Positions 1 through 64,000 of a DNA stretch of 64,000 nt are shown one piece after another. This stretch comes from Amycolatopsis viridis (GTDB lineage: Bacteria > Actinomycetota > Actinomycetes > Mycobacteriales > Pseudonocardiaceae). Position numbers and translations under genes: made by a program. The stretch is from positions 4,898,001 through 4,962,000 of the forward strand of contig NZ_JAANOU010000001.1 of NCBI RefSeq assembly GCF_011758765.1, written 5' to 3'. The notes under the pieces were generated by a model. The model saw only the letters and a list, made by a program, of their open reading frames with translations. It did no database searches and was not told the origin of the DNA. Numbering within the stretch: the stretch's first letter is position 1; each line of letters begins with the position of its first letter.

Positions 1-370
1 TTCCTTCGAGGTGGTCCAGCAGGACGTCGCCGTGGCAGGGCAGCGGCGCGCACCAGCAGCCCAGCGCCCGGCCGGCCAGCTCGGGCAGGCGCGCCAGCAG
101 GTCCGGCTGCCCGGCCAGGTATTCGCGGTAGTGCCGCACCATCGCCTCCCGGTCGTGCCTGGCCTCCTTGACGAACGGGTTCGCGAAGTCGGACTCCGGC
201 CACGGATGCCGGTTGCCGCGGTGTCCGATGTAGGTGATCAGGTCGTGCTCGACCAGCCACGGCACGAGGTGCCGGTGCGGCCCCGACTTGCGGACGTTCA
301 CGAGCACCGCGTGCCCGTCCCGGACGCGCCGGGCCAGTTCGCGTTCCTCGTCGGTCCACTCGTCGGTCAT
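1..370 (-). CDS. DUF4326 domain protein (3' part cut by window edge)
   Basis: Starts at ATG 370 and runs off the left edge, leaving 123 codons. The visible protein has a VNVRKSGPH stretch near residue 24, an IGHRGNRHPWP segment, and near the end GCWCAPLPCHGDVLL, the Cys/His-rich signature of DUF4326. The family has no established biochemical role; the Cys-x-Cys and Cys-His residues suggest a metal or nucleic-acid site, which is inference. Its ATG overlaps the stop of the upstream RNB gene as ATGA, so it is probably co-transcribed and translationally coupled with that ribonuclease. Confidence 0.8.
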   Translation of the reverse strand, partial: MTDEWTDEERELARRVRDGHAVLVNVRKSGPHRHLVPWLVEHDLITYIGHRGNRHPWPESDFANPFVKEARHDREAMVRHYREYLAGQPDLLARLPELAGRALGCWCAPLPCHGDVLLDHLEG

Positions 371-1770
371 GCGCGCTCGAACGACACCTTCCGCTTGTCG
401 GCGTCCACCGCGGTGAGCCGGACCGTGATGCGCCGCCCCTCCGGCAGGTTCTCCCCCGCGCACCGCGCCATCACCGGCGGGTCGGCGAGCATGATCTCCG
501 CGCGGTTGTCCTCCGCCCGCAGCACGACGGCTTCGAAGGTGTCCCCGGCACGGCCGGCGAGCATCCAGGCTTCGACCTGGTCCAGGCACGCCTTTTCCAC
601 GCGAGCCGCGAGCAGGTCCGACGCGTTCATCAGTCCCGGCAGGGCGGGCAGCGCCTCGCGCGCCCACGCCGGAACCGGCTCCCCGGCGGATACCGCCAGG
701 CAGATTTCGGCGGCGAACCGGTCGGCCAGTCGCCGGATCGGGGCGGTGACGTGCGCGTACGGGGCGCCGATGCCGGCGTGTGCGACCGTCTCGGGCAGAT
801 CGCCGTCGAAGGCCGTGTACCCGGCGCCGCGCAGCAGGCGGGTGGTGTCGGTGTACAAGGCCATCGACTCCGGTTGCGCCGGGTCGAGCCCGGCCAGCAG
901 TTCCGCCACGCTCGTGCCGGCGGGCCAGTCGATGCCGAGCGCGCGGGCCGAGCCACGCAGCCAGAGCAGGGTCTCCGCGTCCGGATCCGGCAGGGTGCGC
1001 AGCAGGCCGATCCGGGCGTCGATCATCATCCGCGCCGCGGCCATGCCGGTGAGCAGGGAGATCTCTGCGTTCCAGGCTTCCAGCCTGGTGCGGGGGCGCA
1101 TACCCAGCACCCACTCGCCGCCGTTGGCACCGATGACCCGGTCCGGCAGCTGCGGTTCCACCGCGCCCCGGCGGACCGCCAGCTCGCGGCGCAGCGTGCC
1201 CAGCTCGGGCAGGGCGGCGATCGACGGGTGCGGGGCGGCCGGGTCCTCGGTCGCGTAGTCGAGCTGCTCGGTGGAGCGGACCAGCGCGCGGCGCACGTTC
1301 GCCTGCGTCAGCTCGCCGTCCCGGTCGAGGTCCAGGGTCCACAACACGGCGGGACGGGACTCGCCGGGCAGCAGGCTCGCGGCACCTTCGGACAGCACGG
1401 GCGGGTGCAACGGCACGGTGCCGTCCGGGAGGTAGAGGGTCTGCCCGCGGCGACGCGCCTCGCGGTCGATCGGGCCGTCCGGCGTCACGAACGCGGCCAG
1501 GTCGGCGATCGCGTAGTGCACCCGGAAGCCACCCGCGCGCCGCTCGATCAGGATCGCCTGGTCAAGGTCCTTCGCGCCCGGCGGATCCAGCGTGACCAGG
1601 GGCAGGTCCGTCGCGTCGGCGCGACCGGCGGCGAACTCGGACGGGTCCATCACCATGCGCTCGGCCTCGGCGAGCACGGCCGGGTCGAAGTCCTCCGGCA
1701 GCTCGAACTCGGCGCGCAGCCGGGCGAAGCCGCCGTCCGCCGAGTTCGTGCCGGTCACGACGTGGGACAC
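367..1770 (-). CDS. RNB (RNase II-like) domain ribonuclease
   Basis: A 467-residue protein of the RNase II/R catalytic family, which degrades RNA 3' to 5' using Mg2+. The active-site loop is LDPPGAKDLDQA at residues 61-72: Asp62, Asp68 and Asp70 match three of the four catalytic aspartates of E. coli RNase II, but the fourth position is Gln71. The APIRRLADRF segment near residue 345 carries the conserved arginines of the RNB fold. There are no obvious cold-shock or S1 RNA-binding domains, so this is a short, single-domain form as often seen in actinobacteria. The start is GTG 1770, with G-rich sequence but no clear Shine-Dalgarno. Its stop overlaps the DUF4326 start. Confidence 0.85.
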   Translation of the reverse strand: MSHVVTGTNSADGGFARLRAEFELPEDFDPAVLAEAERMVMDPSEFAAGRADATDLPLVTLDPPGAKDLDQAILIERRAGGFRVHYAIADLAAFVTPDGPIDREARRRGQTLYLPDGTVPLHPPVLSEGAASLLPGESRPAVLWTLDLDRDGELTQANVRRALVRSTEQLDYATEDPAAPHPSIAALPELGTLRRELAVRRGAVEPQLPDRVIGANGGEWVLGMRPRTRLEAWNAEISLLTGMAAARMMIDARIGLLRTLPDPDAETLLWLRGSARALGIDWPAGTSVAELLAGLDPAQPESMALYTDTTRLLRGAGYTAFDGDLPETVAHAGIGAPYAHVTAPIRRLADRFAAEICLAVSAGEPVPAWAREALPALPGLMNASDLLAARVEKACLDQVEAWMLAGRAGDTFEAVVLRAEDNRAEIMLADPPVMARCAGENLPEGRRITVRLTAVDADKRKVSFERA

Positions 1771-1895
1771 CCCCCAACCCTAACCCGGCACCCGCGGATC
1801 GGTCGCCCGATCGTGCTTGCGCCGGACGGGTGTATCTTTCCCGCACACTGTCGAAAACCGATATCGTTTTCATCAATGGGAAGGGTGCGCACACT

Positions 1896-2858
1896 GTGAA
1901 AGTCGCCTTCGTCGGCAAGGGCGGCAGCGGGAAGACCACGCTGACCTCGCTGTTCGCCGCGTACCTTGCCGGTTCCGGCTGCCCGGTCCTGGCCATCGAC
2001 GCCGACATCAACCAGCACCTGGCCGTGGCACTGGGTGCGTCCGCCGAGGAGGCGGCCGCGCTGCCGGCGCTCGGCGAGCACCTCACCCTGATCAAGGACT
2101 GGCTGCGCGGCGACAACCCGCGGATCACCGGCGCCGGCGCGATGATCAAGACGACTCCGCCCGGCCGGGGCTCACGACTGGTGCGGCCGTTCGAGGACAA
2201 CCCGGTCTTCGCGGCCTGCTTCCGGGACGTCGCCGGAGTCCGGCTGGGCGTCACCGGCCAGTTCGCCGAGGACGACCTGGGCGTCGCCTGCTACCACTCC
2301 AAGGTCGGCGCGGCCGAGCTGCTGCTGAACCACCTGGTCGACGACGCCGGCGAATACGTCGTGATGGACATGACGGCCGGCGCCGACGCGTTCGCCTCCG
2401 GGCTGTTCACCCGGTTCGACGTGACGTTCCTGGTGTGCGAGCCGACCCGGCGCAGCATCGGCGTGTACCGGCAGTACGCCGAGTACGCCCGCGACTTCGG
2501 GGTGCGGCTCGCCGCCGTCGGGAACAAGGTCACCGACGACGAGGACGTCGAATTCCTGCGTGCGGAGCTGGGCACCGATCTGCTGTGCTGGCTGACCGGG
2601 TCGGCGCACGTGCGGGCCGCCGAACGCGGCCGGGCCCGGCCGATCACGGCGCTGGAGCCGCACAATCTGGACGCACTCGCCACGCTGCGGTCCACTGTGG
2701 ATTCCACGCAGCGGGACTGGGCGAAGTTCCACCGCCAGGCGGTCGAGTTCCACCTGCGCAACGCCCGGTCGTGGGGCAACGAGCGCACGGGCGAGGACCT
2801 GGCCGCACAGGTGGACCCCGAATTCGTGCCCGGCCCGCCCGCGCTGGCCGGGGCCTAG
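1896..2858 (+). CDS. ParA/CooC-like P-loop ATPase
   Basis: A 320-residue P-loop NTPase of the SIMIBI class. The N-terminus VKVAFVGKGGSGKTTL is a deviant Walker A (KGGxGKT), and the following AIDADIN is the usual switch/Mg2+ strand. I start it at GTG 1896, which has a purine-rich GGGAAGGG about 10 nt upstream and places the P-loop at residues 7-14; an in-frame GTG at 1830 would add 22 non-conserved residues. The closest general models are CooC/MinD-type maturation or partition ATPases, but no ParB partner or parS site is visible. It is followed 21 bp later by an SCO5389-family gene. Substrate and process unknown. Confidence 0.75.
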   Translation: MKVAFVGKGGSGKTTLTSLFAAYLAGSGCPVLAIDADINQHLAVALGASAEEAAALPALGEHLTLIKDWLRGDNPRITGAGAMIKTTPPGRGSRLVRPFEDNPVFAACFRDVAGVRLGVTGQFAEDDLGVACYHSKVGAAELLLNHLVDDAGEYVVMDMTAGADAFASGLFTRFDVTFLVCEPTRRSIGVYRQYAEYARDFGVRLAAVGNKVTDDEDVEFLRAELGTDLLCWLTGSAHVRAAERGRARPITALEPHNLDALATLRSTVDSTQRDWAKFHRQAVEFHLRNARSWGNERTGEDLAAQVDPEFVPGPPALAGA

Positions 2859-2879
2859 TTGGAAACCGGAAGGAGCACG

Positions 2880-3272
2880 ATGTCCCTCGATGTACCCGCC
2901 GACCTGCTCGCCCGCGCCGAATCGGGTGCCGTGACCGACGCCGAGTTCGTCGCCTGCGTGCGCGACTCGCTGCCCTACGCGTGGCAGGTCATCAGCCAGG
3001 TGGCCACCGACCTCGCCGCCGGGACCGCCGGCTTCGCCGACCACGCGACCCCGCCGCCCAGCGAGCAGGAGCGCGGCCAGCTGCTGCGGGCGCTGGCATC
3101 CGACGCCATCCGGGGCGGCCTGGAACGGCACTTCGGGATGAAACTGGCCTTCCAGAACTGCCACCGCGTCGCGGCGTTCCGGCCGGCGGCCGTGGACAGC
3201 GACGACTACCGGGAGTTCATCTCACCGGCCGGTCAGCTCCGCAACCAGAGCCCCGAGCTGCGCGACTGCTGA
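2880..3272 (+). CDS. SCO5389 family protein
   Basis: A 130-residue protein starting at ATG 2880, preceded by AAGGAG at 2870-2875. It has the hallmarks of the actinobacterial SCO5389 family as I recall it: an acidic N-terminus with VTDAEFVACVRDSLPYAW, a central TPPPSEQERGQLLRALASDAIRG stretch, HFGMKLAFQNCHRVAAF, and a C-terminal NQSPELRDC. No catalytic motif or membrane segment is visible and the family has no known function. It follows the ParA/CooC-like ATPase closely on the same strand, so the two probably form an operon. Confidence 0.8.
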   Translation: MSLDVPADLLARAESGAVTDAEFVACVRDSLPYAWQVISQVATDLAAGTAGFADHATPPPSEQERGQLLRALASDAIRGGLERHFGMKLAFQNCHRVAAFRPAAVDSDDYREFISPAGQLRNQSPELRDC

Positions 3273-3282
3273 GCGGGTCGAG

Positions 3283-3312
3283 GAGCCCCGGACCAGACCC
3301 GGTCCGGGGCTC
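3283..3312. terminator. Bidirectional hairpin terminator
   Basis: Perfect 12-bp stem GAGCCCCGGACC / GGTCCGGGGCTC with loop AGACCC, lying between the converging ends of the SCO5389-family gene (+) and the SPOR-like gene (-). There is no long U-tract, as is common in actinobacteria. Confidence 0.75.
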
Positions 3313-3315
3313 TGC

Positions 3316-3513
3316 TCATTTCCACCTGGCGTCTTCCTCATCGGCCTTGCGGGTCCGCTCCCGCGCGATCTCGAGCGCGCGCTTCGCCGTCGCCTCGTCG
3401 GGATAGGGGCCGAGGAGGTCGATGGACCGCGACCGCTCGAGGTGCTCCACCTCGCCGGTGCGGGTGTTGTAGTACCAGCCCTGGTCCGGGTTCGGGTCCG
3501 TGGATTTCGCCAT
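3316..3513 (-). CDS. Small SPOR-like actinobacterial protein
   Basis: A 65-residue hydrophilic protein starting at ATG 3513. It contains WYYNTRTGEVEH, then a DLLGPYPDEATAKRALEIARER segment resembling the SPOR-like small proteins common in actinobacteria, and an acidic/basic C-terminal tail. No membrane segment or signal peptide is seen. Function is unknown; a link to the peptidoglycan-binding SPOR domain rests on this short similarity only. It is separated by 39 bp from the end of the secretion-type operon on the same strand and may be its own unit. Confidence 0.6.
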   Translation of the reverse strand: MAKSTDPNPDQGWYYNTRTGEVEHLERSRSIDLLGPYPDEATAKRALEIARERTRKADEEDARWK

Positions 3514-3531
3514 GCCCCGAGCTTCGCACCC

Positions 3532-3547
3532 GGCGCGGACCCGCGCC
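3532..3547 (-). terminator. Short hairpin after the secretion-type operon
   Basis: GGCGCG / CGCGCC stem with a GACC loop, 5 bp beyond the end of the last gene of the minus-strand operon (stop at 3553). Possible terminator; the stem is short and no U-run follows. Confidence 0.35.
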
Positions 3548-3552
3548 AGCGG

Positions 3553-4545
3553 TCAGGGGCGGTAACGGTACGGCAGCTCCGTCGGCTGACCGGTCGGGCC
3601 GAAGTCGTGCTCCGGCTGGTCCTCCTCGAACCAGTCCCGGTTCGCCCTCGCAGGCGCCGCCGGCTCCGCATCGGCCGTGCGGCCGCCGAGGGGAATACCG
3701 GATGCCGGGGTGGGCTGGGGCTGCGGCGGCAACGGCTCCGTGAACCGCGGCCGCTCATCCGCCGGTTCCATCGTGCGCCACGCCTGCGGGTCGGTGACCG
3801 GCCGCGTCTCCGGCTGCGCGGGCAGCGCCGCGCCGGCCCCGGGAACGGCGCGCGCGCCCGGTTCGGACACCGGCGCCCAGCCGCTCTCCCGCGCCGGCAC
3901 CGGCCCGGCGCTCGTCTCGGGCGGTGTTCGCGGTGCCGCGAGCTTCTTCGGCGGCTCCGGCAGCGGCGGCACCTCGGGCGACGGCGTGGTCGGCGTGGTC
4001 CGCCACACCGGGGCCGGCGGAATGATCATCGGCGCGGCCCGGGGCGCTTCCGGGGCCGGGGCGGCGGCCTGCGGTTCACGGCGGGTCTGCCCGCGCGCCG
4101 GGATCGGGTCCAGGCACGGCACCAGAACCGTGGTGTTCTCCGGCTCCTCGACCTTCCGCCCGCTGCGCTCGCGGTAGATCATGTCGCCGTCGCCGTCGAT
4201 CTCGACCAGGTAGCCGACCTCCGCGAGTTGCTCCTCGTCCAGGTTGACGAGCTTCTCGTAGCGCGACGGCACGGTCCGGTACACCGGCCACGACAACGAC
4301 CGGTGCTGCTGGTGGAACTGCGACAGCAGACCGGCCATCTGCTGCTGCCACGGCAACGACATCGACTCGGCCAGCGACCGCGGCAGCACGACGTAACCCT
4401 CGTCCACGCCGGGCAGCGTCTGCGACAGGTAGTCGGCCAGCGGAGTGCTGGACGCGGGCGGCCCCGAACGCGGCGGGGGCGGCGGGGCACCGAACAGATC
4501 GCCCAGCTGCGCCGGCTTCTTGCGCTTACCGAACTTCTTCGCCAC
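3553..4545 (-). CDS. Unrecognised proline-rich protein of the T4SS-like operon
   Basis: A 330-residue protein starting at GTG 4545, with a strong AGGAGG Shine-Dalgarno that overlaps the stop of the upstream NlpC/P60 gene. It opens with a basic MAKKFGKRKK segment and a proline-rich linker. A folded part follows at about residues 35-150 (SQTLPGVDEGYVVLPRSLAE, SLPWQQQMAGLLSQFH and an acidic EIDGDGDMIYRE). The rest, about 170 residues, is low-complexity, rich in Pro, Ala and Glu. No signal peptide or membrane segment is visible, so it should be cytoplasmic. I do not recognise the family. As the last gene of the secretion-type operon it may be an adaptor or cytoplasmic component, which is inference. 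Confidence 0.65.
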   Translation of the reverse strand: MAKKFGKRKKPAQLGDLFGAPPPPPRSGPPASSTPLADYLSQTLPGVDEGYVVLPRSLAESMSLPWQQQMAGLLSQFHQQHRSLSWPVYRTVPSRYEKLVNLDEEQLAEVGYLVEIDGDGDMIYRERSGRKVEEPENTTVLVPCLDPIPARGQTRREPQAAAPAPEAPRAAPMIIPPAPVWRTTPTTPSPEVPPLPEPPKKLAAPRTPPETSAGPVPARESGWAPVSEPGARAVPGAGAALPAQPETRPVTDPQAWRTMEPADERPRFTEPLPPQPQPTPASGIPLGGRTADAEPAAPARANRDWFEEDQPEHDFGPTGQPTELPYRYRP

Positions 4546-4558
4546 CGGGAATCACCTC

Positions 4559-5557
4559 CTACACACCGGGCCGGACTGCCTGCGGCACGAGTTCGTCTTC
4601 GGTCCAGGAAACCTTCCGGACGTGCACCGGCACACCGTCCTGCTGCGCCTCCACGATCTTCCCGTCGCCAAGGTACATCGCGACGTGGTGGATGGTCGCC
4701 GGGTTCGAGGCGTCGTACGCCCAGAACAGCAGGTCACCGGGCTGGGCGTCGCGCACCGGAAGCATCGCGCCGTTGTGGTACTGGTCCCGCGACACCCGGC
4801 TGAGCGTGATACCCGCCGCCTCGTACGCCCGCAGCATCAGACCCGAGCAGTCGTAGGAGTTCGGGCCGGTCGCCCCCCACACGTAGGGTTTGCCCTGCTC
4901 CCCCAACGCGAACTGGATGGCCGCCGCGGCGGCGTTGTTCGGCGGCAGCACCAGGCCCGCGCTCTGCCCGCAGCCGACCATGTCCGCGACCTGCCCGAGG
5001 TTCTCCACCAGGTGGGCGGCCATCTGCTCCCACTTGTGGTACCGGTCCGGGAAGGCCGACCGCTCGACGTCCTGCGCCGAGGCGCCGGGGCGCTGCTTGT
5101 CCCAGTCCGGCACGGCGAGCAGCACGTCGTAGAACTTGTTGATCTGGTACGGGATGTCCTGCAACTGCGCGACCGTGCCCCAGCCCATCGACGGCCGCAT
5201 CTGGAAGATGCCCAGCGAATCACGATCGCCGTAGTTCAGGTTGTGCATGCCCGACTCGGTCATCCCGGCCTGGATCGCGATCTGCCACGCCCGTGGGGAC
5301 AGGCCACGCTGCTTGCCGATCTCGATGATCTGCCCGACGATGAACTGCTGGTCGCCGGTGAGCCGCGCGGCCTGCGCCGCGCCCTGGTCGCCGCCCGGCA
5401 CGCTCGGCCCGATCGCGGCATCACAGCTGACGTTGCGGTAGGCGGCCTGCATCTGGGCCTGCTGCTGGTCGGTCACGACCTTGCTGAGCACCCCGACGGT
5501 CGCCACGCCGGCGAACAGGACGGCGGCCAGGCCGCCGGCGAGGACACCGATCCGCAT
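4559..5557 (-). CDS. VirB1-like bifunctional peptidoglycan hydrolase (lysozyme-like + NlpC/P60)
   Basis: A 332-residue protein starting at ATG 5557. An N-terminal membrane anchor (about residues 5-25, AGGLAAVLFAGVATVGVLS) precedes a lytic-transglycosylase-like domain (about 70-190) with AIQAGMTESGMHNLNYGDRD and SLGIFQMRPS. A C-terminal NlpC/P60 domain (about 210-325) follows, with the catalytic Cys in YDCSGL and the His in IHHVAMYLG. In Gram-positive conjugation systems such two-domain hydrolases (VirB1/TcpG type) open the cell wall locally for the secretion channel. It starts 3 bp after the VirB8-like gene ends. The domain calls are firm; the transfer role rests on context. Confidence 0.85.
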   Translation of the reverse strand: MRIGVLAGGLAAVLFAGVATVGVLSKVVTDQQQAQMQAAYRNVSCDAAIGPSVPGGDQGAAQAARLTGDQQFIVGQIIEIGKQRGLSPRAWQIAIQAGMTESGMHNLNYGDRDSLGIFQMRPSMGWGTVAQLQDIPYQINKFYDVLLAVPDWDKQRPGASAQDVERSAFPDRYHKWEQMAAHLVENLGQVADMVGCGQSAGLVLPPNNAAAAAIQFALGEQGKPYVWGATGPNSYDCSGLMLRAYEAAGITLSRVSRDQYHNGAMLPVRDAQPGDLLFWAYDASNPATIHHVAMYLGDGKIVEAQQDGVPVHVRKVSWTEDELVPQAVRPGV

Positions 5558-5560
5558 GGG

Positions 5561-6157
5561 TCAGCTCGCCTGGTCGAAGCCGGTCACGAGCCAGCCGGCC
5601 GTGGTCTTCGCGACGGTGATCGACAGCTTCGGCCCGTCGGTGGGGACGAGCACCTCGACGGAACTGGTGTAGGACTTGGTGACCGTGGGCTCGCCGGTCA
5701 CCCGGGTGGCCGGGATGTTCGCCGGGTCCACAGTGGACATCTCCGGCAGGTACTCGGCAGTCGTGAGTGGACGGAGGCCGTCCAGCCACTGGGCGTTGGT
5801 GATCCCGGCCGGGTGGGTGGCCCACGCGGTGGCCCACTGCCTGGCGACCTGCAGCGCCGCCGGGTCCGGTGCGGCGGACGTCGGCTGCACCAGGGGCGCG
5901 GTGAGCCGGGTCGGCAGGGGTGTCGTTGTGGCGCTGCTCGGCAGCGGTGTCGTGGTGCCGTCGGCGCCCTGCACGCGGACCGGGGCCGGCCCGGAACGGT
6001 TGGGGTTGCCCAGCAGGTGCGGCACGACGATGCCGATCGCGACGATCAGCACGATGACCGCGACGGCGCTGCCGACGAGGTGGGCGGGCGAGCGCAGCGG
6101 GAAACCCCAGATGCGGCGGTAGACGGCGGCGCGGCCGCGGTTGGTCCGGATCGGCAT
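5561..6157 (-). CDS. Bitopic membrane protein, VirB8/TcpC-like
   Basis: A 198-residue protein starting at ATG 6157, 5 bp after the stop of the TrbL-like gene. It has a short cytoplasmic basic N-terminus, one membrane segment at about residues 29-50 (VGSAVAVIVLIVAIGIVVPHLL), a Thr/Pro-rich linker, and an extracytoplasmic domain of about 110 residues ending LSITVAKTTAGWLVTGFDQ. That C-terminal part is consistent with the NTF2-like fold of VirB8 and TcpC, the scaffold of T4SS channels. Sequence similarity in this family is weak, so the assignment relies on topology, size and operon position. Confidence 0.65.
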   Translation of the reverse strand: MPIRTNRGRAAVYRRIWGFPLRSPAHLVGSAVAVIVLIVAIGIVVPHLLGNPNRSGPAPVRVQGADGTTTPLPSSATTTPLPTRLTAPLVQPTSAAPDPAALQVARQWATAWATHPAGITNAQWLDGLRPLTTAEYLPEMSTVDPANIPATRVTGEPTVTKSYTSSVEVLVPTDGPKLSITVAKTTAGWLVTGFDQAS

Positions 6158-6162
6158 CTACC

Positions 6163-8223
6163 TCACCCCACGATCCGGTCGGTGTCCCGGAGATCCTCGC
6201 GCACCTCGAGCCCGCGCGAAGGCCGGTACAGCACGTGAACCGGCTTGCCGGCGACGAGTTCCCGCCCGGCGCGGCGCGGTTCCGGCCGCTGCACGGGGGT
6301 CGCGGACACACCCGGACGCGAAATGCGCGACGGGATGACCACCGGATCGGGTTCGTCCCAGCCCCGGTCGTAGACCGGCGAGGTGTCCACGCGGCGGCTC
6401 GGCGGCTGCGCGACCGGCGGCATCCACCCGTCGGCGCGGCGCGTGGTGCCCGGCGGCGCCGAGTAGACGAACGCGTCCGGATCGGCGCCCTGCGGGACGT
6501 AGCCGGCGTAGGCGGGCTGGTTGCCACCGCCGGAGGGCAGCCCACGGCGGGTCCGGGCGGGCAGCGCGGGCCCACCACCCGGCCACGGCGCACCGGACCA
6601 GGCAGCCGCGGGACGGGCGGCCATCGCACCAGCACCGTCGAGCCGCTGCGCGGTGGCGAACACGGTCGCTTCGGGACGCCCGCGACCGGCCGACCCGGTC
6701 GGGCTGGCCACCTCGCTCTCCTCGCCCTCGCGCACGCTGTCCCAGAACTCGTCCTGCGGCGTCGGCCCCTGCTTCTTGCGGAACCGGCTGAACAGCCCCC
6801 CACTCGGCGCCGGAATGGACGACCCGACCATGCCGACCGACATCTCGACCATCTGCCACAGGCGGCGCACCGGCCGCCCGACGAGGAAGAGCAGCACGGT
6901 CACCAGACCCGCCATGACCATCTGGGTGAGGATCGACAGCGAATTCCCCGCGGCGAAGATCGCCTGCAGCAGCAGCGCGTGCACGCCGGCGAGCACCGAC
7001 AGGACGAGCAAGTTGAACCCGACCGCACCGATCAACCGGGCGACCCGGCGCAGGATGTCGTGGTGGATCAGGGCCACCAGACCGATCAGCGGAGCGGTCA
7101 GCACGAAGAGCCGGATCAGCACCTGGGCCAGGAGCACGGAAGCCTTGGCCAGCAACTGGAACAACGCGTAGACCAGGCTCTGGCCGAGCGCCAGGAATCC
7201 CGAACCCGTCCGGCTACCACCTTCACCCGTGAAGTACTGGGTGGCAGGACCGAGCTGAGTGGAGATGTTCTTGTAGGCCGCCTTTTTCCCGTCCACGACC
7301 CCCTGGTTCGCGTCATCGCCGTTGCGGATCTGGTCCCAGGTGAAGGCTTGCGCGTCGAGCAGCGGGCGGCCGAACTGCTGCGCCTGCGAGGAGTCCGGGG
7401 CGCCGAATTCGCCTCGCAACCAGTTGCTGTAGATCACCTGGTTGTACAGGTCGGTCGGCAGCATCTCACGCACGATACGGTCGCCGGAGTTGTCCACGAA
7501 TCCGGCTTGGATGTTCGTGCTGGTCTGCACGATGGCTCGGTCGATGGGATCGAAGTACTGCAGCATGGCCATAGACGAGGCCGCGAGCCAGACGGCCCCC
7601 AGGGCGTAGAGCCCGCGTTTGCTCACGGCCGACAGATCACCCCGCCAGATGTTGCGGAACATCATGATGGCGAGCACCAGCGCGAACAGGCCGAACAGCT
7701 GGGCGTAGATGTTGTTGTAAACCTTTTCCGCGCCCGACTTGACGGCGTTGTAGATGGGGTTGAGGAGGCCGCCTTCCATCACGGTGTAGTGCAGCGAGTT
7801 GGTCGCTCCGACGATGTTCTTGCCGATGTTGAACAGCTGGTTGCCGGCCCAGGTGTCGATGGTCGTGTTCGGGCTGGTAATCCCGGACAACGGGCCGCAG
7901 TCGGTCTGGTAGACGTACCAGACGGTGCCCGCATAGCTGTAGTCGAGGTAACCACTGCCGTTCTCGCCGTGACGCGCCGGCGGATCCAGTGCGCCCACCA
8001 GCCCGGAACCGGGCCGCTCCGGATTCGGGGCGTCGCCGCAGGCGGCGGCTGACGCGGAGGGCGCCAGGACGGTGGTCTGGACGGCCAGCACCAGGGCGAC
8101 GCCCAGCACGGCCGTCCAGCGGGGTGGTCTCTTGCGGCGGCTGCCGCGGTTCGTCAGACCCCTGCGGAGCGCGTGCCAGCACCCGGCCAGGGCGAGCACG
8201 CTCAGGACCGTCACGAGCGTCAT
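6163..8223 (-). CDS. Polytopic membrane protein, TrbL/VirB6-like
   Basis: A 686-residue protein. I start it at ATG 8223, which overlaps the stop of the VirB4-like gene as ATGA; the open frame extends further upstream only as an antisense shadow. The N-terminus has a hydrophobic segment and then a second one ending APSASAAA (about residues 38-58). An external loop follows, then two membrane segments (IYAQLFGLFALVLAIMMF and ALGAVWLAASSMAML), a second large loop, and a cluster of hydrophobic segments at about residues 335-470. The last 200 or so residues are polar and proline-rich, probably cytoplasmic. This matches TrbL/VirB6, the inner channel of type IV secretion systems. Confidence 0.75.
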   Translation of the reverse strand: MTLVTVLSVLALAGCWHALRRGLTNRGSRRKRPPRWTAVLGVALVLAVQTTVLAPSASAAACGDAPNPERPGSGLVGALDPPARHGENGSGYLDYSYAGTVWYVYQTDCGPLSGITSPNTTIDTWAGNQLFNIGKNIVGATNSLHYTVMEGGLLNPIYNAVKSGAEKVYNNIYAQLFGLFALVLAIMMFRNIWRGDLSAVSKRGLYALGAVWLAASSMAMLQYFDPIDRAIVQTSTNIQAGFVDNSGDRIVREMLPTDLYNQVIYSNWLRGEFGAPDSSQAQQFGRPLLDAQAFTWDQIRNGDDANQGVVDGKKAAYKNISTQLGPATQYFTGEGGSRTGSGFLALGQSLVYALFQLLAKASVLLAQVLIRLFVLTAPLIGLVALIHHDILRRVARLIGAVGFNLLVLSVLAGVHALLLQAIFAAGNSLSILTQMVMAGLVTVLLFLVGRPVRRLWQMVEMSVGMVGSSIPAPSGGLFSRFRKKQGPTPQDEFWDSVREGEESEVASPTGSAGRGRPEATVFATAQRLDGAGAMAARPAAAWSGAPWPGGGPALPARTRRGLPSGGGNQPAYAGYVPQGADPDAFVYSAPPGTTRRADGWMPPVAQPPSRRVDTSPVYDRGWDEPDPVVIPSRISRPGVSATPVQRPEPRRAGRELVAGKPVHVLYRPSRGLEVREDLRDTDRIVG

Positions 8224-11099
8224 GCGGCGTCCCAGCCGCCGCGGTTTCCGGCGCCCGCCCGTTCGCCGGCGCCGGGCACCTCCTCGGCGAGGATCTGCTC
8301 CTCGGTGAGCCCCACCTCGCGCTCGGCGGCGAGCTCGAGGTCCGGCTCCAGCTCGTCCTCGGGTGGCGGCGCCGCGACGTGCTGTTCCTCGACGGCGGGC
8401 TCGGACTCGCGGGCGCGCGAGTCGGCCGGCAGGGCGTCCTTGGAACCGGGCGTCGTGTCCAGGGCGGCGCGCAGGTGGGCCAGGTGCGGGCCGGAGAAGT
8501 CCACGCGGATGCGCTCCACACCGCCCGCGCCGTCGCCGAAGATGAACTGCCGTGGTTCGCGGTCGCGCTCCAGGCCGCGTTGCGCGCCGGGCCGCCGGCC
8601 CAGCGAGGCGACCACCTGCTCGTACCCGACGCCGACCGGCACCTTCAGCAGCCGCAGCGCGTCGGCCTGCGCCTCGTCGTCGTCGAGGCGCCCGACGAAC
8701 ACCGAGTCGAGCAGTGCGACGAACCCCTGGATCTTCAGGAAGTCCGCCGGGATCTGCGAGGACAGCAGCACGCGGACGTTCCACTTCCGCGAGTCACGCG
8801 CGAACCGGTTCATCAGCACGCGCCCGGTCGGCACCTCGGACAGGAAGAACGCCTCGTCGATCCACACGCCCTTGCGCAGGTCCTTCGGCTTCTCGTACAC
8901 CGACCGCTGCGTCAGCCACGCGGCCAGGTTCAGCATTTCCACGCCGAGCGCCTCGGCGTCGGTCCAGTGCTCGCGGCCGACGCCGTCCTTCGGCAGCGTC
9001 AGGCCGGCCATCGTGAGCACCGTCAGCCGGTCGTCGCGCGTCTCCGAGTACGGGTCGGCGTCGCTCTCCGGGATCAGCAGCGACATGCGCTCACGCATCT
9101 CGTCGAGGAAGTCCGCGACCACCACCGCGTGCTCGTGGTGCTCGCTGGAGTCCCGCCGCAGCGCGTCGATCACCTGGCCGGGGTCGGCGTCGTACCGGCC
9201 GCCGACCGCGCGCACCGCCCGCAGCAGCACGATGCGGCTCTGCGGCATGCGCGCGACCTCGTAGGGCAGCACACCGGTGAGCACGTCGAGCACCAGTCGC
9301 CGCCGGGTCGCGCCGGCCAGCGCACGCTCGCGCCGCCAGGCCCGTTCCGGGTCGTCCTCGTCCATGAAGTGCTCGAGCAGCGGTTCGGCCACCACCCGGT
9401 ACGGGTTGAGGATGCCGGGCTGCGCGTTCAGCAGGTTGATCGGCCGCGCGTAGGGCCGGATCTCGGGCAGGTCGCACAACCGGGACAGCGGACCGGACGG
9501 GTCGAGCAGGGTCCAGTGCGCGCCGGCGCGCAACGTCTTGTAGACGATGCCGCCGCCGAGGAACGACTTGCCGCCACCGAGCCCTGCGACCATCGCGGTC
9601 AGACCGGATCCGTCGCGGATCTCCTGCGCCATCCACGGGTCCCACGCCACCGGGCGCCGCGTGGCGGTGCAGGTCTCGCCGAGCAGGATGCCGCGCCGGT
9701 CACCGACCTCCGCGGTCGCCGTGGGCACCGCGGCCGCGGCCCACACCACCGACCCGCGGCGCATGTAGGCCGCCGAGGACAGCGGCTCGCCCGGGATGAA
9801 CTCCCGCGCCAGCGCGTACTGCGCCTCCGGGTGCTCGATCGCGATCTTCGGCTTGTACAGGTCCAGCAGCTGCTGGGCCAGCCGCAGCGCCTCGCGCTCG
9901 CTGTCGCCGGACACCGCCAGCCGCCACCACGACCGCACCCGCGTCGCCAGCGCGGTGAAGCCCGACGTCATCTCGTCGTCGATCTCCAGCACCCGGCCCG
10001 CCTGGCGCGCCAGCGACTGCGGCGGCTCCAGCTCGTGCTCGTCGGTGTAGTGCTTGACCTGCGAGCGCACCTTGTTCATCTGGCGCTGCAGCTCGCCCGC
10101 CACCTCCTCGGGGCGGCGCACGTAGATGCGCGCCGACCACTCCACCGAGGCGGGCAACCGGTCGGCGTGCTGCACCCACGGGTCGTCGACCTCGGGGATC
10201 TGCAGGCCGTGCATCTGGCCGACGGTGAGCACCGCGAGGTGACGCTGCACGCCGGCGTTGGAGCCGGTGCGCCCCCGCACGGTGAGCGTCGGCGCGTACG
10301 GCTCGGCGTGGAAGTCCGCCGCGTCGGTGAAGCTGGCCAGGTCCTCCGGCTCCCACGCCGCACCGGGCACGGCGGGCAGGTGCCGGGGCGCGGGCAGGCC
10401 CAGCGAGCACGAGCGGTGCATCAGCCAGGACATCTCCTCGGCGTGCACCGGGCGGCCCTCCAGGCCGGAGGAGCCGATCACCTGGTCCAGGTGCTCGACC
10501 TCGGAGTCCAGTGCGGCCAGCTCGGCGTCGACCGCTTCGGGCAGGATGCGGCGCAGCAACGGGGCGGCCCGCTCGACCGCCCGGTCGACCGCCCGCCGGG
10601 TCTGCACCTGGACGCCGATGTAGACCTCCTTCTCCGCCATCGACCGGCCGAGCAGCTGTTGCTGCTCGCCGATCAGGTAGTCGTCGAAGGACAGCGCGCC
10701 GGGCACGTCCGGTGGGCGGCGGACGGCGTTGTGGACGTGCGCCTCGGCCCACATCCGGATCGGGTACGGCCGGGTGGTGACGCGCAGGTGCAGCCACCGG
10801 CCCTGCAGCTCGGCGTACTGTCCCGCGATCGCGGCGATCAGGTCACGCCGCTGCGAGTCGGAGCGGAACGACCAGCGCTGCGGCGCCAGCCGGTACCAGG
10901 CGTACACCTCGTTCCCGGTGCGCACCAGGTGCCCGTCGATCGTGCGCAGGGCGATGGACGGGGTGTAGCTCGGTATCGCCTGCTCACCGGGCAGCCGGCG
11001 GCCCTGCTTACCGGGCGCGCGACCCGGCTGCGGCGACCACTGGGTGGCCCCGCCCGGGCCCGGCTTCCCGGCCTTCCGGCGTCCGCCGCTTCCGAACAA
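8220..11099 (-). CDS. VirB4-like secretion ATPase
   Basis: A 959-residue ATPase and the best marker of the operon. The start is TTG 11099, set by a strong AGGAGG six bases upstream that overlaps the end of the preceding gene; no better ATG exists nearby. A long N-terminal domain (about residues 1-480) precedes the RecA-like motor with Walker A GLGGGKS at about residue 500 and Walker B VWIDEAFF at about 745. VirB4/TraC-type ATPases power substrate transfer and pilus or channel assembly at the inner membrane. The C-terminal 90 residues are acidic. The stop overlaps the TrbL-like start. Confidence 0.85.
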   Translation of the reverse strand: MFGSGGRRKAGKPGPGGATQWSPQPGRAPGKQGRRLPGEQAIPSYTPSIALRTIDGHLVRTGNEVYAWYRLAPQRWSFRSDSQRRDLIAAIAGQYAELQGRWLHLRVTTRPYPIRMWAEAHVHNAVRRPPDVPGALSFDDYLIGEQQQLLGRSMAEKEVYIGVQVQTRRAVDRAVERAAPLLRRILPEAVDAELAALDSEVEHLDQVIGSSGLEGRPVHAEEMSWLMHRSCSLGLPAPRHLPAVPGAAWEPEDLASFTDAADFHAEPYAPTLTVRGRTGSNAGVQRHLAVLTVGQMHGLQIPEVDDPWVQHADRLPASVEWSARIYVRRPEEVAGELQRQMNKVRSQVKHYTDEHELEPPQSLARQAGRVLEIDDEMTSGFTALATRVRSWWRLAVSGDSEREALRLAQQLLDLYKPKIAIEHPEAQYALAREFIPGEPLSSAAYMRRGSVVWAAAAVPTATAEVGDRRGILLGETCTATRRPVAWDPWMAQEIRDGSGLTAMVAGLGGGKSFLGGGIVYKTLRAGAHWTLLDPSGPLSRLCDLPEIRPYARPINLLNAQPGILNPYRVVAEPLLEHFMDEDDPERAWRRERALAGATRRRLVLDVLTGVLPYEVARMPQSRIVLLRAVRAVGGRYDADPGQVIDALRRDSSEHHEHAVVVADFLDEMRERMSLLIPESDADPYSETRDDRLTVLTMAGLTLPKDGVGREHWTDAEALGVEMLNLAAWLTQRSVYEKPKDLRKGVWIDEAFFLSEVPTGRVLMNRFARDSRKWNVRVLLSSQIPADFLKIQGFVALLDSVFVGRLDDDEAQADALRLLKVPVGVGYEQVVASLGRRPGAQRGLERDREPRQFIFGDGAGGVERIRVDFSGPHLAHLRAALDTTPGSKDALPADSRARESEPAVEEQHVAAPPPEDELEPDLELAAEREVGLTEEQILAEEVPGAGERAGAGNRGGWDAA

Positions 11100-11109
11100 C
11101 CTCTACCTC

Positions 11110-11565
11110 CTACCGTGGCGCCGGAGGGCGGGCGCCACGCGGTCGTGCTGTCTGGTGGTGAGGATGGGCACCCGCCACGGCGGGGTGCCGTTTGTGCTTG
11201 GGCAGCGGCCGCTGGTTCCGCACGCGGATCTTCGTGGCCGTGACCGCACCGCCCGTCCCGGAGGTCTGCTCGCGGGGCGTTTGCAGCTCACGCAGCCACA
11301 TGGTCAGAACGGCACCGAGCGGACGCTCATGACTGATCTTGGCCGTGATCATCCGGGTGATCAAGATCGTCAGGACGAAGGCCCACGCGGTGGAGAAGAA
11401 CCCGAACCCGAACCCGAGCTGCCGCTCCACCGCGAGGACGAGGAGGAACACCGGGATGCCGACGCCCCAGGCCACGTAGCGGGCCCGCCAGGGGAACGTC
11501 GCCTTCGGCGGCCCGAGCCAGACCGCGTCGACCCGGTAGACCTCGTCATCGGTTCGAATCCGCAC
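11110..11565 (-). CDS. Small two-TM membrane protein, PrgI/VirB3-like
   Basis: A 151-residue protein starting at GTG 11565, 18 bp after the preceding gene. Two adjacent hydrophobic segments lie at about residues 31-50 (WGVGIPVFLLVLAVERQ) and 54-72 (FFSTAWAFVLTILIT). They are followed by a conserved-looking HERPLGAVLTMWLRELQTPRE segment and a very basic, His/Pro-rich tail. Size, topology and position just before a VirB4 gene fit VirB3 or the PrgI family of Gram-positive conjugation systems. The tail is compositionally biased and probably disordered. Confidence 0.65.
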   Translation of the reverse strand: MRIRTDDEVYRVDAVWLGPPKATFPWRARYVAWGVGIPVFLLVLAVERQLGFGFGFFSTAWAFVLTILITRMITAKISHERPLGAVLTMWLRELQTPREQTSGTGGAVTATKIRVRNQRPLPKHKRHPAVAGAHPHHQTARPRGARPPAPR

Positions 11566-11583
11566 GCGCGTTACCCCGCGCCG

Positions 11584-11850
11584 TCAGCTGGTGAACAAGC
11601 CGGCGATCCACTCGCCGACGTTGACGCCGAGCCCGCTCACGGCGAGGCCGACGATCGCGAGCGCGATCACCACACCGGCGAGGCGGCGCATGACGCCGGC
11701 GTTGTCGCCTTTGCCGCCACCGAGCCAGAGCAGCAGCAACGCAACGGCGAGCAGGACCAGGGGGATGACGTTGTCCAGCAGCCACTGCTGAACCCCTCGG
11801 GTCTTGATCTCCTGCTGCGCCAGGTGCTGCACAACTGTCATCATGGTCAT
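11584..11850 (-). CDS. Small two-TM membrane protein, TrbC/VirB2-like
   Basis: An 88-residue protein starting at ATG 11850, with GGGAG six bases upstream; an in-frame extension to 11910 lacks support. It has an amphipathic N-terminus, a hydrophobic segment at about residues 27-44 (VIPLVLLAVALLLLWLGGG), a short basic loop, and a second one at about 54-75 (LAGVVIALAIVGLAVSGLGV). Two helices in so short a protein, first in a virB-like operon, fits VirB2/TrbC pilin-like subunits. No signal peptide cleavage site is clear, so the mature form is uncertain. Confidence 0.6.
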   Translation of the reverse strand: MTMMTVVQHLAQQEIKTRGVQQWLLDNVIPLVLLAVALLLLWLGGGKGDNAGVMRRLAGVVIALAIVGLAVSGLGVNVGEWIAGLFTS

Positions 11851-12564
11851 CGCGTACTCCCAGGTGCGAGGAGTGTGGGTGTCGGGTGGGTCAGCGCGGG
11901 GCGGGCCCACGAGGTCGGAAAGTTCGTCCGGTCTGTCTAGCCCATCATGGCGTCACGAGCTGTGACGGTCAAAGCGCTCACTGTCGAACGGCAGTCCATT
12001 CACACCAGGCACAGTACGGCCACTTCCACTGAACTCGTCGCCCTCCATCATCGTGGCAAGACCGCTCAGGGTTAACCCCCTGCACCCGGATTTCCTAGTG
12101 TGGGCAGGGACTCACTCACAGGCGCAATCTCGGTTCACTCTGGGTGTGCGGTATCGCTGTTCGACGGCGCGGGGAACAGTGTGGCATGACCCGTTCGGCC
12201 GCATCGCACGTACCCGGGCGTGACGGCTTGTCCGGGCGAGTCGATCATCCGATCCGGCGAACGTGATCACGGAGCGCCCGGGCGACCCCACCAGGTGATC
12301 ACGAAGCGTGATCGGTAAGCACTTTCGGATGAACTCGGGTGTAAGCGCTCGCCCGACCAGTCCGTGCTGCGCGAGTCGGCCTCGGCGGGGACGCAAACGC
12401 TTTCGCGCGGACGGGCGGGCCCGGCGGCCCGGTCGCCGCCGCACGGCCGGGACGAGATGCTCCCCTCCCCAGCAGCCGCCGACGCCGGTCCTCAGAGCGC
12501 CGCGGCTCCGCGGGCGCCCGCGCACGGGAAGTGGCTGGCGACGAGTCCGGGAGCCGAAGCCGGC

Positions 12565-12598
12565 CGCGATCACCTCCGCGATCACCTCCGCGATCACC
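12565..12598. repeat. 12-bp tandem repeat, 2.8 copies
   Basis: Unit CGCGATCACCTC repeated from 12565, with the third copy ending at the CACC step. The GATCAC core is the same as in the palindromes at 12262-12271 and 12295-12302, which suggests a shared binding site, though that is inference. Confidence 0.7.
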
Positions 12599-12630
12599 CG
12601 CAGCGTGGCAGCGGACCGCAGAGCCGGGGA

Positions 12631-12670
12631 CTGGGGTACTGGGGCACCGGGGCATCGGGGGACAGGGGCG
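12631..12670 (+). repeat. 8-bp G-rich tandem repeat abutting rnpB
   Basis: Five imperfect 8-mers, each with a run of at least four G (CTGGGGTA, CTGGGGCA, CCGGGGCA, TCGGGGGA, CAGGGGCG), preceded by one more GGGG run. The array ends at the base before the 3' end of rnpB. The plus strand is the template for rnpB, so a G-quadruplex could form on the template just past the end of the RNA. Confidence 0.75.
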
Positions 12671-13056
12671 GACGAGTTGACCTGTAAGCCGGATCCTGTC
12701 CCGCGGCCGGAGCCGCGGTGGCGGCCATCCATCTAGGCCCGCCGTCGCCGGCGGGCTCGAGCGGCCTACCCGCAGGCATCGGACGGGCCGCCCTCGATCG
12801 CCTGCGCAGGCACCTCGCGGCGCCCTCTTGGCCTTGCTCCGGGTGGGGTTTACCGAGCCACCCCGGTCACCCGGGGTGCTGGTGGTCTCTTACACCACCG
12901 TTTCACCCTTACCCCGGTCCTGCCGGACCGGGGCGGTCTGTTTTCTGTGGCACTGTCCCGCGGGTCGCCCCGGGTTGCGGTTAGCAACCACCCTGCCCTG
13001 CGGAGTCCGGACTTTCCTCGAGGGAGTGACCCTCGCGGCCGCCCGGCCAACTCGTC
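12671..13056 (-). ncRNA. rnpB: RNase P RNA (class A)
   Basis: The catalytic RNA of RNase P, which matures tRNA 5' ends. On the minus strand it begins GACGAGTTGGCCGGGCGGCC and soon shows the conserved GAGGAAAGTCCGGACT element of P4/CRI. It later has CACAGAAAACAGACCGCC and TAAGGGTGAAA, and it ends GGATCCGGCTTACAGG followed by TCAACTCGTC. The terminal GACGAGTTG and CAACTCGTC segments pair as helix P1, fixing both ends to within a few bases. At about 386 nt it has the usual actinobacterial length. It lies between the T4SS-like operon leader and sfnG, which is on the other strand. Confidence 0.95.
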
Positions 13057-13065
13057 CGCCCATCC

Positions 13066-13071
13066 AGGGTA
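13066..13071 (-). promoter_or_regulatory. Likely -10 element of rnpB
   Basis: TACCCT on the minus strand, about 10 bases before the inferred RNA 5' end at 13056. No convincing -35 is seen. Confidence 0.35.
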
Positions 13072-13185
13072 ACCGTTCCCACGCCGTGGACGTCGGTTGC
13101 CCCTCCCCCGGCCCACCGCTTTACTCGGAATCCGATCGCGCGACCGTCGACGCACAATTCCCGACACCATTTCCGTGGAGCGTTC

Positions 13186-14331
13186 ATGCCCTCATTTCCC
13201 GCGCCCGATCCGCGCGAACCGCTGAAATTCGCCTATTGGGTGCCGAACGTCAGCGGCGGGCTCGTCACGAGCCGGATCGAGCAACGCACCGACTGGGGTT
13301 ACGACTACAACCGCGAGCTCGCTGTGCTCGCGGAGAACAACGGCTTCGACTACGCGCTGACCCAGGTCCGCTACACCGCCAGTTACGGCGCCGCCTACCA
13401 GCACGAGTCCACCGGGTTCAGCCTGGCGCTGCTGCTGGCGACCCAACGGCTGAAGGTGATCGCGGCGGTCCACCCCGGACTGTGGCACCCGGGTGTGCTG
13501 GCGAAGTTCGTGGCGAGCGCCGACGTGCTGTCCGGCGGCCGCGCCGCGGTCAACGTGGTCAGCGGCTGGTTCAAGGACGAGTTCACCGGCCTCGGTGAAC
13601 CCTGGCTCGAACACGACGAGCGGTACCGCCGGTCCGAGGAGTTCATCCGCGTCCTCAAAGAACTGTGGACGACCGACTCGGCCGAGTTCCGCGGCGACTT
13701 CTACCGCATCCACGACTTCGACATCAAGCCGAAACCGGTGGCCGGCGCGGATCGCCCGCACCCGGAGGTGTTCCAGGGCGGCAACTCGACCGCGGCCCGC
13801 AAGCTCGCCGGGCGCGTGTCGGACTGGTATTTCAGCAACGGCAAGGACTTCGACGGGTTCAGCGAGCAGGTCGCGGAGGTCCGCGGGTACGCGGCGGAGA
13901 ACGACCACCACGTCCGCTTCGGGCTCAACGGGTTCGTCATCGCCCGCGACACCGAGGCCGAGGCGCGCGAGGTGCTGCGGGAGATCGTGGACAAGGCCGA
14001 CGTAGCGGCGGTGGAGGGGTTCTCCTCTGCCGTCCAGCAAGCGGGCAAGTCCACATCGGACGGCAAGGGCATGTGGTCGGACTCGGAGTTCGCCGACCTG
14101 GTCCAGTACAACGACGGCTTCCGCACCGGCCTGATCGGCACGCCCGAGCAGATCGCCCGGCGGGCGATCGAGTACAAGCGGCGCGGGGCGAACCTGCTGC
14201 TGCTCGGTTTCCTGCACTACCACGAGGACGTGGAGTACTTCGGCCGTCACGTCCTGCCCATCGTCCGCGAGCTCGAGCAGGAGCTCGACGCCAGCGCCGC
14301 CACCGCCGAACCCGTGGGGAGCCCCGCATGA
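13186..14331 (+). CDS. sfnG: FMNH2-dependent dimethylsulfone monooxygenase
   Basis: A 381-residue bacterial-luciferase-like flavin monooxygenase starting at ATG 13186. The N-terminal KFAYWVPNVSGGLVTSRIEQRTDWGYDYN, the GGRAAVNVVSGWFKDEF segment and the FQGGNSTAARKLAGRVSDWYF segment are typical of SfnG and related SsuD proteins. SfnG converts dimethylsulfone to methanesulfinate using reduced flavin, letting cells use organosulfur compounds as a sulfur source. The next gene overlaps its stop as ATGA, so the two are translationally coupled. No flavin reductase gene is visible nearby, so reduced FMN must come from elsewhere. Confidence 0.85.
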   Translation: MPSFPAPDPREPLKFAYWVPNVSGGLVTSRIEQRTDWGYDYNRELAVLAENNGFDYALTQVRYTASYGAAYQHESTGFSLALLLATQRLKVIAAVHPGLWHPGVLAKFVASADVLSGGRAAVNVVSGWFKDEFTGLGEPWLEHDERYRRSEEFIRVLKELWTTDSAEFRGDFYRIHDFDIKPKPVAGADRPHPEVFQGGNSTAARKLAGRVSDWYFSNGKDFDGFSEQVAEVRGYAAENDHHVRFGLNGFVIARDTEAEAREVLREIVDKADVAAVEGFSSAVQQAGKSTSDGKGMWSDSEFADLVQYNDGFRTGLIGTPEQIARRAIEYKRRGANLLLLGFLHYHEDVEYFGRHVLPIVRELEQELDASAATAEPVGSPA

Positions 14332-15515
14332 CCACCACCGAAACCGACTGGCTCGTGCGGGCGCGCGAGGTCGCCGCGCAGCTGGCGGTCGACGCCGTCC
14401 AGCGGGACCAGGAGGGCCGCACCCCGGCCGCCGAGGTCCAGCTGCTCAAGGACAACGGCCTGGTCACCCTGCTCGGCCCGGTCGAGCACGGCGGCGGCGG
14501 GCAGACCTGGGAGACCGCCTACCGGGTGATCCGCGAGATCGCGAAGGCGGACGGCTCCATCGGCCAGCTGCTCGGCTACCACTACCTGTGGGCGTGGGCG
14601 GTGCGGCTGGTCGGCACCGAAGCGCAGATCGCCGCCGTCGAAGAGCTGTACACGCGCGGCAACCTGTTCTTCGGCGGCGCGGTCAACCCGCGCGACTCCG
14701 ACCTGCGGATCACCGAGGACGGCGACGAGCTGGTCTTCGACGGGCACAAGTCGTTCTCCACCGGCAGCCGGGTGTCGGACCTGACCGTGCTGGAGGGGGT
14801 GCTCGACGGCACCGGCGAGCACATCTTCGCGATCGTGCCGTCGAAGCAACCGGGAATCGTGTTCCACGACGACTGGGACAACATCGGGCAGCGGCTCACC
14901 GAATCGGGCAGCGTGACCATTTCTGGCGTGCGCGTGCCGTGGCCGGACGCCGCGGGATACGTGGACCGGAAATTCCGGCCCCTGGTCTACAACACGCTGA
15001 ACGTGCCGGCCATCCAGCTGGTGTTCACCAATTTTTACCTCGGCATCGCGCAGGGCGCGCTGGAATCGGCGCTGGCCTACACGCGGGAACGGACCCGGGC
15101 CTGGCCCTACGGTGGCGACGACAAGGAGTCCGCGACCGACGAGTGGTACGTGCTCGAGGGTTACGGCGACCTGCAGGCCAAGCTGTGGGCGGCGGAGGCC
15201 CTGGTCGATCGGGCGGGTGCGGCGATCTCGCCGATCCTGCACGCGCCGCGGGAGGAGGTCACGCCGCAGGCCCGCGGCGAGGTAGCGGTGCTGATCGCCG
15301 CGGCCAAGCAGCGGATCGTCGAGACCGGCCTGGAGATCGGCACGCGGATCTTCGAGCTCACCGGAGCGCGGGCGAGCGCATCGAAGTACGGGCTGGACCG
15401 GTTCTGGCGGAACCTGCGGACCCACTCCCTGCACGACCCGTTGCCCTACAAGAAGCGGGAGGTCGGGGACTACGCCGTGAACGGCCGCCACCCGGAGCCG
15501 ACCTGGTACACCTAG
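14328..15515 (+). CDS. SfnB/DszC-type acyl-CoA-dehydrogenase-like flavin monooxygenase
   Basis: A 395-residue protein with the acyl-CoA dehydrogenase fold. The start is ATG 14328, overlapping the sfnG stop. The N-terminal helical part carries TLLGPVEHGGGGQTW, the middle has DGHKSFSTGSRVSDLTVLEG, and the C-terminal helical domain has LTGARASASKYGLDRFWRNLRTHSLHDP, the Arg/His-containing end typical of DszC and the SfnB sulfur-acquisition family. Such enzymes use reduced flavin and oxygen to attack organosulfur compounds rather than dehydrogenating CoA esters. Coupling with sfnG supports a sulfur-scavenging role; the substrate cannot be read from sequence. Confidence 0.8.
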   Translation: MTTTETDWLVRAREVAAQLAVDAVQRDQEGRTPAAEVQLLKDNGLVTLLGPVEHGGGGQTWETAYRVIREIAKADGSIGQLLGYHYLWAWAVRLVGTEAQIAAVEELYTRGNLFFGGAVNPRDSDLRITEDGDELVFDGHKSFSTGSRVSDLTVLEGVLDGTGEHIFAIVPSKQPGIVFHDDWDNIGQRLTESGSVTISGVRVPWPDAAGYVDRKFRPLVYNTLNVPAIQLVFTNFYLGIAQGALESALAYTRERTRAWPYGGDDKESATDEWYVLEGYGDLQAKLWAAEALVDRAGAAISPILHAPREEVTPQARGEVAVLIAAAKQRIVETGLEIGTRIFELTGARASASKYGLDRFWRNLRTHSLHDPLPYKKREVGDYAVNGRHPEPTWYT

Positions 15516-15528
15516 CCAACGGTTGCCC

Positions 15529-15571
15529 GCGGGCCACCCTCGCCGCCGGTCAGGGCGCGGGGGTGGCCCGC
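15529..15571 (+). terminator. Hairpin after the sfn pair
   Basis: An 11-bp stem GCGGGCCACCC / GGGTGGCCCGC around a 21-nt loop, beginning 13 bp after the stop of the SfnB-like gene. It probably ends the sulfur operon before the permease gene. Confidence 0.6.
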
Positions 15572-15646
15572 ACCGTCGCGGGGTGTGGCCGGTCGCCGGT
15601 TCGCCGTCCGGAGCGGGCACACCGGGACGGTCGCTAACGTGGAGAC

Positions 15647-16870
15647 ATGGTCGCGGCGGTCGGGAGCCTGGGTGCGCTCGGGGCCGTTCTCGGGTTCGCC
15701 ATGGCCCGGCCGCGCGGCTGGCCGGAAGCGGTCGCCGCGGTCCCGGCCGCACTGCTCGTCCTCGCCCTCGGCCTGGTGCCGCCCCGGGAGGCGGGCGCCC
15801 GGATCGCGACCTTGGCGCCCACGCTCGGGTTCCTCGCGGCGATCCTGGTCCTCGCCGACCTGGCCAACCGCGAGGGTGTCTTCCGCTGGCTCGGTGTCCG
15901 GCTGGCCACCGCCTGCCGCGGCCGGTCGCGCCTGCTGCTCGCCCTGACGTTCGCCGCGGCGGCCGGCACCACGGCGATCCTCAGCCTCGACGCGACGGTC
16001 GTGCTGCTGACCCCGGTGGTCCTCGCGACCGCGCAGACACTGGGCCTGCCGCCGAAACCGCACCTGTACGCGTGCGCCCACCTCGCCAACTCGGCGTCCA
16101 CGCTGCTGCCCGTCTCCAACCTGACGAACCTGCTGGCCTTCGCCGCCTCCGGGCTCACCTTCACCGGGTTCGCCGCGCTGATGGCGCTGCCGTGGCTGGT
16201 CACCCTCGCCGTCGAGCTGGCGGTCTTCCTGTGGTTCTTCCGGCGCGACCTCACCGGGCACTCCCGCGCCCCGGAGACCGGCCTGCCGACGCCGGTGTTC
16301 GCGCTCGTCGTCCTCGCGCTGACGCTCGCCGGGTTCGGCGCCGGGCCGCTGATCGGACTGGCACCCGGCTGGGTCGCCGCGATCGCCGCCGCCGTCCTGG
16401 CCGTGCGCGCGCTGCTGCGCCGGGAAACCGGCCCGCGGCAGCTGGTGGCCGCGGCGAATCCGCCACTCGTGCTGTTCGTGGCGGGGCTCGCGGTCGTGGT
16501 GCAGGCGGTGTCGGACCACGTGCTCGGCGGCCCGCTGCGGGCGCTGCTGCCGGCCACCACCGGACTGCCCGAACTGCTGCTCACCGCGTTCGTCGCGGCA
16601 GCGCTGGCGAACCTCGTCAACAACCTGCCCGCCACGCTGATCCTGCTGTCCGCGATCGGCCCGCACCCGGCGCCCGGGGTGCTGCTCGCCGTCCTGCTCG
16701 GGGTGAACATCGGCCCGAACGCCACCTACGTCGGTTCGCTGGCGACGCTGCTGTGGCGACGGGTCCTCGGCCGGGACGCGCCCGGCCTGGGCGAGTTCAC
16801 CCGGCTCGGCCTGGCGACGGTCCCGGCCGGTCTGGCGGCGGCGACCGTCGCGCTGTGGCTGGTGCTCTAG
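15647..16870 (+). CDS. ArsB/SLC13-type anion permease
   Basis: A 407-residue integral membrane protein with about 10-12 hydrophobic segments, starting at ATG 15647 behind a GGAG. The two hallmark re-entrant motifs of the ion-transporter superfamily are present: HLANSASTLLPVSNLTNLLA near residue 145, and NLVNNLPATLILL with GVNIGPNATYVGSLATLLW near residues 325-370. Members export arsenite (ArsB) or import anions such as sulfate or dicarboxylates. No arsR, arsA or arsC lies nearby, and the adjacent sulfur genes make sulfur-anion transport an alternative. Its stop shares 4 bp with the stop of the convergent RNase H-phosphatase gene. Confidence 0.75.
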   Translation: MVAAVGSLGALGAVLGFAMARPRGWPEAVAAVPAALLVLALGLVPPREAGARIATLAPTLGFLAAILVLADLANREGVFRWLGVRLATACRGRSRLLLALTFAAAAGTTAILSLDATVVLLTPVVLATAQTLGLPPKPHLYACAHLANSASTLLPVSNLTNLLAFAASGLTFTGFAALMALPWLVTLAVELAVFLWFFRRDLTGHSRAPETGLPTPVFALVVLALTLAGFGAGPLIGLAPGWVAAIAAAVLAVRALLRRETGPRQLVAAANPPLVLFVAGLAVVVQAVSDHVLGGPLRALLPATTGLPELLLTAFVAAALANLVNNLPATLILLSAIGPHPAPGVLLAVLLGVNIGPNATYVGSLATLLWRRVLGRDAPGLGEFTRLGLATVPAGLAAATVALWLVL

Positions 16871-17946
16871 CCCAGGTGGGAGATGTCGTTGACCAGCCGG
16901 ACCGACGCGTTGCCGTCCGGGTAGAACTCGACGATCGACAGCGACGCGAGGTCCAGGTGCAGCCGGAACAGCAGCGACGGACCGGCGTCCAGCCCGAGCC
17001 GCAGCAGCGACTTGATCGGCGTGACGTGGCTGACCACCACGATCGTCCGCCCGCTGTGGGTCTCGACCAGCTCGTCCCGCGCGCGGCGCACCCGCCGGTG
17101 CACCTCGTCGAAGCTCTCCCCGCCCGGCGCCGGCACGGACGGGTCGCGCAGCCACCGGCCGTGCAGCTCGGGGTCGCGCTCAGCGGCCTCGGCGAACGTC
17201 AGGCCCTCCCACTCGCCGAAGTCGGTCTCCAGCAGACCGGGATCGGTTGCCACGCGTGCACCGAGCGCGTCGGCGACGGCCTGGGCGGTCTGCCGGGTGC
17301 GGGTCAGCGGGGAGGCCACCACCGCGGTGTCCGCACCGAGATCCGGCATCGCCGCGAGGCGTTTCGCGGCGGCTGCCGCCTGCTGCAGGCCCTGTTCGGT
17401 GAGCGGCACGTCGCCACGGCCGGAGTAGCGGCGGTCCACCGACATCGCGGTCTGCCCGTGCCGCAGCAACATCATCCGCGTGGGGGTGCCCTGTGCGCCG
17501 GTCCACTTCTGCGGGGTGGTGCGCTCGGTGGCCGTGCTCCGTCCGGCCTGGGTGTCCATGGCCTCGTTCGCGAGCCGGTCGGCGTGCGCGTTCTGCGCGC
17601 GCGGGATCCACTCGTAGGTCACGCCCGCGAACCCGGCGGCCAGCTCACGAGCCTGGCCGGCGAGCGGGCGCAGCGCCTCGTGCTTGATCTTCCAACGGCC
17701 GGACATCTGCTCGACCACCAGCTTGGAATCCATCCGCACGGCCACCTCGGTGGCACCGAGCCCGGCCGCGGCCCGCAGTCCGGCGATCAGGCCGGAGTAC
17801 TCGGCGACGTTGTTCGTCGCCACGCCCAGGCCCTCCCGCCGCTCGGCCAGCACCTCGCCGGTGGCCGCGTCGCGGACCACCGCGCCGTACCCGGCCGGGC
17901 CGGGGTTGCCGCGCGAGCCGCCGTCGGCCTCGACGACGACCTTCAC
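16867..17946 (-). CDS. Bifunctional RNase H / acid phosphatase (Rv2228c-like)
   Basis: A 359-residue two-domain protein starting at GTG 17946, overlapping the zinc-ribbon gene stop as GTGA. Residues 1-130 form a type I RNase H domain: VEADGGSRGNPGPAGYG with the first catalytic Asp, NNVAEYSGLIAGL with the Glu, and MDSKLVVEQM and NAHADRLAN with the other acidic residues. From about residue 160 it is a histidine phosphatase: MLLRHGQTAMSVDRRYSGRGD with the phospho-accepting His, and VVVSHVTPIKSL with the second His. In M. tuberculosis the homologue Rv2228c combines RNase HI with an alpha-ribazole-type phosphatase domain. Either activity may dominate here. Confidence 0.9.
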   Translation of the reverse strand: MKVVVEADGGSRGNPGPAGYGAVVRDAATGEVLAERREGLGVATNNVAEYSGLIAGLRAAAGLGATEVAVRMDSKLVVEQMSGRWKIKHEALRPLAGQARELAAGFAGVTYEWIPRAQNAHADRLANEAMDTQAGRSTATERTTPQKWTGAQGTPTRMMLLRHGQTAMSVDRRYSGRGDVPLTEQGLQQAAAAAKRLAAMPDLGADTAVVASPLTRTRQTAQAVADALGARVATDPGLLETDFGEWEGLTFAEAAERDPELHGRWLRDPSVPAPGGESFDEVHRRVRRARDELVETHSGRTIVVVSHVTPIKSLLRLGLDAGPSLLFRLHLDLASLSIVEFYPDGNASVRLVNDISHLG

Positions 17947-18680
17947 AGGCCCGACTCCACGGTGCGCACCAGGATCGCGCCGCAGTTCTCGCACTGCACG
18001 ACCTCGTCCTCGGCCGCGGCCTTGATCTCGGCCACCGTGTTGCGGTCGAACTCCATGTTGCACGCCAGGCAGCGGCGCTGCCGGACCAGCGCGGCGCCGA
18101 TGCCCTTGTGCGCGCGGACCCGCTCGTACAGCTTCAGCAGGCCCTCCGGGAACCGCGGCACCAGCTTGGCGCGGTCCTCCTCGCGGCGGGCCTTCGTGGT
18201 GTCCAGGTCGGCGAGCGTCTCGTCGCGGCGGCTCCGCACGTCGGCCAGTGCCTGCTCGGTCTTGTCCACCTCGGCGCCGGTGCGCTGCACGTCCAGGGTC
18301 AGGGCCTCGCGGCGCTCCATCAGCTCCAGCAGGTCGTCCTCGAGCGCGCTCTGGCGGCGGGCCAGGGTCTCCAGCTCGTGCTGCAGGTCGGTGACCTGCT
18401 TGGCGTTGACGGTGCCGCCGTCGATCAGCTTGCGGTCGCGCTCCTCGCGGGCGCGCACCGACTCGATCTCCTTCTCCTGGCGCGCGATCTCGCGGTCCAG
18501 GTCCGAGGCCGCGGTCTCGTGGCGGACCGCGGTGTCCCGCAGCTCGCGGAGGGTCTTCTCGATGCCCTCGATCTCGGCGGTCTCGGGCATGGTGCGGCGG
18601 CGGTGCTCGACCCGGGACAGCTCGGCATCCACTTTCGCGAGCTCGAGCAGCTGACGCTGGACGGCCGGCTCTGCCTTCAC
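17943..18680 (-). CDS. C4-type zinc-ribbon coiled-coil protein (Rv2229c-like)
   Basis: A 245-residue protein starting at GTG 18680 with GAGGGAG upstream. Residues 5-175 are strongly charged and heptad-like, predicting a long coiled coil. The C-terminus has a zinc ribbon, RRCLACNMEF followed by VVQCENCGAILV, giving two Cys pairs near residues 200-230. The family (DUF164/CT398-like) has no firm function; a structural role or nucleic-acid binding is suggested by the ribbon. It sits between a Nif3-like gene 15 bp upstream and the RNase H-phosphatase downstream, an order I recall as conserved in mycobacteria. Confidence 0.85.
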   Translation of the reverse strand: MKAEPAVQRQLLELAKVDAELSRVEHRRRTMPETAEIEGIEKTLRELRDTAVRHETAASDLDREIARQEKEIESVRAREERDRKLIDGGTVNAKQVTDLQHELETLARRQSALEDDLLELMERREALTLDVQRTGAEVDKTEQALADVRSRRDETLADLDTTKARREEDRAKLVPRFPEGLLKLYERVRAHKGIGAALVRQRRCLACNMEFDRNTVAEIKAAAEDEVVQCENCGAILVRTVESGL

Positions 18681-18695
18681 TGGTACTCCCTCGGT

Positions 18696-19502
18696 TCACC
18701 CACGGATGGTCCACGGATCGGTTCGGCGCGTGGACACGTGAACGTTGACGTTACCCGCAAACGCGGCGCGCAGGACGGCCGAGGCTTGACCGCACCACGG
18801 CCACTCGCTCGCCCAGTGGGTCAGGCCGACCAGCGCGGGCGCGCCGGGGCCGGTCTCCAGGTGCTCACCGGCCGGGTGGTGGCGCAGGTCGGCGGTGACG
18901 TAGGCGTCCACGCCGGCTTCGGTGGCGGCGGCGAGGAAACCGTCACCGGCCCCGCCCGACACCGCCACCGTCCTAATCGGACGATCCGGGTCGCCGGCGC
19001 CGAGCACGCCCGGTTCGGTCCGCGGCAGGGCGGCGGCGACCCGGTGCACGAACGCCGCGAACGGCTCCGGCCCGGGCAGCTCACCGATCCGGCCCAGGCC
19101 GGTGGTGCCGTCCGGGTGCGGGTCGAGCGGGCGGAGCACCCGCAGGCCGATCGCCTCGGCGAGCGCGTCGGAGACGCCGGGGTTCGCCGAGTCGGCGTTG
19201 GTGTGCGCGCAGTACAGGGCGACACCGGCGCGGATGAGGCGGTGCACCAAGCGGCCCTTCGGCGTGTCGGCGGGCACGCCGTGCACCCCGCGCAGCAGCA
19301 GCGGGTGGTGCGCGACGACCAGCTGGACACCGGTGTCGATCGCCTCGTCGACGGTCGCCGCCACCGGGTCGACGCAGACCAGCACGTCCGTGACCGGCTC
19401 GGCCGGGTCCCCGCAGACCAGGCCGACGGCGTCCCAGCTCTCCGCGAGCGCGGGCGGGTAGGCGTCCTCCAGGGCGGCGATCACTTCGGCGAGCACGGGC
19501 AT
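18696..19502 (-). CDS. Nif3-like dinuclear metal centre protein (Rv2230c-like)
   Basis: A 268-residue protein of the NIF3/GTP cyclohydrolase 1 type 2 family. I start at ATG 19502, which gives the standard N-terminus [31 protein letters not shown]; the longer open frame overlaps the divergent ptpA gene. Metal-ligand motifs include VVAHHPLLL near residue 65, AHTNADSA near 101, and the C-terminal [10 protein letters not shown]. The family forms hexameric toroids with two metal ions per subunit and has uncertain activity. Only 40 bp separate its start from that of ptpA, so the promoters must overlap. Confidence 0.85.
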
Positions 19503-19542
19503 GGGGGGATCTTCGCACGTGCGGTGGGGCAGACTGCGGGGT

Positions 19543-20016
19543 GTGACCGAGCCGAGCCTGCACATCTGCTTCGTCTGTTCCGGCAACATCTGCCGCTCCC
19601 CGATGGCGGCGATCGTGGTCCGGGAGCACCTCCGGCGCGCCGGGCTGGCCGACCGCGTGCGGGTGACCAGCGCGGGCACCGGGCCGTGGCACGTCGGCGA
19701 ACCGGCCGACCCGCGCGCCCGGGACACGCTGCGCGCGAACGGCTACTCCGCCAAGCACGTGGCCGCGCAGGTGGATGGTGACCACCTCGCCGCCGACCTC
19801 CTGCTCGCCGCCGACCAGGGCCACCTGCGCACGCTGCGGCGGATGGTGGACGACCCGGACCGCGTGCGCCTGCTGCGCTCGTTCGACCCGTCCGCCCCGG
19901 ACGGGGCGGAGATCCCGGACCCCTACTACGGCGGCGACGACGGGTTCCCCGAGGTGCTGGCGATGATCGAGCGCACCGTGCCGGGGCTGCTCGACTGGGT
20001 GAAGGCCCGGCGGTGA
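19543..20016 (+). CDS. ptpA: Low-molecular-weight protein tyrosine phosphatase
   Basis: A 157-residue LMW-PTP starting at GTG 19543; an ATG at 19501 would add 14 residues and overlap the divergent Nif3 start. The active-site loop [12 protein letters not shown] (C-x5-R-S) lies near residue 11, and the general acid Asp is in [12 protein letters not shown] near residue 126. Length and motifs match PtpA. M. tuberculosis PtpA is secreted and acts on host proteins; here no tyrosine kinase gene is adjacent, and an endogenous regulatory role is more likely for a soil actinomycete. It is followed by a fructosamine-kinase-like gene. Confidence 0.9.
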
Positions 20017-20086
20017 CCGCGTCCGTGCACCGCCCGCCGCACCCGGATACCGTGTCGGACATGCCGACGCGGGTACAGCGACAGCC

Positions 20087-20947
20087 ATGAGCGCGCGGGA
20101 AGCCGTGGAACGGCTGCTGGGAGTCGAGGTCACCGGGGTGCGCCGCAGCGGCGGGGCCGTGTGCCTGGTCACCGCTGCCGGACGCGGTGTGCTGGTCGCC
20201 AAGGAAGGTGCCGGACCGGGCGCGACCGAGGCCGAGGCCGCGGGGCTGCGGTGGCTCGGCGAGTACGGCGACGTCCCGGTCCCCGAGGTCCACGCGCACG
20301 ACGGCGAGTGGATCGTGATGGCCTACGTCCCGCCGACCTACCCGGAGGCCGCGGCGGCGGAGGAGTTCGGGCGCGGCCTGGCGCGGCTGCACCTGCGGGG
20401 CGCACCGGCCTACGGGTCGCCGCCGCCGGGCGGGCCCGCCGACGCGTGGATGGGCCTGGCGCCGATGCGCAACGAGCCGGGCGAGGACTGGGCGTCGTTC
20501 TACGCCGCGCAGCGGGTGCTGCCCTACGTGCGGATGTGCGTGGACCAGGGCCTGTACGACACCGAGCAGGCCGCGGTGTTCGAGCGGCTGTGCGCACGGT
20601 TGCCGGAGCTGGGCGGGCCGCCGGAGCCGCCGTCCCGCATCCACGGCGACGCGTGGAGCGGCAACGTGCACTGGGCGCAGGGCGCGGTGTGGCTGATCGA
20701 CCCGGCGGCGCACGGCGGGCACCGCGAGGCGGACCTGGCGATGCTCCAGCTGTTCGGGACGCCGCTGCTGGGTCACATCCTCGGCGCGTACGAGGAGGCG
20801 GCGAAGGACCTGGACGCCCCGCTCGCCGAGGGGTGGCGGGAGCGGGTGGAGCTGCACCAGCTGTTCCCGCTGCTGATGCACGCCGCCGTGTTCGGCGCCG
20901 GCTACGCGCGGCAGGCCCTGCGCGCGGCGCGGGCGGCCCTCGGCTGA
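20087..20947 (+). CDS. Fructosamine kinase family protein
   Basis: A 286-residue kinase-fold protein starting at ATG 20087. It has a nucleotide-binding N-lobe (RRSGGAVCLVTAAGRGVLVAKEG), then EWIVMAYVP as hinge. The catalytic loop RIHGDAWSGNVHW with the HGD catalytic Asp is near residue 186, and the metal-binding LIDPAAHGGHREADLAM near 205. These match fructosamine/ketosamine-3-kinases, which phosphorylate glycated lysines so that the sugar falls off, a protein deglycation repair. The bacterial substrates vary. It lies 70 bp after ptpA on the same strand and may be co-transcribed. Confidence 0.85.
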   Translation: MSAREAVERLLGVEVTGVRRSGGAVCLVTAAGRGVLVAKEGAGPGATEAEAAGLRWLGEYGDVPVPEVHAHDGEWIVMAYVPPTYPEAAAAEEFGRGLARLHLRGAPAYGSPPPGGPADAWMGLAPMRNEPGEDWASFYAAQRVLPYVRMCVDQGLYDTEQAAVFERLCARLPELGGPPEPPSRIHGDAWSGNVHWAQGAVWLIDPAAHGGHREADLAMLQLFGTPLLGHILGAYEEAAKDLDAPLAEGWRERVELHQLFPLLMHAAVFGAGYARQALRAARAALG

Positions 20948-21052
20948 CGCGACCCGGGGTCGCCGCCGTGACCTGCGGCACACGCCGGAGCCGGGCCGGG
21001 TCTGGCCGCACCTCCCACACCGTCCCCACCGCCGACCGCCTACCGTAGGGGT

Positions 21053-21946
21053 GTGCGGCTGAAGTTCCTCCTCAGGCCGAGCTGGCTCGCCCTCGTGGTG
21101 GGTGTGCTCGCGTTCGCGTTCGCCTGCTTCACGCTGCTCTCGCCGTGGCAGTTCTCCCGCAACGAGCAGCGCGAGGCGCAGAACAAGGCCATCGAAGCCT
21201 CGCTCACCGCCGACCCGCGCCCGCTGAACGACGTCCTGCCGCCCGGCGCCACCCCGGACAGCCGCACCGAGTGGACCCGCGTGTCGATCACCGGCACGTA
21301 CCTGCCCGAGCACGAGGTCGTCGCGCGGTTGCGGACCGTGCAGGGCCAGCCCGCCTTCGAGGTGCTCACCCCCTTCCGCACCACCGACGGGCAGGTCGTG
21401 CTCGTCGACCGGGGCTACCTGCCGCCCGACTCCCGCACCGAGGTGCCGCCGTACGCCGCGCCGCCGGCCGGTCCGGTGACGGTCGTGGCACGCATCCGGC
21501 AGGACGAGACCGACCCGAAGAACCGGGACGCCTTCGCCGACGCGTCCACCCGCGGCAAGCTGCAGAGCTACGTCGTGGACAGCCGCGTGGTGGCCCGGGC
21601 GAGTGGTCTGGACATCCGCGGCGGGTACTTCCAGCTCGACTCGGACCAGCCCGGCGTGCTCAACCCGCTGCCGCTGCCGCAGACCGACGCCGGACCGTTC
21701 TTCTCCTACGCGCTGCAGTGGATCGCGTTCGGGATCATGGCCATCGCCGGCCTGGTGTACTTCACCGTCCGGGAGATGAAGCCCGGCGGGGTGCTCAACG
21801 AGATGGCCGGGAAGCGGAAGCGGAAGTCGGTCGCGGAGATCCTGGCCGAGGACGAAGCCGGGGAGCACGCGGCCGGCGGCCCAGACCGGGAAGGCGCAGA
21901 CCGGGAAGACGCAGACCGGCAAGAGCAGCCAGCACAGCGGAACTGA
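21053..21946 (+). CDS. SURF1 family cytochrome oxidase assembly protein
   Basis: A 297-residue membrane protein starting at GTG 21053. It has the SURF1 layout: an N-terminal membrane helix (about 9-30, SWLALVVGVLAFAFACFTLLSPWQ), a large external domain (VTGTYLP-like ITGTYLPEHEV, FEVLTPFRTTDGQVVLVDRGYLP), and a C-terminal helix (about 222-242, SYALQWIAFGIMAIAGLVYF). SURF1 helps insert haem a into cytochrome oxidase. The last 55 or so residues are a hydrophilic tail encoded partly by a 15-bp repeat, and the final 152 bp are antisense to the cobD open frame. The neighbouring order with ptpA and cobD recalls Rv2234-Rv2236c. Confidence 0.85.
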   Translation: MRLKFLLRPSWLALVVGVLAFAFACFTLLSPWQFSRNEQREAQNKAIEASLTADPRPLNDVLPPGATPDSRTEWTRVSITGTYLPEHEVVARLRTVQGQPAFEVLTPFRTTDGQVVLVDRGYLPPDSRTEVPPYAAPPAGPVTVVARIRQDETDPKNRDAFADASTRGKLQSYVVDSRVVARASGLDIRGGYFQLDSDQPGVLNPLPLPQTDAGPFFSYALQWIAFGIMAIAGLVYFTVREMKPGGVLNEMAGKRKRKSVAEILAEDEAGEHAAGGPDREGADREDADRQEQPAQRN

Positions 21947-22829
21947 CCCCGGCCAGCCACCCGGCCACGCGGGACAGTTCGACCGCGCGGGTCACGTGGC
22001 CGGCATCGGGGTTCCGGCCGTCGCCCAGCACCGGCAGTTCCTCGACGCCGTGCGGGTAGACCGTGCGACCGCCGAGGCGGATCTCCAGCGCACCGGCGAA
22101 CGCGGCCGCCATGCGGCCCGTGGTGGGGCTCGGGTGAGCCGCCGTGTCGCGCCGCCACGCACGCCACGCCCCGGCCGCCGAACCACCCACCACCGGTGCA
22201 CCGGCCACCGTCAACGCCGCCGCGAACCGGGCCGGCAGCAGGTTGACCAGGTCGTCCAGACGCCGGGCCGACCGCCCGGCCGGCTGCGTCGGGTCGCTCA
22301 CCGTCCGCAGTACCGAGGCGGTGCGCGCGGCGAGCAGGCCGGGCATCCCGGCCACCGCGCCCCAGAACAGCGGCCCGACGACCGCGTCCGCGGTGTGCTG
22401 GGCGACCGACTCCACCGCCGCCCGGGACAGCCCCACCACGTTCAGCCCGCCGGTCTGCCTGCTGTCCAGTTCGGCGAGTTTGTCCCGGGCCGCGTCCAGC
22501 CGCCCTTCTTCGAGGTCGCGGGCCAGTTCGGTGCCGTCCGCGGCGAGCCCGGCGCCACCGAGGACCGCCCAGGTCACGACCGCGGTGCCCAGTGCCTGCA
22601 GGGCCGGGCGGCCCCGCACCGACCGCTCGGCGAGCAGCCCGGCCAGCACGGCCGAACCGGCCAGCCCGCCGGTGTAGACGATCCCGGCGGTGCGGTGCGG
22701 GGGCAGCCGGGTGCCGAGGTCGCGGACGGCGCGGGTGAAGGTGGTGACCGGCCGTCCGCGCTTCGGCTCGCCGATCACCCCGTCCGCCACCGCCCCCAGC
22801 AGCAGGCCGATCGCCCGTGCGGCACTCAC
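21795..22829 (-). CDS. cobD: Adenosylcobinamide-phosphate synthase
   Basis: A 344-residue membrane protein starting at GTG 22829. Features typical of CobD/CbiB are AIGLLLGAVADGVIGEPKRGRPVTTF at the N-terminus, RAAVESVAQHTADAVVGPLFWGAVAGMPGLLAART in the middle, and DDLVNLLPARFAAAL and HPSPTTGRMAAAFAGALEIRLGG further on. CobD attaches aminopropanol to cobyric acid in cobalamin synthesis. The conserved part ends near residue 300; the remaining 40 or so residues are Arg/Pro-rich and read antisense through the end of the SURF1 gene, so the gene lacks a stop at the usual place. No other cobalamin genes are adjacent. Confidence 0.85.
   Translation of the reverse strand: MSAARAIGLLLGAVADGVIGEPKRGRPVTTFTRAVRDLGTRLPPHRTAGIVYTGGLAGSAVLAGLLAERSVRGRPALQALGTAVVTWAVLGGAGLAADGTELARDLEEGRLDAARDKLAELDSRQTGGLNVVGLSRAAVESVAQHTADAVVGPLFWGAVAGMPGLLAARTASVLRTVSDPTQPAGRSARRLDDLVNLLPARFAAALTVAGAPVVGGSAAGAWRAWRRDTAAHPSPTTGRMAAAFAGALEIRLGGRTVYPHGVEELPVLGDGRNPDAGHVTRAVELSRVAGWLAGVSSAVLAALAGLRLPGLRLPGLGRRPRAPRLRPRPGSPRPTSASASRPSR
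21882..21926. repeat. 15-bp tandem repeat in the SURF1/cobD overlap
   Basis: Three near-identical copies of CAGACCGGGAAGGCG. In the SURF1 frame they encode an acidic/basic repeat close to GADRE, and on the other strand the LPGLR-like repeats of the CobD tail. Confidence 0.75.
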
Positions 22830-22865
22830 GTCGTCGCTCCCCCGAGGTCGATGTTCGCGGGCAGA

Positions 22866-23558
22866 CTACTGGAACTGCTCAGCGACCTCATCCCGCGCCT
22901 GGAGCATGATGCCGCGCATCGCCTGCTCGGCCCGCTCCGCGTCGCCGCGGTCGACCGCGTGCGCGACCTCCAGGTGCAGGGCGACGGCCTCCGGCTGCGG
23001 TTCCAGCGGCATCAGGCCGTGCTCGGTCCGCCCGGTGAGCACCTCCGCGACGACCGCGGACAGCTGCCCGAACATCGGGTTCCCGGACGCGGCGAGCACC
23101 AGGTGGTGGAAGGCGATGTCGTGCCGGAGGAAGGTGGTCAGGTCCCGCGCGTGCGCGGTGGCTTCCAGCCGGGCGCCCAGGGCGCGCAGCCGTCCGCGGT
23201 CCTCGGGGCTCGCCCGGAGCGCGGCGAATCGCGCGGCGCTCGGTTCGACCGCCCAGCGCAGCTCCATGAGGTTGCGCAGCGCCACCGGCCGGTGCTCGCT
23301 GTCGAGTTGCCAGCGGATCAGCCGGGGGTCGTAGTGGTTCCAGTCGGCGCAGTCCCGCACGGTGATGCCGACGCGGCGCTTGCTGGTGGTCAGGCGCATC
23401 GCCTCCAGCGCGCGCACCACCTCCCGGGCGACGGTGCGGGAGGCACCGTGGCTCTGCTGGAGCTCCTCCAGCCGCAGCACCGAGCCCGGCGGCAGCTGCC
23501 CGCAGGCGATCGCGGTGCCCACCGCGTCGAGCATGCGCTCGTGCATTCCCTCGGCCAC
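22866..23558 (-). CDS. gntR: GntR-family (FadR subfamily) gluconate regulator
   Basis: A 230-residue regulator. The winged-helix domain spans about residues 5-75, with LPPGSVLRLEELQQSHGASRTVAREVVRALEAMRLTTSKRRVGITVR. The C-terminal FCD ligand domain (about 95-225) has metal-type residues in FLRHDIAFHHLVLAASGNPMF and ALHLEVAHAVDRGDAERAEQAMRGIM. I start at GTG 23558; ATG 23546 is a slightly shorter alternative. It diverges from gluconokinase, with two palindromic sites between them, so repression of gntK relieved by gluconate or its phosphate is the likely mode. The name is based on this context. Confidence 0.8.
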   Translation of the reverse strand: MAEGMHERMLDAVGTAIACGQLPPGSVLRLEELQQSHGASRTVAREVVRALEAMRLTTSKRRVGITVRDCADWNHYDPRLIRWQLDSEHRPVALRNLMELRWAVEPSAARFAALRASPEDRGRLRALGARLEATAHARDLTTFLRHDIAFHHLVLAASGNPMFGQLSAVVAEVLTGRTEHGLMPLEPQPEAVALHLEVAHAVDRGDAERAEQAMRGIMLQARDEVAEQFQ

Positions 23559-23585
23559 GACGGTGACGGTAGACCCTGACACGAT

Positions 23586-23619
23586 CAAGTAGTACTTGTG
23601 ACCGAATAAGTAGTACCTT
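23586..23619. promoter_or_regulatory. Twin GntR operators
   Basis: A perfect palindrome CAAGTAGTACTTG (23586-23598) and a related AAGTAGTACCTT (23608-23619), about two helical turns apart, in the gntR-gntK intergenic region. Both share the AGTAGTAC core, as expected for a dimeric GntR-family repressor acting in both directions. Confidence 0.7.
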
Positions 23620-23651
23620 TGCGATGCAGCGATCACAGGGAGGTCAGCGAG

Positions 23652-24149
23652 ATGACGGTCATCGTCGTAATGGGGGTAGCCGGGTCGGGCAAGACGACGG
23701 TCGGGGCGATGCTGGCCGAGCGCCTGGGTGTCGAGTACGCCGAAGCGGACACGTTCCACTCGCCGGCGAACATCCAGAAGATGTCGTCCGGCCATCCGCT
23801 CACCGACGACGACCGGTGGCCGTGGTTGCGGGCGATCGCGGCGTGGATCACCGCGCACCAGCGGTCCGGCGGTGTGGTGTCGTCGTCCGCGCTCAAGCGT
23901 GGTTACCGGGACGTGCTGCGGACCGGCGGGGACCTGTGGTTCCTGCACCTGGACGGCCCGCGGGACGTGCTGGCGGAGCGGATGCGCGGGCGCAACGGGC
24001 ACTTCATGCCGGTGTCGCTGCTGGACTCCCAGCTCGCCGACCTCGAACCCCTCGGAACGGACGAGCGCGGGATGGTCGCCGACGTCCGGGAATCCCCCGC
24101 GGCGATCGTGGACCGGGCGCTCACCGAGCTGGCCCAGGAAGTGCCGTGA
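23652..24149 (+). CDS. gntK: Gluconokinase
   Basis: A 165-residue kinase of the GntK/thermoresistant type, starting at ATG 23652 with AGGGAGG upstream. The P-loop is MGVAGSGKTTVG at residues 7-18. Other landmarks are the substrate segment EADTFHSPANIQKMSSGHPLTDDDRWPWL, SSALKRGYRDVLR, and MRGRNGHFMPVSLLDSQLADLEPL near residues 110-135. It phosphorylates D-gluconate to 6-phosphogluconate for the pentose phosphate pathway. Its stop overlaps the GTG start of what was once a gluconate permease gene, now in fragments, so gluconate must enter by another route or arise inside the cell. Confidence 0.9.
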   Translation: MTVIVVMGVAGSGKTTVGAMLAERLGVEYAEADTFHSPANIQKMSSGHPLTDDDRWPWLRAIAAWITAHQRSGGVVSSSALKRGYRDVLRTGGDLWFLHLDGPRDVLAERMRGRNGHFMPVSLLDSQLADLEPLGTDERGMVADVRESPAAIVDRALTELAQEVP

Positions 24150-24525
24150 GCACCCTCGCCGCCCGGTGGGTGCCCGCTGCGGCGGCGCCGGAACACCTGG
24201 TGCCGGCGCGCAGCGGCAGCGAGGAGGAGCTGCGCCGGCCGGGATGCTCGACTCCGCCGGCGACCCGCTGATTCCATTGCTCGCAGCCGTGCTGCTGGGC
24301 GTGGCCACGCTGGGCCGGGCCGCCGGGTTCACCCGCGACCGGCTGTCGCCGGCGGTCAGCGGGCGGCTCGGCCCGATCGCCGGGATCGTCCTGATCGGCG
24401 CCGCGAGCGGCGGGTTCAAGCAGATCCTGGTGGACGCGGGTGCCGGCAACGGTGTCCGCAGCCGGGCTGGTGTCCGGCCTGGTAATCAACGATGCCGCCC
24501 ACCGCGCCCAGGCCTCCGGCGCGTG
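24146..24525 (+). pseudogene. gntP: Remnant of GntP-family gluconate permease
   Basis: Three pieces resembling GntP occur in different frames. From GTG 24146, coupled to gntK, comes an N-terminal-like STLAARWVPAAAAPEHLV. From about 24255, in another frame, comes a middle section GDPLIPLLAAVLLGVATLGRA, then GRLGPIAGIVLIGAASGGFKQ and ILVDAGAGNGV. From about 24445 a third frame gives ATVSAAGLVSGLVIND. An intact GntP has about 450 residues; here only about 100 remain, so at least two internal deletions have happened. The usual gntR-gntK-gntP order explains its position. It cannot encode a working permease. Confidence 0.75.
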
Positions 24526-24543
24526 CCGGCGGCCCGGACCGCG

Positions 24544-25551
24544 TCAACCCCGGTCGGCGTAGGCCCAGGCTTCCAGCATCACGCGGGCGATCGAGGCGTT
24601 ACCCGGCAGGATCAGTTCGCCCGCCCCGTCCAGGATCGGCACCGGGCGGCCGCCGGCTTCGAAGGCCGCTCGCACGTCGGCGCGCGGCACCCACATCGCG
24701 GTCTCGATCTCGCCGTCCGCGGGAACCAGCGGGCGCGCCGGGTCGGCCTTGGCGGTGAACCCGAGCATGATCGACCGCGGGAACGGCCACGGCTGGCTGC
24801 CCAGGTACCGCACGTCGTGGACGTCGGCGCCGACCTCCTCGCGGATCTCCCGCACGCAGCAGCCTTCGAGCGACTCGCCGGCCTCGACGAACCCGGCCAG
24901 CACGGAGAACCGCCCCGGCGGCCACACCGGCTGCCGCGCCAGCAGCACGTGCTCGCCGTTGACGCCCTCCTCGTCGTGCACCAGGCAGATGATCGCCGGG
25001 TCGGTGCGCGGGTACTCCTCGCGGCCGCACGACTCGCACTTCGACGCCCAGCCGAACTGCACCAGGTGCGTCGGGCTACCGTCGCGCACGCAGAACCGCG
25101 CCTGCCGGTGCCACAAGCGCAGCGCCTGTGCCGTGGTGAACAGCCCCGCCGCGGTGTCGTCGAGCTGGTCACCGTGCGCCCGCAGCGTCACCCACAGCTC
25201 GCCGTCGACGCGGGGCACCTCCTCGGGCACGCCCCAGCTGCCCGGCTGCTGCACGATCTCCGGTTCGCCCTCCGGCTCACCGGGCAGCGACCAGTGGTCG
25301 ACGCCCTGCCATTCGCCGAGGAACACCGCGTCAGCCGGCGGTTCCTCCCCGAAGGTCAGCGCCTTGCGGGTGGCCAGGACGGGCTCCCCCTCGCGCACCG
25401 GCGTGCGCAACTGCTTGTCCAGCAGCATCACCTGCGCGTCCCGCCAGCGGGCGCGCAGGCGCTCGGGGTTGGTCCGCAACATCTCCTGACGGTCCACTGT
25501 GGACCGGGAGAGGGTCGGGAGGCGGCCCAGCCTGAACGGTGCGACGGTCAC
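24544..25551 (-). CDS. nudC: NAD(+)/NADH diphosphatase (Nudix)
   Basis: A 335-residue Nudix hydrolase starting at GTG 25551, overlapping the stop of the upstream M16 gene as GTGA. The Nudix box GFVEAGESLEGCCVREIREEVG is near residue 220, followed by the NADH-pyrophosphatase hallmark SQPWPFPRSIMLGF. NudC cleaves NAD(H) to NMN(H) and AMP and can remove NAD caps from RNA. The zinc ribbon looks degenerate: one pair is present as KCESCG near residue 160, but the first position reads FCVRDG instead of a Cys-x2-Cys pair. The protein otherwise has full length and all catalytic residues. Confidence 0.85.
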   Translation of the reverse strand: MTVAPFRLGRLPTLSRSTVDRQEMLRTNPERLRARWRDAQVMLLDKQLRTPVREGEPVLATRKALTFGEEPPADAVFLGEWQGVDHWSLPGEPEGEPEIVQQPGSWGVPEEVPRVDGELWVTLRAHGDQLDDTAAGLFTTAQALRLWHRQARFCVRDGSPTHLVQFGWASKCESCGREEYPRTDPAIICLVHDEEGVNGEHVLLARQPVWPPGRFSVLAGFVEAGESLEGCCVREIREEVGADVHDVRYLGSQPWPFPRSIMLGFTAKADPARPLVPADGEIETAMWVPRADVRAAFEAGGRPVPILDGAGELILPGNASIARVMLEAWAYADRG

Positions 25552-26930
25552 TGGCCGGGCTCCCCCACCGCGACCCCGCCCAGCGCGGTCAGCTGCGGCG
25601 CGAGCGTGTCGGCGTCACCCACCACGACCCCGGTGAAGCGGGCCGGGGCGAAGAAGTCGAGCGCGGCCTGCGCGACCTCCTCGACCGTGACCTCGGCGAC
25701 CCGCCGCGGGTGCTCGGCCAGCCACTCCGCACCCAGGCCCGCCGCGGTCAGCGCGGCGAGCTGGCTCGCCAGCCCGGCCTGCGACGAGGTCGCGGTCAGC
25801 AGCGAGCCGATCGCGTACTGGCGCACCGACTCCACCTCCTCGGCCGTCGGCGGCACGACCGCGAGGCGGCCCAGCTCGTAGCGGGTCTCCAGCAGCGCGG
25901 CCGCGGTGACCTCGTTCGCCGTGTCCGCGTCCACGCCCACGGTCGCGGTGGTGCCGGTGAACTCGAACCCGGAGTGGGCGCTGTAGGTGTAGCCCTTGTC
26001 CTCGCGGATGTTCTCCACCAGCCGGGACGAGAAGTAGCCGCCGTAGGTCAGGTTCGCCAGCTGGAGCGCGGGGTAACGCGGATCGGTGCGGGGCAGCGAC
26101 TGCGCGATGAGCCGGATCTGCGACTGCACCGCCCCGGCCCGGGGCACCAGCAGCAGGTCACCACCGGTCACCTCGGGCAGCCCGGGCATCGCGACCGCCG
26201 GGCGGTCCGACGCCCAGCCGGACAACGCGCGCTCGACGTCCCCGGCGATCTGCTCCGGGTCGACGTCGCCGACGATGACGAGCACGGAACCGCGCGGCAG
26301 CACGGACGCGGCGTGCAGCGCGCGCACGGCCTCCGGCGTCACCTGCTCGACGTCGGACGCCTGCGGCATCTCGCGGGTCGCCGGGTGGTCGCCGTAGACG
26401 TGCCGGAGCAGCGCCTCGCGCGCGATCACCCGCGGCTGGGTGCGGGACACCGCCAGCCGCTCGACCAGCCGGGCCGACTCCCGCGCCACCTCCTCGTCCA
26501 CATAGGACGCACCGGTGAGTGCGTCGGCGAGCACGTCCAGCAGCGTCGGCAGGCCGGTCGCCAGGCCGTTGCCGGAGATGGTGAGCCGCTCCGGATCGAC
26601 CACGGTGTCCAGCTCGCCGCCGATCAACGCCAGTTCGGTGTCGATCTCGACGCGGTCCCGCCGGGCGGTGCCGGTGAGCATGGTCTCGGCGAGCACCTCG
26701 GCGGTGGCCGCGTGCAGCGGCTCGGTACCGCCGAACGGGATCCGCAGGCGCAGCTCGACCAGCGGCACGGTCGGCTTGCGCACCGCGAGCAGGCGCAACC
26801 CGCTGGGCAGCACGGTGTCCACGTGGGCCAGGTCCGCGGCGGCGATCTGCGCACCGAGTTCCGGGACCGGGCGCGGGCCACTGGCCGTGCGGCCGATCTC
26901 CTCGGCGCTGCGGTGTCCGACGGTCGTCAC
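25548..26930 (-). CDS. M16-family peptidase-like protein, non-catalytic subunit
   Basis: A 460-residue protein starting at GTG 26930, overlapping the stop of the first M16 gene as GTGA. It has the pitrilysin-like fold: VLPSGLRLLAVRKPTVPLVELRLRIPFGG at the N-terminus and SRLVENIREDKGYTYSAHSGFEFTGTTATVGVD near residue 330. The HxxEH zinc motif is replaced by HAATAEVLAE, so it should not hydrolyse peptides. Paired M16 genes, one active and one inactive, form heterodimers as in mitochondrial processing peptidase and bacterial M16B pairs. The R/Y pair of the second domain (near GYTYSA) is kept, consistent with a substrate-binding partner. Confidence 0.85.
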   Translation of the reverse strand: MTTVGHRSAEEIGRTASGPRPVPELGAQIAAADLAHVDTVLPSGLRLLAVRKPTVPLVELRLRIPFGGTEPLHAATAEVLAETMLTGTARRDRVEIDTELALIGGELDTVVDPERLTISGNGLATGLPTLLDVLADALTGASYVDEEVARESARLVERLAVSRTQPRVIAREALLRHVYGDHPATREMPQASDVEQVTPEAVRALHAASVLPRGSVLVIVGDVDPEQIAGDVERALSGWASDRPAVAMPGLPEVTGGDLLLVPRAGAVQSQIRLIAQSLPRTDPRYPALQLANLTYGGYFSSRLVENIREDKGYTYSAHSGFEFTGTTATVGVDADTANEVTAAALLETRYELGRLAVVPPTAEEVESVRQYAIGSLLTATSSQAGLASQLAALTAAGLGAEWLAEHPRRVAEVTVEEVAQAALDFFAPARFTGVVVGDADTLAPQLTALGGVAVGEPGQ

Positions 26931-28213
26931 TTCGCTCCCCCTTCGGGCTCGACGAGCAGGACCGCCCGCGAGTCGGGCCGCAGCGCCTTGGCCGCGGCGG
27001 CCACATCGGCACCGGTGACCGCGGCCATCCGGTCCGGCAGCTGGTGCACCAGGGACGGGTCCCCGTAGAGCAGTTCGAACGCGCCGATCGACAGCGTCCG
27101 GGACATCAGCCGGTCGTGCTCGGCGTGCAGGCTCGCGCTCCACCGCGCGGTCACCTTGGCCAGTTCCTGCGCGTCCGGCGGCGTGGCCGCCAGCTTCTCC
27201 AGTTCCTCGTCGATCGCGGTCAGCACGCGCTCGGCCGTCACGTCCGGCGAGTGGATGGCGGTGATCGAGAACGTGTCCGGGTCGCGCGCCTCGAACGGCC
27301 CGAACAGGCCGGCGCCCGCGCCGATGTCGGTGACCAGCGGCTCGCGGTGCACCAGCCGCTGCTGGAGGCGGGAGCCGTCGCCGTCGGTCAGCACACCGGC
27401 CAGGACCAGGTTGGCGAGGTAGGCGTCCAGCTCGCGGACCGGGTCCGGCATCCGGTAGCCGACGGCCAGCGCGGGCAGCGGCGCGTGCGGATCGGTGTGG
27501 TGACCGCGGACCTCGCCGGACGGCGGCGGCTCGGCGAACGAGCGCTTGGGCGGCGCCGGGCGGTGCGGCACGTCGCCGAAGTGCTTGCCGATCAGCTCGC
27601 GCGCCCGGTCCGGGTCGAAGTCGCCGGCGACGGTGAGCACGGCGTTGGCCGGCGAGTAGTAGGTGTCGAAGAACGCGGCGCAGTCGTCCAGGCTCGCCTG
27701 CTCCAGGTCGGTGAAGTCGCCGTAGCCGTTGTGCGCGTTGGGGAACGTCGAGTAGAGCACCGGGGGCAGGAGGATCCACGGGAACCCGCCGTAGGGCCGG
27801 TTCAGCACGTTGAGGCGGATCTCCTCCTTGACCACGTCGATCTGGTTGGCCAGGTTCTCCCGCGTCAGCTTGGGCGCGCGCATGCGGTCGGCCTCGAGGA
27901 ACAGCGCACGCTCCAGCGCCGCCGAGGGCAGAACCTCGTAGTAGTCGGTGTAGTCCGGGTGGGTCGACCCGTTGAAGGTGCCCCCGCTGGACTGCACGAT
28001 CTTGAAGTGCGCGAGCTTCTCCAGGCTCTCGCTGCCCTGGAACATCAGGTGCTCGAAGAGGTGGGCGAACCCGGTGCGCCCTTCCGGCTCGGAGCGGAAG
28101 CCGACGTCGTAGTGCACGGCGACGCCGACCACCGGAGCGGTCGGATCCGGCGCGAGCACCACGCGCAAGCCGTTGTCCAGGGTGAACCGGGAGGTCCGGG
28201 AAGTCTCCGCCAT
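26927..28213 (-). CDS. M16-family zinc peptidase, catalytic subunit
   Basis: A 428-residue protein starting at ATG 28213 with AAGGTGGAG upstream; the longer open frame is spurious. The zinc-binding motif HLFEHLMFQG (inverted HxxEH) is near residue 53, and the third ligand Glu lies in VVKEEIRLNVLNRPYGG near residue 130. The N-terminal FTLDNGLRVVLAPDPTAPVVGVAVHYDVGFRSEPEG is standard for the family. It is coupled to the inactive M16 partner and then nudC, forming a three-gene operon. Substrates are unknown; it has no signal peptide, so it probably acts in the cytoplasm. Confidence 0.9.
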   Translation of the reverse strand: MAETSRTSRFTLDNGLRVVLAPDPTAPVVGVAVHYDVGFRSEPEGRTGFAHLFEHLMFQGSESLEKLAHFKIVQSSGGTFNGSTHPDYTDYYEVLPSAALERALFLEADRMRAPKLTRENLANQIDVVKEEIRLNVLNRPYGGFPWILLPPVLYSTFPNAHNGYGDFTDLEQASLDDCAAFFDTYYSPANAVLTVAGDFDPDRARELIGKHFGDVPHRPAPPKRSFAEPPPSGEVRGHHTDPHAPLPALAVGYRMPDPVRELDAYLANLVLAGVLTDGDGSRLQQRLVHREPLVTDIGAGAGLFGPFEARDPDTFSITAIHSPDVTAERVLTAIDEELEKLAATPPDAQELAKVTARWSASLHAEHDRLMSRTLSIGAFELLYGDPSLVHQLPDRMAAVTGADVAAAAKALRPDSRAVLLVEPEGGAK

Positions 28214-28343
28214 GGGCTCCACCTTACGGCCATCGCGCGGCCCGGCCCGGCGGCGGTCCCGGGCGGCGACGCGGTGTTCACCGAGCGCGAACGCCACCCC
28301 GCTCGGCAGGAGGGACGACCGCTGCGGGACACCGGACCGGATG

Positions 28344-29192
28344 TCAGCTGGGCGGGGTGAAGCCGCGCGGCGGCCCGGCCTCACCCGCTTCGGCCGGCGG
28401 CACGGCAACCGGCGCCGGTGGCGGGGCGGGCGGCCGGCCCACCCCGGCCTGGTCGCCCGCGCGGCGGCGCCGTTCCGCGAGCACCGCCTGCAGGTAGGCC
28501 CACGGCGGCACGCCCCGGGGCAGCGGCGCGCCGATGCGCGTCGCGACGTCGTGCACCAGCTGGTGCCCCAGGGGGTCCCGCGCCCGGTCGCTCAGCTCGC
28601 CGTACCGCGCGAGGTACTGCCGGGCGGCCAGCGCCAGGTCGTCGGTGAGCGCGGTCAGGTCCAGCTGCGCGGCCCACCCGGCCAGCGCCGGTGGCATCTC
28701 GATGGCCGGCGCCACCGGCTGCGCGGCGCGCTGCCGGATGACGACCGTGCCCGCCAGGTAGTCGCCCACCCGCTTGGACCGCGGCGAGAACAGCGACACG
28801 AACAACGCCACCGCGCTCCACAGCAGCACCGGCCCGAAGTCGACGATCGCGCCCGCCAGGGCGCGGGTCAGGGTGTGGCGGAAGCGGACCGGGCCGCCGT
28901 CGTCCCGCACCACGCGCAGCCCCATCGCCATCTTGCCGAGGGTGCGGCCACGGCTGAGCGTTTCGAACAGCACCGGGTACCCGATCCGCACCAGCACGAA
29001 GAACCCCAGCGCCAGCGCGCCCAGCAACGCCTCGTCGTGCATGCCCGCCAGGAGGAGGACGAGGGTGAAGAGCAGGAGCGCGGCGGCCTGGATCGCCACG
29101 TCGACCGCGAACGCCGCGGCCCTGCTGGCGAGCTGCGCGATCGGCAGCTCCAGCACGACGGCCTCGCCGGTCACCAAGCCGGGTTCTGTCAC
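28344..29192 (-). CDS. RDD family membrane protein (Rv3695-like)
   Basis: A 282-residue protein with an RDD domain. Membrane segments lie at about residues 22-40, 43-62 and 109-130. Landmarks are SRAAAFAVDVAIQ, TLSRGRTLGKMAMGLRVVRDDGG and SKRVGDYLAGTVVIRQ. The C-terminal 120 residues are cytoplasmic and end in a Pro/Ala-rich tail. I start it at GTG 29192 (VTEPGLVTGEAVVL), in line with related proteins; ATG 29216 would overlap the divergent SpoIIM start within a single CATG. RDD proteins are poorly understood; some act in ion transport. Pairing with SpoIIM and the MoxR block recalls Rv3690-Rv3695. Confidence 0.75.
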   Translation of the reverse strand: MTEPGLVTGEAVVLELPIAQLASRAAAFAVDVAIQAAALLLFTLVLLLAGMHDEALLGALALGFFVLVRIGYPVLFETLSRGRTLGKMAMGLRVVRDDGGPVRFRHTLTRALAGAIVDFGPVLLWSAVALFVSLFSPRSKRVGDYLAGTVVIRQRAAQPVAPAIEMPPALAGWAAQLDLTALTDDLALAARQYLARYGELSDRARDPLGHQLVHDVATRIGAPLPRGVPPWAYLQAVLAERRRRAGDQAGVGRPPAPPPAPVAVPPAEAGEAGPPRGFTPPS

Positions 29193-29214
29193 CCGGTCAC
29201 TGTAATCTGCCCCC

Positions 29215-30219
29215 ATGGACGTGGACCTGTTCGTCGCGGCCCACCGCGCCGAATGGGCCCGGCTGGACACGCTGCTCGCCGCGCGCAGGCTGACCGGCCC
29301 GGAGGCCGACGAGCTGGTCACGCTCTACCAGCGCGCGGCGACCCACCTGTCGGTGGTGCGCTCCGCCGCCCCGGACCCGGCGCTGCTGTCGTGGCTGTCG
29401 GCGCTGGTCGCGCGCGCCCGCTCGGCCGTCACCGGCGCGCACAGCCCGGCCTGGCGCGAGGCCGGGCTGTTCTTCGCGCAGCGGTTCCCCGCCGCCGTCT
29501 ACACGAGCGTCCGGTGGTGGTTGCCGGCCGCGGTGGTGTCGATCCTGCTGGGCGGCCTGATCGGCGCGTGGATCGCGGGCGACCCGCAGGTGCGGGCGAG
29601 CCTCGCCGCGCCGGAGGACGTCCGCGCGCTCACCGAGCCGGGCGGGCAGTTCGAGACCTACTACTCGGCCAACCCGGCCGCCTCGTTCGCCGCGCAGGTG
29701 TGGACGAACAACGCGTGGGTCGCGGCCATGTGCTTGTTCTTCGGGGTGCTGCTGGGCGTCCCGGTGCTCATCGCGTTGTGGCAGAACGTGCTCAACGTCG
29801 GCCTGTCCGCCGGGTTCATGGCCGCCGCCGGGCGGCTGGACGTGTTCTTCGGGCTGATCACCCCGCACGGGCTGCTGGAACTGACCGCGGTGTTCGTCGC
29901 CGCCGGCACGGGCCTCCGTCTCGGGTGGACGGTCCTCGCCCCGGGTGGGCGGTCCCGGGCGGCGGCGCTGGCGCAGGAAGGCCGGGCAGCCGCGGGCATG
30001 GCGCTCGGGCTGGCGTGCGTGCTGCTCGTGTCCGGTGTCATCGAGGCGTTCGTGACGCCGTCCGGCCTGCCGACGTGGGGGCGGATCGCGATCGGGCTGG
30101 TCGCGGAGGTGCTGTTCCTGCTGTACGTGTTCGTGCTGGGGCGGCGGGCCGTGCGGGCCGGGGTCACCGGGGACGTGGCGTCGCGGCACGCCGGTGACCT
30201 GCTGCCCGAGGCCGGCTGA
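29215..30219 (+). CDS. SpoIIM/DUF95 family membrane protein (Rv3694c-like)
   Basis: A 334-residue protein starting at ATG 29215. A soluble N-terminal part (MDVDLFVAAHRAEWARLDTLLAARRLTG, LVTLYQRAATHLSVVRS) precedes a membrane domain with segments at about residues 101-122, 160-182, 212-235, 255-278 and 287-310. WTNNAWVAAMCLFFGVLLGVP and NVGLSAGFMAAAGRLDVFFGLITPHGLLELTAVFVAAG are typical of the stage II sporulation protein M family. Most members, as here, are in non-sporulating bacteria and of unknown role. It diverges from the RDD gene and lies near the MoxR/DUF58 operon, a neighbourhood kept in mycobacteria. Confidence 0.8.
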   Translation: MDVDLFVAAHRAEWARLDTLLAARRLTGPEADELVTLYQRAATHLSVVRSAAPDPALLSWLSALVARARSAVTGAHSPAWREAGLFFAQRFPAAVYTSVRWWLPAAVVSILLGGLIGAWIAGDPQVRASLAAPEDVRALTEPGGQFETYYSANPAASFAAQVWTNNAWVAAMCLFFGVLLGVPVLIALWQNVLNVGLSAGFMAAAGRLDVFFGLITPHGLLELTAVFVAAGTGLRLGWTVLAPGGRSRAAALAQEGRAAAGMALGLACVLLVSGVIEAFVTPSGLPTWGRIAIGLVAEVLFLLYVFVLGRRAVRAGVTGDVASRHAGDLLPEAG

Positions 30220-30266
30220 CACGCCGTTGCCCGGAATCGCCGGTGCCACGACCTAGGGTGGAGGGC

Positions 30267-30479
30267 ATGCGGCTGGAGCTTTCCGATGACACGTACGCGC
30301 TGGTGACGGCCCTCGCCGAGCAGTCGGGCCAGTCCGTGGGCGACTGGGTGCGGGCCGCCGTCGGGCGGGAGGCCTACCGGCAACTGTGCGAGCAGCAGGC
30401 GCGGTGGAACGCCGAGCACCCCGAACAGGTGCGGGCCGCCGCGGACGACTGGCGTGCCCGTGGCTCCTCGGCCGCGTAG
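30267..30479 (+). CDS. Small RHH-like protein, possible antitoxin
   Basis: A 70-residue protein starting at ATG 30267 with GGTGGAGGG upstream. The N-terminal MRLELSDDTYALVTALAEQSGQSVGDWVRAAVGREAYR fits a ribbon-helix-helix DNA-binding fold (one beta strand and two helices). The acidic/basic tail (EQQARWNAEHPEQVRAAADDW) could wrap a partner. Its last 26 bp overlap the start of a PemK/MazF-like gene, the layout of many type II toxin-antitoxin pairs. The assignment is by fold and arrangement; I do not recognise a specific family. Confidence 0.55.
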   Translation: MRLELSDDTYALVTALAEQSGQSVGDWVRAAVGREAYRQLCEQQARWNAEHPEQVRAAADDWRARGSSAA

Positions 30480-30753
30480 GGGCGAGATCTGGGCCGTCTC
30501 CCCCGGATCGCGACGGGTGCTGGTCTTCTCCGGCAACATGCTCAACGACATCGACGACGAGCACGTCGTGACCATGGAGGTCATCGAGCACCCCGTGCCG
30601 CTCAGCGTGGCCACCGGCAGTGGCGGGTGGGTGCGTTACACGTGGCTGGACCACGTGCCCAAGGAGTCGCTGACGCGTCAGCTCGGCGAGGTGCCGGAGG
30701 AGCTGATGCAGCGCCTGAGCACCCGGTTGTTCATGGTGATCGCCACGGACTGA
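30454..30753 (+). CDS. PemK/MazF-like protein, possible toxin
   Basis: A 99-residue protein starting at GTG 30454, or GTG 30460, inside the end of the RHH-like gene. The pattern RGEIWAVS, RRVLVFSGNMLNDID, VVTMEVIEH, WVRYTWLDHVPKESLTRQLGEVPEELMQRLSTRLFMVI follows the MazF/PemK fold: an RG[ED]IW start, a central core and a final helix. The usual catalytic Arg and Ser/Thr positions are not obvious, so endoribonuclease activity is uncertain. It may be a toxin, or a domesticated relative kept as a housekeeping pair. Confidence 0.55.
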   Translation: MPVAPRPRRGEIWAVSPGSRRVLVFSGNMLNDIDDEHVVTMEVIEHPVPLSVATGSGGWVRYTWLDHVPKESLTRQLGEVPEELMQRLSTRLFMVIATD

Positions 30754-30767
30754 CCGCGGCCCGTGCG

Positions 30768-32063
30768 CTACAGGCGGCCGGCGGCCTTCAGGGCCAGGTA
30801 GCTGTCGGCGAGCGCGGGCGCCAGCCGGTCGGGCACCGCGTCCACCACCGTCACCCCGCGCTGCGCGAGCAGGCTCGTGACACGCCGGCGCTCCGCCAGC
30901 GTCCGTTCGGCGGCGGCCGCGTCGTAGACGGCTTCCGCGTCGCCGCGGGCGCGGGCCATCGCGGTGACGCCGGGGTCCGCCACACCGGCCACCACCAGCT
31001 GGTGCCGGGCCACCACGGACGGCAGCACGGGCAGCAGGCCCTCCTCCAGCGGCGCCGCGTCCAGCCCGGTCAGCAGCACCACCAGCGACCGGCGGCGGGC
31101 GCGGCGGAGCACCTCGGCCACCATGCCCCGCGCGTCGGTCTCCACCAGGCTCGCCTCGAGCGGCGCCATCGCGGTCACCAGCCCCGGCAGCAGCTCACCG
31201 GCCGCGAGCCCGCGGACGTCCGCCCGCACCCGCCGGTCGTAGGCCAGGAAGTCGACCCGGTCACCCGCCCGGGACGCCAGCACCGCGAGCAGCAGTGCGG
31301 CATCCAGCGCCGCGTCCAGCCGCGGCACGTCGCCCACCCGGGCCGCCGCCGTCCGGCCGGTGTCCAGCACCACGAGCACCCGCCGGTCCCGCTCCGGCCG
31401 CCACGTCCGCACCATCACGTCCGCGGCGCGCGCCGTGGCGCGCCAGTCGATGGACCGCACGTCGTCGCCGATGACGTACTCGCGCAGCGAGTCGAACTCG
31501 GTGCCCTCGCCACGCACCAGCGCCGCCTGCCTGCCGTCCAGCTGTTGCAGCCGGGTCAGCCGCGACGGCAGGTGCTTGCGGCTGCTGAACGGCGGCAGCA
31601 CCCGCAGGGTCCCCGGCACGCGGTGCGATCCCTGGCGCCCGGCCAGCCCGAGCGGTCCGAGCGCGCGCACCGTCACGCGGTGCGCCGTGCGGTCCCCGCG
31701 GCGCACCGGCCGCAGCCGGACCACGACCGGCCGCCGCTCCCCCGGCGGTACCGTGATGCGGAACCGGTCCCGTTCCAGCCCGGCGCTCGGCGGCCACGCG
31801 TCCCGCAGCACCCCCCGCAGCGGCCGCCTTCCCGGGTTGGTCACCCACAACGTCACCTCGGCCGTCTCGCCGAGGCGGACGACCGCCGGCCCGGACCGCG
31901 CGAAGGTCAGCCCCCGCACCGGGGCCGCGAGCAGCACGTCCACCGCCACCGCGGCGGCGAGCGCACCGAGCACCACGAGCACGCCCGTCCACGACGGCAG
32001 CCCCATCGCCACCGGGACGACGCCGACGAGCGCCAGTAGCCCGACCTTGCCGGTGATCGCCAT
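30768..32063 (-). CDS. DUF58 domain protein (Rv3693-like)
   Basis: A 431-residue protein starting at ATG 32063, one base after the MoxR gene ends. Two N-terminal membrane segments (about residues 8-24 and 28-48) precede a beta-rich extracytoplasmic-type region. The DUF58 signature GTEFDSLREYVIGDDVRSIDWRATARAADVMVRTW is near residue 190. A VWA-like domain follows (RRVLVVLDTGRT with a partial MIDAS). DUF58 proteins typically work with MoxR ATPases, perhaps in cell-envelope protein maturation or stress tolerance. It is the last gene of the five-gene minus-strand operon. Confidence 0.85.
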   Translation of the reverse strand: MAITGKVGLLALVGVVPVAMGLPSWTGVLVVLGALAAAVAVDVLLAAPVRGLTFARSGPAVVRLGETAEVTLWVTNPGRRPLRGVLRDAWPPSAGLERDRFRITVPPGERRPVVVRLRPVRRGDRTAHRVTVRALGPLGLAGRQGSHRVPGTLRVLPPFSSRKHLPSRLTRLQQLDGRQAALVRGEGTEFDSLREYVIGDDVRSIDWRATARAADVMVRTWRPERDRRVLVVLDTGRTAAARVGDVPRLDAALDAALLLAVLASRAGDRVDFLAYDRRVRADVRGLAAGELLPGLVTAMAPLEASLVETDARGMVAEVLRRARRRSLVVLLTGLDAAPLEEGLLPVLPSVVARHQLVVAGVADPGVTAMARARGDAEAVYDAAAAERTLAERRRVTSLLAQRGVTVVDAVPDRLAPALADSYLALKAAGRL

Positions 32064-32064
32064 G

Positions 32065-33029
<965 letters not shown>

Positions 33030-33033
<4 letters not shown>

Positions 33034-34148
33034 CTGATCTCCCTCTCGATGCGGTCCAGCTCGTCGGCGAGGCGGACCAGTCCGGCGTCGTCACCGGGCG
33101 CCGGGCCGTACAGCAGCTCCTCGATGGCCGGGCCGGGCCGTCCGGTGCGGGCCGCGACCGCGGCGACCACCGCCTGCGCTTCCGCCACCGGGCCGAGCCC
33201 GAGCAGCGGCCGCATCCGGTTCAGGGCCGCCTGCCGCAGCGTATCCGCGGCGTGGCCGGCGGCACCCGCGCGCCGGTAGAGCCGGGCGCGGCCTTCGGTG
33301 GTCTCGGCGGCGCGGACGGCGACCGGTAGCCGTTCGGTCACCACCGGCCCGAGGCGGCGGGCCCGCCACAGCGCGAACAGGACCACGGCGGCACCGAGCT
33401 GGATCGTGCCGAACAACCAGGGCCCCGGGACGAGGTCGGTGAACGCGCGCGCCCCGAGCCCGTTCCCGGTGTCCGACGGCGACGGCAGGTACCAGACGAG
33501 CGTCGCGCTGCGGCCGAGCAGGCGCAGCGCGAGCGCCGCGTCACCCTCGTCGGCCAGGCGGTCGTTGGTCATCGGGGTGCCGTCCCCGAGGATCGTGGTG
33601 GTGCCGCGGTCACCGGGCAGCTGGAGCAGCGTCCCGTCGTAACAGGAGCGGGCGCGGCCGTGCGCGGCGTAGGCGTGGCCGCCGAGGACCGCGTTCCCGG
33701 CGGCGACGGCGGCCGCGACGGTGCACGCGGGTTCGCGTACCCCAGTCCCGGGCTCGCCGGTGCCGGCCACCCCGGGCGTCAGGACGCTCAGCACGCGGTC
33801 ACCGGGGCCGATGAGCACCGCGTCCGCCGCGCGCGCCCGTAGCGCCGCGAGCTTCCCCGGGTCGACGAGGTCGGGAGCGGTCACCAGCAGCGTCGCTCCG
33901 TCGCGCAAGGCGGCTTCCGCGTCGGCGTAGGTGCGGGCGGTGACGATCCGCACGCCCGCCCGGTCGAGCAGCCGCGCCAGCGCGCGCGAGCCACCCGGGT
34001 CGGCCGAGCCGGGGTCGAGCGACCCGTGCTGCTGCCCCGCGGAGCCGAGCAGCACGACGAGCGCGCCGAGGACCACGATCACCGCGATCACCACCGGTGC
34101 CCGCGCGGCCCGCCAGATGCGGCACGCGTCCGGGGACACACTGGTCAC
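33030..34148 (-). CDS. DUF4350 membrane protein (Rv3691-like)
   Basis: A 372-residue protein starting at GTG 34148, overlapping the stop of the DUF4129 gene. One membrane helix near residues 18-36 is followed by the DUF4350 domain, a class I glutamine-amidotransferase-like fold that begins GSLDPGSADPGGSRALARLLDRAGVRIV and contains ATLLVTAPDLVDPGKLAALRA. A second helix at about 250-268 (WLFGTIQLGAAVVLFALWRARR) leads to a cytoplasmic region of about 100 residues. The domain has no known activity. It sits between MoxR and DUF4129, as in mycobacteria, and probably belongs to one membrane complex with them. Confidence 0.8.
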
Positions 34149-34777
34149 GCCGGCACCTCGGGACGCGCCCGGCGGACCTGGTCGTCGAGGTCGGCGAGGT
34201 CGCGGTACTCCCCGGGGGTGGCCTGCCGGCCGCCGTAGTGCACGGCGTCGAAGAGCTCCGCGCCCTGCCGCAGCGCGTCCCGCGCGGACGGCATCCGGTC
34301 ACCGGCAGCACGCGCGGCCTCGTCCGCGGTGCGCCCGGCCCGCTCGTCCAGCACGCCGCGTTCCTCCAGCACCCGGACCACCGCACGGAACCGGTCACGC
34401 ACGGCGGCGCCGAGCTCCCCGGCGGCGAACGCCCGCTCCGCTGCGTCCCGGTAGTCCTGGGCCGTGCGCGGGGATTCCGCGAACACCGCACCGGGCCGGC
34501 GGGCCGGGCGGGCGAGCGGACCGACCCGCAGCCGCACCACGACGACCACCAGCACCACGACGGCGAGCAGGACGAGCACACCGAACCCGCCGCCGGGCAC
34601 GCTTCCCAGCGCGCCGAACAGGTCCGCGATGCGCTGCACCAGCCAGCCCATCGCCCGGTCGAACCAGTTCGGCTGCGCCTGCGCGTAGACCGGGTCGGAC
34701 AGCTCGGCCCGCGCGGCGCGGCGCGCGTCGTCGGCGTCGATGACGACCGGGACGTCGGCGAGCCACGCGGCGATCAA
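34145..34777 (-). CDS. DUF4129 membrane protein (Rv3690-like)
   Basis: A 210-residue protein starting at TTG 34777, overlapping the upstream stop as TTGA. After an external N-terminal segment (about 1-55) comes one strong membrane helix at about 62-84 (GFGVLVLLAVVVLVVVVVRL). The DUF4129 domain follows, with YRDAAERAFAAGELGAAVRDRFRAVVRVLEERGVLDERAGRTADE and AELFDAVHYGGRQATPGEYRDLADLDDQVRRA. DUF4129 often occurs at the end of transglutaminase-like proteins next to MoxR/DUF58; here it stands alone. Function unknown. The TTG start is inferred from the coupling and lacks a better upstream choice. Confidence 0.75.
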   Translation of the reverse strand: MIAAWLADVPVVIDADDARRAARAELSDPVYAQAQPNWFDRAMGWLVQRIADLFGALGSVPGGGFGVLVLLAVVVLVVVVVRLRVGPLARPARRPGAVFAESPRTAQDYRDAAERAFAAGELGAAVRDRFRAVVRVLEERGVLDERAGRTADEAARAAGDRMPSARDALRQGAELFDAVHYGGRQATPGEYRDLADLDDQVRRARPEVPA

Positions 34778-35772
34778 GCCGTGCCCGCCGCCCGCGCCAG
34801 CTGGAGGTCCATGCCCTCCTTGCGCATCCGCTGATCGATGTAGAGCAGGGCGGTCGTGTTCGCCGCGAACGGCTGCACGATCGTCAGCGCGATCACCTGT
34901 CCCAGCGCGACGACCAGCAGGCCGCCCCAGCCGGCCGGGACCTCACCGGTGATCGTGCCGCCCGCCAGCAGCCGGAACGGGATGTCGATCAGGTACTGGA
35001 GCACCGTCGCGATCAGGCCGGCCAGCAGCAGGATGCCGAAGCAGCGCCACCACGAACCGGACACCAGCTGCCGCGAGCGGCTCAACGACTCGCCGACCCG
35101 TCCGCGCTCCAGCACGAGCGCGGGCGTGGTCAGGCCGAGCAGCGTGAACAGCCAGATGCCGGGAATCAGGCACAGCACCGATCCGAAGCCGACCGCCAGC
35201 GAGTACACGATCGTCGCGCCGAGCAGCGGGAGGAACCGCGGACGCGCCTCGGCCATCGCCTCGGCGAAGGTCACCGGCCTGCCCAGCACGGACTTGCCGA
35301 TCACCACGGTCAGGAACCCGGACAGGAAGGTCTGCGTGAGCACCGTGATGATCAACGCGATCCCGGTCACCAGCCCGGTGTCGCCGAGCGCCTTGAGCGC
35401 GGCGTTCTGGACCTGCTGGTCGGTGGCTGCGGGGCCGAGGTTCTGCAACGCCGACACGTCCGGCAACAGGTACCGGCTGGCCAGCAGCTGCAGCACCGCG
35501 GCGACGACCGCGACGACAGCCGAGGAGCCGAACACCAGCCCGGGGTGGCGGCGCATGGTGGCGATCGCCCCGTCCAGGATCTCGCTGACCGACAACGGGC
35601 GCAGCGGGATCACCCCCGGCTTGCCGTAGCCGGGCGGCGGACCCCAGCCGTACTGCTGGTGGGGCGCTCCCGGCGGCGGCGGGGCGGGCGGGATCGGGCC
35701 TCCGGCGGGAGGCGTGGCGTCGTCGGGCCGGTCCTTCGGATCGGGTCCGGCCCAGCCGCCGGTGTCGCTCAT
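34774..35772 (-). CDS. Multi-pass membrane protein (GDPD membrane-domain-like)
   Basis: A 332-residue protein starting at ATG 35772, with GGAGAAG about nine bases upstream; a GTG at 35790 is possible. The first 60 residues are Pro/Gly-rich and cytoplasmic (PPAPPPPGAPHQQYGWGPPPGYGKPGVIPLRPLSVSEILDGAIATMRRHPGL is read as two parts, a linker and a conserved entry motif). Five or six membrane segments follow. The arrangement matches the glycerophosphoryl diester phosphodiesterase membrane-domain family, which lacks the catalytic domain. It opens the five-gene MoxR operon. Function unknown, probably part of the same envelope complex. Confidence 0.75.
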   Translation of the reverse strand: MSDTGGWAGPDPKDRPDDATPPAGGPIPPAPPPPGAPHQQYGWGPPPGYGKPGVIPLRPLSVSEILDGAIATMRRHPGLVFGSSAVVAVVAAVLQLLASRYLLPDVSALQNLGPAATDQQVQNAALKALGDTGLVTGIALIITVLTQTFLSGFLTVVIGKSVLGRPVTFAEAMAEARPRFLPLLGATIVYSLAVGFGSVLCLIPGIWLFTLLGLTTPALVLERGRVGESLSRSRQLVSGSWWRCFGILLLAGLIATVLQYLIDIPFRLLAGGTITGEVPAGWGGLLVVALGQVIALTIVQPFAANTTALLYIDQRMRKEGMDLQLARAAGTA

Positions 35773-35910
35773 CGGGTCTTCTCCACTCACTGCGGATCGG
35801 TTCGCCGCCCACTCTCGCAGAGCCGTCCGGTACCGGCCACGGGTGGCACGCGGCCGCCGCCGAGTCGTGATCTCCCGGACCGGTCCGGGCGCTGGCTATG
35901 CTGGCGCCCG

Positions 35911-36885
35911 ATGACGCCTCCGCCGCAGCGCCCCCGGGAACCGTTGCCGCCGCCCTCCTCGGCGCCGCGGCACCGGGCACGTCGGCGTTCCACGCGGCCG
36001 GTCACCGCCTTCGCGCTGAGCGCCGTGGCGGTGCTGCTCGCGGGTCTGGTGGTCTTCGTCGCGGTCCGCGCCGGTTCGGGCTCGCCCACCACCACCGCCG
36101 CACCACCGGCGACCGCGGTCAGCGGCGGCAACGCGGCGGGCGCGGCCACCAGTGCCCCGGACGGCGAGAAGATCCTCGCGCTCGCGGACCACCCGATCCT
36201 GCAGAACCCGGACGACGGGCTCCGGAACCTGGCCTGTGAGCTGCCCGGCTGGCACAGCGACCAGTCCTCGGCCGAGGCCTTCTTCACCGCCGCCGACGAG
36301 TGCCTCAACCAGGCGTGGGGCGACTTCCTCCGGCAGCACCACCTGCCGTTCACCCCGCCTGCCCTGCACTTCCCCACCGGCACCCACTTCACCACCGCGT
36401 GCGGCACGATCGCGGTCAGCGTGGCGACCGCGGCCTACTACTGCGACGACAACCTCTACGTCCCCTTCCGCGGCCTGCAAACCGACCAGTACGGCGACAA
36501 CCCGGGCGTGTACCTGGCGCTGTTCGCGCACGAGTACGGCCACCACGTGCAGGAGGTGGCCGGGATCATGGACGCGGTGTGGCAGCAGATCTACGCCGTG
36601 GGGCAGAACACGCCGGCCGGGCTGGAGCTGTCCCGGCGCAAGGAGCTCCAGGCCCAGTGCTTCTCCGGGATGTTCCTCGGCGCCGTGGTCGGCCAGGGCG
36701 GTTCGGTGACCCGGGACATGTACGCGAAGGCGTGGCGGGACCAGGACAGCCGCGGCGACAACACCTCGGGCAGCAACGACCACGGCACCAACGCGCACTA
36801 CGCCCAGTGGTGGCGAACCGGCGCCCAGTTCAACCGCATCGCGAAGTGCAACACCTTCGCCGCGCCCGCCTCCGCGGTCAGCTGA
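35911..36885 (+). CDS. Neutral zinc metallopeptidase (YpfJ-like)
   Basis: A 324-residue protein starting at ATG 35911; a TATGCT about nine bases before the ATG suggests a leaderless transcript. One N-terminal membrane helix (about 34-53, FALSAVAVLLAGLVVFVAV) anchors an extracellular domain with the zinc site FAHEYGHHVQEVAGI near residue 208 and RKELQAQCFSGMFLGAVVGQGG further on. These are the hallmarks of the neutral zinc metallopeptidase family (PF04228). Four or more cysteines outside the active site may form disulfides. Its end overlaps by 8 bp with the convergent small membrane protein. Confidence 0.85.
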   Translation: MTPPPQRPREPLPPPSSAPRHRARRRSTRPVTAFALSAVAVLLAGLVVFVAVRAGSGSPTTTAAPPATAVSGGNAAGAATSAPDGEKILALADHPILQNPDDGLRNLACELPGWHSDQSSAEAFFTAADECLNQAWGDFLRQHHLPFTPPALHFPTGTHFTTACGTIAVSVATAAYYCDDNLYVPFRGLQTDQYGDNPGVYLALFAHEYGHHVQEVAGIMDAVWQQIYAVGQNTPAGLELSRRKELQAQCFSGMFLGAVVGQGGSVTRDMYAKAWRDQDSRGDNTSGSNDHGTNAHYAQWWRTGAQFNRIAKCNTFAAPASAVS

Positions 36886-37336
36886 CGCCGGCCGCCGCGT
36901 CCCGGCGTGGGCCGCGGCGCACCAGGAACGCGTAGGTTCCCCCGCCGAGGCAGCTCAGCGCGAGCAGCGCGAGCCCGACCGGGCGGCGCACACCGTCGTG
37001 ACCGGTCACCACGTCGGCCAGGTGGACCTGGATGTCCTGGGTGTCACCGTCCCCGGCGGAGGCCGGCACGGTGACGTCGACGCGGTCGTTCGGGTCGTGC
37101 CCGCACGCGTCCAGCGTGCCGGTGCGCTTCCGGCCGTCCAGGGTGATCTCCACCGTCTCCTGCGGGTCGGCCGCCGAGCACTCCGCGCCCTTCGTGACGG
37201 TGGCCTGCGCGACCGTGCCCTGCGCGGCGGACGCGGTGCCCAGCACGCCCGGGCCCGCCCACCACACGGCGGTCACGATGGCGATGCCGACGACCACGGC
37301 GACGGCGACGGTGTTCCAGCGCAGCACGGCTCCCAT
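36878..37336 (-). CDS. Hypothetical two-TM membrane protein
   Basis: A 152-residue protein with membrane segments at about residues 9-27 (AVAVVVGIAIVTAVWWAGP) and 118-137 (VGLALLALSCLGGGTYAFLV) enclosing an extracytoplasmic part of about 90 residues. That loop has two Cys (GAECSA and DACGHD) that could form a disulfide around VEITLDGRKRTGTLDACG. I do not recognise the family. It starts near 37336 and lies downstream of a hairpin that ends the previous operon, so it has its own promoter or depends on read-through. Confidence 0.6.
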   Translation of the reverse strand: MGAVLRWNTVAVAVVVGIAIVTAVWWAGPGVLGTASAAQGTVAQATVTKGAECSAADPQETVEITLDGRKRTGTLDACGHDPNDRVDVTVPASAGDGDTQDIQVHLADVVTGHDGVRRPVGLALLALSCLGGGTYAFLVRRGPRRDAAAGVS

Positions 37337-37358
37337 GCTCCCAGACGGCCGGTGGGAT

Positions 37359-37380
37359 GCCCACCCGCCCGCGGGTGGGC
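37359..37380 (-). terminator. Hairpin ending the adnA-adnB-channel operon
   Basis: Perfect 10-bp stem GCCCACCCGC / GCGGGTGGGC with a 2-nt centre, beginning 9 bp past the stop of the potassium-channel gene on the minus strand. Confidence 0.65.
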
Positions 37381-37388
37381 CGGATCTC

Positions 37389-38459
37389 TCACTCGACCTG
37401 TTCTGCAGGGGTCACTTTCCGCACATACAGCAGCCGGTCGCCCGGCTCGATGGCGTCCACCGCCGGCGAGTCCACCCGGTGCAGCTGCCCGCCACGCACC
37501 ACGCCGAGCACGATGTCCGGCAGGTGCCGGGGCGAGCCGCCCTCCTCGGACTTCTCCGCGGGCCGCTCGGCGATCGCCAGGCCGGACTCCGGGGTCAGCA
37601 GGTCCTCGAACATGTCGACGACCACCGGCGTGGACGTGGCCATGCCGAGCAGCCGTCCCGCGGTCTCGCTGGAGACCACCACCTGGTTGGCGCCGGACTG
37701 CTTGAGCAGGTGGACGTTCTCCGCTTCGCGCACCGACACCACGATGTGCGCGTCCGGCGCCAGCTCACGCGCGGTGAGCGTGGCCAGCACCGCGGAATCG
37801 TCCCGATCCGCGGCGACGACGACCGCGCGCGCCCGCTGCACCGCCGCCACCCGCAGCACGTCCGAGCGGGTGGCCGAGCCGTGCACCGTGACCAGGCCCA
37901 TCGCGGCGGCCGCGTCCAGCGCCTGCTGGTCGGTGTCCACCACGACGATCTTGTTCGGCTCGACGGCCTCGTCGCCGAGCAGCGTCTTGACAGCGGACCG
38001 GCCCTTCGTCCCGAACCCGACGACCACCACGTGGTCCCGCACCCTGGACCTCCACTTCTGAATCCGGAACGCCTGCCGTGACCGTTCGGTCAGCACCTCG
38101 AGCGTGGTGCCGACCAGGACGATGAGGAACAGCACCCGCAGCGGCGTGATCACCAGGACGTTGATCAGCCGGGCGGTGCTGGTCACCGGCGTGATGTCGC
38201 CGTAGCCGGTGGTCGAGAGCGAGACGGTCGCGTAGTAGAAGCAGTCCAGCAGCGACAGTCCGTCGTCGTTGACGTCGCGGTAACCGTCCCGGCCCAGGTA
38301 GACCAGGAACACGGCGGCCACCAGTGCGACCAGCGCCCACAGAACCCGTCTGCCGATGGATCGGATGGGGCTGACCGACGGCTCGGGCATCCGGACGACG
38401 CCGACGGGCGACGGGTCCGGTTCGTCCGCGACACGCACCCGCGGATCGTAAACGATCAA
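37389..38459 (-). CDS. Potassium channel with RCK/TrkA-N domain (Rv3200c-like)
   Basis: A 356-residue protein with two membrane helices around a pore loop. TM1 is at about 36-55 (LWALVALVAAVFLVYLG), then the selectivity filter SLSTTGYGDITP near residue 83, and TM2 at about 98-118. A cytoplasmic RCK domain follows, with the dinucleotide-fold VVVVGFGTKGRSAVKTLL and IVVVDTDQQALDAAAAMGLVTVHGSATRSDVLR, and a TrkA-C-like end. I choose TTG 38459, which overlaps the adnB stop as TTGA and gives the length I recall for the M. tuberculosis homologue; GTG 38438 and ATG 38390 are alternatives. It sits in the adnA-adnB operon, as in mycobacteria. Confidence 0.8.
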   Translation of the reverse strand: MIVYDPRVRVADEPDPSPVGVVRMPEPSVSPIRSIGRRVLWALVALVAAVFLVYLGRDGYRDVNDDGLSLLDCFYYATVSLSTTGYGDITPVTSTARLINVLVITPLRVLFLIVLVGTTLEVLTERSRQAFRIQKWRSRVRDHVVVVGFGTKGRSAVKTLLGDEAVEPNKIVVVDTDQQALDAAAAMGLVTVHGSATRSDVLRVAAVQRARAVVVAADRDDSAVLATLTARELAPDAHIVVSVREAENVHLLKQSGANQVVVSSETAGRLLGMATSTPVVVDMFEDLLTPESGLAIAERPAEKSEEGGSPRHLPDIVLGVVRGGQLHRVDSPAVDAIEPGDRLLYVRKVTPAEQVE

Positions 38460-41400
38460 CGTTCCCCCCGCCAGGGCTCCGGAACGCCGCGGAGCAGGTC
38501 CCGCAGGCCGTCGCCGTCCAGCAGGTCCACCGGGCGCACGGTGCGGTTCTCGCGCACGTAGTGGAAGGCTGCCCGCACCTTCTCCAGCGGGGTGCCGGAC
38601 AACGACGCCCACGCCAGCCGGTAGGCCGCGAGCTGCACGGCGAGCGCCGCCATCCGGCCCTCCTCCGGCACCGCGCCGGTCTTCCAGTCCACGACGGTCC
38701 ACCCGCCGTCCGGATCGGCGAACACCGCGTCCATCCGCCCGCGCACGGTCACCCCGTCCACCTCGGTGGAGAACGGCACCTCGACCTCGTGCGGGGTGCG
38801 CAGCGCCCAGTCGCCGCGGTCGAAGGCGTCCCGCAGCGCATCCAGCTCGTCGTCGCCGGCCTCGTCCGGGTCGGCGGCGCCGGGCAGCTCGTCGAGGTCG
38901 AACAGCCGGTCGCCGGCGAACCGGCGTTCCAGCCAGCCGTGGAACGCGGTGCCACGGCGCGCGAAGGTGTTCGGCGGAACCGGCAGCGGCCGGCGCAGGC
39001 GGCGGGCCAGCGCGGCCGGGTCGGCGGCGAGCTCGACGAGCTGGCTCACCGACAGGTGGTCGGGCAGCGTGACCTGCTCCTGCGTACCGGCGCGGCTGGC
39101 GTACTCGGCCAGCAGGACGTCGGTGTCAGCGATCCAGCCGTCCGGGTCGTCGCTGTGGCCACCGTCGTCACTTTCGTCTCCGTCGTCGGTCTCCTCGCCC
39201 TCGGCCAGTGCGGTGCGCACCAGGTCGGCGCCCTCGGCCACCGCGTCGCGCCGCCCGGTCAGCGGATCGGACGGCCACTGCGCCGACCGGGCCTGGCTGA
39301 CCAGCGGGTTCTCCTCGTCCGCGGGCGGTTCCGCGGCCCACGTGGCGATCTTGCCGATTCCCTCGCGGGCGAGCTCGCCGACCTCCAGCAGGAAGTCCGA
39401 AGGCCCCTTGGGACGGGTGCTCGTCTCGTTCCACCAGTGCCCGGAGACGAGGAGGGCGCGCTCGGACCGGGTGAGCGCGACGTAGCAGAGGCGGCGTTCC
39501 TCGTCCGCCTCGCGCTCGGCGAAGTCCTGCTCGTGGATCTCGAACGCCTCGGTGATCTCCTTGCGGTCCATGCCGTCGGACACGCGCAGCTTCGGCAGGT
39601 CCGCCGAGTCGCCGCGCAGCGCCGCCGGCAGCGAGGTGACGGTGCGCAGCCAGGACGAGGACCGGCGTTTGTTGGGGAACACCTCGCGGGCCAGGTGCGG
39701 CACTGCGACGACCTCCCACTCCAGCCCCTTCGCGGAGTGGACCGTGAGCACCTGCACCCGGTCCGGCAGGACCTCGACCTCACCGGGGGTGAGGCCGTCC
39801 TCGGCGTGCGCCGCCGTAGCCAGGTAGTCCACAAAGGACATCAGTGTGGCGTTCGGCGAGGTCTCGGCGAAGTCGGTGACCACGTCGGCGAAGGCGTCCA
39901 GGTGCGCCCGGCGGGCACTGCCGGGGCGGGCCTGGGCCTCGACGTCGAGCAGCAGCGTGCGCTCGACGTCGGCGACCAGCTCCGGCAGCGACTGGTCGAG
40001 GCGGCGGCGCAACGCGGCCAGCTCGTGGCCCAGCTCGCGGATCCGGCGGTAGCCCTCCGGCGAGTAACGCCTCGGGTCACCCGGGTCGTCGATGGCATCG
40101 ATCAGGCCGGTCTGCTCGGCACGCTCGGCGAACAGACCGTCCATTCCGGACTCTTCGGTGGGTGGCGGCGCGGAGATCTCGTTGGCGCGCCGCCACAACG
40201 CGGCGAGGTCGGCGGCCGCCAGGCGCCAGCGGGCGCCGGTGAGCAGACGTGCCGCGGCGGTGCCGGCCAGCGGGTCGGCGAGCACGCGCAGGGTGGCGAC
40301 GAGGTCGGCCACCTCGGGCTCGTCCAGCAGCCCGCCGAGGCCGACGACCTCCACCGGCAGGCCGCGGGCCCGCAGCTCGGCGGCGATCGGGGCCATGTCG
40401 GCGCGGCGCCGGACGAGAACCGCCGCGGTGGGCGGGGCGCCGTGTTCGGCCTGGTGGCCGAACCAGCGCTGGGCGAGCGCACCGGCGACCCACTCGCGTT
40501 CGGTGCGGATGTCCGGCAGCAGGGCGACCTCGATGTCGGCCGCGGGCGCGTCGTCCCGGGCCCGCAACCGTTCCACGCCGAGGCCGCGGGCACGCAGTGG
40601 TTCGGCGATGCCGTTGGCGAGCACCAGGACCTCGGCGGGGTTGCGGAAGCTGGTGAGCAGGCCGTACTCGTGAGCGGGCCGGAGACCGGTACGCGGGAAG
40701 TCGGTGGTGAAGCGGGGCAGGTTGGCCGCGCTGGCGCCGCGCCAGCCGTAAATGGCCTGGGCGGGGTCGCCGACCGCGGTGACCGGCATCGGCTCGTTCC
40801 CGGTGCCGCCGAACAGCGAGCGCAGCAGGATGCGCTGGGCGTGGCCGGTGTCCTGGTACTCGTCGAGCAGGACGGCGCCGTAGCGGGCGCGTTCGCCCTC
40901 GGCGACCTGCGGGTGACCGCTCGCCAGCGTCGCGGCGAGCGACATCTGGTCGGCGAAGTCGAGCGCGCCCTCCGCGCGTTTGCGGCGCTGGTACTCCTCG
41001 ATGAGCGGGATGAGGGAGAGGCGGAAGGTCTGCGCCGCGATGATGTCGGTGAGGCTCTTCGGCATGGCCGCGCGCTGGCCCTTGGCTCGCGGGGCGCGTT
41101 CGATGAGGTCGCACAACCAGCGCGTGTAGCTCGCGAGCTGCTCCTCGGTGACCAGGTGCTCGCCGAGTTCGCCGGTGAGGGCCAGCAGCTGGGCCGTGAC
41201 CGAGGCCGGCACGCGGTCGGTGTCCAGGTCCGCGTCCCAGGTGGACACCACCCGGTGGGCGAGCTGCCAGGAACTGGTCTCGGACAGCAGGCGGACGCCG
41301 GGCTGCACCGGGAGGCGGAGGCCGTGTTCGGCCAGCAGGCGGCCGGCGTAGGCGTGGTAGGTGAGCACGGTCGGCTCCCCGGCGAGCACCGCGGCCCGGC

Positions 41401-41713
41401 GCGCGCCGCCGGGGTCGAGGCGGTCGAGCAGGCCGGACCCGGCGAGGCGGCGCAGGCGGGCGCGGACCCGGTCGGCGAGCTGGCGGGCGGCCTTGCGGGT
41501 GAACGTGAGGCCCAGGACGCGATCCGGGGTGACGAACCCGTTGGCGACGAGCCACACCACCCGCGCGGCCATGGTTTCGGTCTTGCCGGCGCCCGCCCCG
41601 GCGACGACGAGCGCGGGCTCGATCGGCGCCGCGATGACCGCCGCCTGTTCCGGGGTCGGCGGGTGCAGGCCCAGCGCGTGCGCGACTTCGGCCGGGCTGG
41701 CCAGTTGCGTCAT
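38456..41713 (-). CDS. adnB: Helicase-nuclease AdnB subunit
   Basis: A 1085-residue UvrD-like motor with a C-terminal RecB-family nuclease. Walker A is AGAGAGKT at residues 38-45, and GLTFTRKAARQLADRVR (motif Ia) follows. The DEYQDT Walker B is near residue 285, GDPAQAIYGWRG (motif III) near 315, and VLTVHSAKGLEWEVVAVPHL and CYVALTRSERALLVSGH lie further on. The nuclease has GRMDAVF and VVDWKTG near residues 995-1010. AdnAB is the actinobacterial end-resection machine replacing RecBCD, with AdnB the leading motor in mycobacteria. It lies directly downstream of adnA and shares a stop/start overlap with the channel gene. Confidence 0.9.
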   Translation of the reverse strand: MTQLASPAEVAHALGLHPPTPEQAAVIAAPIEPALVVAGAGAGKTETMAARVVWLVANGFVTPDRVLGLTFTRKAARQLADRVRARLRRLAGSGLLDRLDPGGARRAAVLAGEPTVLTYHAYAGRLLAEHGLRLPVQPGVRLLSETSSWQLAHRVVSTWDADLDTDRVPASVTAQLLALTGELGEHLVTEEQLASYTRWLCDLIERAPRAKGQRAAMPKSLTDIIAAQTFRLSLIPLIEEYQRRKRAEGALDFADQMSLAATLASGHPQVAEGERARYGAVLLDEYQDTGHAQRILLRSLFGGTGNEPMPVTAVGDPAQAIYGWRGASAANLPRFTTDFPRTGLRPAHEYGLLTSFRNPAEVLVLANGIAEPLRARGLGVERLRARDDAPAADIEVALLPDIRTEREWVAGALAQRWFGHQAEHGAPPTAAVLVRRRADMAPIAAELRARGLPVEVVGLGGLLDEPEVADLVATLRVLADPLAGTAAARLLTGARWRLAAADLAALWRRANEISAPPPTEESGMDGLFAERAEQTGLIDAIDDPGDPRRYSPEGYRRIRELGHELAALRRRLDQSLPELVADVERTLLLDVEAQARPGSARRAHLDAFADVVTDFAETSPNATLMSFVDYLATAAHAEDGLTPGEVEVLPDRVQVLTVHSAKGLEWEVVAVPHLAREVFPNKRRSSSWLRTVTSLPAALRGDSADLPKLRVSDGMDRKEITEAFEIHEQDFAEREADEERRLCYVALTRSERALLVSGHWWNETSTRPKGPSDFLLEVGELAREGIGKIATWAAEPPADEENPLVSQARSAQWPSDPLTGRRDAVAEGADLVRTALAEGEETDDGDESDDGGHSDDPDGWIADTDVLLAEYASRAGTQEQVTLPDHLSVSQLVELAADPAALARRLRRPLPVPPNTFARRGTAFHGWLERRFAGDRLFDLDELPGAADPDEAGDDELDALRDAFDRGDWALRTPHEVEVPFSTEVDGVTVRGRMDAVFADPDGGWTVVDWKTGAVPEEGRMAALAVQLAAYRLAWASLSGTPLEKVRAAFHYVRENRTVRPVDLLDGDGLRDLLRGVPEPWRGER

Positions 41714-41765
41714 CGGGTTTCTCCCCCGGCTCGTGCCGCGGGCCGCGCGCTCCCGATGGCACCGG

Positions 41766-44700
41766 TCACGGCCCCGTCACCTGCCTGCCCTCCGGCCGCA
41801 ACGGGCAGGTGCCCTTCGCCGGGCACCGGTCGCAGTCCGGGTTTTCCGTGGCGTCGTACTCCGGCCCGGTGGCGGACGCCGCGACCTTCCGCACGAGCTC
41901 GAGCCACTCGCGGCCGCTCTCCTCGTCCAGCGCGGGCTGTTCCCGCACCGCCGCGCCCGTCCGGTTGTGGGACTTCGCCAGGTAGACCAGCTTCGCGCCC
42001 CCCGGGCGCCGCGCATCGCCGAACGCTCCCAGCAACACCGACAGCTGGTAGGCCGCCAGCTGCGGGTTGAGCTCCGCGTCCGCGGCGCTGACCACGGTCT
42101 TCCCGGTCTTCAGGTCGACGATCACCGGGCGGCCGTCGCGGTCGTGCTCGAGCCGGTCGACCCGGCCACGCAACTTGACCAGCAACCCGTCCGACCCCAC
42201 CGGCAGTTCGACCTCGATGTCCTGCTCGATGCCCATCTGCCGCAACTCGTGCCGGGACGTCTCCAGCCACGCCAGGAAGTTCCGCACCATCTGCTCGACC
42301 CGGTTCCGTTCCCGCCGCGAGAACCACGGCGCGCCCGCGTCGACCCTCGCCCACGCCTCGTCCAGCGCCCGGCGCAGCCCTTCCTCGTCCATGCCGCCCG
42401 CCGCGGCCTGCGCCAGCTCGTGCACCAGCGTGCCGGTGATCGCCGCGAGCTGGGCCGGGTCGCTGCCGCCGTGCCGCTCGATCAGCCACCGCAGCGGGCA
42501 CTTCTTCAGAGTCTCCACAGTGGACGGGGAAATCCGGACGACGTCGCCGGTGGCGTAGAGCGGCGCGTGCGTCGACGGCTCGACCGTGCCGTACCACGAA
42601 TCCGGGTGCGCGCCCGGTACCCCGGCCCGCGCCAGCCGCGCCAGCTGCCGCGCCGCCCTGGCCCGGCGCTCCGGCTCCACCTCCGGATCGCACACCGCCC
42701 GCCGCAGGTCACCGACCAGCTCGGCCAGCACCAGCGACCGCCCCGGCGGCTTGACCCGGGAGTCCAGCCCGGACTCGTCGGCGGTGTTCGCCTCCAGGTC
42801 GTCGACGAACCGGGAGGGCTGCTCGTCCTCCCCGATCACCGCGCTGACCAGCAACGTCCGCTTCGCCCGGGCGGCAGCGAGGTAGAACAGCCGCCGCTCC
42901 TCGGCGAGGATCGGCGCGGTGGCCGAGACGGTCTCCTCCTCCAGCCCGGACAGCAGGTCCACCAGCCGCTCGACCCCGAGCAGCGACCCCCGCAGCCGCA
43001 GGTCCGGCCAGCTGCCCTCCTGCACGTTCGCGACGGCCACCACCGTCCACTCGCGACCCGCGGCCCCGTGCGCGCTCAGCAGCGAAACGCCCGCACCGCG
43101 CATCGCCACCGGCGCCAGGCTGTCACCGGCGATGTTCTGCGCGGACAGGTAATCGGCAAAGGCCGCCACGCTCGCCCTCGGCAGCCGGTCGACGTAGGTG
43201 CCGGCGGCGTGGAACAGGGCCACCACCGCGTCCAGATCGCGGTCGGCCTGCGCACCGAGCGTGCCGCCACGCGCGGACAGCCGGACCCACCGCTTCTGCA
43301 GCCCGCTGTCCCGCCACACGTCCCACAGCACCTGCTCGACACCGGCGCCGCGCTCGATGGCCGCGCGGGCGGCGGCGATCAGCCCACCCACCCGGCGGAT
43401 CGGTGCCGCCTCGCCCTCCGCGAGGCCGCCGAGCTTGTCGTTGTCCCGCAACACTTCCACGAGCAGCTCGTCGCTGGACCGCTCGCCACCGCCGGCCAGT
43501 TCCAGCCGGCGCAGACCGCGGCGCATCCGCCGCAGCGCCAGCGGATCCGCGCCGCCGAGCGGCGACGCCAGCAGCATCTCGGCGGTGTCGGCGTCCAGCA
43601 GGTCCGGATCACCGGCCACCCGCAGCACCGCGAGCAGCGGCCGGACGGCGGGCTGGCGGGCCAGCGGCAGCTCCTCCGCGGCGGACGCGATCGGCACCCC
43701 GGCAGCGCGCATCGCACGCTGCAACACGGGCAGCGACCGGGCCGGCGAACGCACCAGCACCGCCATGTCCGACCACGGCACCCCGTCGATCAGGTGCGCG
43801 CGGCGCAACTGGTCGGCGACCCAGCTCGCCTCCGCGGACGGCGTCGGCAGCAACCGCACCTTGACTTCACCCGGCTCGGACCCGGGATCGACGCTGATCG
43901 CGCGGTGCCGGTTGGCGCCCGGCAGGGTGGCGCCGAGCTTCCGCACCGCCTCGTGCACGGCCAGGCTCATCCGGTGCGTGCGGGTCAGTGTCACGGTGCG
44001 CGCGCCGTCGGCGTCGGCGCGGGTCAGCAGGTTCGGATCGGCGCCGCGGAAGGAAAAAATCGCCTGATCCGGGTCGCCGGCCACGACGAAGTCCTCGGCC
44101 GCCGTGCCGAGCAGCCGCAGCAGCCGGAACTGCAGGTGGTCCAGGTGCTGGGCGTCGTCGACGAACACGTGCCGGATCCGCGCCTGCTCCCGCGCCAGCA
44201 GGTCCGGATCGCCTTCCAGCTCGACGAGCGCGCTCGCGACCAGCTCGGCGGCGTCCAGGGCCGGTGAACCGGGCGCGCCCAGCGCGTTGCCGCCCGCGCC
44301 CTGCAACACGGTGACCTCTTCGTACTGGCGCCAGAAGAGGCCGGCGGCGACCCACTCCGGACGGTCCTTGCGGCGGCCGAGCTTGACCAGGTCCTCCGGG
44401 CCAAGGCCGCGCTCGGCGGCACGCAGCAGCAGGTCCCGCAGTTCCTCGGCGAACCCCGGTACGGCCAGCGCGGGACGCAGCTGCTCGGGCCAGTTCTCCG
44501 CGCCCTGCGCGAGGTCGCCGGCCAGCAGATCGCGGACCACCACGTCCTGCTCCGGGCTGGACAACAGCCGCGGCGCCGGCACGTCCTGCAGCCCGGCCTG
44601 CAGGCGCAGCAGCGAGAACGCGTACGAGTGGACCGTCCGCACGATCGGCTCCCGGATCGTGCGCGGCAACCCACCGCTCTCGCGGGCCGTGACGCGCCGC

Positions 44701-44981
44701 GTGATCTCGGCGCGCAGGGCGCCGGCGGCGCGGCGGGACGCGGTGAGCACCAGCAGGCTCTCCGGATCGGCACCACCCTGGATGCGGGCCGCGGCCGCGC
44801 TGGTGATCAGGGTGGTCTTGCCGGTGCCCGGGCCGCCGAGGACCCGGACGAACCCGCGCGGCGCCGCCAGCACCGCCCGCGCATCACCGTCCCAGAGCTC
44901 CGGGCGCGGCTCGGCGACGGGCGGCCGAACCAGCCGCGCGCCCGCCCGGGACCGGGTGCCCTCTCCGCTCACGTCTGGCAT
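41766..44981 (-). CDS. adnA: Helicase-nuclease AdnA subunit
   Basis: A 1071-residue partner of AdnB. I start at ATG 44981; the open frame runs to 45020, with a weak ribosome-binding site in both cases. Walker A GGPGTGKTT is at residues 49-57. Helicase motifs include HVFVDDAQHLDHLQFRLL (Walker B with DD instead of DE) and VAGDPDQAIFSFRGADP. The nuclease domain has LRGRVDRLEHD and VIVDLKTGKT near residue 955. Four cysteines, one in LKKCPLRW (about 827) and three in CDRCPAKGTC (about 1050), form the iron-sulfur staple of AddB/AdnA nucleases. AdnAB resects double-strand breaks with 5' to 3' polarity, for single-strand annealing in mycobacteria. Confidence 0.9.
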   Translation of the reverse strand: MPDVSGEGTRSRAGARLVRPPVAEPRPELWDGDARAVLAAPRGFVRVLGGPGTGKTTLITSAAAARIQGGADPESLLVLTASRRAAGALRAEITRRVTARESGGLPRTIREPIVRTVHSYAFSLLRLQAGLQDVPAPRLLSSPEQDVVVRDLLAGDLAQGAENWPEQLRPALAVPGFAEELRDLLLRAAERGLGPEDLVKLGRRKDRPEWVAAGLFWRQYEEVTVLQGAGGNALGAPGSPALDAAELVASALVELEGDPDLLAREQARIRHVFVDDAQHLDHLQFRLLRLLGTAAEDFVVAGDPDQAIFSFRGADPNLLTRADADGARTVTLTRTHRMSLAVHEAVRKLGATLPGANRHRAISVDPGSEPGEVKVRLLPTPSAEASWVADQLRRAHLIDGVPWSDMAVLVRSPARSLPVLQRAMRAAGVPIASAAEELPLARQPAVRPLLAVLRVAGDPDLLDADTAEMLLASPLGGADPLALRRMRRGLRRLELAGGGERSSDELLVEVLRDNDKLGGLAEGEAAPIRRVGGLIAAARAAIERGAGVEQVLWDVWRDSGLQKRWVRLSARGGTLGAQADRDLDAVVALFHAAGTYVDRLPRASVAAFADYLSAQNIAGDSLAPVAMRGAGVSLLSAHGAAGREWTVVAVANVQEGSWPDLRLRGSLLGVERLVDLLSGLEEETVSATAPILAEERRLFYLAAARAKRTLLVSAVIGEDEQPSRFVDDLEANTADESGLDSRVKPPGRSLVLAELVGDLRRAVCDPEVEPERRARAARQLARLARAGVPGAHPDSWYGTVEPSTHAPLYATGDVVRISPSTVETLKKCPLRWLIERHGGSDPAQLAAITGTLVHELAQAAAGGMDEEGLRRALDEAWARVDAGAPWFSRRERNRVEQMVRNFLAWLETSRHELRQMGIEQDIEVELPVGSDGLLVKLRGRVDRLEHDRDGRPVIVDLKTGKTVVSAADAELNPQLAAYQLSVLLGAFGDARRPGGAKLVYLAKSHNRTGAAVREQPALDEESGREWLELVRKVAASATGPEYDATENPDCDRCPAKGTCPLRPEGRQVTGP

Positions 44982-45040
44982 GGAATCACGACGGACCGAC
45001 AGAACCACGCACCGGCACACCCTGGCGGTAGTTTGGTCAC

Positions 45041-45328
45041 GTGGACGAGGAGCTGCACGAGCGGGTGCGCGAGGTGATCGCCACCGTGCCGCCGGGGAAG
45101 GTCGCCACCTACGGCGACATCGCGGCCGTCGCCGGAGCCCCGTCGCCGCGGATGATCGGCCGCGTCCTGTCCGAGGACGGCGCCGACCTGCCGTGGCACC
45201 GGATCCTGCGCGCCAACGGCACGCCCGCGCCGCACCTCGTGCACCGGCAGCTGGAGCTGCTGCGGGCCGAGGGCGTGCTGGCGGACGGGCAGAAGGTGGA
45301 CCTGCGCACCTACCGCTGGCGGCCGTAG
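45041..45328 (+). CDS. Alkyltransferase-like protein (MGMT family, ATL)
   Basis: A 95-residue protein starting at GTG 45041, divergent from adnA. It matches the C-terminal domain of O6-alkylguanine-DNA alkyltransferase: IATVPPGKVATYGDIAAVAGAPSPRMIGRVL and LPWHRILRANG. The alkyl-accepting Cys of the PCHR motif is replaced by Trp (PWHR), the mark of ATL proteins, which bind alkylated guanine without repairing it and hand it to nucleotide excision repair. The neighbouring order with adnAB recalls Rv3204. Complete and of normal length. Confidence 0.9.
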   Translation: MDEELHERVREVIATVPPGKVATYGDIAAVAGAPSPRMIGRVLSEDGADLPWHRILRANGTPAPHLVHRQLELLRAEGVLADGQKVDLRTYRWRP

Positions 45329-45350
45329 AGCCGCCGGCCCGGCCCCTGGG

Positions 45351-46160
45351 TCACCGGGTGCCCAGTTCCGCCACCAGCAGCTTGACCAGCGCACCGAGCC
45401 GCTGCCGCTCGGGTTGCCGCGTCGGGATGCCCGCCTCGGTGAATGGTGCCGCGGTCACCGGGCCGACGCATGCGCACACCACGTCCCCGCGCAGTGCGCG
45501 CACCAGCTCGTCGTAGCTGCCGCGCTCGCGGGCCAGCCGCAGCAGGTTCGCGCTGGCCGGGGCGCTGGTGAACGCCAGTGCCCGCACCGCGCCGCCGAGC
45601 ACCCCGTCGAGCAGTTCGTGTGCCGGGCGCAGGTCGGCGGGCCACTCCCACCGGTACGGCTGCACCTCGGTCACCCGCGCCCCGGCGCCGCGCAACGGCT
45701 CGGTGTGTTCCGGCAGCGGCGAGCCGTGCAGCTGGACCGCCAGCCGCGCGCCGGTCACCCCGGCGGCCAGGATGTGCCGGAACAGCTCGCGGTTGCTCTC
45801 GCCCGGCGCGGCCCACTCCTCGGTCAGGCCCATCCCGCGCACCGCACCCGCGCCTTTCGGTCCGCGGACGAAGATCCGGGCCCGGCCCAGCGAGGCGAGC
45901 AGCTCGTCGCGCAGCCCCCAGCCCTCGGCGGCCTCGATCCAGCCGCGGAACCCGGCGCCGGTGGTGACCGCCAGGAGGTCCAGCGGCTCGGCCAGGACCT
46001 CCTGGGTGGCCGCGCGCAGCCGGTCATCGCCGGACAGCGGCACGATGTGGATCAACGGCGCGTGCCGCACGGTCGCGCCGTGCCGTTCCAGCGCCCCGAT
46101 GAACTCGCCGGCCCGCCGCTCCGCGGTCACCCCGATCGTGACGCCACTCAGCTCACCCAT
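45351..46160 (-). CDS. Uroporphyrinogen-III synthase-like protein, stand-alone
   Basis: A 269-residue HemD-fold protein starting at ATG 46160, overlapping the stop of the WYL regulator by 8 bp. It has the two-domain HemD layout: GVTIGVTAERRAGEFIGALERHGATVRHAP, LAVTTGAGFRGWIEAAEGWG, LAVQLHGSPLP, LAFTSAPASANLL and VVCACVGPVTAAPFTEAGI. HemD closes the tetrapyrrole ring to make uroporphyrinogen III. It is clearly paralogous to the larger HemD protein at 49927-51039 but lacks the winged-helix tail. Coupling to a WYL regulator, not to haem genes, leaves its physiological role open. Confidence 0.75.
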   Translation of the reverse strand: MGELSGVTIGVTAERRAGEFIGALERHGATVRHAPLIHIVPLSGDDRLRAATQEVLAEPLDLLAVTTGAGFRGWIEAAEGWGLRDELLASLGRARIFVRGPKGAGAVRGMGLTEEWAAPGESNRELFRHILAAGVTGARLAVQLHGSPLPEHTEPLRGAGARVTEVQPYRWEWPADLRPAHELLDGVLGGAVRALAFTSAPASANLLRLARERGSYDELVRALRGDVVCACVGPVTAAPFTEAGIPTRQPERQRLGALVKLLVAELGTR

Positions 46161-47118
46161 AGATCGCACCCATCCGGCCGACGGCCGCCGCCACCTGGTC
46201 GCGCAGGTCCGCCGGCTCCAGCACCTGCAGCTCGGGCCCGAACCGCAGCAGCTCGCCGAGCGCGGGCGCGCCCGGTTCGACCGGCAACTCCACGCGCAAC
46301 CACCCGTCCTCGTCCGGGGTTCCGCGGCACTCGCGCAGGGCGCGGGCGCCGACCGCCCCGAGGTAGAACGGTACGAGGTCGCGGCCCAGCGGGGACAGCC
46401 GCACCACGGCGACGCGCGGGTACATCCGCCGCTCGAACTGCTCGGACCACTCCCGCCAGTACCCGGTGAGGTCGAAGTCCGCCGGGCGCTCGAACACCGC
46501 TCCGGGTTCCACCGAGAGGATGCGGGACACCCGGTAGGTGCGGATCGCCCCCTCGCAGCGGGCGGCGAGGTACCAGTTCCCGGCCTTGAGGATCAGCCCG
46601 AGCGGCTCCAGCACGCGGTTCGTCTCGCTGTGGTCCCACCGCTGGTAGCGCACGGACACCCGCCGCGAATCCCACACCGCCTGCGCCACCCCGGCCAGCA
46701 GCGGCAGGCTTTCGATGCCGCGGAACCAGCCGGGCACGTCGAGCACGAACCGCTCGGCGACCTTCCCCGCGCGGCTGCGCAGTTCCTCCGGCAGCGCGGC
46801 GTACAGCTTGAGCTGCGCGGCGGTCAGCACCGTGCCCAGGCCCAGCTCGGCGGCCGCGTCCGGCAGCCCGGCCAGCGGGAGCGACTGGGCCTCCTCCCCG
46901 GTCAGGCCGGTCAGGCGGGTGCGGTAGCCGTCGAGCAGCCGGTAGCCACCGGCCCGGCCGCGCTCGGCGTAGACCGGCACACCGGCGGCCGACAGCGACT
47001 CGATGTCGCGGTACACGGTCCGCACCGACACCTCGAGCTCCGCGGCCAGCTCGTCGGCGGTCATCCGGCCGCGGCTCTGCAACAGCAGCAGCACCGACAG
47101 CAACCTGCTCGCACGCAT
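46153..47118 (-). CDS. YafY-type WYL-domain transcriptional regulator
   Basis: A 321-residue regulator starting at ATG 47118. The N-terminal HTH_11 domain (residues 2-60) reads RASRLLSVLLLLQSRGRMTADELAAELEVSVRTVYRDIESLSAAGVPVYAERG. The WYL domain (about 135-215) has QRWDHSETNRVLEPLGLILKAGNWYLAARCEGAIRTYRVSRI, followed by a WCX-type C-terminus. WYL proteins sense ligands, often single-stranded DNA or small molecules, and repress neighbouring genes. It diverges from a DUF3224 gene with two adjacent palindromes between them, so autoregulation and control of DUF3224 are likely. Confidence 0.85.
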   Translation of the reverse strand: MRASRLLSVLLLLQSRGRMTADELAAELEVSVRTVYRDIESLSAAGVPVYAERGRAGGYRLLDGYRTRLTGLTGEEAQSLPLAGLPDAAAELGLGTVLTAAQLKLYAALPEELRSRAGKVAERFVLDVPGWFRGIESLPLLAGVAQAVWDSRRVSVRYQRWDHSETNRVLEPLGLILKAGNWYLAARCEGAIRTYRVSRILSVEPGAVFERPADFDLTGYWREWSEQFERRMYPRVAVVRLSPLGRDLVPFYLGAVGARALRECRGTPDEDGWLRVELPVEPGAPALGELLRFGPELQVLEPADLRDQVAAAVGRMGAIYG

Positions 47119-47125
47119 GGGTCCA

Positions 47126-47157
47126 GTATTCCGCGAATACCTGACAGAAGATGTCAG
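47126..47157. promoter_or_regulatory. Two abutting palindromes, probable WYL operator region
   Basis: GTATTCCGCGAATAC at 47126-47140 (arms GTATTC/GAATAC) is directly followed by CTGACAGAAGATGTCAG at 47141-47157 (arms CTGACA/TGTCAG). They fill the 61-bp gap between the divergent WYL and DUF3224 starts. One or both may bind the WYL regulator. Confidence 0.7.
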
Positions 47158-47179
47158 TTCGAGGTCGCACAGTGGGGAC

Positions 47180-47572
47180 ATGACGAACACTTTCACCATG
47201 CGCAGCTGGGACGAGAAGGTCGTGAGCGGCCCGGGGGACGGCCCGCGGTACGCCCACGCGCACGCCACCTTCACCTACTCGGGTGTCATCGAGGGCGAGT
47301 CGGCGTGCGACTACCTGCTGTACTACCCGGGCGAGGGCTACACCGGCAGCACGCAGACCGCGCCGGGGTTCGAACGGATCGAGGGCACCGTGGACGGCCG
47401 GAAGGGCAGCTTCGTGATCCGGCACGAGGTGGCCTACGGCGCCGAGGGCATCCAGGGCACGTTCACCGTGGTCGAGGGCTCGGGCACCGGCGAGCTGGCC
47501 GGGATCACCGGCAGCGGCACGATCGGCGGGGCGAGCGAAACCGTGTCCTACACCTTCGACCACCGGTTGTGA
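47180..47572 (+). CDS. DUF3224 family protein
   Basis: A 130-residue beta-rich protein starting at ATG 47180, preceded by GTGGGG. Typical DUF3224 features are FTMRSWDEKVVSG, HATFTYSGVIEGESACDYLLYYPGEG, GFERIEGTVDGRKGSFVIRHEVAYG and GTGELAGITGSGTIGG, suggesting the allene-oxide-cyclase-like barrel of the family. No catalytic function is known. It is transcribed away from the WYL regulator, and the next gene starts within its stop codon (TGATG), so both probably respond to that regulator. Confidence 0.8.
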   Translation: MTNTFTMRSWDEKVVSGPGDGPRYAHAHATFTYSGVIEGESACDYLLYYPGEGYTGSTQTAPGFERIEGTVDGRKGSFVIRHEVAYGAEGIQGTFTVVEGSGTGELAGITGSGTIGGASETVSYTFDHRL

Positions 47573-48693
47573 TGCTGGAGGTCGATCGCGAGCAGGTGCT
47601 CGCCCACCGGATCGCGGCGCAGGGACTGCACCGCGAGGAGGCGGACGCGGCCGCGCTGGCCGTGTTCGACCTCGGCCTGCAGAGCACGCAGCGCGACACC
47701 GCGGCGATCTCGCTCGCGGCGCGCCTGCCCGGCCCGGTCACCGAGGAGTCCTTCGCCGACGATCCGCGGTTCGTGCTGGCCTGGACGCACCGCGGAGCGC
47801 CGCACTTCCACCGCGCCACCGAGATCGGGCAGGTCACCGCCGCGCTGGTCCCGCTCGGCGAGGACGACGCGATGGCGCGGATGGGCTGGCAGCGCAAGCA
47901 GGTCGAGGCGGCCGGGATGAGCGCCACCGACAGCCTGTTCACCGCGGCGAAGGCGATCCGCAAGGTCGTCACGCGCACGATGACCAAGGGCGCGGTGAGC
48001 GAGGCGGTCACCAGGATCATCCCGGACGGGTTGTCCTACTGGTGCCGCGGCTGCCAGGCCACCCACATCCTGGAGCAGCTCATGCGGCTCGCGGCGATCC
48101 ACGGCGGCGCGCGGCTGGAGGCCGCCGCCCAGCCCGCGACGCTGGCGCCGCTGACCGGCCGTCCGCGGATGCGCACCACGCCGGACCCGGCGGCCGCGAC
48201 CGCGGTCGTCCGCGACTACCTGCGGCTGCACGGCCCGGCCACGCCGTCCGAGGCCGCCGACTTCGTCGGCACGAAGGTGGCGGTGGCGCGGCGGATGTGG
48301 CCGGACGATCTGGCGGAGGTGCGTGTGGCGGGCCGCACCGCGTACCTCCCCGAGTCCGATGTGGACGCGCTGGCGGACCCGCCGGAGCCGGACCTGGTGC
48401 GGTTGCTGCCACCGTGGGACCCGTTCCTCCAGTCGCGGGACCGGGCCCTGCTGGTGCCGGACCGGGCGCGGCAGAAGGAGGTCTGGCGGATCCTCGGCAA
48501 CCCGGGTGCGCTGCTCGCCGGCGGCGAGGTGGCCGGCGTGTGGCGGACCAAGGGCAGCGGCCGGAAGCGGCTGGACTTCACGATCACCGCGTTCGATCCG
48601 CTGCCGCCCCCGGCACGCGCGGCGGCGGAAGCGGAAGCCGAGCGCGTCGCGGCGGCTCGTGGTTTCGCGGACCTGCGGATCACCTGGTCCTAG
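47572..48693 (+). CDS. Winged-helix DNA-binding protein (AlkZ/YcaQ-like)
   Basis: A 373-residue protein starting at ATG 47572, one base into the DUF3224 stop. It belongs to the HTH_42 group, with LGLQSTQRDTAAISLAARL, FVLAWTHRGAPHFHRATEIG, YWCRGCQATHILEQLMRLAA and LPPWDPFLQSRDRALLVPDRARQKEVWR. Related proteins include AlkZ and YcaQ, DNA glycosylases that unhook interstrand crosslinks or protect antibiotic producers from alkylating products. The QxD/QxQ catalytic motif could correspond to the QSTQRD segment near residue 38. Its end overlaps the ArsR-VOC gene by 4 bp. Confidence 0.75.
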   Translation: MLEVDREQVLAHRIAAQGLHREEADAAALAVFDLGLQSTQRDTAAISLAARLPGPVTEESFADDPRFVLAWTHRGAPHFHRATEIGQVTAALVPLGEDDAMARMGWQRKQVEAAGMSATDSLFTAAKAIRKVVTRTMTKGAVSEAVTRIIPDGLSYWCRGCQATHILEQLMRLAAIHGGARLEAAAQPATLAPLTGRPRMRTTPDPAAATAVVRDYLRLHGPATPSEAADFVGTKVAVARRMWPDDLAEVRVAGRTAYLPESDVDALADPPEPDLVRLLPPWDPFLQSRDRALLVPDRARQKEVWRILGNPGALLAGGEVAGVWRTKGSGRKRLDFTITAFDPLPPPARAAAEAEAERVAAARGFADLRITWS

Positions 48694-49208
48694 GCCGGGG
48701 TGGCGATTTGGATGAGGTTGCCGCAGGTGTCGTCGAAGACGGCGGTGGTCACCGGGCCCATCTCGGTCGGCTCCTGGGTGAACCGGACGCCCAGGGAGCG
48801 CAGCCGCTCGTACTCGGCGCGCACGTCGTCGACCGTGAACATCGTGAACGGGATCCCGTCGGCGACGAGCGCGTCCCGGAACGGCTTCGCCGCCGGATGA
48901 CCGCTCGGTTCGAGGAGCAGTTCGGTACCTTCCGGGTTGTCGGGTGACACCACGGTGAGCCACCGCGCCCCGCCCGCGGGCACGTCGTGCTTCTTCACGA
49001 AACCCAGGCGGTCTCGCAGCACCTCGACGTGCTGGAGGCCGCCGGACTGGTGGAGATCAGGCGAGACCGCCTGCCGCGACGACGTGAGGCCGTGGTTGGT
49101 CGCCAGCCGGCCGCAGATCTCGAAGAGCGTCTGTCCATCCCGGACGGTCAGTTCGTCGAGGATCGTCCGCCGGGTGGGATCGGCCAAGGCCTTGAAGACG
49201 TCACCCAC
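48690..49208 (-). CDS. Rearranged ArsR-VOC fusion with an inverted internal segment
   Basis: A 172-residue open frame from GTG 49208. The N-terminus VGDVFKALADPTRRTILDEL, then LFEICGRLATNHGLTSSRQAVS, is a typical ArsR winged-helix start. The C-terminus from GFVKKHDVPAGGARWLTVVSP to GNLIQIATPA is a typical VOC/glyoxalase end. Between them the sequence reads PDLHQSGGLQHVEVLRDRL, which fits neither family. The opposite strand at 49018-49060 encodes QHLDVLEAAGLVEIR, exactly the missing recognition helix, and 13-bp inverted repeats bound the segment. The usual ArsR end and VOC beginning, about 60 residues, are also absent. As it stands, neither DNA binding nor VOC metal binding should work. Confidence 0.8.
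   Translation of the reverse strand: MGDVFKALADPTRRTILDELTVRDGQTLFEICGRLATNHGLTSSRQAVSPDLHQSGGLQHVEVLRDRLGFVKKHDVPAGGARWLTVVSPDNPEGTELLLEPSGHPAAKPFRDALVADGIPFTMFTVDDVRAEYERLRSLGVRFTQEPTEMGPVTTAVFDDTCGNLIQIATPA
49005..49073. repeat. 13-bp inverted repeats bounding an inverted 43-bp segment
   Basis: CAGGCGGTCTCGC at 49005-49017 and its exact reverse complement GCGAGACCGCCTG at 49061-49073. Flipping the 43 bases between them restores an ArsR recognition helix in the minus-strand gene without changing the frame or adding stops. Confidence 0.9.
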
Positions 49209-49219
49209 GGCGTCACGAT

Positions 49220-49239
49220 AGGCAAGTCGTCGCTTGCCT
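49220..49239. promoter_or_regulatory. Palindrome upstream of the ArsR-VOC gene
   Basis: AGGCAAG, a 6-nt gap and CTTGCCT, centred about 22 bp before the GTG start at 49208. It is a likely former autoregulatory operator. The site is intact although the DNA-binding helix of the gene is disrupted. Confidence 0.6.
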
Positions 49240-49240
49240 G

Positions 49241-49930
49241 TCAACCCGGCGCGTCCCCGGTGAGAGTGAACTGCCGCCGCGCCCGCCGGTAGCGGGCCAG
49301 CACCAGGCCCACCACATCCGGGTGCACGCCCAGCGGGTCCGCGACCACGTCCGCACCGGCGTCGGCCACCCTGCGCTGGAACAGGCCCGGCGCCAGCAGC
49401 CACGACGCCACCGCCACCCGACGTCCGCGGGCCCGCGCGACGACGTCGGCGATCGCCGGCCGAGCCGTGGCCGCGTAACCGACCTGCACGGAGACGCCGA
49501 GCAGCGCGCCCAGCGTGTCCGCGGCGAAGCGCACCTCGGCCAGCGCACCCGGGTCGCTGGATCCGGCCGCGGCCAGCACGACGGCGTCACCTGCGCGGTA
49601 ACCCGCCTGCTCGAGCCGGTCCCGCAGCACCCCGATCAGTTCCGGCGCCGGGCCGAACGGTTCGGCCACGACGGCGTGGCGGTGCCGGCTCGCCGCGATC
49701 TGCGCCGGAATGTCCGTGCGCACGTGGTAGCCGGACGCGAGGAACGCCGGGACGACGACCGCCTGGCAGCCGCGCACCGAGTCCAGCACGGTCGTTACGT
49801 CGGGCTGCCGGACGTCGGCATAGGCCACCCGCACCGGCACCGGTGCCGCGGCCCGCACCCGGTCCGCCAGTTGCTCGATCACCCGCGCCCCCCGCGGGTC
49901 GCGGGTGCCGTGGGCCGCCAGCACGATCAT
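49241..49930 (-). CDS. Sirohydrochlorin chelatase (CbiX/SirB family)
   Basis: A 229-residue protein starting at ATG 49930, overlapping the HemD-type gene stop as ATGA. It has two CbiX half-domains: IVLAAHGTRDPRGARVIEQLADRV with the first metal-binding His, QAVVVPAFLASGYHVRTDIPAQIAASRHRH with the second, and a second repeat beginning VVLAAAGSSDPGALAEVRFAADTL. The enzyme inserts iron (or cobalt) into sirohydrochlorin. In this operon the product would be siroheme, the prosthetic group of NirB. It is the last gene of the nitrate operon. Confidence 0.85.
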   Translation of the reverse strand: MIVLAAHGTRDPRGARVIEQLADRVRAAAPVPVRVAYADVRQPDVTTVLDSVRGCQAVVVPAFLASGYHVRTDIPAQIAASRHRHAVVAEPFGPAPELIGVLRDRLEQAGYRAGDAVVLAAAGSSDPGALAEVRFAADTLGALLGVSVQVGYAATARPAIADVVARARGRRVAVASWLLAPGLFQRRVADAGADVVADPLGVHPDVVGLVLARYRRARRQFTLTGDAPG

Positions 49931-51039
49931 CGTTCCACCGCCAGCCGGTATCCGCGCTTCACCACGGTCTGCACGAGCCTCCCTTCGCCGAGCGAGGTGC
50001 GCAGCCGCCCGATCGCGGTCTCCACCGCGTGTTCCGCGCCGCCCCCGGGCAGCGCCGAGGCCAGCTCCCGGCGCGACACCACCCGCCCCGGTTCGCGGGC
50101 CAGCGCCCGCAGCACCGCCATCGGCGCGGGTGCCACCTCGCACAGCTGACCGTCCACAATGGCCGCCTGCCCGCGCAGCTCGAGGCACCGGCCGGCGGCG
50201 CGCAGTTTCGGCGACCGCTCGGCCAGGGCCTGCGCCACCACCCGCGCGAGCGCCCCGATGCGGGCCCGCTCGGGCTGGACCGCCGGGATCCCGGCCGCGG
50301 CCAGCGGTGCGGCCGTGACCGGGCCGACGCACGCCACCAGCACCCGGTGCGTCAGCGCGTCGACCAGCCCGGCCAGCCGCCCGGTGCGCCTGGCCACCGC
50401 CAGCGTGCTCGCCGCCGCCGGTGCGCTGGTGAACGGCAGCGCATCGACCGCACCGTCCAGCACCGCGTCGATCAACCGGTCCAGCGGGCCCGGATCGGCC
50501 GGCCCGACCCAGCGGTAGACCGGCACCTGGATGACCTCGGCCCCGGCCTCCCGCAGGGCCTCGGCGAAGTACGGCAGCGGCTCGCCGTGCAGCTGCACCG
50601 CGATCCGCCGGCCCGCCACGCCGGACTCCAGCAGGTGCTGGAGCAGCTCGGCGCTGCTCTCCGACGCCGGCGCGTAGCTCTCCGACAGGCCGGCCGCCCG
50701 GATCGCGCCCCGGGCCTTCGGGCCGCGGGCCAGCAGTGCCGCCGTGCCGAGCCGGTCGACGAGCTCCTCGCCCAGCCCCCATCCCTCGGCCGCCTCGACC
50801 CAGCCGCGGAACCCGATCCCGGTGGTCGCCACGACCACGTCCACCGGTTCCGCCAGCAGCCGTTCGGTCGCGGCGCGCAGCTCGGTGTCGTCGGCGAGCG
50901 GCACGATCCGGATGGCCGGCCCGTACCGCACCGTCGCACCCTTGCGCACCAGCAGCGCGCCGAGCTCGTCCGCGCGGCGGGCCGCGGTGATGCCGACCGC
51001 GAACCCGGTGAGCGGCAGGGTTCCGGAAGCCTCGATCAT
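49927..51039 (-). CDS. Uroporphyrinogen-III synthase with C-terminal winged helix
   Basis: A 370-residue fusion starting at ATG 51039, overlapping the nirD stop as ATGA. Residues 1-265 form the HemD domain (FAVGITAARRADELGALLVRKGATVRYGP, VVATTGIGFRGWVEAAEGWG, IAVQLHGEPLP, VLVACVGPVTAAPLAAAGI). Residues 280-370 form an OmpR/PhoB-type winged helix: APMAVLRALAREPGRVVSRRELASALPGGGAEHAVETAIGRLRTSLGEGRLVQTVVKRGYRL. The same fusion occurs next to nir genes in mycobacteria (Rv0260c, as I recall). It may feed siroheme synthesis, regulate the operon, or both. Confidence 0.85.
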   Translation of the reverse strand: MIEASGTLPLTGFAVGITAARRADELGALLVRKGATVRYGPAIRIVPLADDTELRAATERLLAEPVDVVVATTGIGFRGWVEAAEGWGLGEELVDRLGTAALLARGPKARGAIRAAGLSESYAPASESSAELLQHLLESGVAGRRIAVQLHGEPLPYFAEALREAGAEVIQVPVYRWVGPADPGPLDRLIDAVLDGAVDALPFTSAPAAASTLAVARRTGRLAGLVDALTHRVLVACVGPVTAAPLAAAGIPAVQPERARIGALARVVAQALAERSPKLRAAGRCLELRGQAAIVDGQLCEVAPAPMAVLRALAREPGRVVSRRELASALPGGGAEHAVETAIGRLRTSLGEGRLVQTVVKRGYRLAVER

Positions 51040-51386
51040 GCTTGGAGGTACACCACGCCCTCGACCACCCGCACCGGGTAGGTGCGCACGGCCACCGTCT
51101 CGTCGTCCAGGCAGTACCCGGTGGCCAGCTCGAACCGGTGCTTCAGCATGGGCGACGCGACGTGCGGCACGCCGCGGACGTCACCGACGATCCCCCGCGA
51201 CAGCACGGCAGCCCTGGTGAACGGATCCATATTGGACAGGGCGTGTACCTCGCCGGTCGCCGTGCGGAAGATCGCCACCTGCCTGCCGCCGGGCAGCAGG
51301 GCGGCCACGCCGCGGCCGGGAACGAGCCGGTCGACCGGGCAGATCTCCACGACGCCCGTCGCGTGCTTCTCCTCCACCGCGGTCAT
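51036..51386 (-). CDS. nirD: Nitrite reductase small subunit
   Basis: A 116-residue Rieske-like protein starting at ATG 51386, overlapping the nirB stop as ATGA. Landmarks are VEICPVDRLVPGRGVAALLPGGRQVAIFRTATGEVHALSNMDPFTRAAVLSRGIVGD and SPMLKHRFELATGYCLDDETVAVRTYPVRV. As is usual for NirD, the Cys/His cluster ligands of true Rieske proteins are lost (NMDPF in place of the first pair). NirD partners NirB in NADH-dependent reduction of nitrite to ammonium. Confidence 0.9.
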   Translation of the reverse strand: MTAVEEKHATGVVEICPVDRLVPGRGVAALLPGGRQVAIFRTATGEVHALSNMDPFTRAAVLSRGIVGDVRGVPHVASPMLKHRFELATGYCLDDETVAVRTYPVRVVEGVVYLQA

Positions 51387-53926
51387 CGCGGCACCACCTC
51401 CGGGACACCCAGCAGGACGGGCACTTTCTGCTCGCGTTCCGCGCGGAACGAGATCGTCGGGTCGGGCACGCCCGGCGCGTTGACGAACGAGGTGAACCGG
51501 GCGAGCTTCTCCGGGTCCTCCAGCACGCCGCGCCACTCGTCGGCGTAGTTCGCCACGTGCTTGGCCATCGCGGCGTCCAGCTCGTCGCAGATGCCGAGCG
51601 CATCGTCGACGACGACCGCCCGCAGGTGGTCCAGCCCGCCGTCCATCTCCTCGATCCACGGCGCGGTGCGCTGCAACCGGTCGGCGGTGCGGACGTAGAA
51701 CATCAGGAACCGGTCGAGGTAGCTGATCAGCGTGTCCTTGTCCAGGTCGGACGCCAGCAGCCCGGCGTGCCGGGGCAGCGCGCCGCCGTTGCCGCCGACG
51801 TAGAGGTTCCACCCCTTCTCGGTGGCGATCACGCCGAAGTCCTTGCCGCGGGCCTCGGCGCACTCCCGGGCACAACCGGAGACGCCGGCCTTGAGCTTGT
51901 GCGGTGAGCGCAGGCCCCGGTAACGCAGCTCCAGTTCGATCGCCAGGCCGACGCTGTCCTGCACGCCGTAACGGCACCAGGTGGACCCGACACACGATTT
52001 CACGGTGCGCAGCGACTTGCCGTAGGCGTGCCCGGACTCCATCCCCGCGTCCACCAGCCGCTTCCAGATGAGCGGCAGCTGGTCCACCGTCGCGCCGAAC
52101 AGGTCGATGCGCTGCCCGCCGGTGATCTTGGTGTAGAGCCCGAATTCCTCGGCGACCTCGGCGATCACCTTCAGCTTCACCGGGGTGATCTCGCCGCCGG
52201 GGATGCGCGGCACGACCGAGTAGGTGCCGTTGCGCTGGAGGTTCGCCAGGAAGTGGTCGTTGGTGTCCTGCAGCGCGGCCTGCTCGCCGGCCAGCACGTG
52301 GCCGCCCGTGCGGTCGGTCGTGTCGAGCGTGGCGAGGATCGAGGCGACGGCCGGTTTGCAGATCTCGCAGCCGGCGCCGGTGCCGTGCCGGGCGATCAGC
52401 TCGCCGAACGTGGTGATCCGGGTGGCGCGGACGATCTGGAACAGCTCCTGCCGGGAGTGGGTGAAGTGCTCGCACAGCGCCGTCGACTGCTCGACCCCGC
52501 AGACGTCCAGCAGCTTCGTCAGCATCGGCACGCACGACCCGCAGGTGGTGCCGGCCTTGGTGCAGCCCTTGATCTTCGCGACGCTGTCACAGCCCTGGTG
52601 CACGATCGCGTCGGTGATCGCGCCCTTGCTCACCGCGTTGCACGAGCAGACCTGCGCCTCCTCGGGCAGCGCCTCCACACCCACCGCGCCCGAGGCGCCC
52701 TCGGGGGCGAGCATCGCCGCCGGGTCCGCCGGCAGCGGGCTGCCGACCAGCGGGCGGAGCAGGGTGTAGGCGCTCGCGTCACCGACCAGGACACCGCCCA
52801 GCAGCAGGCGCTTGCCATCCGAGTCCGCTTCGGACACGACCAGCTTCTTGTAGTAGCCGCCGACCGCGTCGGAGAGCACAACCTCGGCCGAGTTCTCGGT
52901 GGCGCCGTGGGCGTCGCCGAAGCTGGCCACATCCACGCCCATCAGCTTGAGCTTGGTGGACAGGTCCGCGCCGGGGAATTCGCCGGACCGGCCGAGCAGC
53001 TGCGCGGCGACGATCTCGGCCATCGTGTAGCCGGGGGCGACGAGACCGTAGCACCGGCCCCCGACCGCGGCGCACTCGCCGACCGCCCAGATGTCCGGAT
53101 CGCTGGTGCGGCACGAGGAGTCCGTGACGATCCCGCCGCGCTCGCCGACCTCGAGGCCGGCCGAGCGGGCCAGCTCGTCGCGGGGCCGGACACCGGCGGA
53201 GAACACCACCAGGTCCAGGTCCAGCTCGGTGCCGTTGGTGAGGGTGGTGACGAGCCGGTCGCCGTCCGGCTCGATCCGCTCCGCCGACGTTCCGGTGTGG
53301 ACCGTCAGGTCGAGGTCGGTGACCAGCTTGCGCAGCAGCCGTCCGCCGCCGTCGTCGACCTGGATCGGCATGAGCCGCGGCGCCATCTCGACCACGTGCG
53401 GGGACAGGCCCATGTCCCGCAGCGCCTTGGCCGCCTCCAGCCCGAGCAGGCCGCCGCCGACCACCATCGCGGCCGCGCGGCCGCGCCGGGTCGCCTTCGC
53501 CCGCTCCACCGCGGCGCGGATCGCGTCCAGGTCCTCGATCGTGCGGTAGGCGAAGCAGCCCGGCAGGTCGTGCCCGGGCACCGGCGGCACGAACGGACGC
53601 GACCCGGTGGCCAGCACCAGCGCGTCGTAGGGCTGCACGTGCCCGGCAGCCGTGGTGACCTGCTTCGCGGCGCGGTCCACCACGGTCACCGGGTCACCGA
53701 GCCGCAGCCCGACCAGGTCGTCGCCCGCGTAGTCCGACCCGGGCAGGGTGATCGCCTGGGCGTCCCAACCGTCCACGTAGGAGGTCAGGGCGACCCGGTC
53801 GTAGGCCGGGCGCGGCTCCTCGGCGAGCACAACCACCCGCCAGGTGCCCGCGGTGTCCGCGTCCCGCAGAGCCGCCACCAGGCGGTGGCTCACCATGCCG
53901 TTGCCGACGACGACGAGTGTGCGCAT
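51383..53926 (-). CDS. nirB: Nitrite reductase large subunit
   Basis: An 847-residue enzyme starting at ATG 53926, eight bases after AGGAGG; a GTG directly before it is the alternative. The FAD/NAD domain (1-400) starts VVVGNGMVSHRLVAALRDADTAGTWRVVVLAEEPRPAYDRVALTSY. A BFD-like [2Fe-2S] domain has VCSCNAVSKGAITDAI and TTCGSCVP near residues 420-470. The sulfite/nitrite reductase part has the siroheme-[4Fe-4S] ligands in VGSTWCRYGVQD and SGCARECAEARGKD near 640-690. It reduces nitrite to ammonium in the cytoplasm with NADH. Coupled to nirD and siroheme genes. Confidence 0.92.
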   Translation of the reverse strand: MRTLVVVGNGMVSHRLVAALRDADTAGTWRVVVLAEEPRPAYDRVALTSYVDGWDAQAITLPGSDYAGDDLVGLRLGDPVTVVDRAAKQVTTAAGHVQPYDALVLATGSRPFVPPVPGHDLPGCFAYRTIEDLDAIRAAVERAKATRRGRAAAMVVGGGLLGLEAAKALRDMGLSPHVVEMAPRLMPIQVDDGGGRLLRKLVTDLDLTVHTGTSAERIEPDGDRLVTTLTNGTELDLDLVVFSAGVRPRDELARSAGLEVGERGGIVTDSSCRTSDPDIWAVGECAAVGGRCYGLVAPGYTMAEIVAAQLLGRSGEFPGADLSTKLKLMGVDVASFGDAHGATENSAEVVLSDAVGGYYKKLVVSEADSDGKRLLLGGVLVGDASAYTLLRPLVGSPLPADPAAMLAPEGASGAVGVEALPEEAQVCSCNAVSKGAITDAIVHQGCDSVAKIKGCTKAGTTCGSCVPMLTKLLDVCGVEQSTALCEHFTHSRQELFQIVRATRITTFGELIARHGTGAGCEICKPAVASILATLDTTDRTGGHVLAGEQAALQDTNDHFLANLQRNGTYSVVPRIPGGEITPVKLKVIAEVAEEFGLYTKITGGQRIDLFGATVDQLPLIWKRLVDAGMESGHAYGKSLRTVKSCVGSTWCRYGVQDSVGLAIELELRYRGLRSPHKLKAGVSGCARECAEARGKDFGVIATEKGWNLYVGGNGGALPRHAGLLASDLDKDTLISYLDRFLMFYVRTADRLQRTAPWIEEMDGGLDHLRAVVVDDALGICDELDAAMAKHVANYADEWRGVLEDPEKLARFTSFVNAPGVPDPTISFRAEREQKVPVLLGVPEVVPR

Positions 53927-53949
53927 CACCGAAACCTCCTGCTCGCTCG

Positions 53950-55311
53950 TCAGACCCGCGCGCCGGCCAGTGCCAGCCCGCGCTCGCTCACCGGGGCGTC
54001 CGATTTGCGCAGGTAGACCGCCCAGGTGAGCAGGAAGCAGATCCCGTAGAAGGCGAGGAACCCGGCGAACGCCGGCACCCCGCTCCCGGTGTCCAGGAAC
54101 GACTGGCGGAACGCCAGGTTGATGAACAAGCCGCCGAGCGCGCCGATCGCGCCGGCCAGCCCGATCAGCGCACCGGAGCGCTTGCGGGCCGTGCGCATCT
54201 CGGTGGCCTCGTCGGCGCCGGCCGCGATGGCCGCCTCGGCCTTGGTGCGGAAGATCGCCGGGATGCTCTTGTAGGTCGAACCGTTGCCGACCCCCGCCAG
54301 CACGAACAACACGATGAACGCGGTGGTGAACAGCGCCAGTGATCCGGTGTTCGACGCGACGATGAGGATCACGGTCAGCACCGCCATACCGGCGAACGTG
54401 GCGAAGGTGACCCGCATGCCGCCCACCCGGTCGGCCAGCCTGCCGCCGGCCGGGCGGGCGACCGACCCGAGCAGCGGGCCGAGGAACGTGACCGCCGCGG
54501 CCTGCAGCGGAGTGCGGCCGAACTGGTTCTGCAGCACCAGGCCGAAGGCGAAGCTGTAGCCGATGAACGAGCCGAACGTGCCGATGTAGAGGAACGACAT
54601 CACCCAGGTGTGGGCGTCACCGATGATCTCCCGCATCGCTTTCTTGTCGTTGCGGACCGACGCGATGTTGTCCATGAACAGCGCCGAGCACAACGCGGCC
54701 AGCACGATCAACGGGACGTAGACGGCGAGGACGATCCGCGGCGCACCGGTGCCGGCCGTGGCGATGACCAGCAGTCCGAGCAGCTGGATCACGGCCACGC
54801 CCAGGTTGCCGCCGCCGGCGTTCAGGCCCAGCGCCATGCCCTTGGCCCGCTCCGGGAAGAAGGCGTTGATGTTGGTCATCGAGGACGCGAAGTTGCCGCC
54901 GCCGACCCCGCCGAGGGCCGCGACGAGCAGGAACGCCCACAGCGGGGTGCCCGGCTCCATCACGATCGCCGCACCGATGCTCGGGATCAGCAGCAACAGC
55001 GCACTGATGATCGTCCAGTTGCGACCGCCGAACCGCGCCACCGCCCAGCTGTAGGGCAGCCGTGCGATCGCGCCGATCAGGGTCGGCGTCGAGGTCAGCA
55101 GGAACTTGTCGGCCGCGGAGAACCCGTAGCGCGGGTCCATGAACAGGACCATGACCGACCACAGTGTCCAGACGGAGAAGCCGATGTGCTCGGCGAATAC
55201 CGAGAACCAGAGGTTGCGGTGGGCGATCCGCTTGCCGGTGGCCGCCCAGAACGCCGCGTTCTCCGGCTCCCAGTGGTCGATCCAGTGCTTGCGCGGCTTG
55301 GTTGTCGTCAT
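53950..55311 (-). CDS. narK: Nitrate/nitrite transporter (NarK family MFS)
   Basis: A 453-residue MFS protein with 12 predicted membrane segments, starting at ATG 55311, six bases after AGGAGG. Family hallmarks are the N-terminal HWEPENAAFWAATGKRIAHRNLWFSVFAEHIGFSVWTLWSVMV, the nitrate signature AALGGVGGGNFASSMTNINAFFPERAKGMALGLNAGGGNLGVAVIQ, and the second one GVGNGSTYKSIPAIF. It imports nitrate, or exchanges it with nitrite, for the cytoplasmic reductases encoded in the same operon. Confidence 0.92.
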   Translation of the reverse strand: MTTTKPRKHWIDHWEPENAAFWAATGKRIAHRNLWFSVFAEHIGFSVWTLWSVMVLFMDPRYGFSAADKFLLTSTPTLIGAIARLPYSWAVARFGGRNWTIISALLLLIPSIGAAIVMEPGTPLWAFLLVAALGGVGGGNFASSMTNINAFFPERAKGMALGLNAGGGNLGVAVIQLLGLLVIATAGTGAPRIVLAVYVPLIVLAALCSALFMDNIASVRNDKKAMREIIGDAHTWVMSFLYIGTFGSFIGYSFAFGLVLQNQFGRTPLQAAAVTFLGPLLGSVARPAGGRLADRVGGMRVTFATFAGMAVLTVILIVASNTGSLALFTTAFIVLFVLAGVGNGSTYKSIPAIFRTKAEAAIAAGADEATEMRTARKRSGALIGLAGAIGALGGLFINLAFRQSFLDTGSGVPAFAGFLAFYGICFLLTWAVYLRKSDAPVSERGLALAGARV

Positions 55312-55321
55312 GTGCACCCTC

Positions 55322-56760
55322 CTAGGCGGTGGTGGCCAGCCAGTCCGCGATGCCGCGGACGGCGTCGCGGCAGCTGCCGCATCCGGTGGTCGCTCTGGTG
55401 ACGGAGGCGAGTTCGCCGACGTCGGTGGCCCCGGCGCGGAACGCCTCGACCAGGCGGCCCTTGGTCACCGAGTTGCACCGGCAGACGACAGCGGCCGCCG
55501 GGAGGTCGGCGGGGCTCGACGCGACGGTCGCCCCGCCCGGCAGCGCACGTCCGAGCAGGACGGCGAGCCGGTCTTCGGGAACCGGGACACCCCGGTCGAA
55601 CAGGTGCGTGATGGTCGCGGCCGCGTCCGGCGCGCCCAGCAGGATCGCCCCGGCGACGCGTTCCGCGCGCACGACCAGCTTCGCGTACCGGCCACGGACG
55701 GGATCGGTGAGGCACACGACCTCGGCGTCCGGGTCCGCCGCGTCGGTGTGCACGTCGCCGAGGGCGGTGAGGTCTATGCCGCGGGCCTTGAGCTTGGTGA
55801 CGACGCGGGTACCGCGGTAGCGCGCCGCGACGTCGGTGCCGGTGAGCAGGCCGGCCAGTACCTCCGCCTGCTGCCACGCCGGTTCGACCAGGCCGGACAC
55901 CGCACCGGGGTGCTGCGCGCAGTCGCCGATCGCGTGGATGCGGCCGTCGCTGGTGCGCAACGCGTCGTCGACCACGACACCCCGGTCGACCGCCAGCCCG
56001 GCTGCGGCGGCCAGTCCGGTCTCGGGTCGCACGCCGGTGCTGACCACGACCAGATCGGCGGGCACCTGGGTGCCGTCGTCGAGCTTGAGCCCGTCGCCGG
56101 GCAGGTACCGGGCCGCACCCGCGCCGATCCGGAAGCCGATGCCCAGCTCGCCCAGCGCACGGGCGAGCACCCGTCCGGCGCCGGCGTCCAGCTGGCGTTC
56201 CATCACGTGCGCCGCCGGGTGCACGACGGTGACCAGGTTGCCGCGCCCGGCCAGGCCGCGGGCGGCCTCCAGGCCGAGCAGGCCGCCGCCGAGCACCGCG
56301 ACCGGCGCGCCGGCCCGGGCCGCGGCCAGGATGCGGTCGCAGTCGTCCAGGGTGCGGAAGGTGACCACGCCCGGGGCGGGGGTCCCGTCGTCGAGGGTCA
56401 GGCCTTCGACCGGGGGCAGCCACGGCCTGCTGCCGGTGGCCAGCACCAGCGCGTCGTAGTCCACAGTGGACCCGTCGCTGAGCCGGACCCGGCGGGCGGC
56501 GCGGTCGAGGTGCTCGGCCGTGACCCCGGTGCGCAGATCGATGCCGCGCTGGGCGGCCCAGTCCGCGTCGTGCAGGCGGACCAGCTCCGGTCGCATCGTG
56601 CCGGCGACCACGGCCGAGAGCAGGACGCGGTTGTACGCCGCGTGCGGCTCCGCGCCGACCACGGTCAGCGTGACGCGCGTGCCTTCGGGGTCGCGGCCCC
56701 GGATCTCGTCGGCGAGCCGGGCCCCGGCCATGCCGTAGCCCAGCACCACCACCTTGCGGG

Positions 56761-56764
<4 letters not shown>
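55322..56764 (-). CDS. NAD(P)H/FAD oxidoreductase of the nitrate reductase (NasC/NirB-N-like)
   Basis: A 480-residue flavoprotein starting at ATG 56764, overlapping the nitrate reductase stop as ATGA. FAD binding is VVVLGYGMAGARLADEIRGRDPEGTRVTLTVVGAEPHAAYNRVLLSAV, NAD binding VAVLGGGLLGLEAARGLAGRGNLVTVVHP near residue 148, and IHAIGDCAQHPG completes the family pattern. The C-terminal BFD-like domain has VVCRCNSVTKGRLVEAF and TGCGSCRDAV, four Cys for a [2Fe-2S] cluster. It resembles the N-terminal half of NirB and probably passes electrons from NAD(P)H to the molybdenum subunit encoded just upstream. Confidence 0.85.
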
Positions 56765-58836
<2,072 letters not shown>

Positions 58837-58893
58837 GCGCACCTCCTTCCGCCGTTCGGGACCGACGGTAGGAAGGCCGTGTTACCTGCGAGC

Positions 58894-58917
58894 GCCGGAA
58901 TGTTTCCGGCGGTTGAC
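58894..58917. promoter_or_regulatory. Palindrome and GlnR-like box upstream of the nitrate operon
   Basis: GCCGGAATGTTTCCGGC at 58894-58910 is a perfect 7+3+7 palindrome. On the minus strand GTCAA-n6-GAAAC (58917-58902) resembles one half of an actinobacterial GlnR site, and a GTAAC lies further downstream at 58880-58884. Control by nitrogen status would suit the operon; binding is inferred. Confidence 0.5.
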
Positions 58918-58962
58918 ATTGCTGCGGGAGTTCGCGGGACACCCGGTGAGAAGTGACACCGG

Positions 58963-59769
58963 TTACAGGATTTCGCTGACCGCGGCCGCGGCGGCGCGCA
59001 GACCGTCCAGGGAGGCGGCGGTGGCGCGCGGGCTGAGCGCATTGCCGGCCAGGCGGAACAGCACGGCGCGCAACAGGAGCTGGGGCCATTCCGGCAGGTG
59101 CGACCAGCGCTCGAGGAAGCCGGGCGCCGCGCCGCCCCAGGCGACCGCGTCCACGGCGACCACCGCGGCACCCCACTCCGCGGGCCGGTGGAACGGGTCG
59201 AAGTCGACGATGCCGGGCGGGGCGTCTTCGTCGAAGAGGACGGCGCCGAACAGGTCGCCCGGCACGACCTGGTCCGGCAGCCGCACGGGTCTTCGCGCCA
59301 CCGCGAGCACCTCGAACCAGCGGCCACCCTTGGCCTCGTCGACCGGCACGGTGGCCTCGCCCCAGGCGATGCGGTCGGCCAGCGCGTCCGGATCGGTCCT
59401 GGCCGCGAGGTGTTTCGGGCGGGGCAGGCCGTGCAGCGCGTGGGCGAGCTTGAGCGCGGCGAGCATGGTCTCGTCGTGCCGGTGCTCCGGCGTGCCGGGC
59501 AGGTAGTGCCGGGCCGACCACCCGGCGACGATCCAGCGCCCGTCCCGGGAGCGCAGCGGGCGGGCGATGCGCAGGTCCGGCACGTCCAGCTGGTGCAGGG
59601 TGTCCGCCAGCCACGCCGTCCTCGGCCGGTCCTGCACCAGGGTCAGCACCGCCTCGCCGCAGCGGTACGCCCGGCCGCCCGGCAACGGTTGCGGGGTGGT
59701 GTGCTGGAGCCCGAACGCCAGGAGCACAGCCGCCGGCGGCGCCTGGGCTGCTCTCGGACCGGCACGCAC
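58963..59769 (-). CDS. TIGR02569 family protein (Rv3205c-like)
   Basis: A 268-residue protein of an actinobacterial family with a kinase-like/aminoglycoside-phosphotransferase-like layout: PLPGGRAYRCGEAVLTLVQD, RPLRSRDGRWIVAGWSARHYLPGTPE and GIVDFDPFHRPAEWGAAVVAVDAVAWGG. The Asp in IVDFDPF corresponds to the metal-binding Asp of that fold, but the usual HGD catalytic loop reads VVPGDLFGAVLFDEDAPP, so activity is uncertain. It is conserved next to moeZ in mycobacteria. The minus-strand nitrate operon begins 126 bp downstream. Confidence 0.7.
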   Translation of the reverse strand: MRAGPRAAQAPPAAVLLAFGLQHTTPQPLPGGRAYRCGEAVLTLVQDRPRTAWLADTLHQLDVPDLRIARPLRSRDGRWIVAGWSARHYLPGTPEHRHDETMLAALKLAHALHGLPRPKHLAARTDPDALADRIAWGEATVPVDEAKGGRWFEVLAVARRPVRLPDQVVPGDLFGAVLFDEDAPPGIVDFDPFHRPAEWGAAVVAVDAVAWGGAAPGFLERWSHLPEWPQLLLRAVLFRLAGNALSPRATAASLDGLRAAAAAVSEIL

Positions 59770-59838
59770 CGCCCGAGATTACCGCGCCGGGACGACATTT
59801 CCGGGCTCCCGGCGCGGCCCGTCACGGCCGACGGAAAA

Positions 59839-59869
59839 GGGCCCGCCGCGGCGAAACCGCGACGGGCCC
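59839..59869 (-). terminator. Rho-independent terminator after moeZ
   Basis: On the minus strand a 13-bp stem GGGCCCGTCGCGG / CCGCGGCGGGCCC (one U-G pair) with a TTTCG loop, followed by TTTTCC. It lies 16 bp past the moeZ stop. Confidence 0.85.
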
Positions 59870-59884
59870 CTTCCGGTGGGAGCG

Positions 59885-61063
59885 TCAGTACGTCGGCAGG
59901 CTCTTGTCGATCTGCGCGGCCCAGGCCAGCACGCCGCCACCGAGGTGGGTGGCGTCCTTGAACCCGGCCCGGTGCAGGGCCGCCAGCGCCTCCGCCGACC
60001 GGGCACCGGACTTGCAGTGCAGCACGATCGGCTTGTCCTGCGGCAGCTCGGCCAGCGCCTCACCGGACAGGATGCGGTCCTTCGGGATCAGCTTGGCGCC
60101 CTTGATGTTCACGATCTCGTACTCGTGCGGCTCGCGGACGTCGATCAGCTCGAAGTCCTCGCCCGCGTCGAACTTGGCCTTCAGCTCGGCCGGGGTGATG
60201 GTGCTCCCCGACGCCGCCTGCTGCGCCTCGTCCGACACGACACCGCAGAACGCCTCGTAGTCGATCAGCTCGGTGATCTTCGGCGTCTCCGGGTCCTTGC
60301 GGATCTTGACCTCGCGGTAGCGCATCTCCAGCGCGTCGTAGCTGATCAGGCGGCCGAGCAGCGGCTCACCGATACCGGTGATCAGCTTGATCGCCTCGGT
60401 CACCATGATCGAGCCGATCGAGGCGCACAGCACGCCCAGGACGCCACCCTCGGCGCACGACGGGACCATGCCGGGAGGCGGCGGCTCCGGGTAGAGGTCG
60501 CGGTAGTTGAGGCCCTGGCCGTTGGGCGCGTCCTCCCAGAACACGCTGACCTGGCCCTCGAACCGGAAGATCGAGCCCCACACGTACGGCTTGCCGAGCA
60601 GCACCGCGGCGTCGTTGACCAGGTAGCGCGTCGCGAAGTTGTCCGTGCCGTCCAGGATCAGGTCGTACCCGCGGAAGACGTCCAGGGCGTTCGCCGTGGT
60701 CAGCTGCTCGGTGTGCAGGATGACGTCGACGAACGGGTTGATCTCGGCGATCGACTCCTTGGCCGAGACGGCCTTGGGCTTGCCGATGTCGGACTGGCCG
60801 TGGATGACCTGGCGCTGCAGGTTGGACTCGTCGACGACGTCGAAGTCGATGACCCCGAGCGTGCCGACACCGGCGGCGGCGAGGTAGAGCAGCGCCGGGC
60901 TGCCGAGACCGCCCGCGCCGATCACCAGGACCTTCGCGTTCTTCAGCCGCTTCTGCCCGTCCATCCCGACATCCGGGATGATCAGGTGCCGACTGTAGCG
61001 GGCCACCTCTTCCTTGGTGAGTTCGGCCGCCGGCTCCACGAGCGGCGGCAGCGTCCCTGCCAT
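59885..61063 (-). CDS. moeZ: Adenylyltransferase/sulfurtransferase MoeZ
   Basis: A 392-residue fusion starting at ATG 61063 with GGAGGACCG directly upstream. The ThiF/MoeB domain (about 20-260) has RHLIIPDVGMDGQKRLKNAKVLVIGAGGLGSPALLYLAAAGVGTLGVIDFDVVDESNLQRQ for nucleotide binding. The C-terminal rhodanese domain has the catalytic Cys in IVLHCKSGARSAEALA near residue 350. In M. tuberculosis MoeZ adenylates and sulfurates sulfur-carrier proteins such as CysO for cysteine and molybdopterin synthesis. The enzyme would thus support the molybdenum nitrate reductase upstream, though it is not part of that operon. Confidence 0.92.
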   Translation of the reverse strand: MAGTLPPLVEPAAELTKEEVARYSRHLIIPDVGMDGQKRLKNAKVLVIGAGGLGSPALLYLAAAGVGTLGVIDFDVVDESNLQRQVIHGQSDIGKPKAVSAKESIAEINPFVDVILHTEQLTTANALDVFRGYDLILDGTDNFATRYLVNDAAVLLGKPYVWGSIFRFEGQVSVFWEDAPNGQGLNYRDLYPEPPPPGMVPSCAEGGVLGVLCASIGSIMVTEAIKLITGIGEPLLGRLISYDALEMRYREVKIRKDPETPKITELIDYEAFCGVVSDEAQQAASGSTITPAELKAKFDAGEDFELIDVREPHEYEIVNIKGAKLIPKDRILSGEALAELPQDKPIVLHCKSGARSAEALAALHRAGFKDATHLGGGVLAWAAQIDKSLPTY

Positions 61064-61163
61064 CGGTCCTCCAAATCGCGCGGCTGTCGTTGTCGCTTCC
61101 CCCAGTATCCACAACACGCGGCGCGACCGGACCCTTCCCGCCTCCCACCCTGCGGGACGGTGC

Positions 61164-62267
61164 CTAGCCGGCGGGGGCGGTGTCGCCGAATTGGAGGACG
61201 GGCCAGGCGTTCGGCACGCAGGTTTTGCCGTCGGCCGGCACGGCCTTGGAGTTGTACTGGTCGACCGCGTTCAGCTGGGCCACGTAGTTGTTCGACACGC
61301 CGAAGGTCTGCTGCATCATCACCGGTGCCAGCGCGCCGTTCTGCTGGCAGCCGACGTGCGATTTGCCCAGCGCGTGGCCGACCTCGTGGTTGATCGCGTA
61401 CTGCCGGTACAGGCCGAGGTCGGTGAACGCGAGCGCACCGCGGACCCACCGGGCGAGGTTGATCACCACCCGGTGGCCGAACGTGCGGGAGTAGCACGAG
61501 GTCGGGAACGGGATGCTGAACCCGCACACATCCGGCCGCTTCGCCGTCTCGGGAGTGGTGAGGCTCACGCGGAAATCGATGTCCCCGTAGTCCGCCCCCA
61601 CCCGTTGCAGCTTGACCTTGCCGGTGCCGATCCAGCTGCGCACGTCGGACAGCGTCCGCTCGACCGCGCTGGCGAAGGCGTCGTCCCCGGCGTAGCTGGA
61701 CGGGTCGATGCCGTTTTCCACCTCGATCGTGTAGTGGTAGACCGTCCCGCCGCTGCCCGCCTCCTTGCCGCTGACGCCGTCGTTCGGCACCGGGACGACG
61801 TGGTAGGCCATGGCGGCGCTCCGCGTGAAATCACCACCGGTCGGCAGCTCGGCCGTGGGGATGTTCAGGTCACGCGGCGCGGCGGGCTGTTCCGCCAGGG
61901 TGCCGTCACCGCCCTGGCCGGCCCCACCGTTCTGCGACGCGCCCGTCTCCGTCGGGGCGGGTGCGGTGGCGGTGTTGAACGCCACCAGGACGGTGATCAC
62001 GAGGAGGACCGGGAGCGCGTAGACCCGCCAGCCGTAGGCGCCGACGAGACGGCCCACCCGGCCCTGGCGGCGCCGCGCCTTGCGCGCTTCCTCCGGGTCC
62101 TGTTCGAGCTGCGCCTGGGGCGGCCGCCACTGCGCCGCGAGCGGCTCGGCCTGCACCCGGCGGGCCCGCGGCCGGTACCGGTCTTCACTCAGGCGAACCG
62201 ACGATCGATCCGACCGAGGCGGGTACTGCGTTCGCCGTTCATCGCCACGCTCGCTCGCCCGGTTCAC
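61164..62267 (-). CDS. DUF3152 membrane-anchored metalloprotease-like protein (Rv3207c-like)
   Basis: A 367-residue protein starting at GTG 62267. A charged cytoplasmic N-terminus of about 75 residues precedes one membrane helix (about 78-96, WRVYALPVLLVITVLVAF), a Gly/Pro/Thr-rich linker and an extracytoplasmic domain. The domain ends in INHEVGHALGKSHVGC near residue 307, an HExxHxxGxxH zinc motif as in metzincins. VMMQQTFGVSNNY follows, including the Met expected below the active site. Peptidase activity has not been shown for the family, to my knowledge. Four or more Cys suggest disulfides. Confidence 0.8.
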   Translation of the reverse strand: MNRASERGDERRTQYPPRSDRSSVRLSEDRYRPRARRVQAEPLAAQWRPPQAQLEQDPEEARKARRRQGRVGRLVGAYGWRVYALPVLLVITVLVAFNTATAPAPTETGASQNGGAGQGGDGTLAEQPAAPRDLNIPTAELPTGGDFTRSAAMAYHVVPVPNDGVSGKEAGSGGTVYHYTIEVENGIDPSSYAGDDAFASAVERTLSDVRSWIGTGKVKLQRVGADYGDIDFRVSLTTPETAKRPDVCGFSIPFPTSCYSRTFGHRVVINLARWVRGALAFTDLGLYRQYAINHEVGHALGKSHVGCQQNGALAPVMMQQTFGVSNNYVAQLNAVDQYNSKAVPADGKTCVPNAWPVLQFGDTAPAG

Positions 62268-62349
62268 GGCACCCAGATTGCCACATGCGCAGAGTTACGC
62301 AACGCGCGACCGAGTCGTCACGGAGCGGGCTCGAAATAACCCGAATGGG

Positions 62350-63360
62350 CTACCACGATCCGGCGGCGACCGCTTCCCACATACCCAGAACAGCCTTCGC
62401 TACGACAACCGGGCGTTCCATTTGTGCCACGTGACCGGTCCGCGGCAGCACGAGCAGCCGGGCCCGCGGGATCACCTTCGCGGTCCGGGCGGCCCGGCGC
62501 ACCGAGATCACCTTGTCCTCCGTGCCCCACACCACGAGCGTCGGCACCCGCACGTTCGGCGCGACCCGCCACAACGACGCCGCGCCACGCGCGAACCAGG
62601 TCCGGAAGATGCCGAACGTGCTGCGCGACATCGCGGCGTTCGCCCACGCCTGCTCGGCCCGCGCGGTGTGCTCCTCGACCAGCTCGGCCATCCGGTGCTC
62701 GGGGAACGCGTCCGGGTCGGCGAAGCACAGCTTGATGACCATCTTCGCCCGCTCGTACGCGGTGTAGGCGGCGAGCTTGCGGCGCGCTCGCCGTCCCAGC
62801 AGCGGCAGGTAGGCCAGCGCCATCAGCGGATCGGACAGCCGGCGCGGATCCGGCCGCCGGTCCGGCATGGCCGGCGAGACCAGGGTGAGCGTCCGCACCA
62901 GGTCCGGGTGCCGGGCCGCCACCAGCAGCGCCACCGCGCCGCCCATCGAGTTGCCCAGCAGGTGCACCGGCCCGGTGCCCAGGCCCCGCACGAACCTGGC
63001 GAGCACCTCGGCGTGCGCGTCGAGGCTGAAGTCGAAGGCGCGTTCCGGCTCCGAGAACCCGAACCCGGGCAGGTCGATCGCCACTCCCCCGGCCACCGGC
63101 GCGAGCAGCGCGGCCAGGTCGGTCCAGTTCGTCGACGACCCGCCGAGCCCGTGCACGTAGACGGCGGTCTCGTCCGGCGCGCCGGGCGTGCGGCGCACGT
63201 GCAGGGAAACCCCGCCGACCTGCTCGGTGACGCCCGGCCACGGTGGCAGTCGCGGGTCCAGTTCGGGCAGCTCCCGAGTGGACAGCGGTACCCGGGTGAG
63301 TGGCTCGCGGCCCGCTCCGGAGTCCGGGGCGGGCCGGGAAGCCGGGACGGTGCCGGTCAT
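62350..63360 (-). CDS. Alpha/beta hydrolase (lipase/esterase-like)
   Basis: A 336-residue hydrolase starting at ATG 63360; the longer open frame extends over the divergent TetR gene. The oxyanion strand is TAVYVHGLGGSSTNWTDLAALLAP, the nucleophile Ser sits in LLGNSMGGAVALLVAARHP near residue 140, the acid in VWGTEDKVISV near 275, and the His in LPRTGHVAQMERP near 305. There is no secretion signal. The neighbourhood suggests LipV (Rv3203)-like proteins, which sit near moeZ in mycobacteria. The substrate is unknown. Confidence 0.8.
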   Translation of the reverse strand: MTGTVPASRPAPDSGAGREPLTRVPLSTRELPELDPRLPPWPGVTEQVGGVSLHVRRTPGAPDETAVYVHGLGGSSTNWTDLAALLAPVAGGVAIDLPGFGFSEPERAFDFSLDAHAEVLARFVRGLGTGPVHLLGNSMGGAVALLVAARHPDLVRTLTLVSPAMPDRRPDPRRLSDPLMALAYLPLLGRRARRKLAAYTAYERAKMVIKLCFADPDAFPEHRMAELVEEHTARAEQAWANAAMSRSTFGIFRTWFARGAASLWRVAPNVRVPTLVVWGTEDKVISVRRAARTAKVIPRARLLVLPRTGHVAQMERPVVVAKAVLGMWEAVAAGSW

Positions 63361-63446
63361 GTGTCCAGGATGGCCTAGCCACCCGTCGCTTGGCGAGCCG
63401 GCGATACCGGCGAGTAATCTCGAATGGGCTCTTTGGGAGGGAAGCG

Positions 63447-64000
63447 ATGACGGAGACTGCGGCGGCGCAACAGCGGGGCGTACGACTGCCCCGTACGGAA
63501 CGGCGGGCGCAGCTTCTGGCTGCGGCACAACGGGTCTTCGCGGCCAACGGCTACCACGCGGCGGCGATGGACGAGATCGCCGAGCAGGCCGGCGTCAGCA
63601 AGCCTGTGCTGTACCAGCACTTCCCCGGCAAGCTCGACCTCTACACCGCGCTGCTGGAGAACCACGTCGACGAGCTGGTCGCGCGTGTCGGCGCGGCGCT
63701 CGCCTCGACCACCGACAACAAGCTGCGCGTGCAGGCCGCCGTCGGCGCGTTCTTCGACTTCGTCGCCAACGAGACCGGCGCCTTCCGGATGATCTTCGAA
63801 TCCGACCTGCGGGGCGAGCCGGTCGTGCAGGAGGCGGTCGACCGCGCCACCACCGAGTGCATCAACGCGATCACCGACACCATCACGTCCGACGCCGGCC
63901 TGGACGAGGGCCGGGCGCGCCTGCTCGCGGTCGGCCTGGTCGGGCTCAGCCAGGTCAGCGCCCGGTTCTGGCTGGCGCACCACAGCACCATGAGCCGCGA
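63447..64000 (+). CDS. TetR-family regulator (3' end cut by window edge)
   Basis: Starts at ATG 63447 with GGGAGGG upstream, divergent from the hydrolase; 184 codons are visible. The TetR_N domain is RLPRTERRAQLLAAAQRVFAANGYHAAAMDEIAEQAGVSKPVLYQHFPGKLDLYTALL (residues 14-70). The helical ligand-binding part follows, with FFDFVANETGAFRMIFESDL. The sequence closely follows the pattern of Rv3208 of M. tuberculosis, also next to the moeZ region. Target genes are unknown. Confidence 0.85.
   Translation, partial: MTETAAAQQRGVRLPRTERRAQLLAAAQRVFAANGYHAAAMDEIAEQAGVSKPVLYQHFPGKLDLYTALLENHVDELVARVGAALASTTDNKLRVQAAVGAFFDFVANETGAFRMIFESDLRGEPVVQEAVDRATTECINAITDTITSDAGLDEGRARLLAVGLVGLSQVSARFWLAHHSTMSR

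Follow-up and report, generated by a model that had tools for sequence, protein, structure and literature searches.

Organization of the locus

The window analysed here, a 64-kb stretch of the genome designated G000, which its relatives and its base composition place among the actinobacteria, contains on its minus strand an open reading frame (48690-49208) that reads as ArsR up to QAVS, continues with 18 residues of a different kind and becomes a VOC (glyoxalase-like) protein from LGF onwards (Table 1). Comparison with the intact proteins of the sister species (G001, the closest member of the genus) indicates that neither part is complete. With the HTH_20 profile of Pfam, whose cut-off is 27, the chimera reaches 17.3 bits and the intact ArsR 44.2 bits. 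The Glyoxalase profile passes its cut-off of 20.6 with 54.4 bits and covers profile positions 20-121 of 121, while the intact VOC protein scores 80.4 bits from profile position 4. The frame thus holds neither a complete winged-helix domain above the family score, as an ArsR-family regulator would, nor a complete VOC/glyoxalase-like domain, and the lower scores and later profile start relative to the G001 proteins imply that both ArsR and VOC are truncated.

Table 1. Features of the chimeric locus (window coordinates; L038 is the stretch of G001 at the window's locus)
Feature	Position	Strand	Remarks
Chimeric ORF, 172 codons, GTG start	48690..49208	-	ArsR head, 18 new residues and VOC remnant
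VOC (glyoxalase-like) remnant, LGF to stop, 105 codons	48690..49007	-	without first strand and helix
Novel codons (n=18), PDLHQSGGLQHVEVLRDR	49008..49061	-	wrong-strand reading of ArsR recognition-helix DNA
ArsR head, 49 codons, ancestral orientation, ends QAVS	49062..49208	-	matches G001 ArsR at 48/49 residues
Inverted copy of ancestral arsR DNA	49005..49063	+	59/59 identical to reverse complement of L038 6841-6899
Join 1, microhomology CAG (3 nt)	49005..49007	.	L038 6688-6840 missing here on the map
Join 2, microhomology GCG (3 nt)	49061..49063	.	fits both sides of the join
Left arm, 13-bp inverted repeat	49005..49017	+	reverse copy of L038 6887-6899
Right arm, 13-bp inverted repeat	49061..49073	+	L038 6887-6899 in its original, direct orientation
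Operator-like inverted repeat, GATAGGCAAG-N6-CTTGCCTGTC	49217..49242	.	upstream of the chimera; putative operator

A preliminary description of this DNA had drawn attention to a perfect inverted repeat within the frame, and it was right in letters and coordinates: all 13 of the 13 bases of the two arms are complementary, and they enclose a spacer of 43 nt whose opposite strand encodes the ArsR recognition helix. Its further statement that flipping 49005-49073 restores this helix in frame, with both states free of stops, was confirmed in silico (SSRQAVSQHLDVLEAAGLVEIRRDRLGF; the fuller product is QAVSQHLDVLEAAGLVEIRRDRLGF). The repeat is the sole pair of 13-bp arms in the window with a spacer of up to 60 nt. 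Because at least one such pair also occurs in 8 of 20 Markov-1 random sequences of the window's length, the bare repeat is within chance expectation. Similarly, the open frame of the flipped state is cheap evidence, since stops are scarce at 73% GC (the probability of 20 stop-free codons is about 0.81). What lies far beyond chance is the exact match, over 59 of 59 bases, between the inverted segment and the reverse complement of the syntenic intact gene in G001.

Ancestral state of the locus

In G001, the flanks of the locus are syntenic with the window (42344-49007 at 96.1% and 49061-55172 at 95.0% identity), and two intact genes are present between them, i.e. an arsR gene of 93 codons (L038 6753-7034) and a VOC gene (6370-6756), which overlap by 4 bp if the ATG at 6756 is taken as the VOC start. 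The distance from QAVS to LGF is 54 nt in the window versus 200 nt both in G001 and in a second copy of the pair elsewhere in G000. To place these values, the spacing was measured by script in 104 sources, 80 of which are the best 80 of 502 relatives, a selection that may lack records very close to the window and is not a random sample; 93 had a measurable pair and 11 had none. The 92 pairs other than that of the window, among them those of G001 and the second copy in G000, have spacings of 151-260 nt, and the window is alone among the 93 in its rearranged spacing. Thus, the direction of the change is resolved by outgroups, the intact spacing being found in G001, in the window genome's own second copy and in the other measured pairs.

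Within the genus, a match at E <= 1e-15 was obtained for 12 of 19 genomes; of those listed, the match of the window alone spans positions 1-172 unbroken. Across the family, a DNA query of 101 bp matched 184 of 297 genomes, and among the places listed only the window covers positions 1-101. The longest other family-wide matches among the places listed are those in G280 (1-75) and G019 (18-92), each at 76%.

ArsR and VOC had never formed a single gene at this locus, the ancestral state being a pair of overlapping genes. An ancestral ArsR-VOC fusion gene was considered and rejected, as relatives carry two genes. The starting assumption of the preliminary description, a normal ArsR-VOC fusion from which the junction is missing, was therefore mistaken; the junction is missing because a deletion of 153 bp at this place took away the end of arsR together with the VOC start.

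Among the 93 pairs, only those of the window and L063 (Streptomyces afghaniensis 772) are in frame without an intervening stop. In L063, near 3001-3672, ArsR and VOC share one frame with no stop and lie 219 nt apart; judging from this stretch, a full-length ArsR-VOC fusion seems to exist elsewhere. The shortest spacing outside the window, 151 nt, was found in L100 (Streptomyces sp. DvalAA-43, 3001-3586), where the ArsR head is just 53% identical; this short spacing is perhaps the result of another deletion.

A three-piece map and a model for its origin

Aligned to L038, the window falls into three pieces. The first runs directly up to 49007, corresponding to 6687; the second, 49005-49063, corresponds to 6899-6841 in inverted orientation; and the third is again direct, starting from 49061, corresponding to 6887. 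As a result, 153 bp of ancestral sequence (L038 6688-6840) are lost, 46 bp (6841-6886) survive in the window in reversed orientation only and 13 bp (6887-6899) are present both ways, these last constituting the 13-bp repeat. The net loss is 146 bp and places the VOC remnant in the arsR frame, which is a one-in-three accident. The 13-mer of the repeat occurs a single time in the 13,001 bases of L038, both strands considered, namely at 6887. Because the second (left) arm is absent from the G001 locus, the repeat is a product of the event and not its substrate.

Short-range template switches leave two direct pieces that flank a reverse-complement copy of nearby ancestral sequence and often, though not always, give the descendant a perfect inverted repeat that its ancestor lacked; both are found here. 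We therefore suggest, with a probability of roughly 0.85, that the chimera of 172 codons, which lacks parts of both operon genes, goes back to one short-range inter-strand template switch that joined them. We infer a single, replicative event and a chimera without function. The preliminary description had favoured a one-time template switch or inversion in a decaying gene over its other reading, and the map against G001 both supports this reading and makes it exact.

In this model, the starting point would be the intact overlapping pair, arsR (93 codons) followed by the VOC/glyoxalase-like gene. Synthesis along the plus strand of the window would copy the VOC side up to L038 6687, jump to the opposite strand at 6899 by way of the common CAG, copy backwards from 6899 to 6841, and return to the first strand at 6887 by way of the common GCG, from where it would continue. 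The resulting loss of 153 bp would remove the end and stop of arsR together with the VOC start and the first strand and helix of the VOC protein. In the four-point notation given in the available part of PMC7954356, the order of switch points would be 1-3-4-2 (mirror 3-1-2-4). According to the logic laid out there, the nascent strand cannot have served as template when point 2 is ahead of point 1, so that an inter-strand switch remains. As this is the case in both orders, the donor would be either the sister duplex or the other parental strand rather than the nascent strand.

The event stands out from its surroundings. A scan of the 64-kb window against four adjoining stretches of G001 returned 17 other clusters of differences, not counting the event itself, which falls between alignment blocks; the longest inverted match among them is 12 nt, with none above, and this comparison of the window with G001 contains no other convincing template switch. 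A quasipalindrome-associated mutation was also considered and rejected, one arm being absent in G001 and the ancestral fold being not unusual (z -0.25).

Alternative explanations

The main rival to a single template switch is end joining with fill-in, a two-step route on which staggered double-strand breaks would cause the loss of ~150 bp, the freed arsR fragment would be rejoined backwards, and fill-in of a 13-nt overhang would create the inverted 13-bp duplication. Fill-in at staggered breaks likewise yields inverted duplications. Moreover, the microhomology at the joins is just 3 nt, a weak signal that fits end joining too, and the ancestral sequence offers no unusual hairpin that would have guided a switch, since 75 of 200 shuffled sequences fold as well or better. 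However, this route requires several coordinated breaks and a specific stagger of 13 nt, while a single switch-and-return covers all features, and neither deletion-only nor inversion-only intermediates were found among the relatives examined. We therefore regard end joining as unlikely. An artefact of assembly or library preparation, be it an error of the consensus or a chimeric molecule formed by fold-back in the DNA that was sequenced, is very improbable. The chimera is known from one genome of its species, the arrangement is unique to G000 among the genomes examined, and the completeness of this one-contig genome, 95.41%, is below that of G001 (99). But a fold-back read would add sequence, whereas 153 bp are precisely replaced here and the frame is open; in addition, outside the joins the locus aligns at about 96% without similar anomalies.

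The other possibility raised in the preliminary description, a phase-variable switch in which the 13-bp repeat flips 49005-49073 and so toggles the recognition helix of a regulator, is scarcely credible. It draws on the perfect arms and on a frame that is open in both states, and the available text of PMC8604942 describes yeast loci at which perfect arms of >9 bp permitted inversion of the spacer by template switching in an evolutionarily reversible manner. The spacers listed there are, however, of few bases, compared with 43 here. G001 has the right arm alone, the left arm having arisen with the event, and the flipped state would still be without the ArsR wing and C-terminal part and without the VOC start, so that both genes stay incomplete and no known protein is restored. 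Nor do the two recombinase profiles searched, PF00239 (serine recombinase) and PF00589 (tyrosine recombinase), point to a dedicated or linked enzyme: in G000 as a whole, PF00239 has no match at E <= 1e-3, and the 7 matches to PF00589 all lie outside the window. Finally, the rearranged spacing belongs to the window alone of 93 pairs. No flipped form was seen in the relatives examined. Overall, the mutation reading of the preliminary description is supported and its switch reading is not; given the two genes in G001, its premise of a fusion gene is wrong.

Relation to known systems

The proposed template switch looks like a mutation of a known kind, and the repeat like a scar or fossil rather than an on/off switch. 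The closest likeness is to the four-point model of short-range template switching in the available part of PMC7954356, which has the same three pieces (L-1, 2-3 reversed and 4-R) and in which the descendant gains a perfect inverted repeat that the ancestor lacks; in the window this gain is judged against a sister genome. The orders given as commonest there are 1-4-3-2 and 3-2-1-4, while that of the window event would be 1-3-4-2. In yeast, switching between inverted-repeat arms is likewise inter-molecular and inverts a stretch inside coding DNA; however, in the cases covered by the excerpts of PMC8604942, the repeats pre-exist, spacers are of few bases and at most 2 residues are changed (<=2), whereas the window event had no prior repeat to start from and both fused and shortened two genes. 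Quasipalindrome-associated switching in E. coli, as outlined in the available sections of PMC7202029 and PMC6357072, is also template switching in a bacterium, but it converts an imperfect repeat into a perfect one, while the repeat in the window was made from nothing. Invertons, as characterised in the available portion of PMC11892184, also consist of a short segment between inverted repeats; in contrast to them, the window has no evidence of reversal, no linked invertase and no functional alternative state, and its repeat is a by-product. Our literature search returned nothing that combined template switch mutation with bacterial genomes, and nothing that joined ArsR, glyoxalase, fusion and vicinal oxygen chelate.

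The locus thus offers a natural and well-resolved example of a small template switch that would have cost one gene its end and the neighbouring gene its start, leaving an in-frame chimera; the ancestor-like locus, the donor strip and the two joins can all be read base by base. It further illustrates that a perfect repeat may be a scar even when it catches the eye and its flipped frame is open, and that the presence or absence of both arms in a sister genome is what decides. As far as its available part tells, the pair-HMM model behind the published screen (PMC7954356) effectively disallows events dominated by large deletions, with a maximum of 50 deletions per alignment, whereas the window event loses 153 bp. 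Because template switches with large deletions therefore lie largely outside this screen, such events may be under-counted.

Fate of the chimera and the second copy

An intact arsR and VOC pair, with the two genes in different frames, is present in G000 at G000:C1:1302759-1303411, in a region at about 1.30 Mb that is common to G011, G005 and G013. G001 keeps both sides of this region (96.8% and 96.6%), while the intervening stretch of about 4.3 kb that holds the pair (L045 6742-11051) is missing; of the matches listed for G001, a single one is close to the pair, and it lies at the window's locus. Each of the two sister species therefore seems to have retained one of two copies, as in a reciprocal loss of duplicates. 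Loss of the locus in the window would be tolerable because of the intact second copy at 1.30 Mb, and the chimera is best seen as a redundant gene that is probably in decay.

By dN/dS, no pseudogene signature was seen in the VOC remnant, which compared with G001 has a dN of 0.0673, a dS of 0.2265 and a ratio of 0.297. The medians for window ORFs with a ratio <0.3 are 0.0124, 0.0901 and 0.158, respectively, for a set of 39 that includes the VOC remnant itself and was chosen by lowest ratio, so that some of its members may be spurious. The remnant and G001 differ at 11 residues; the derived state is that of the window at 3 of these and that of G001 at 4, while 4 are unclear. Because of the ratio of 0.297 and the 3 of 11 window-derived differences, the remnant does not resemble an old pseudogene; either constraint on it persists or the event is of recent date. 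For the raised dN and dS, old divergence or recombination is as likely an explanation as relaxed selection. Over the VOC stretch at 48693-49007, silent divergence from G001 is about 2.5x that of the median window ORF, and this high dS may point to recombination with another copy.

It is quite improbable that a new protein under constraint has arisen, in which 18 new residues link the dimer-side head of ArsR to a VOC core, with expression from the old operator, control in trans by the intact ArsR encoded at 1.30 Mb and a repeat that flips occasionally. The intact pairs, in G001 as well as at 1.30 Mb, are each preceded by an operator-like repeat that resembles the one at 49217-49242. Owing to this resemblance, the intact ArsR from the 1.30-Mb copy may still bind the repeat upstream of the chimera.

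Elsewhere in the window, 12440-12657 and 24164-24507 lie between the blocks aligned to G001 and may hold strain- or species-specific content. Downstream of the chimera, the gap between the convergent genes (48677-48715) is shorter than in G001, taking up 39 positions of the aligned cluster compared with 73; the chimera and the plus-strand gene ending at 48693 have overlapping stop codons in the window, while the corresponding genes in G001 end at 6339 and 6370.
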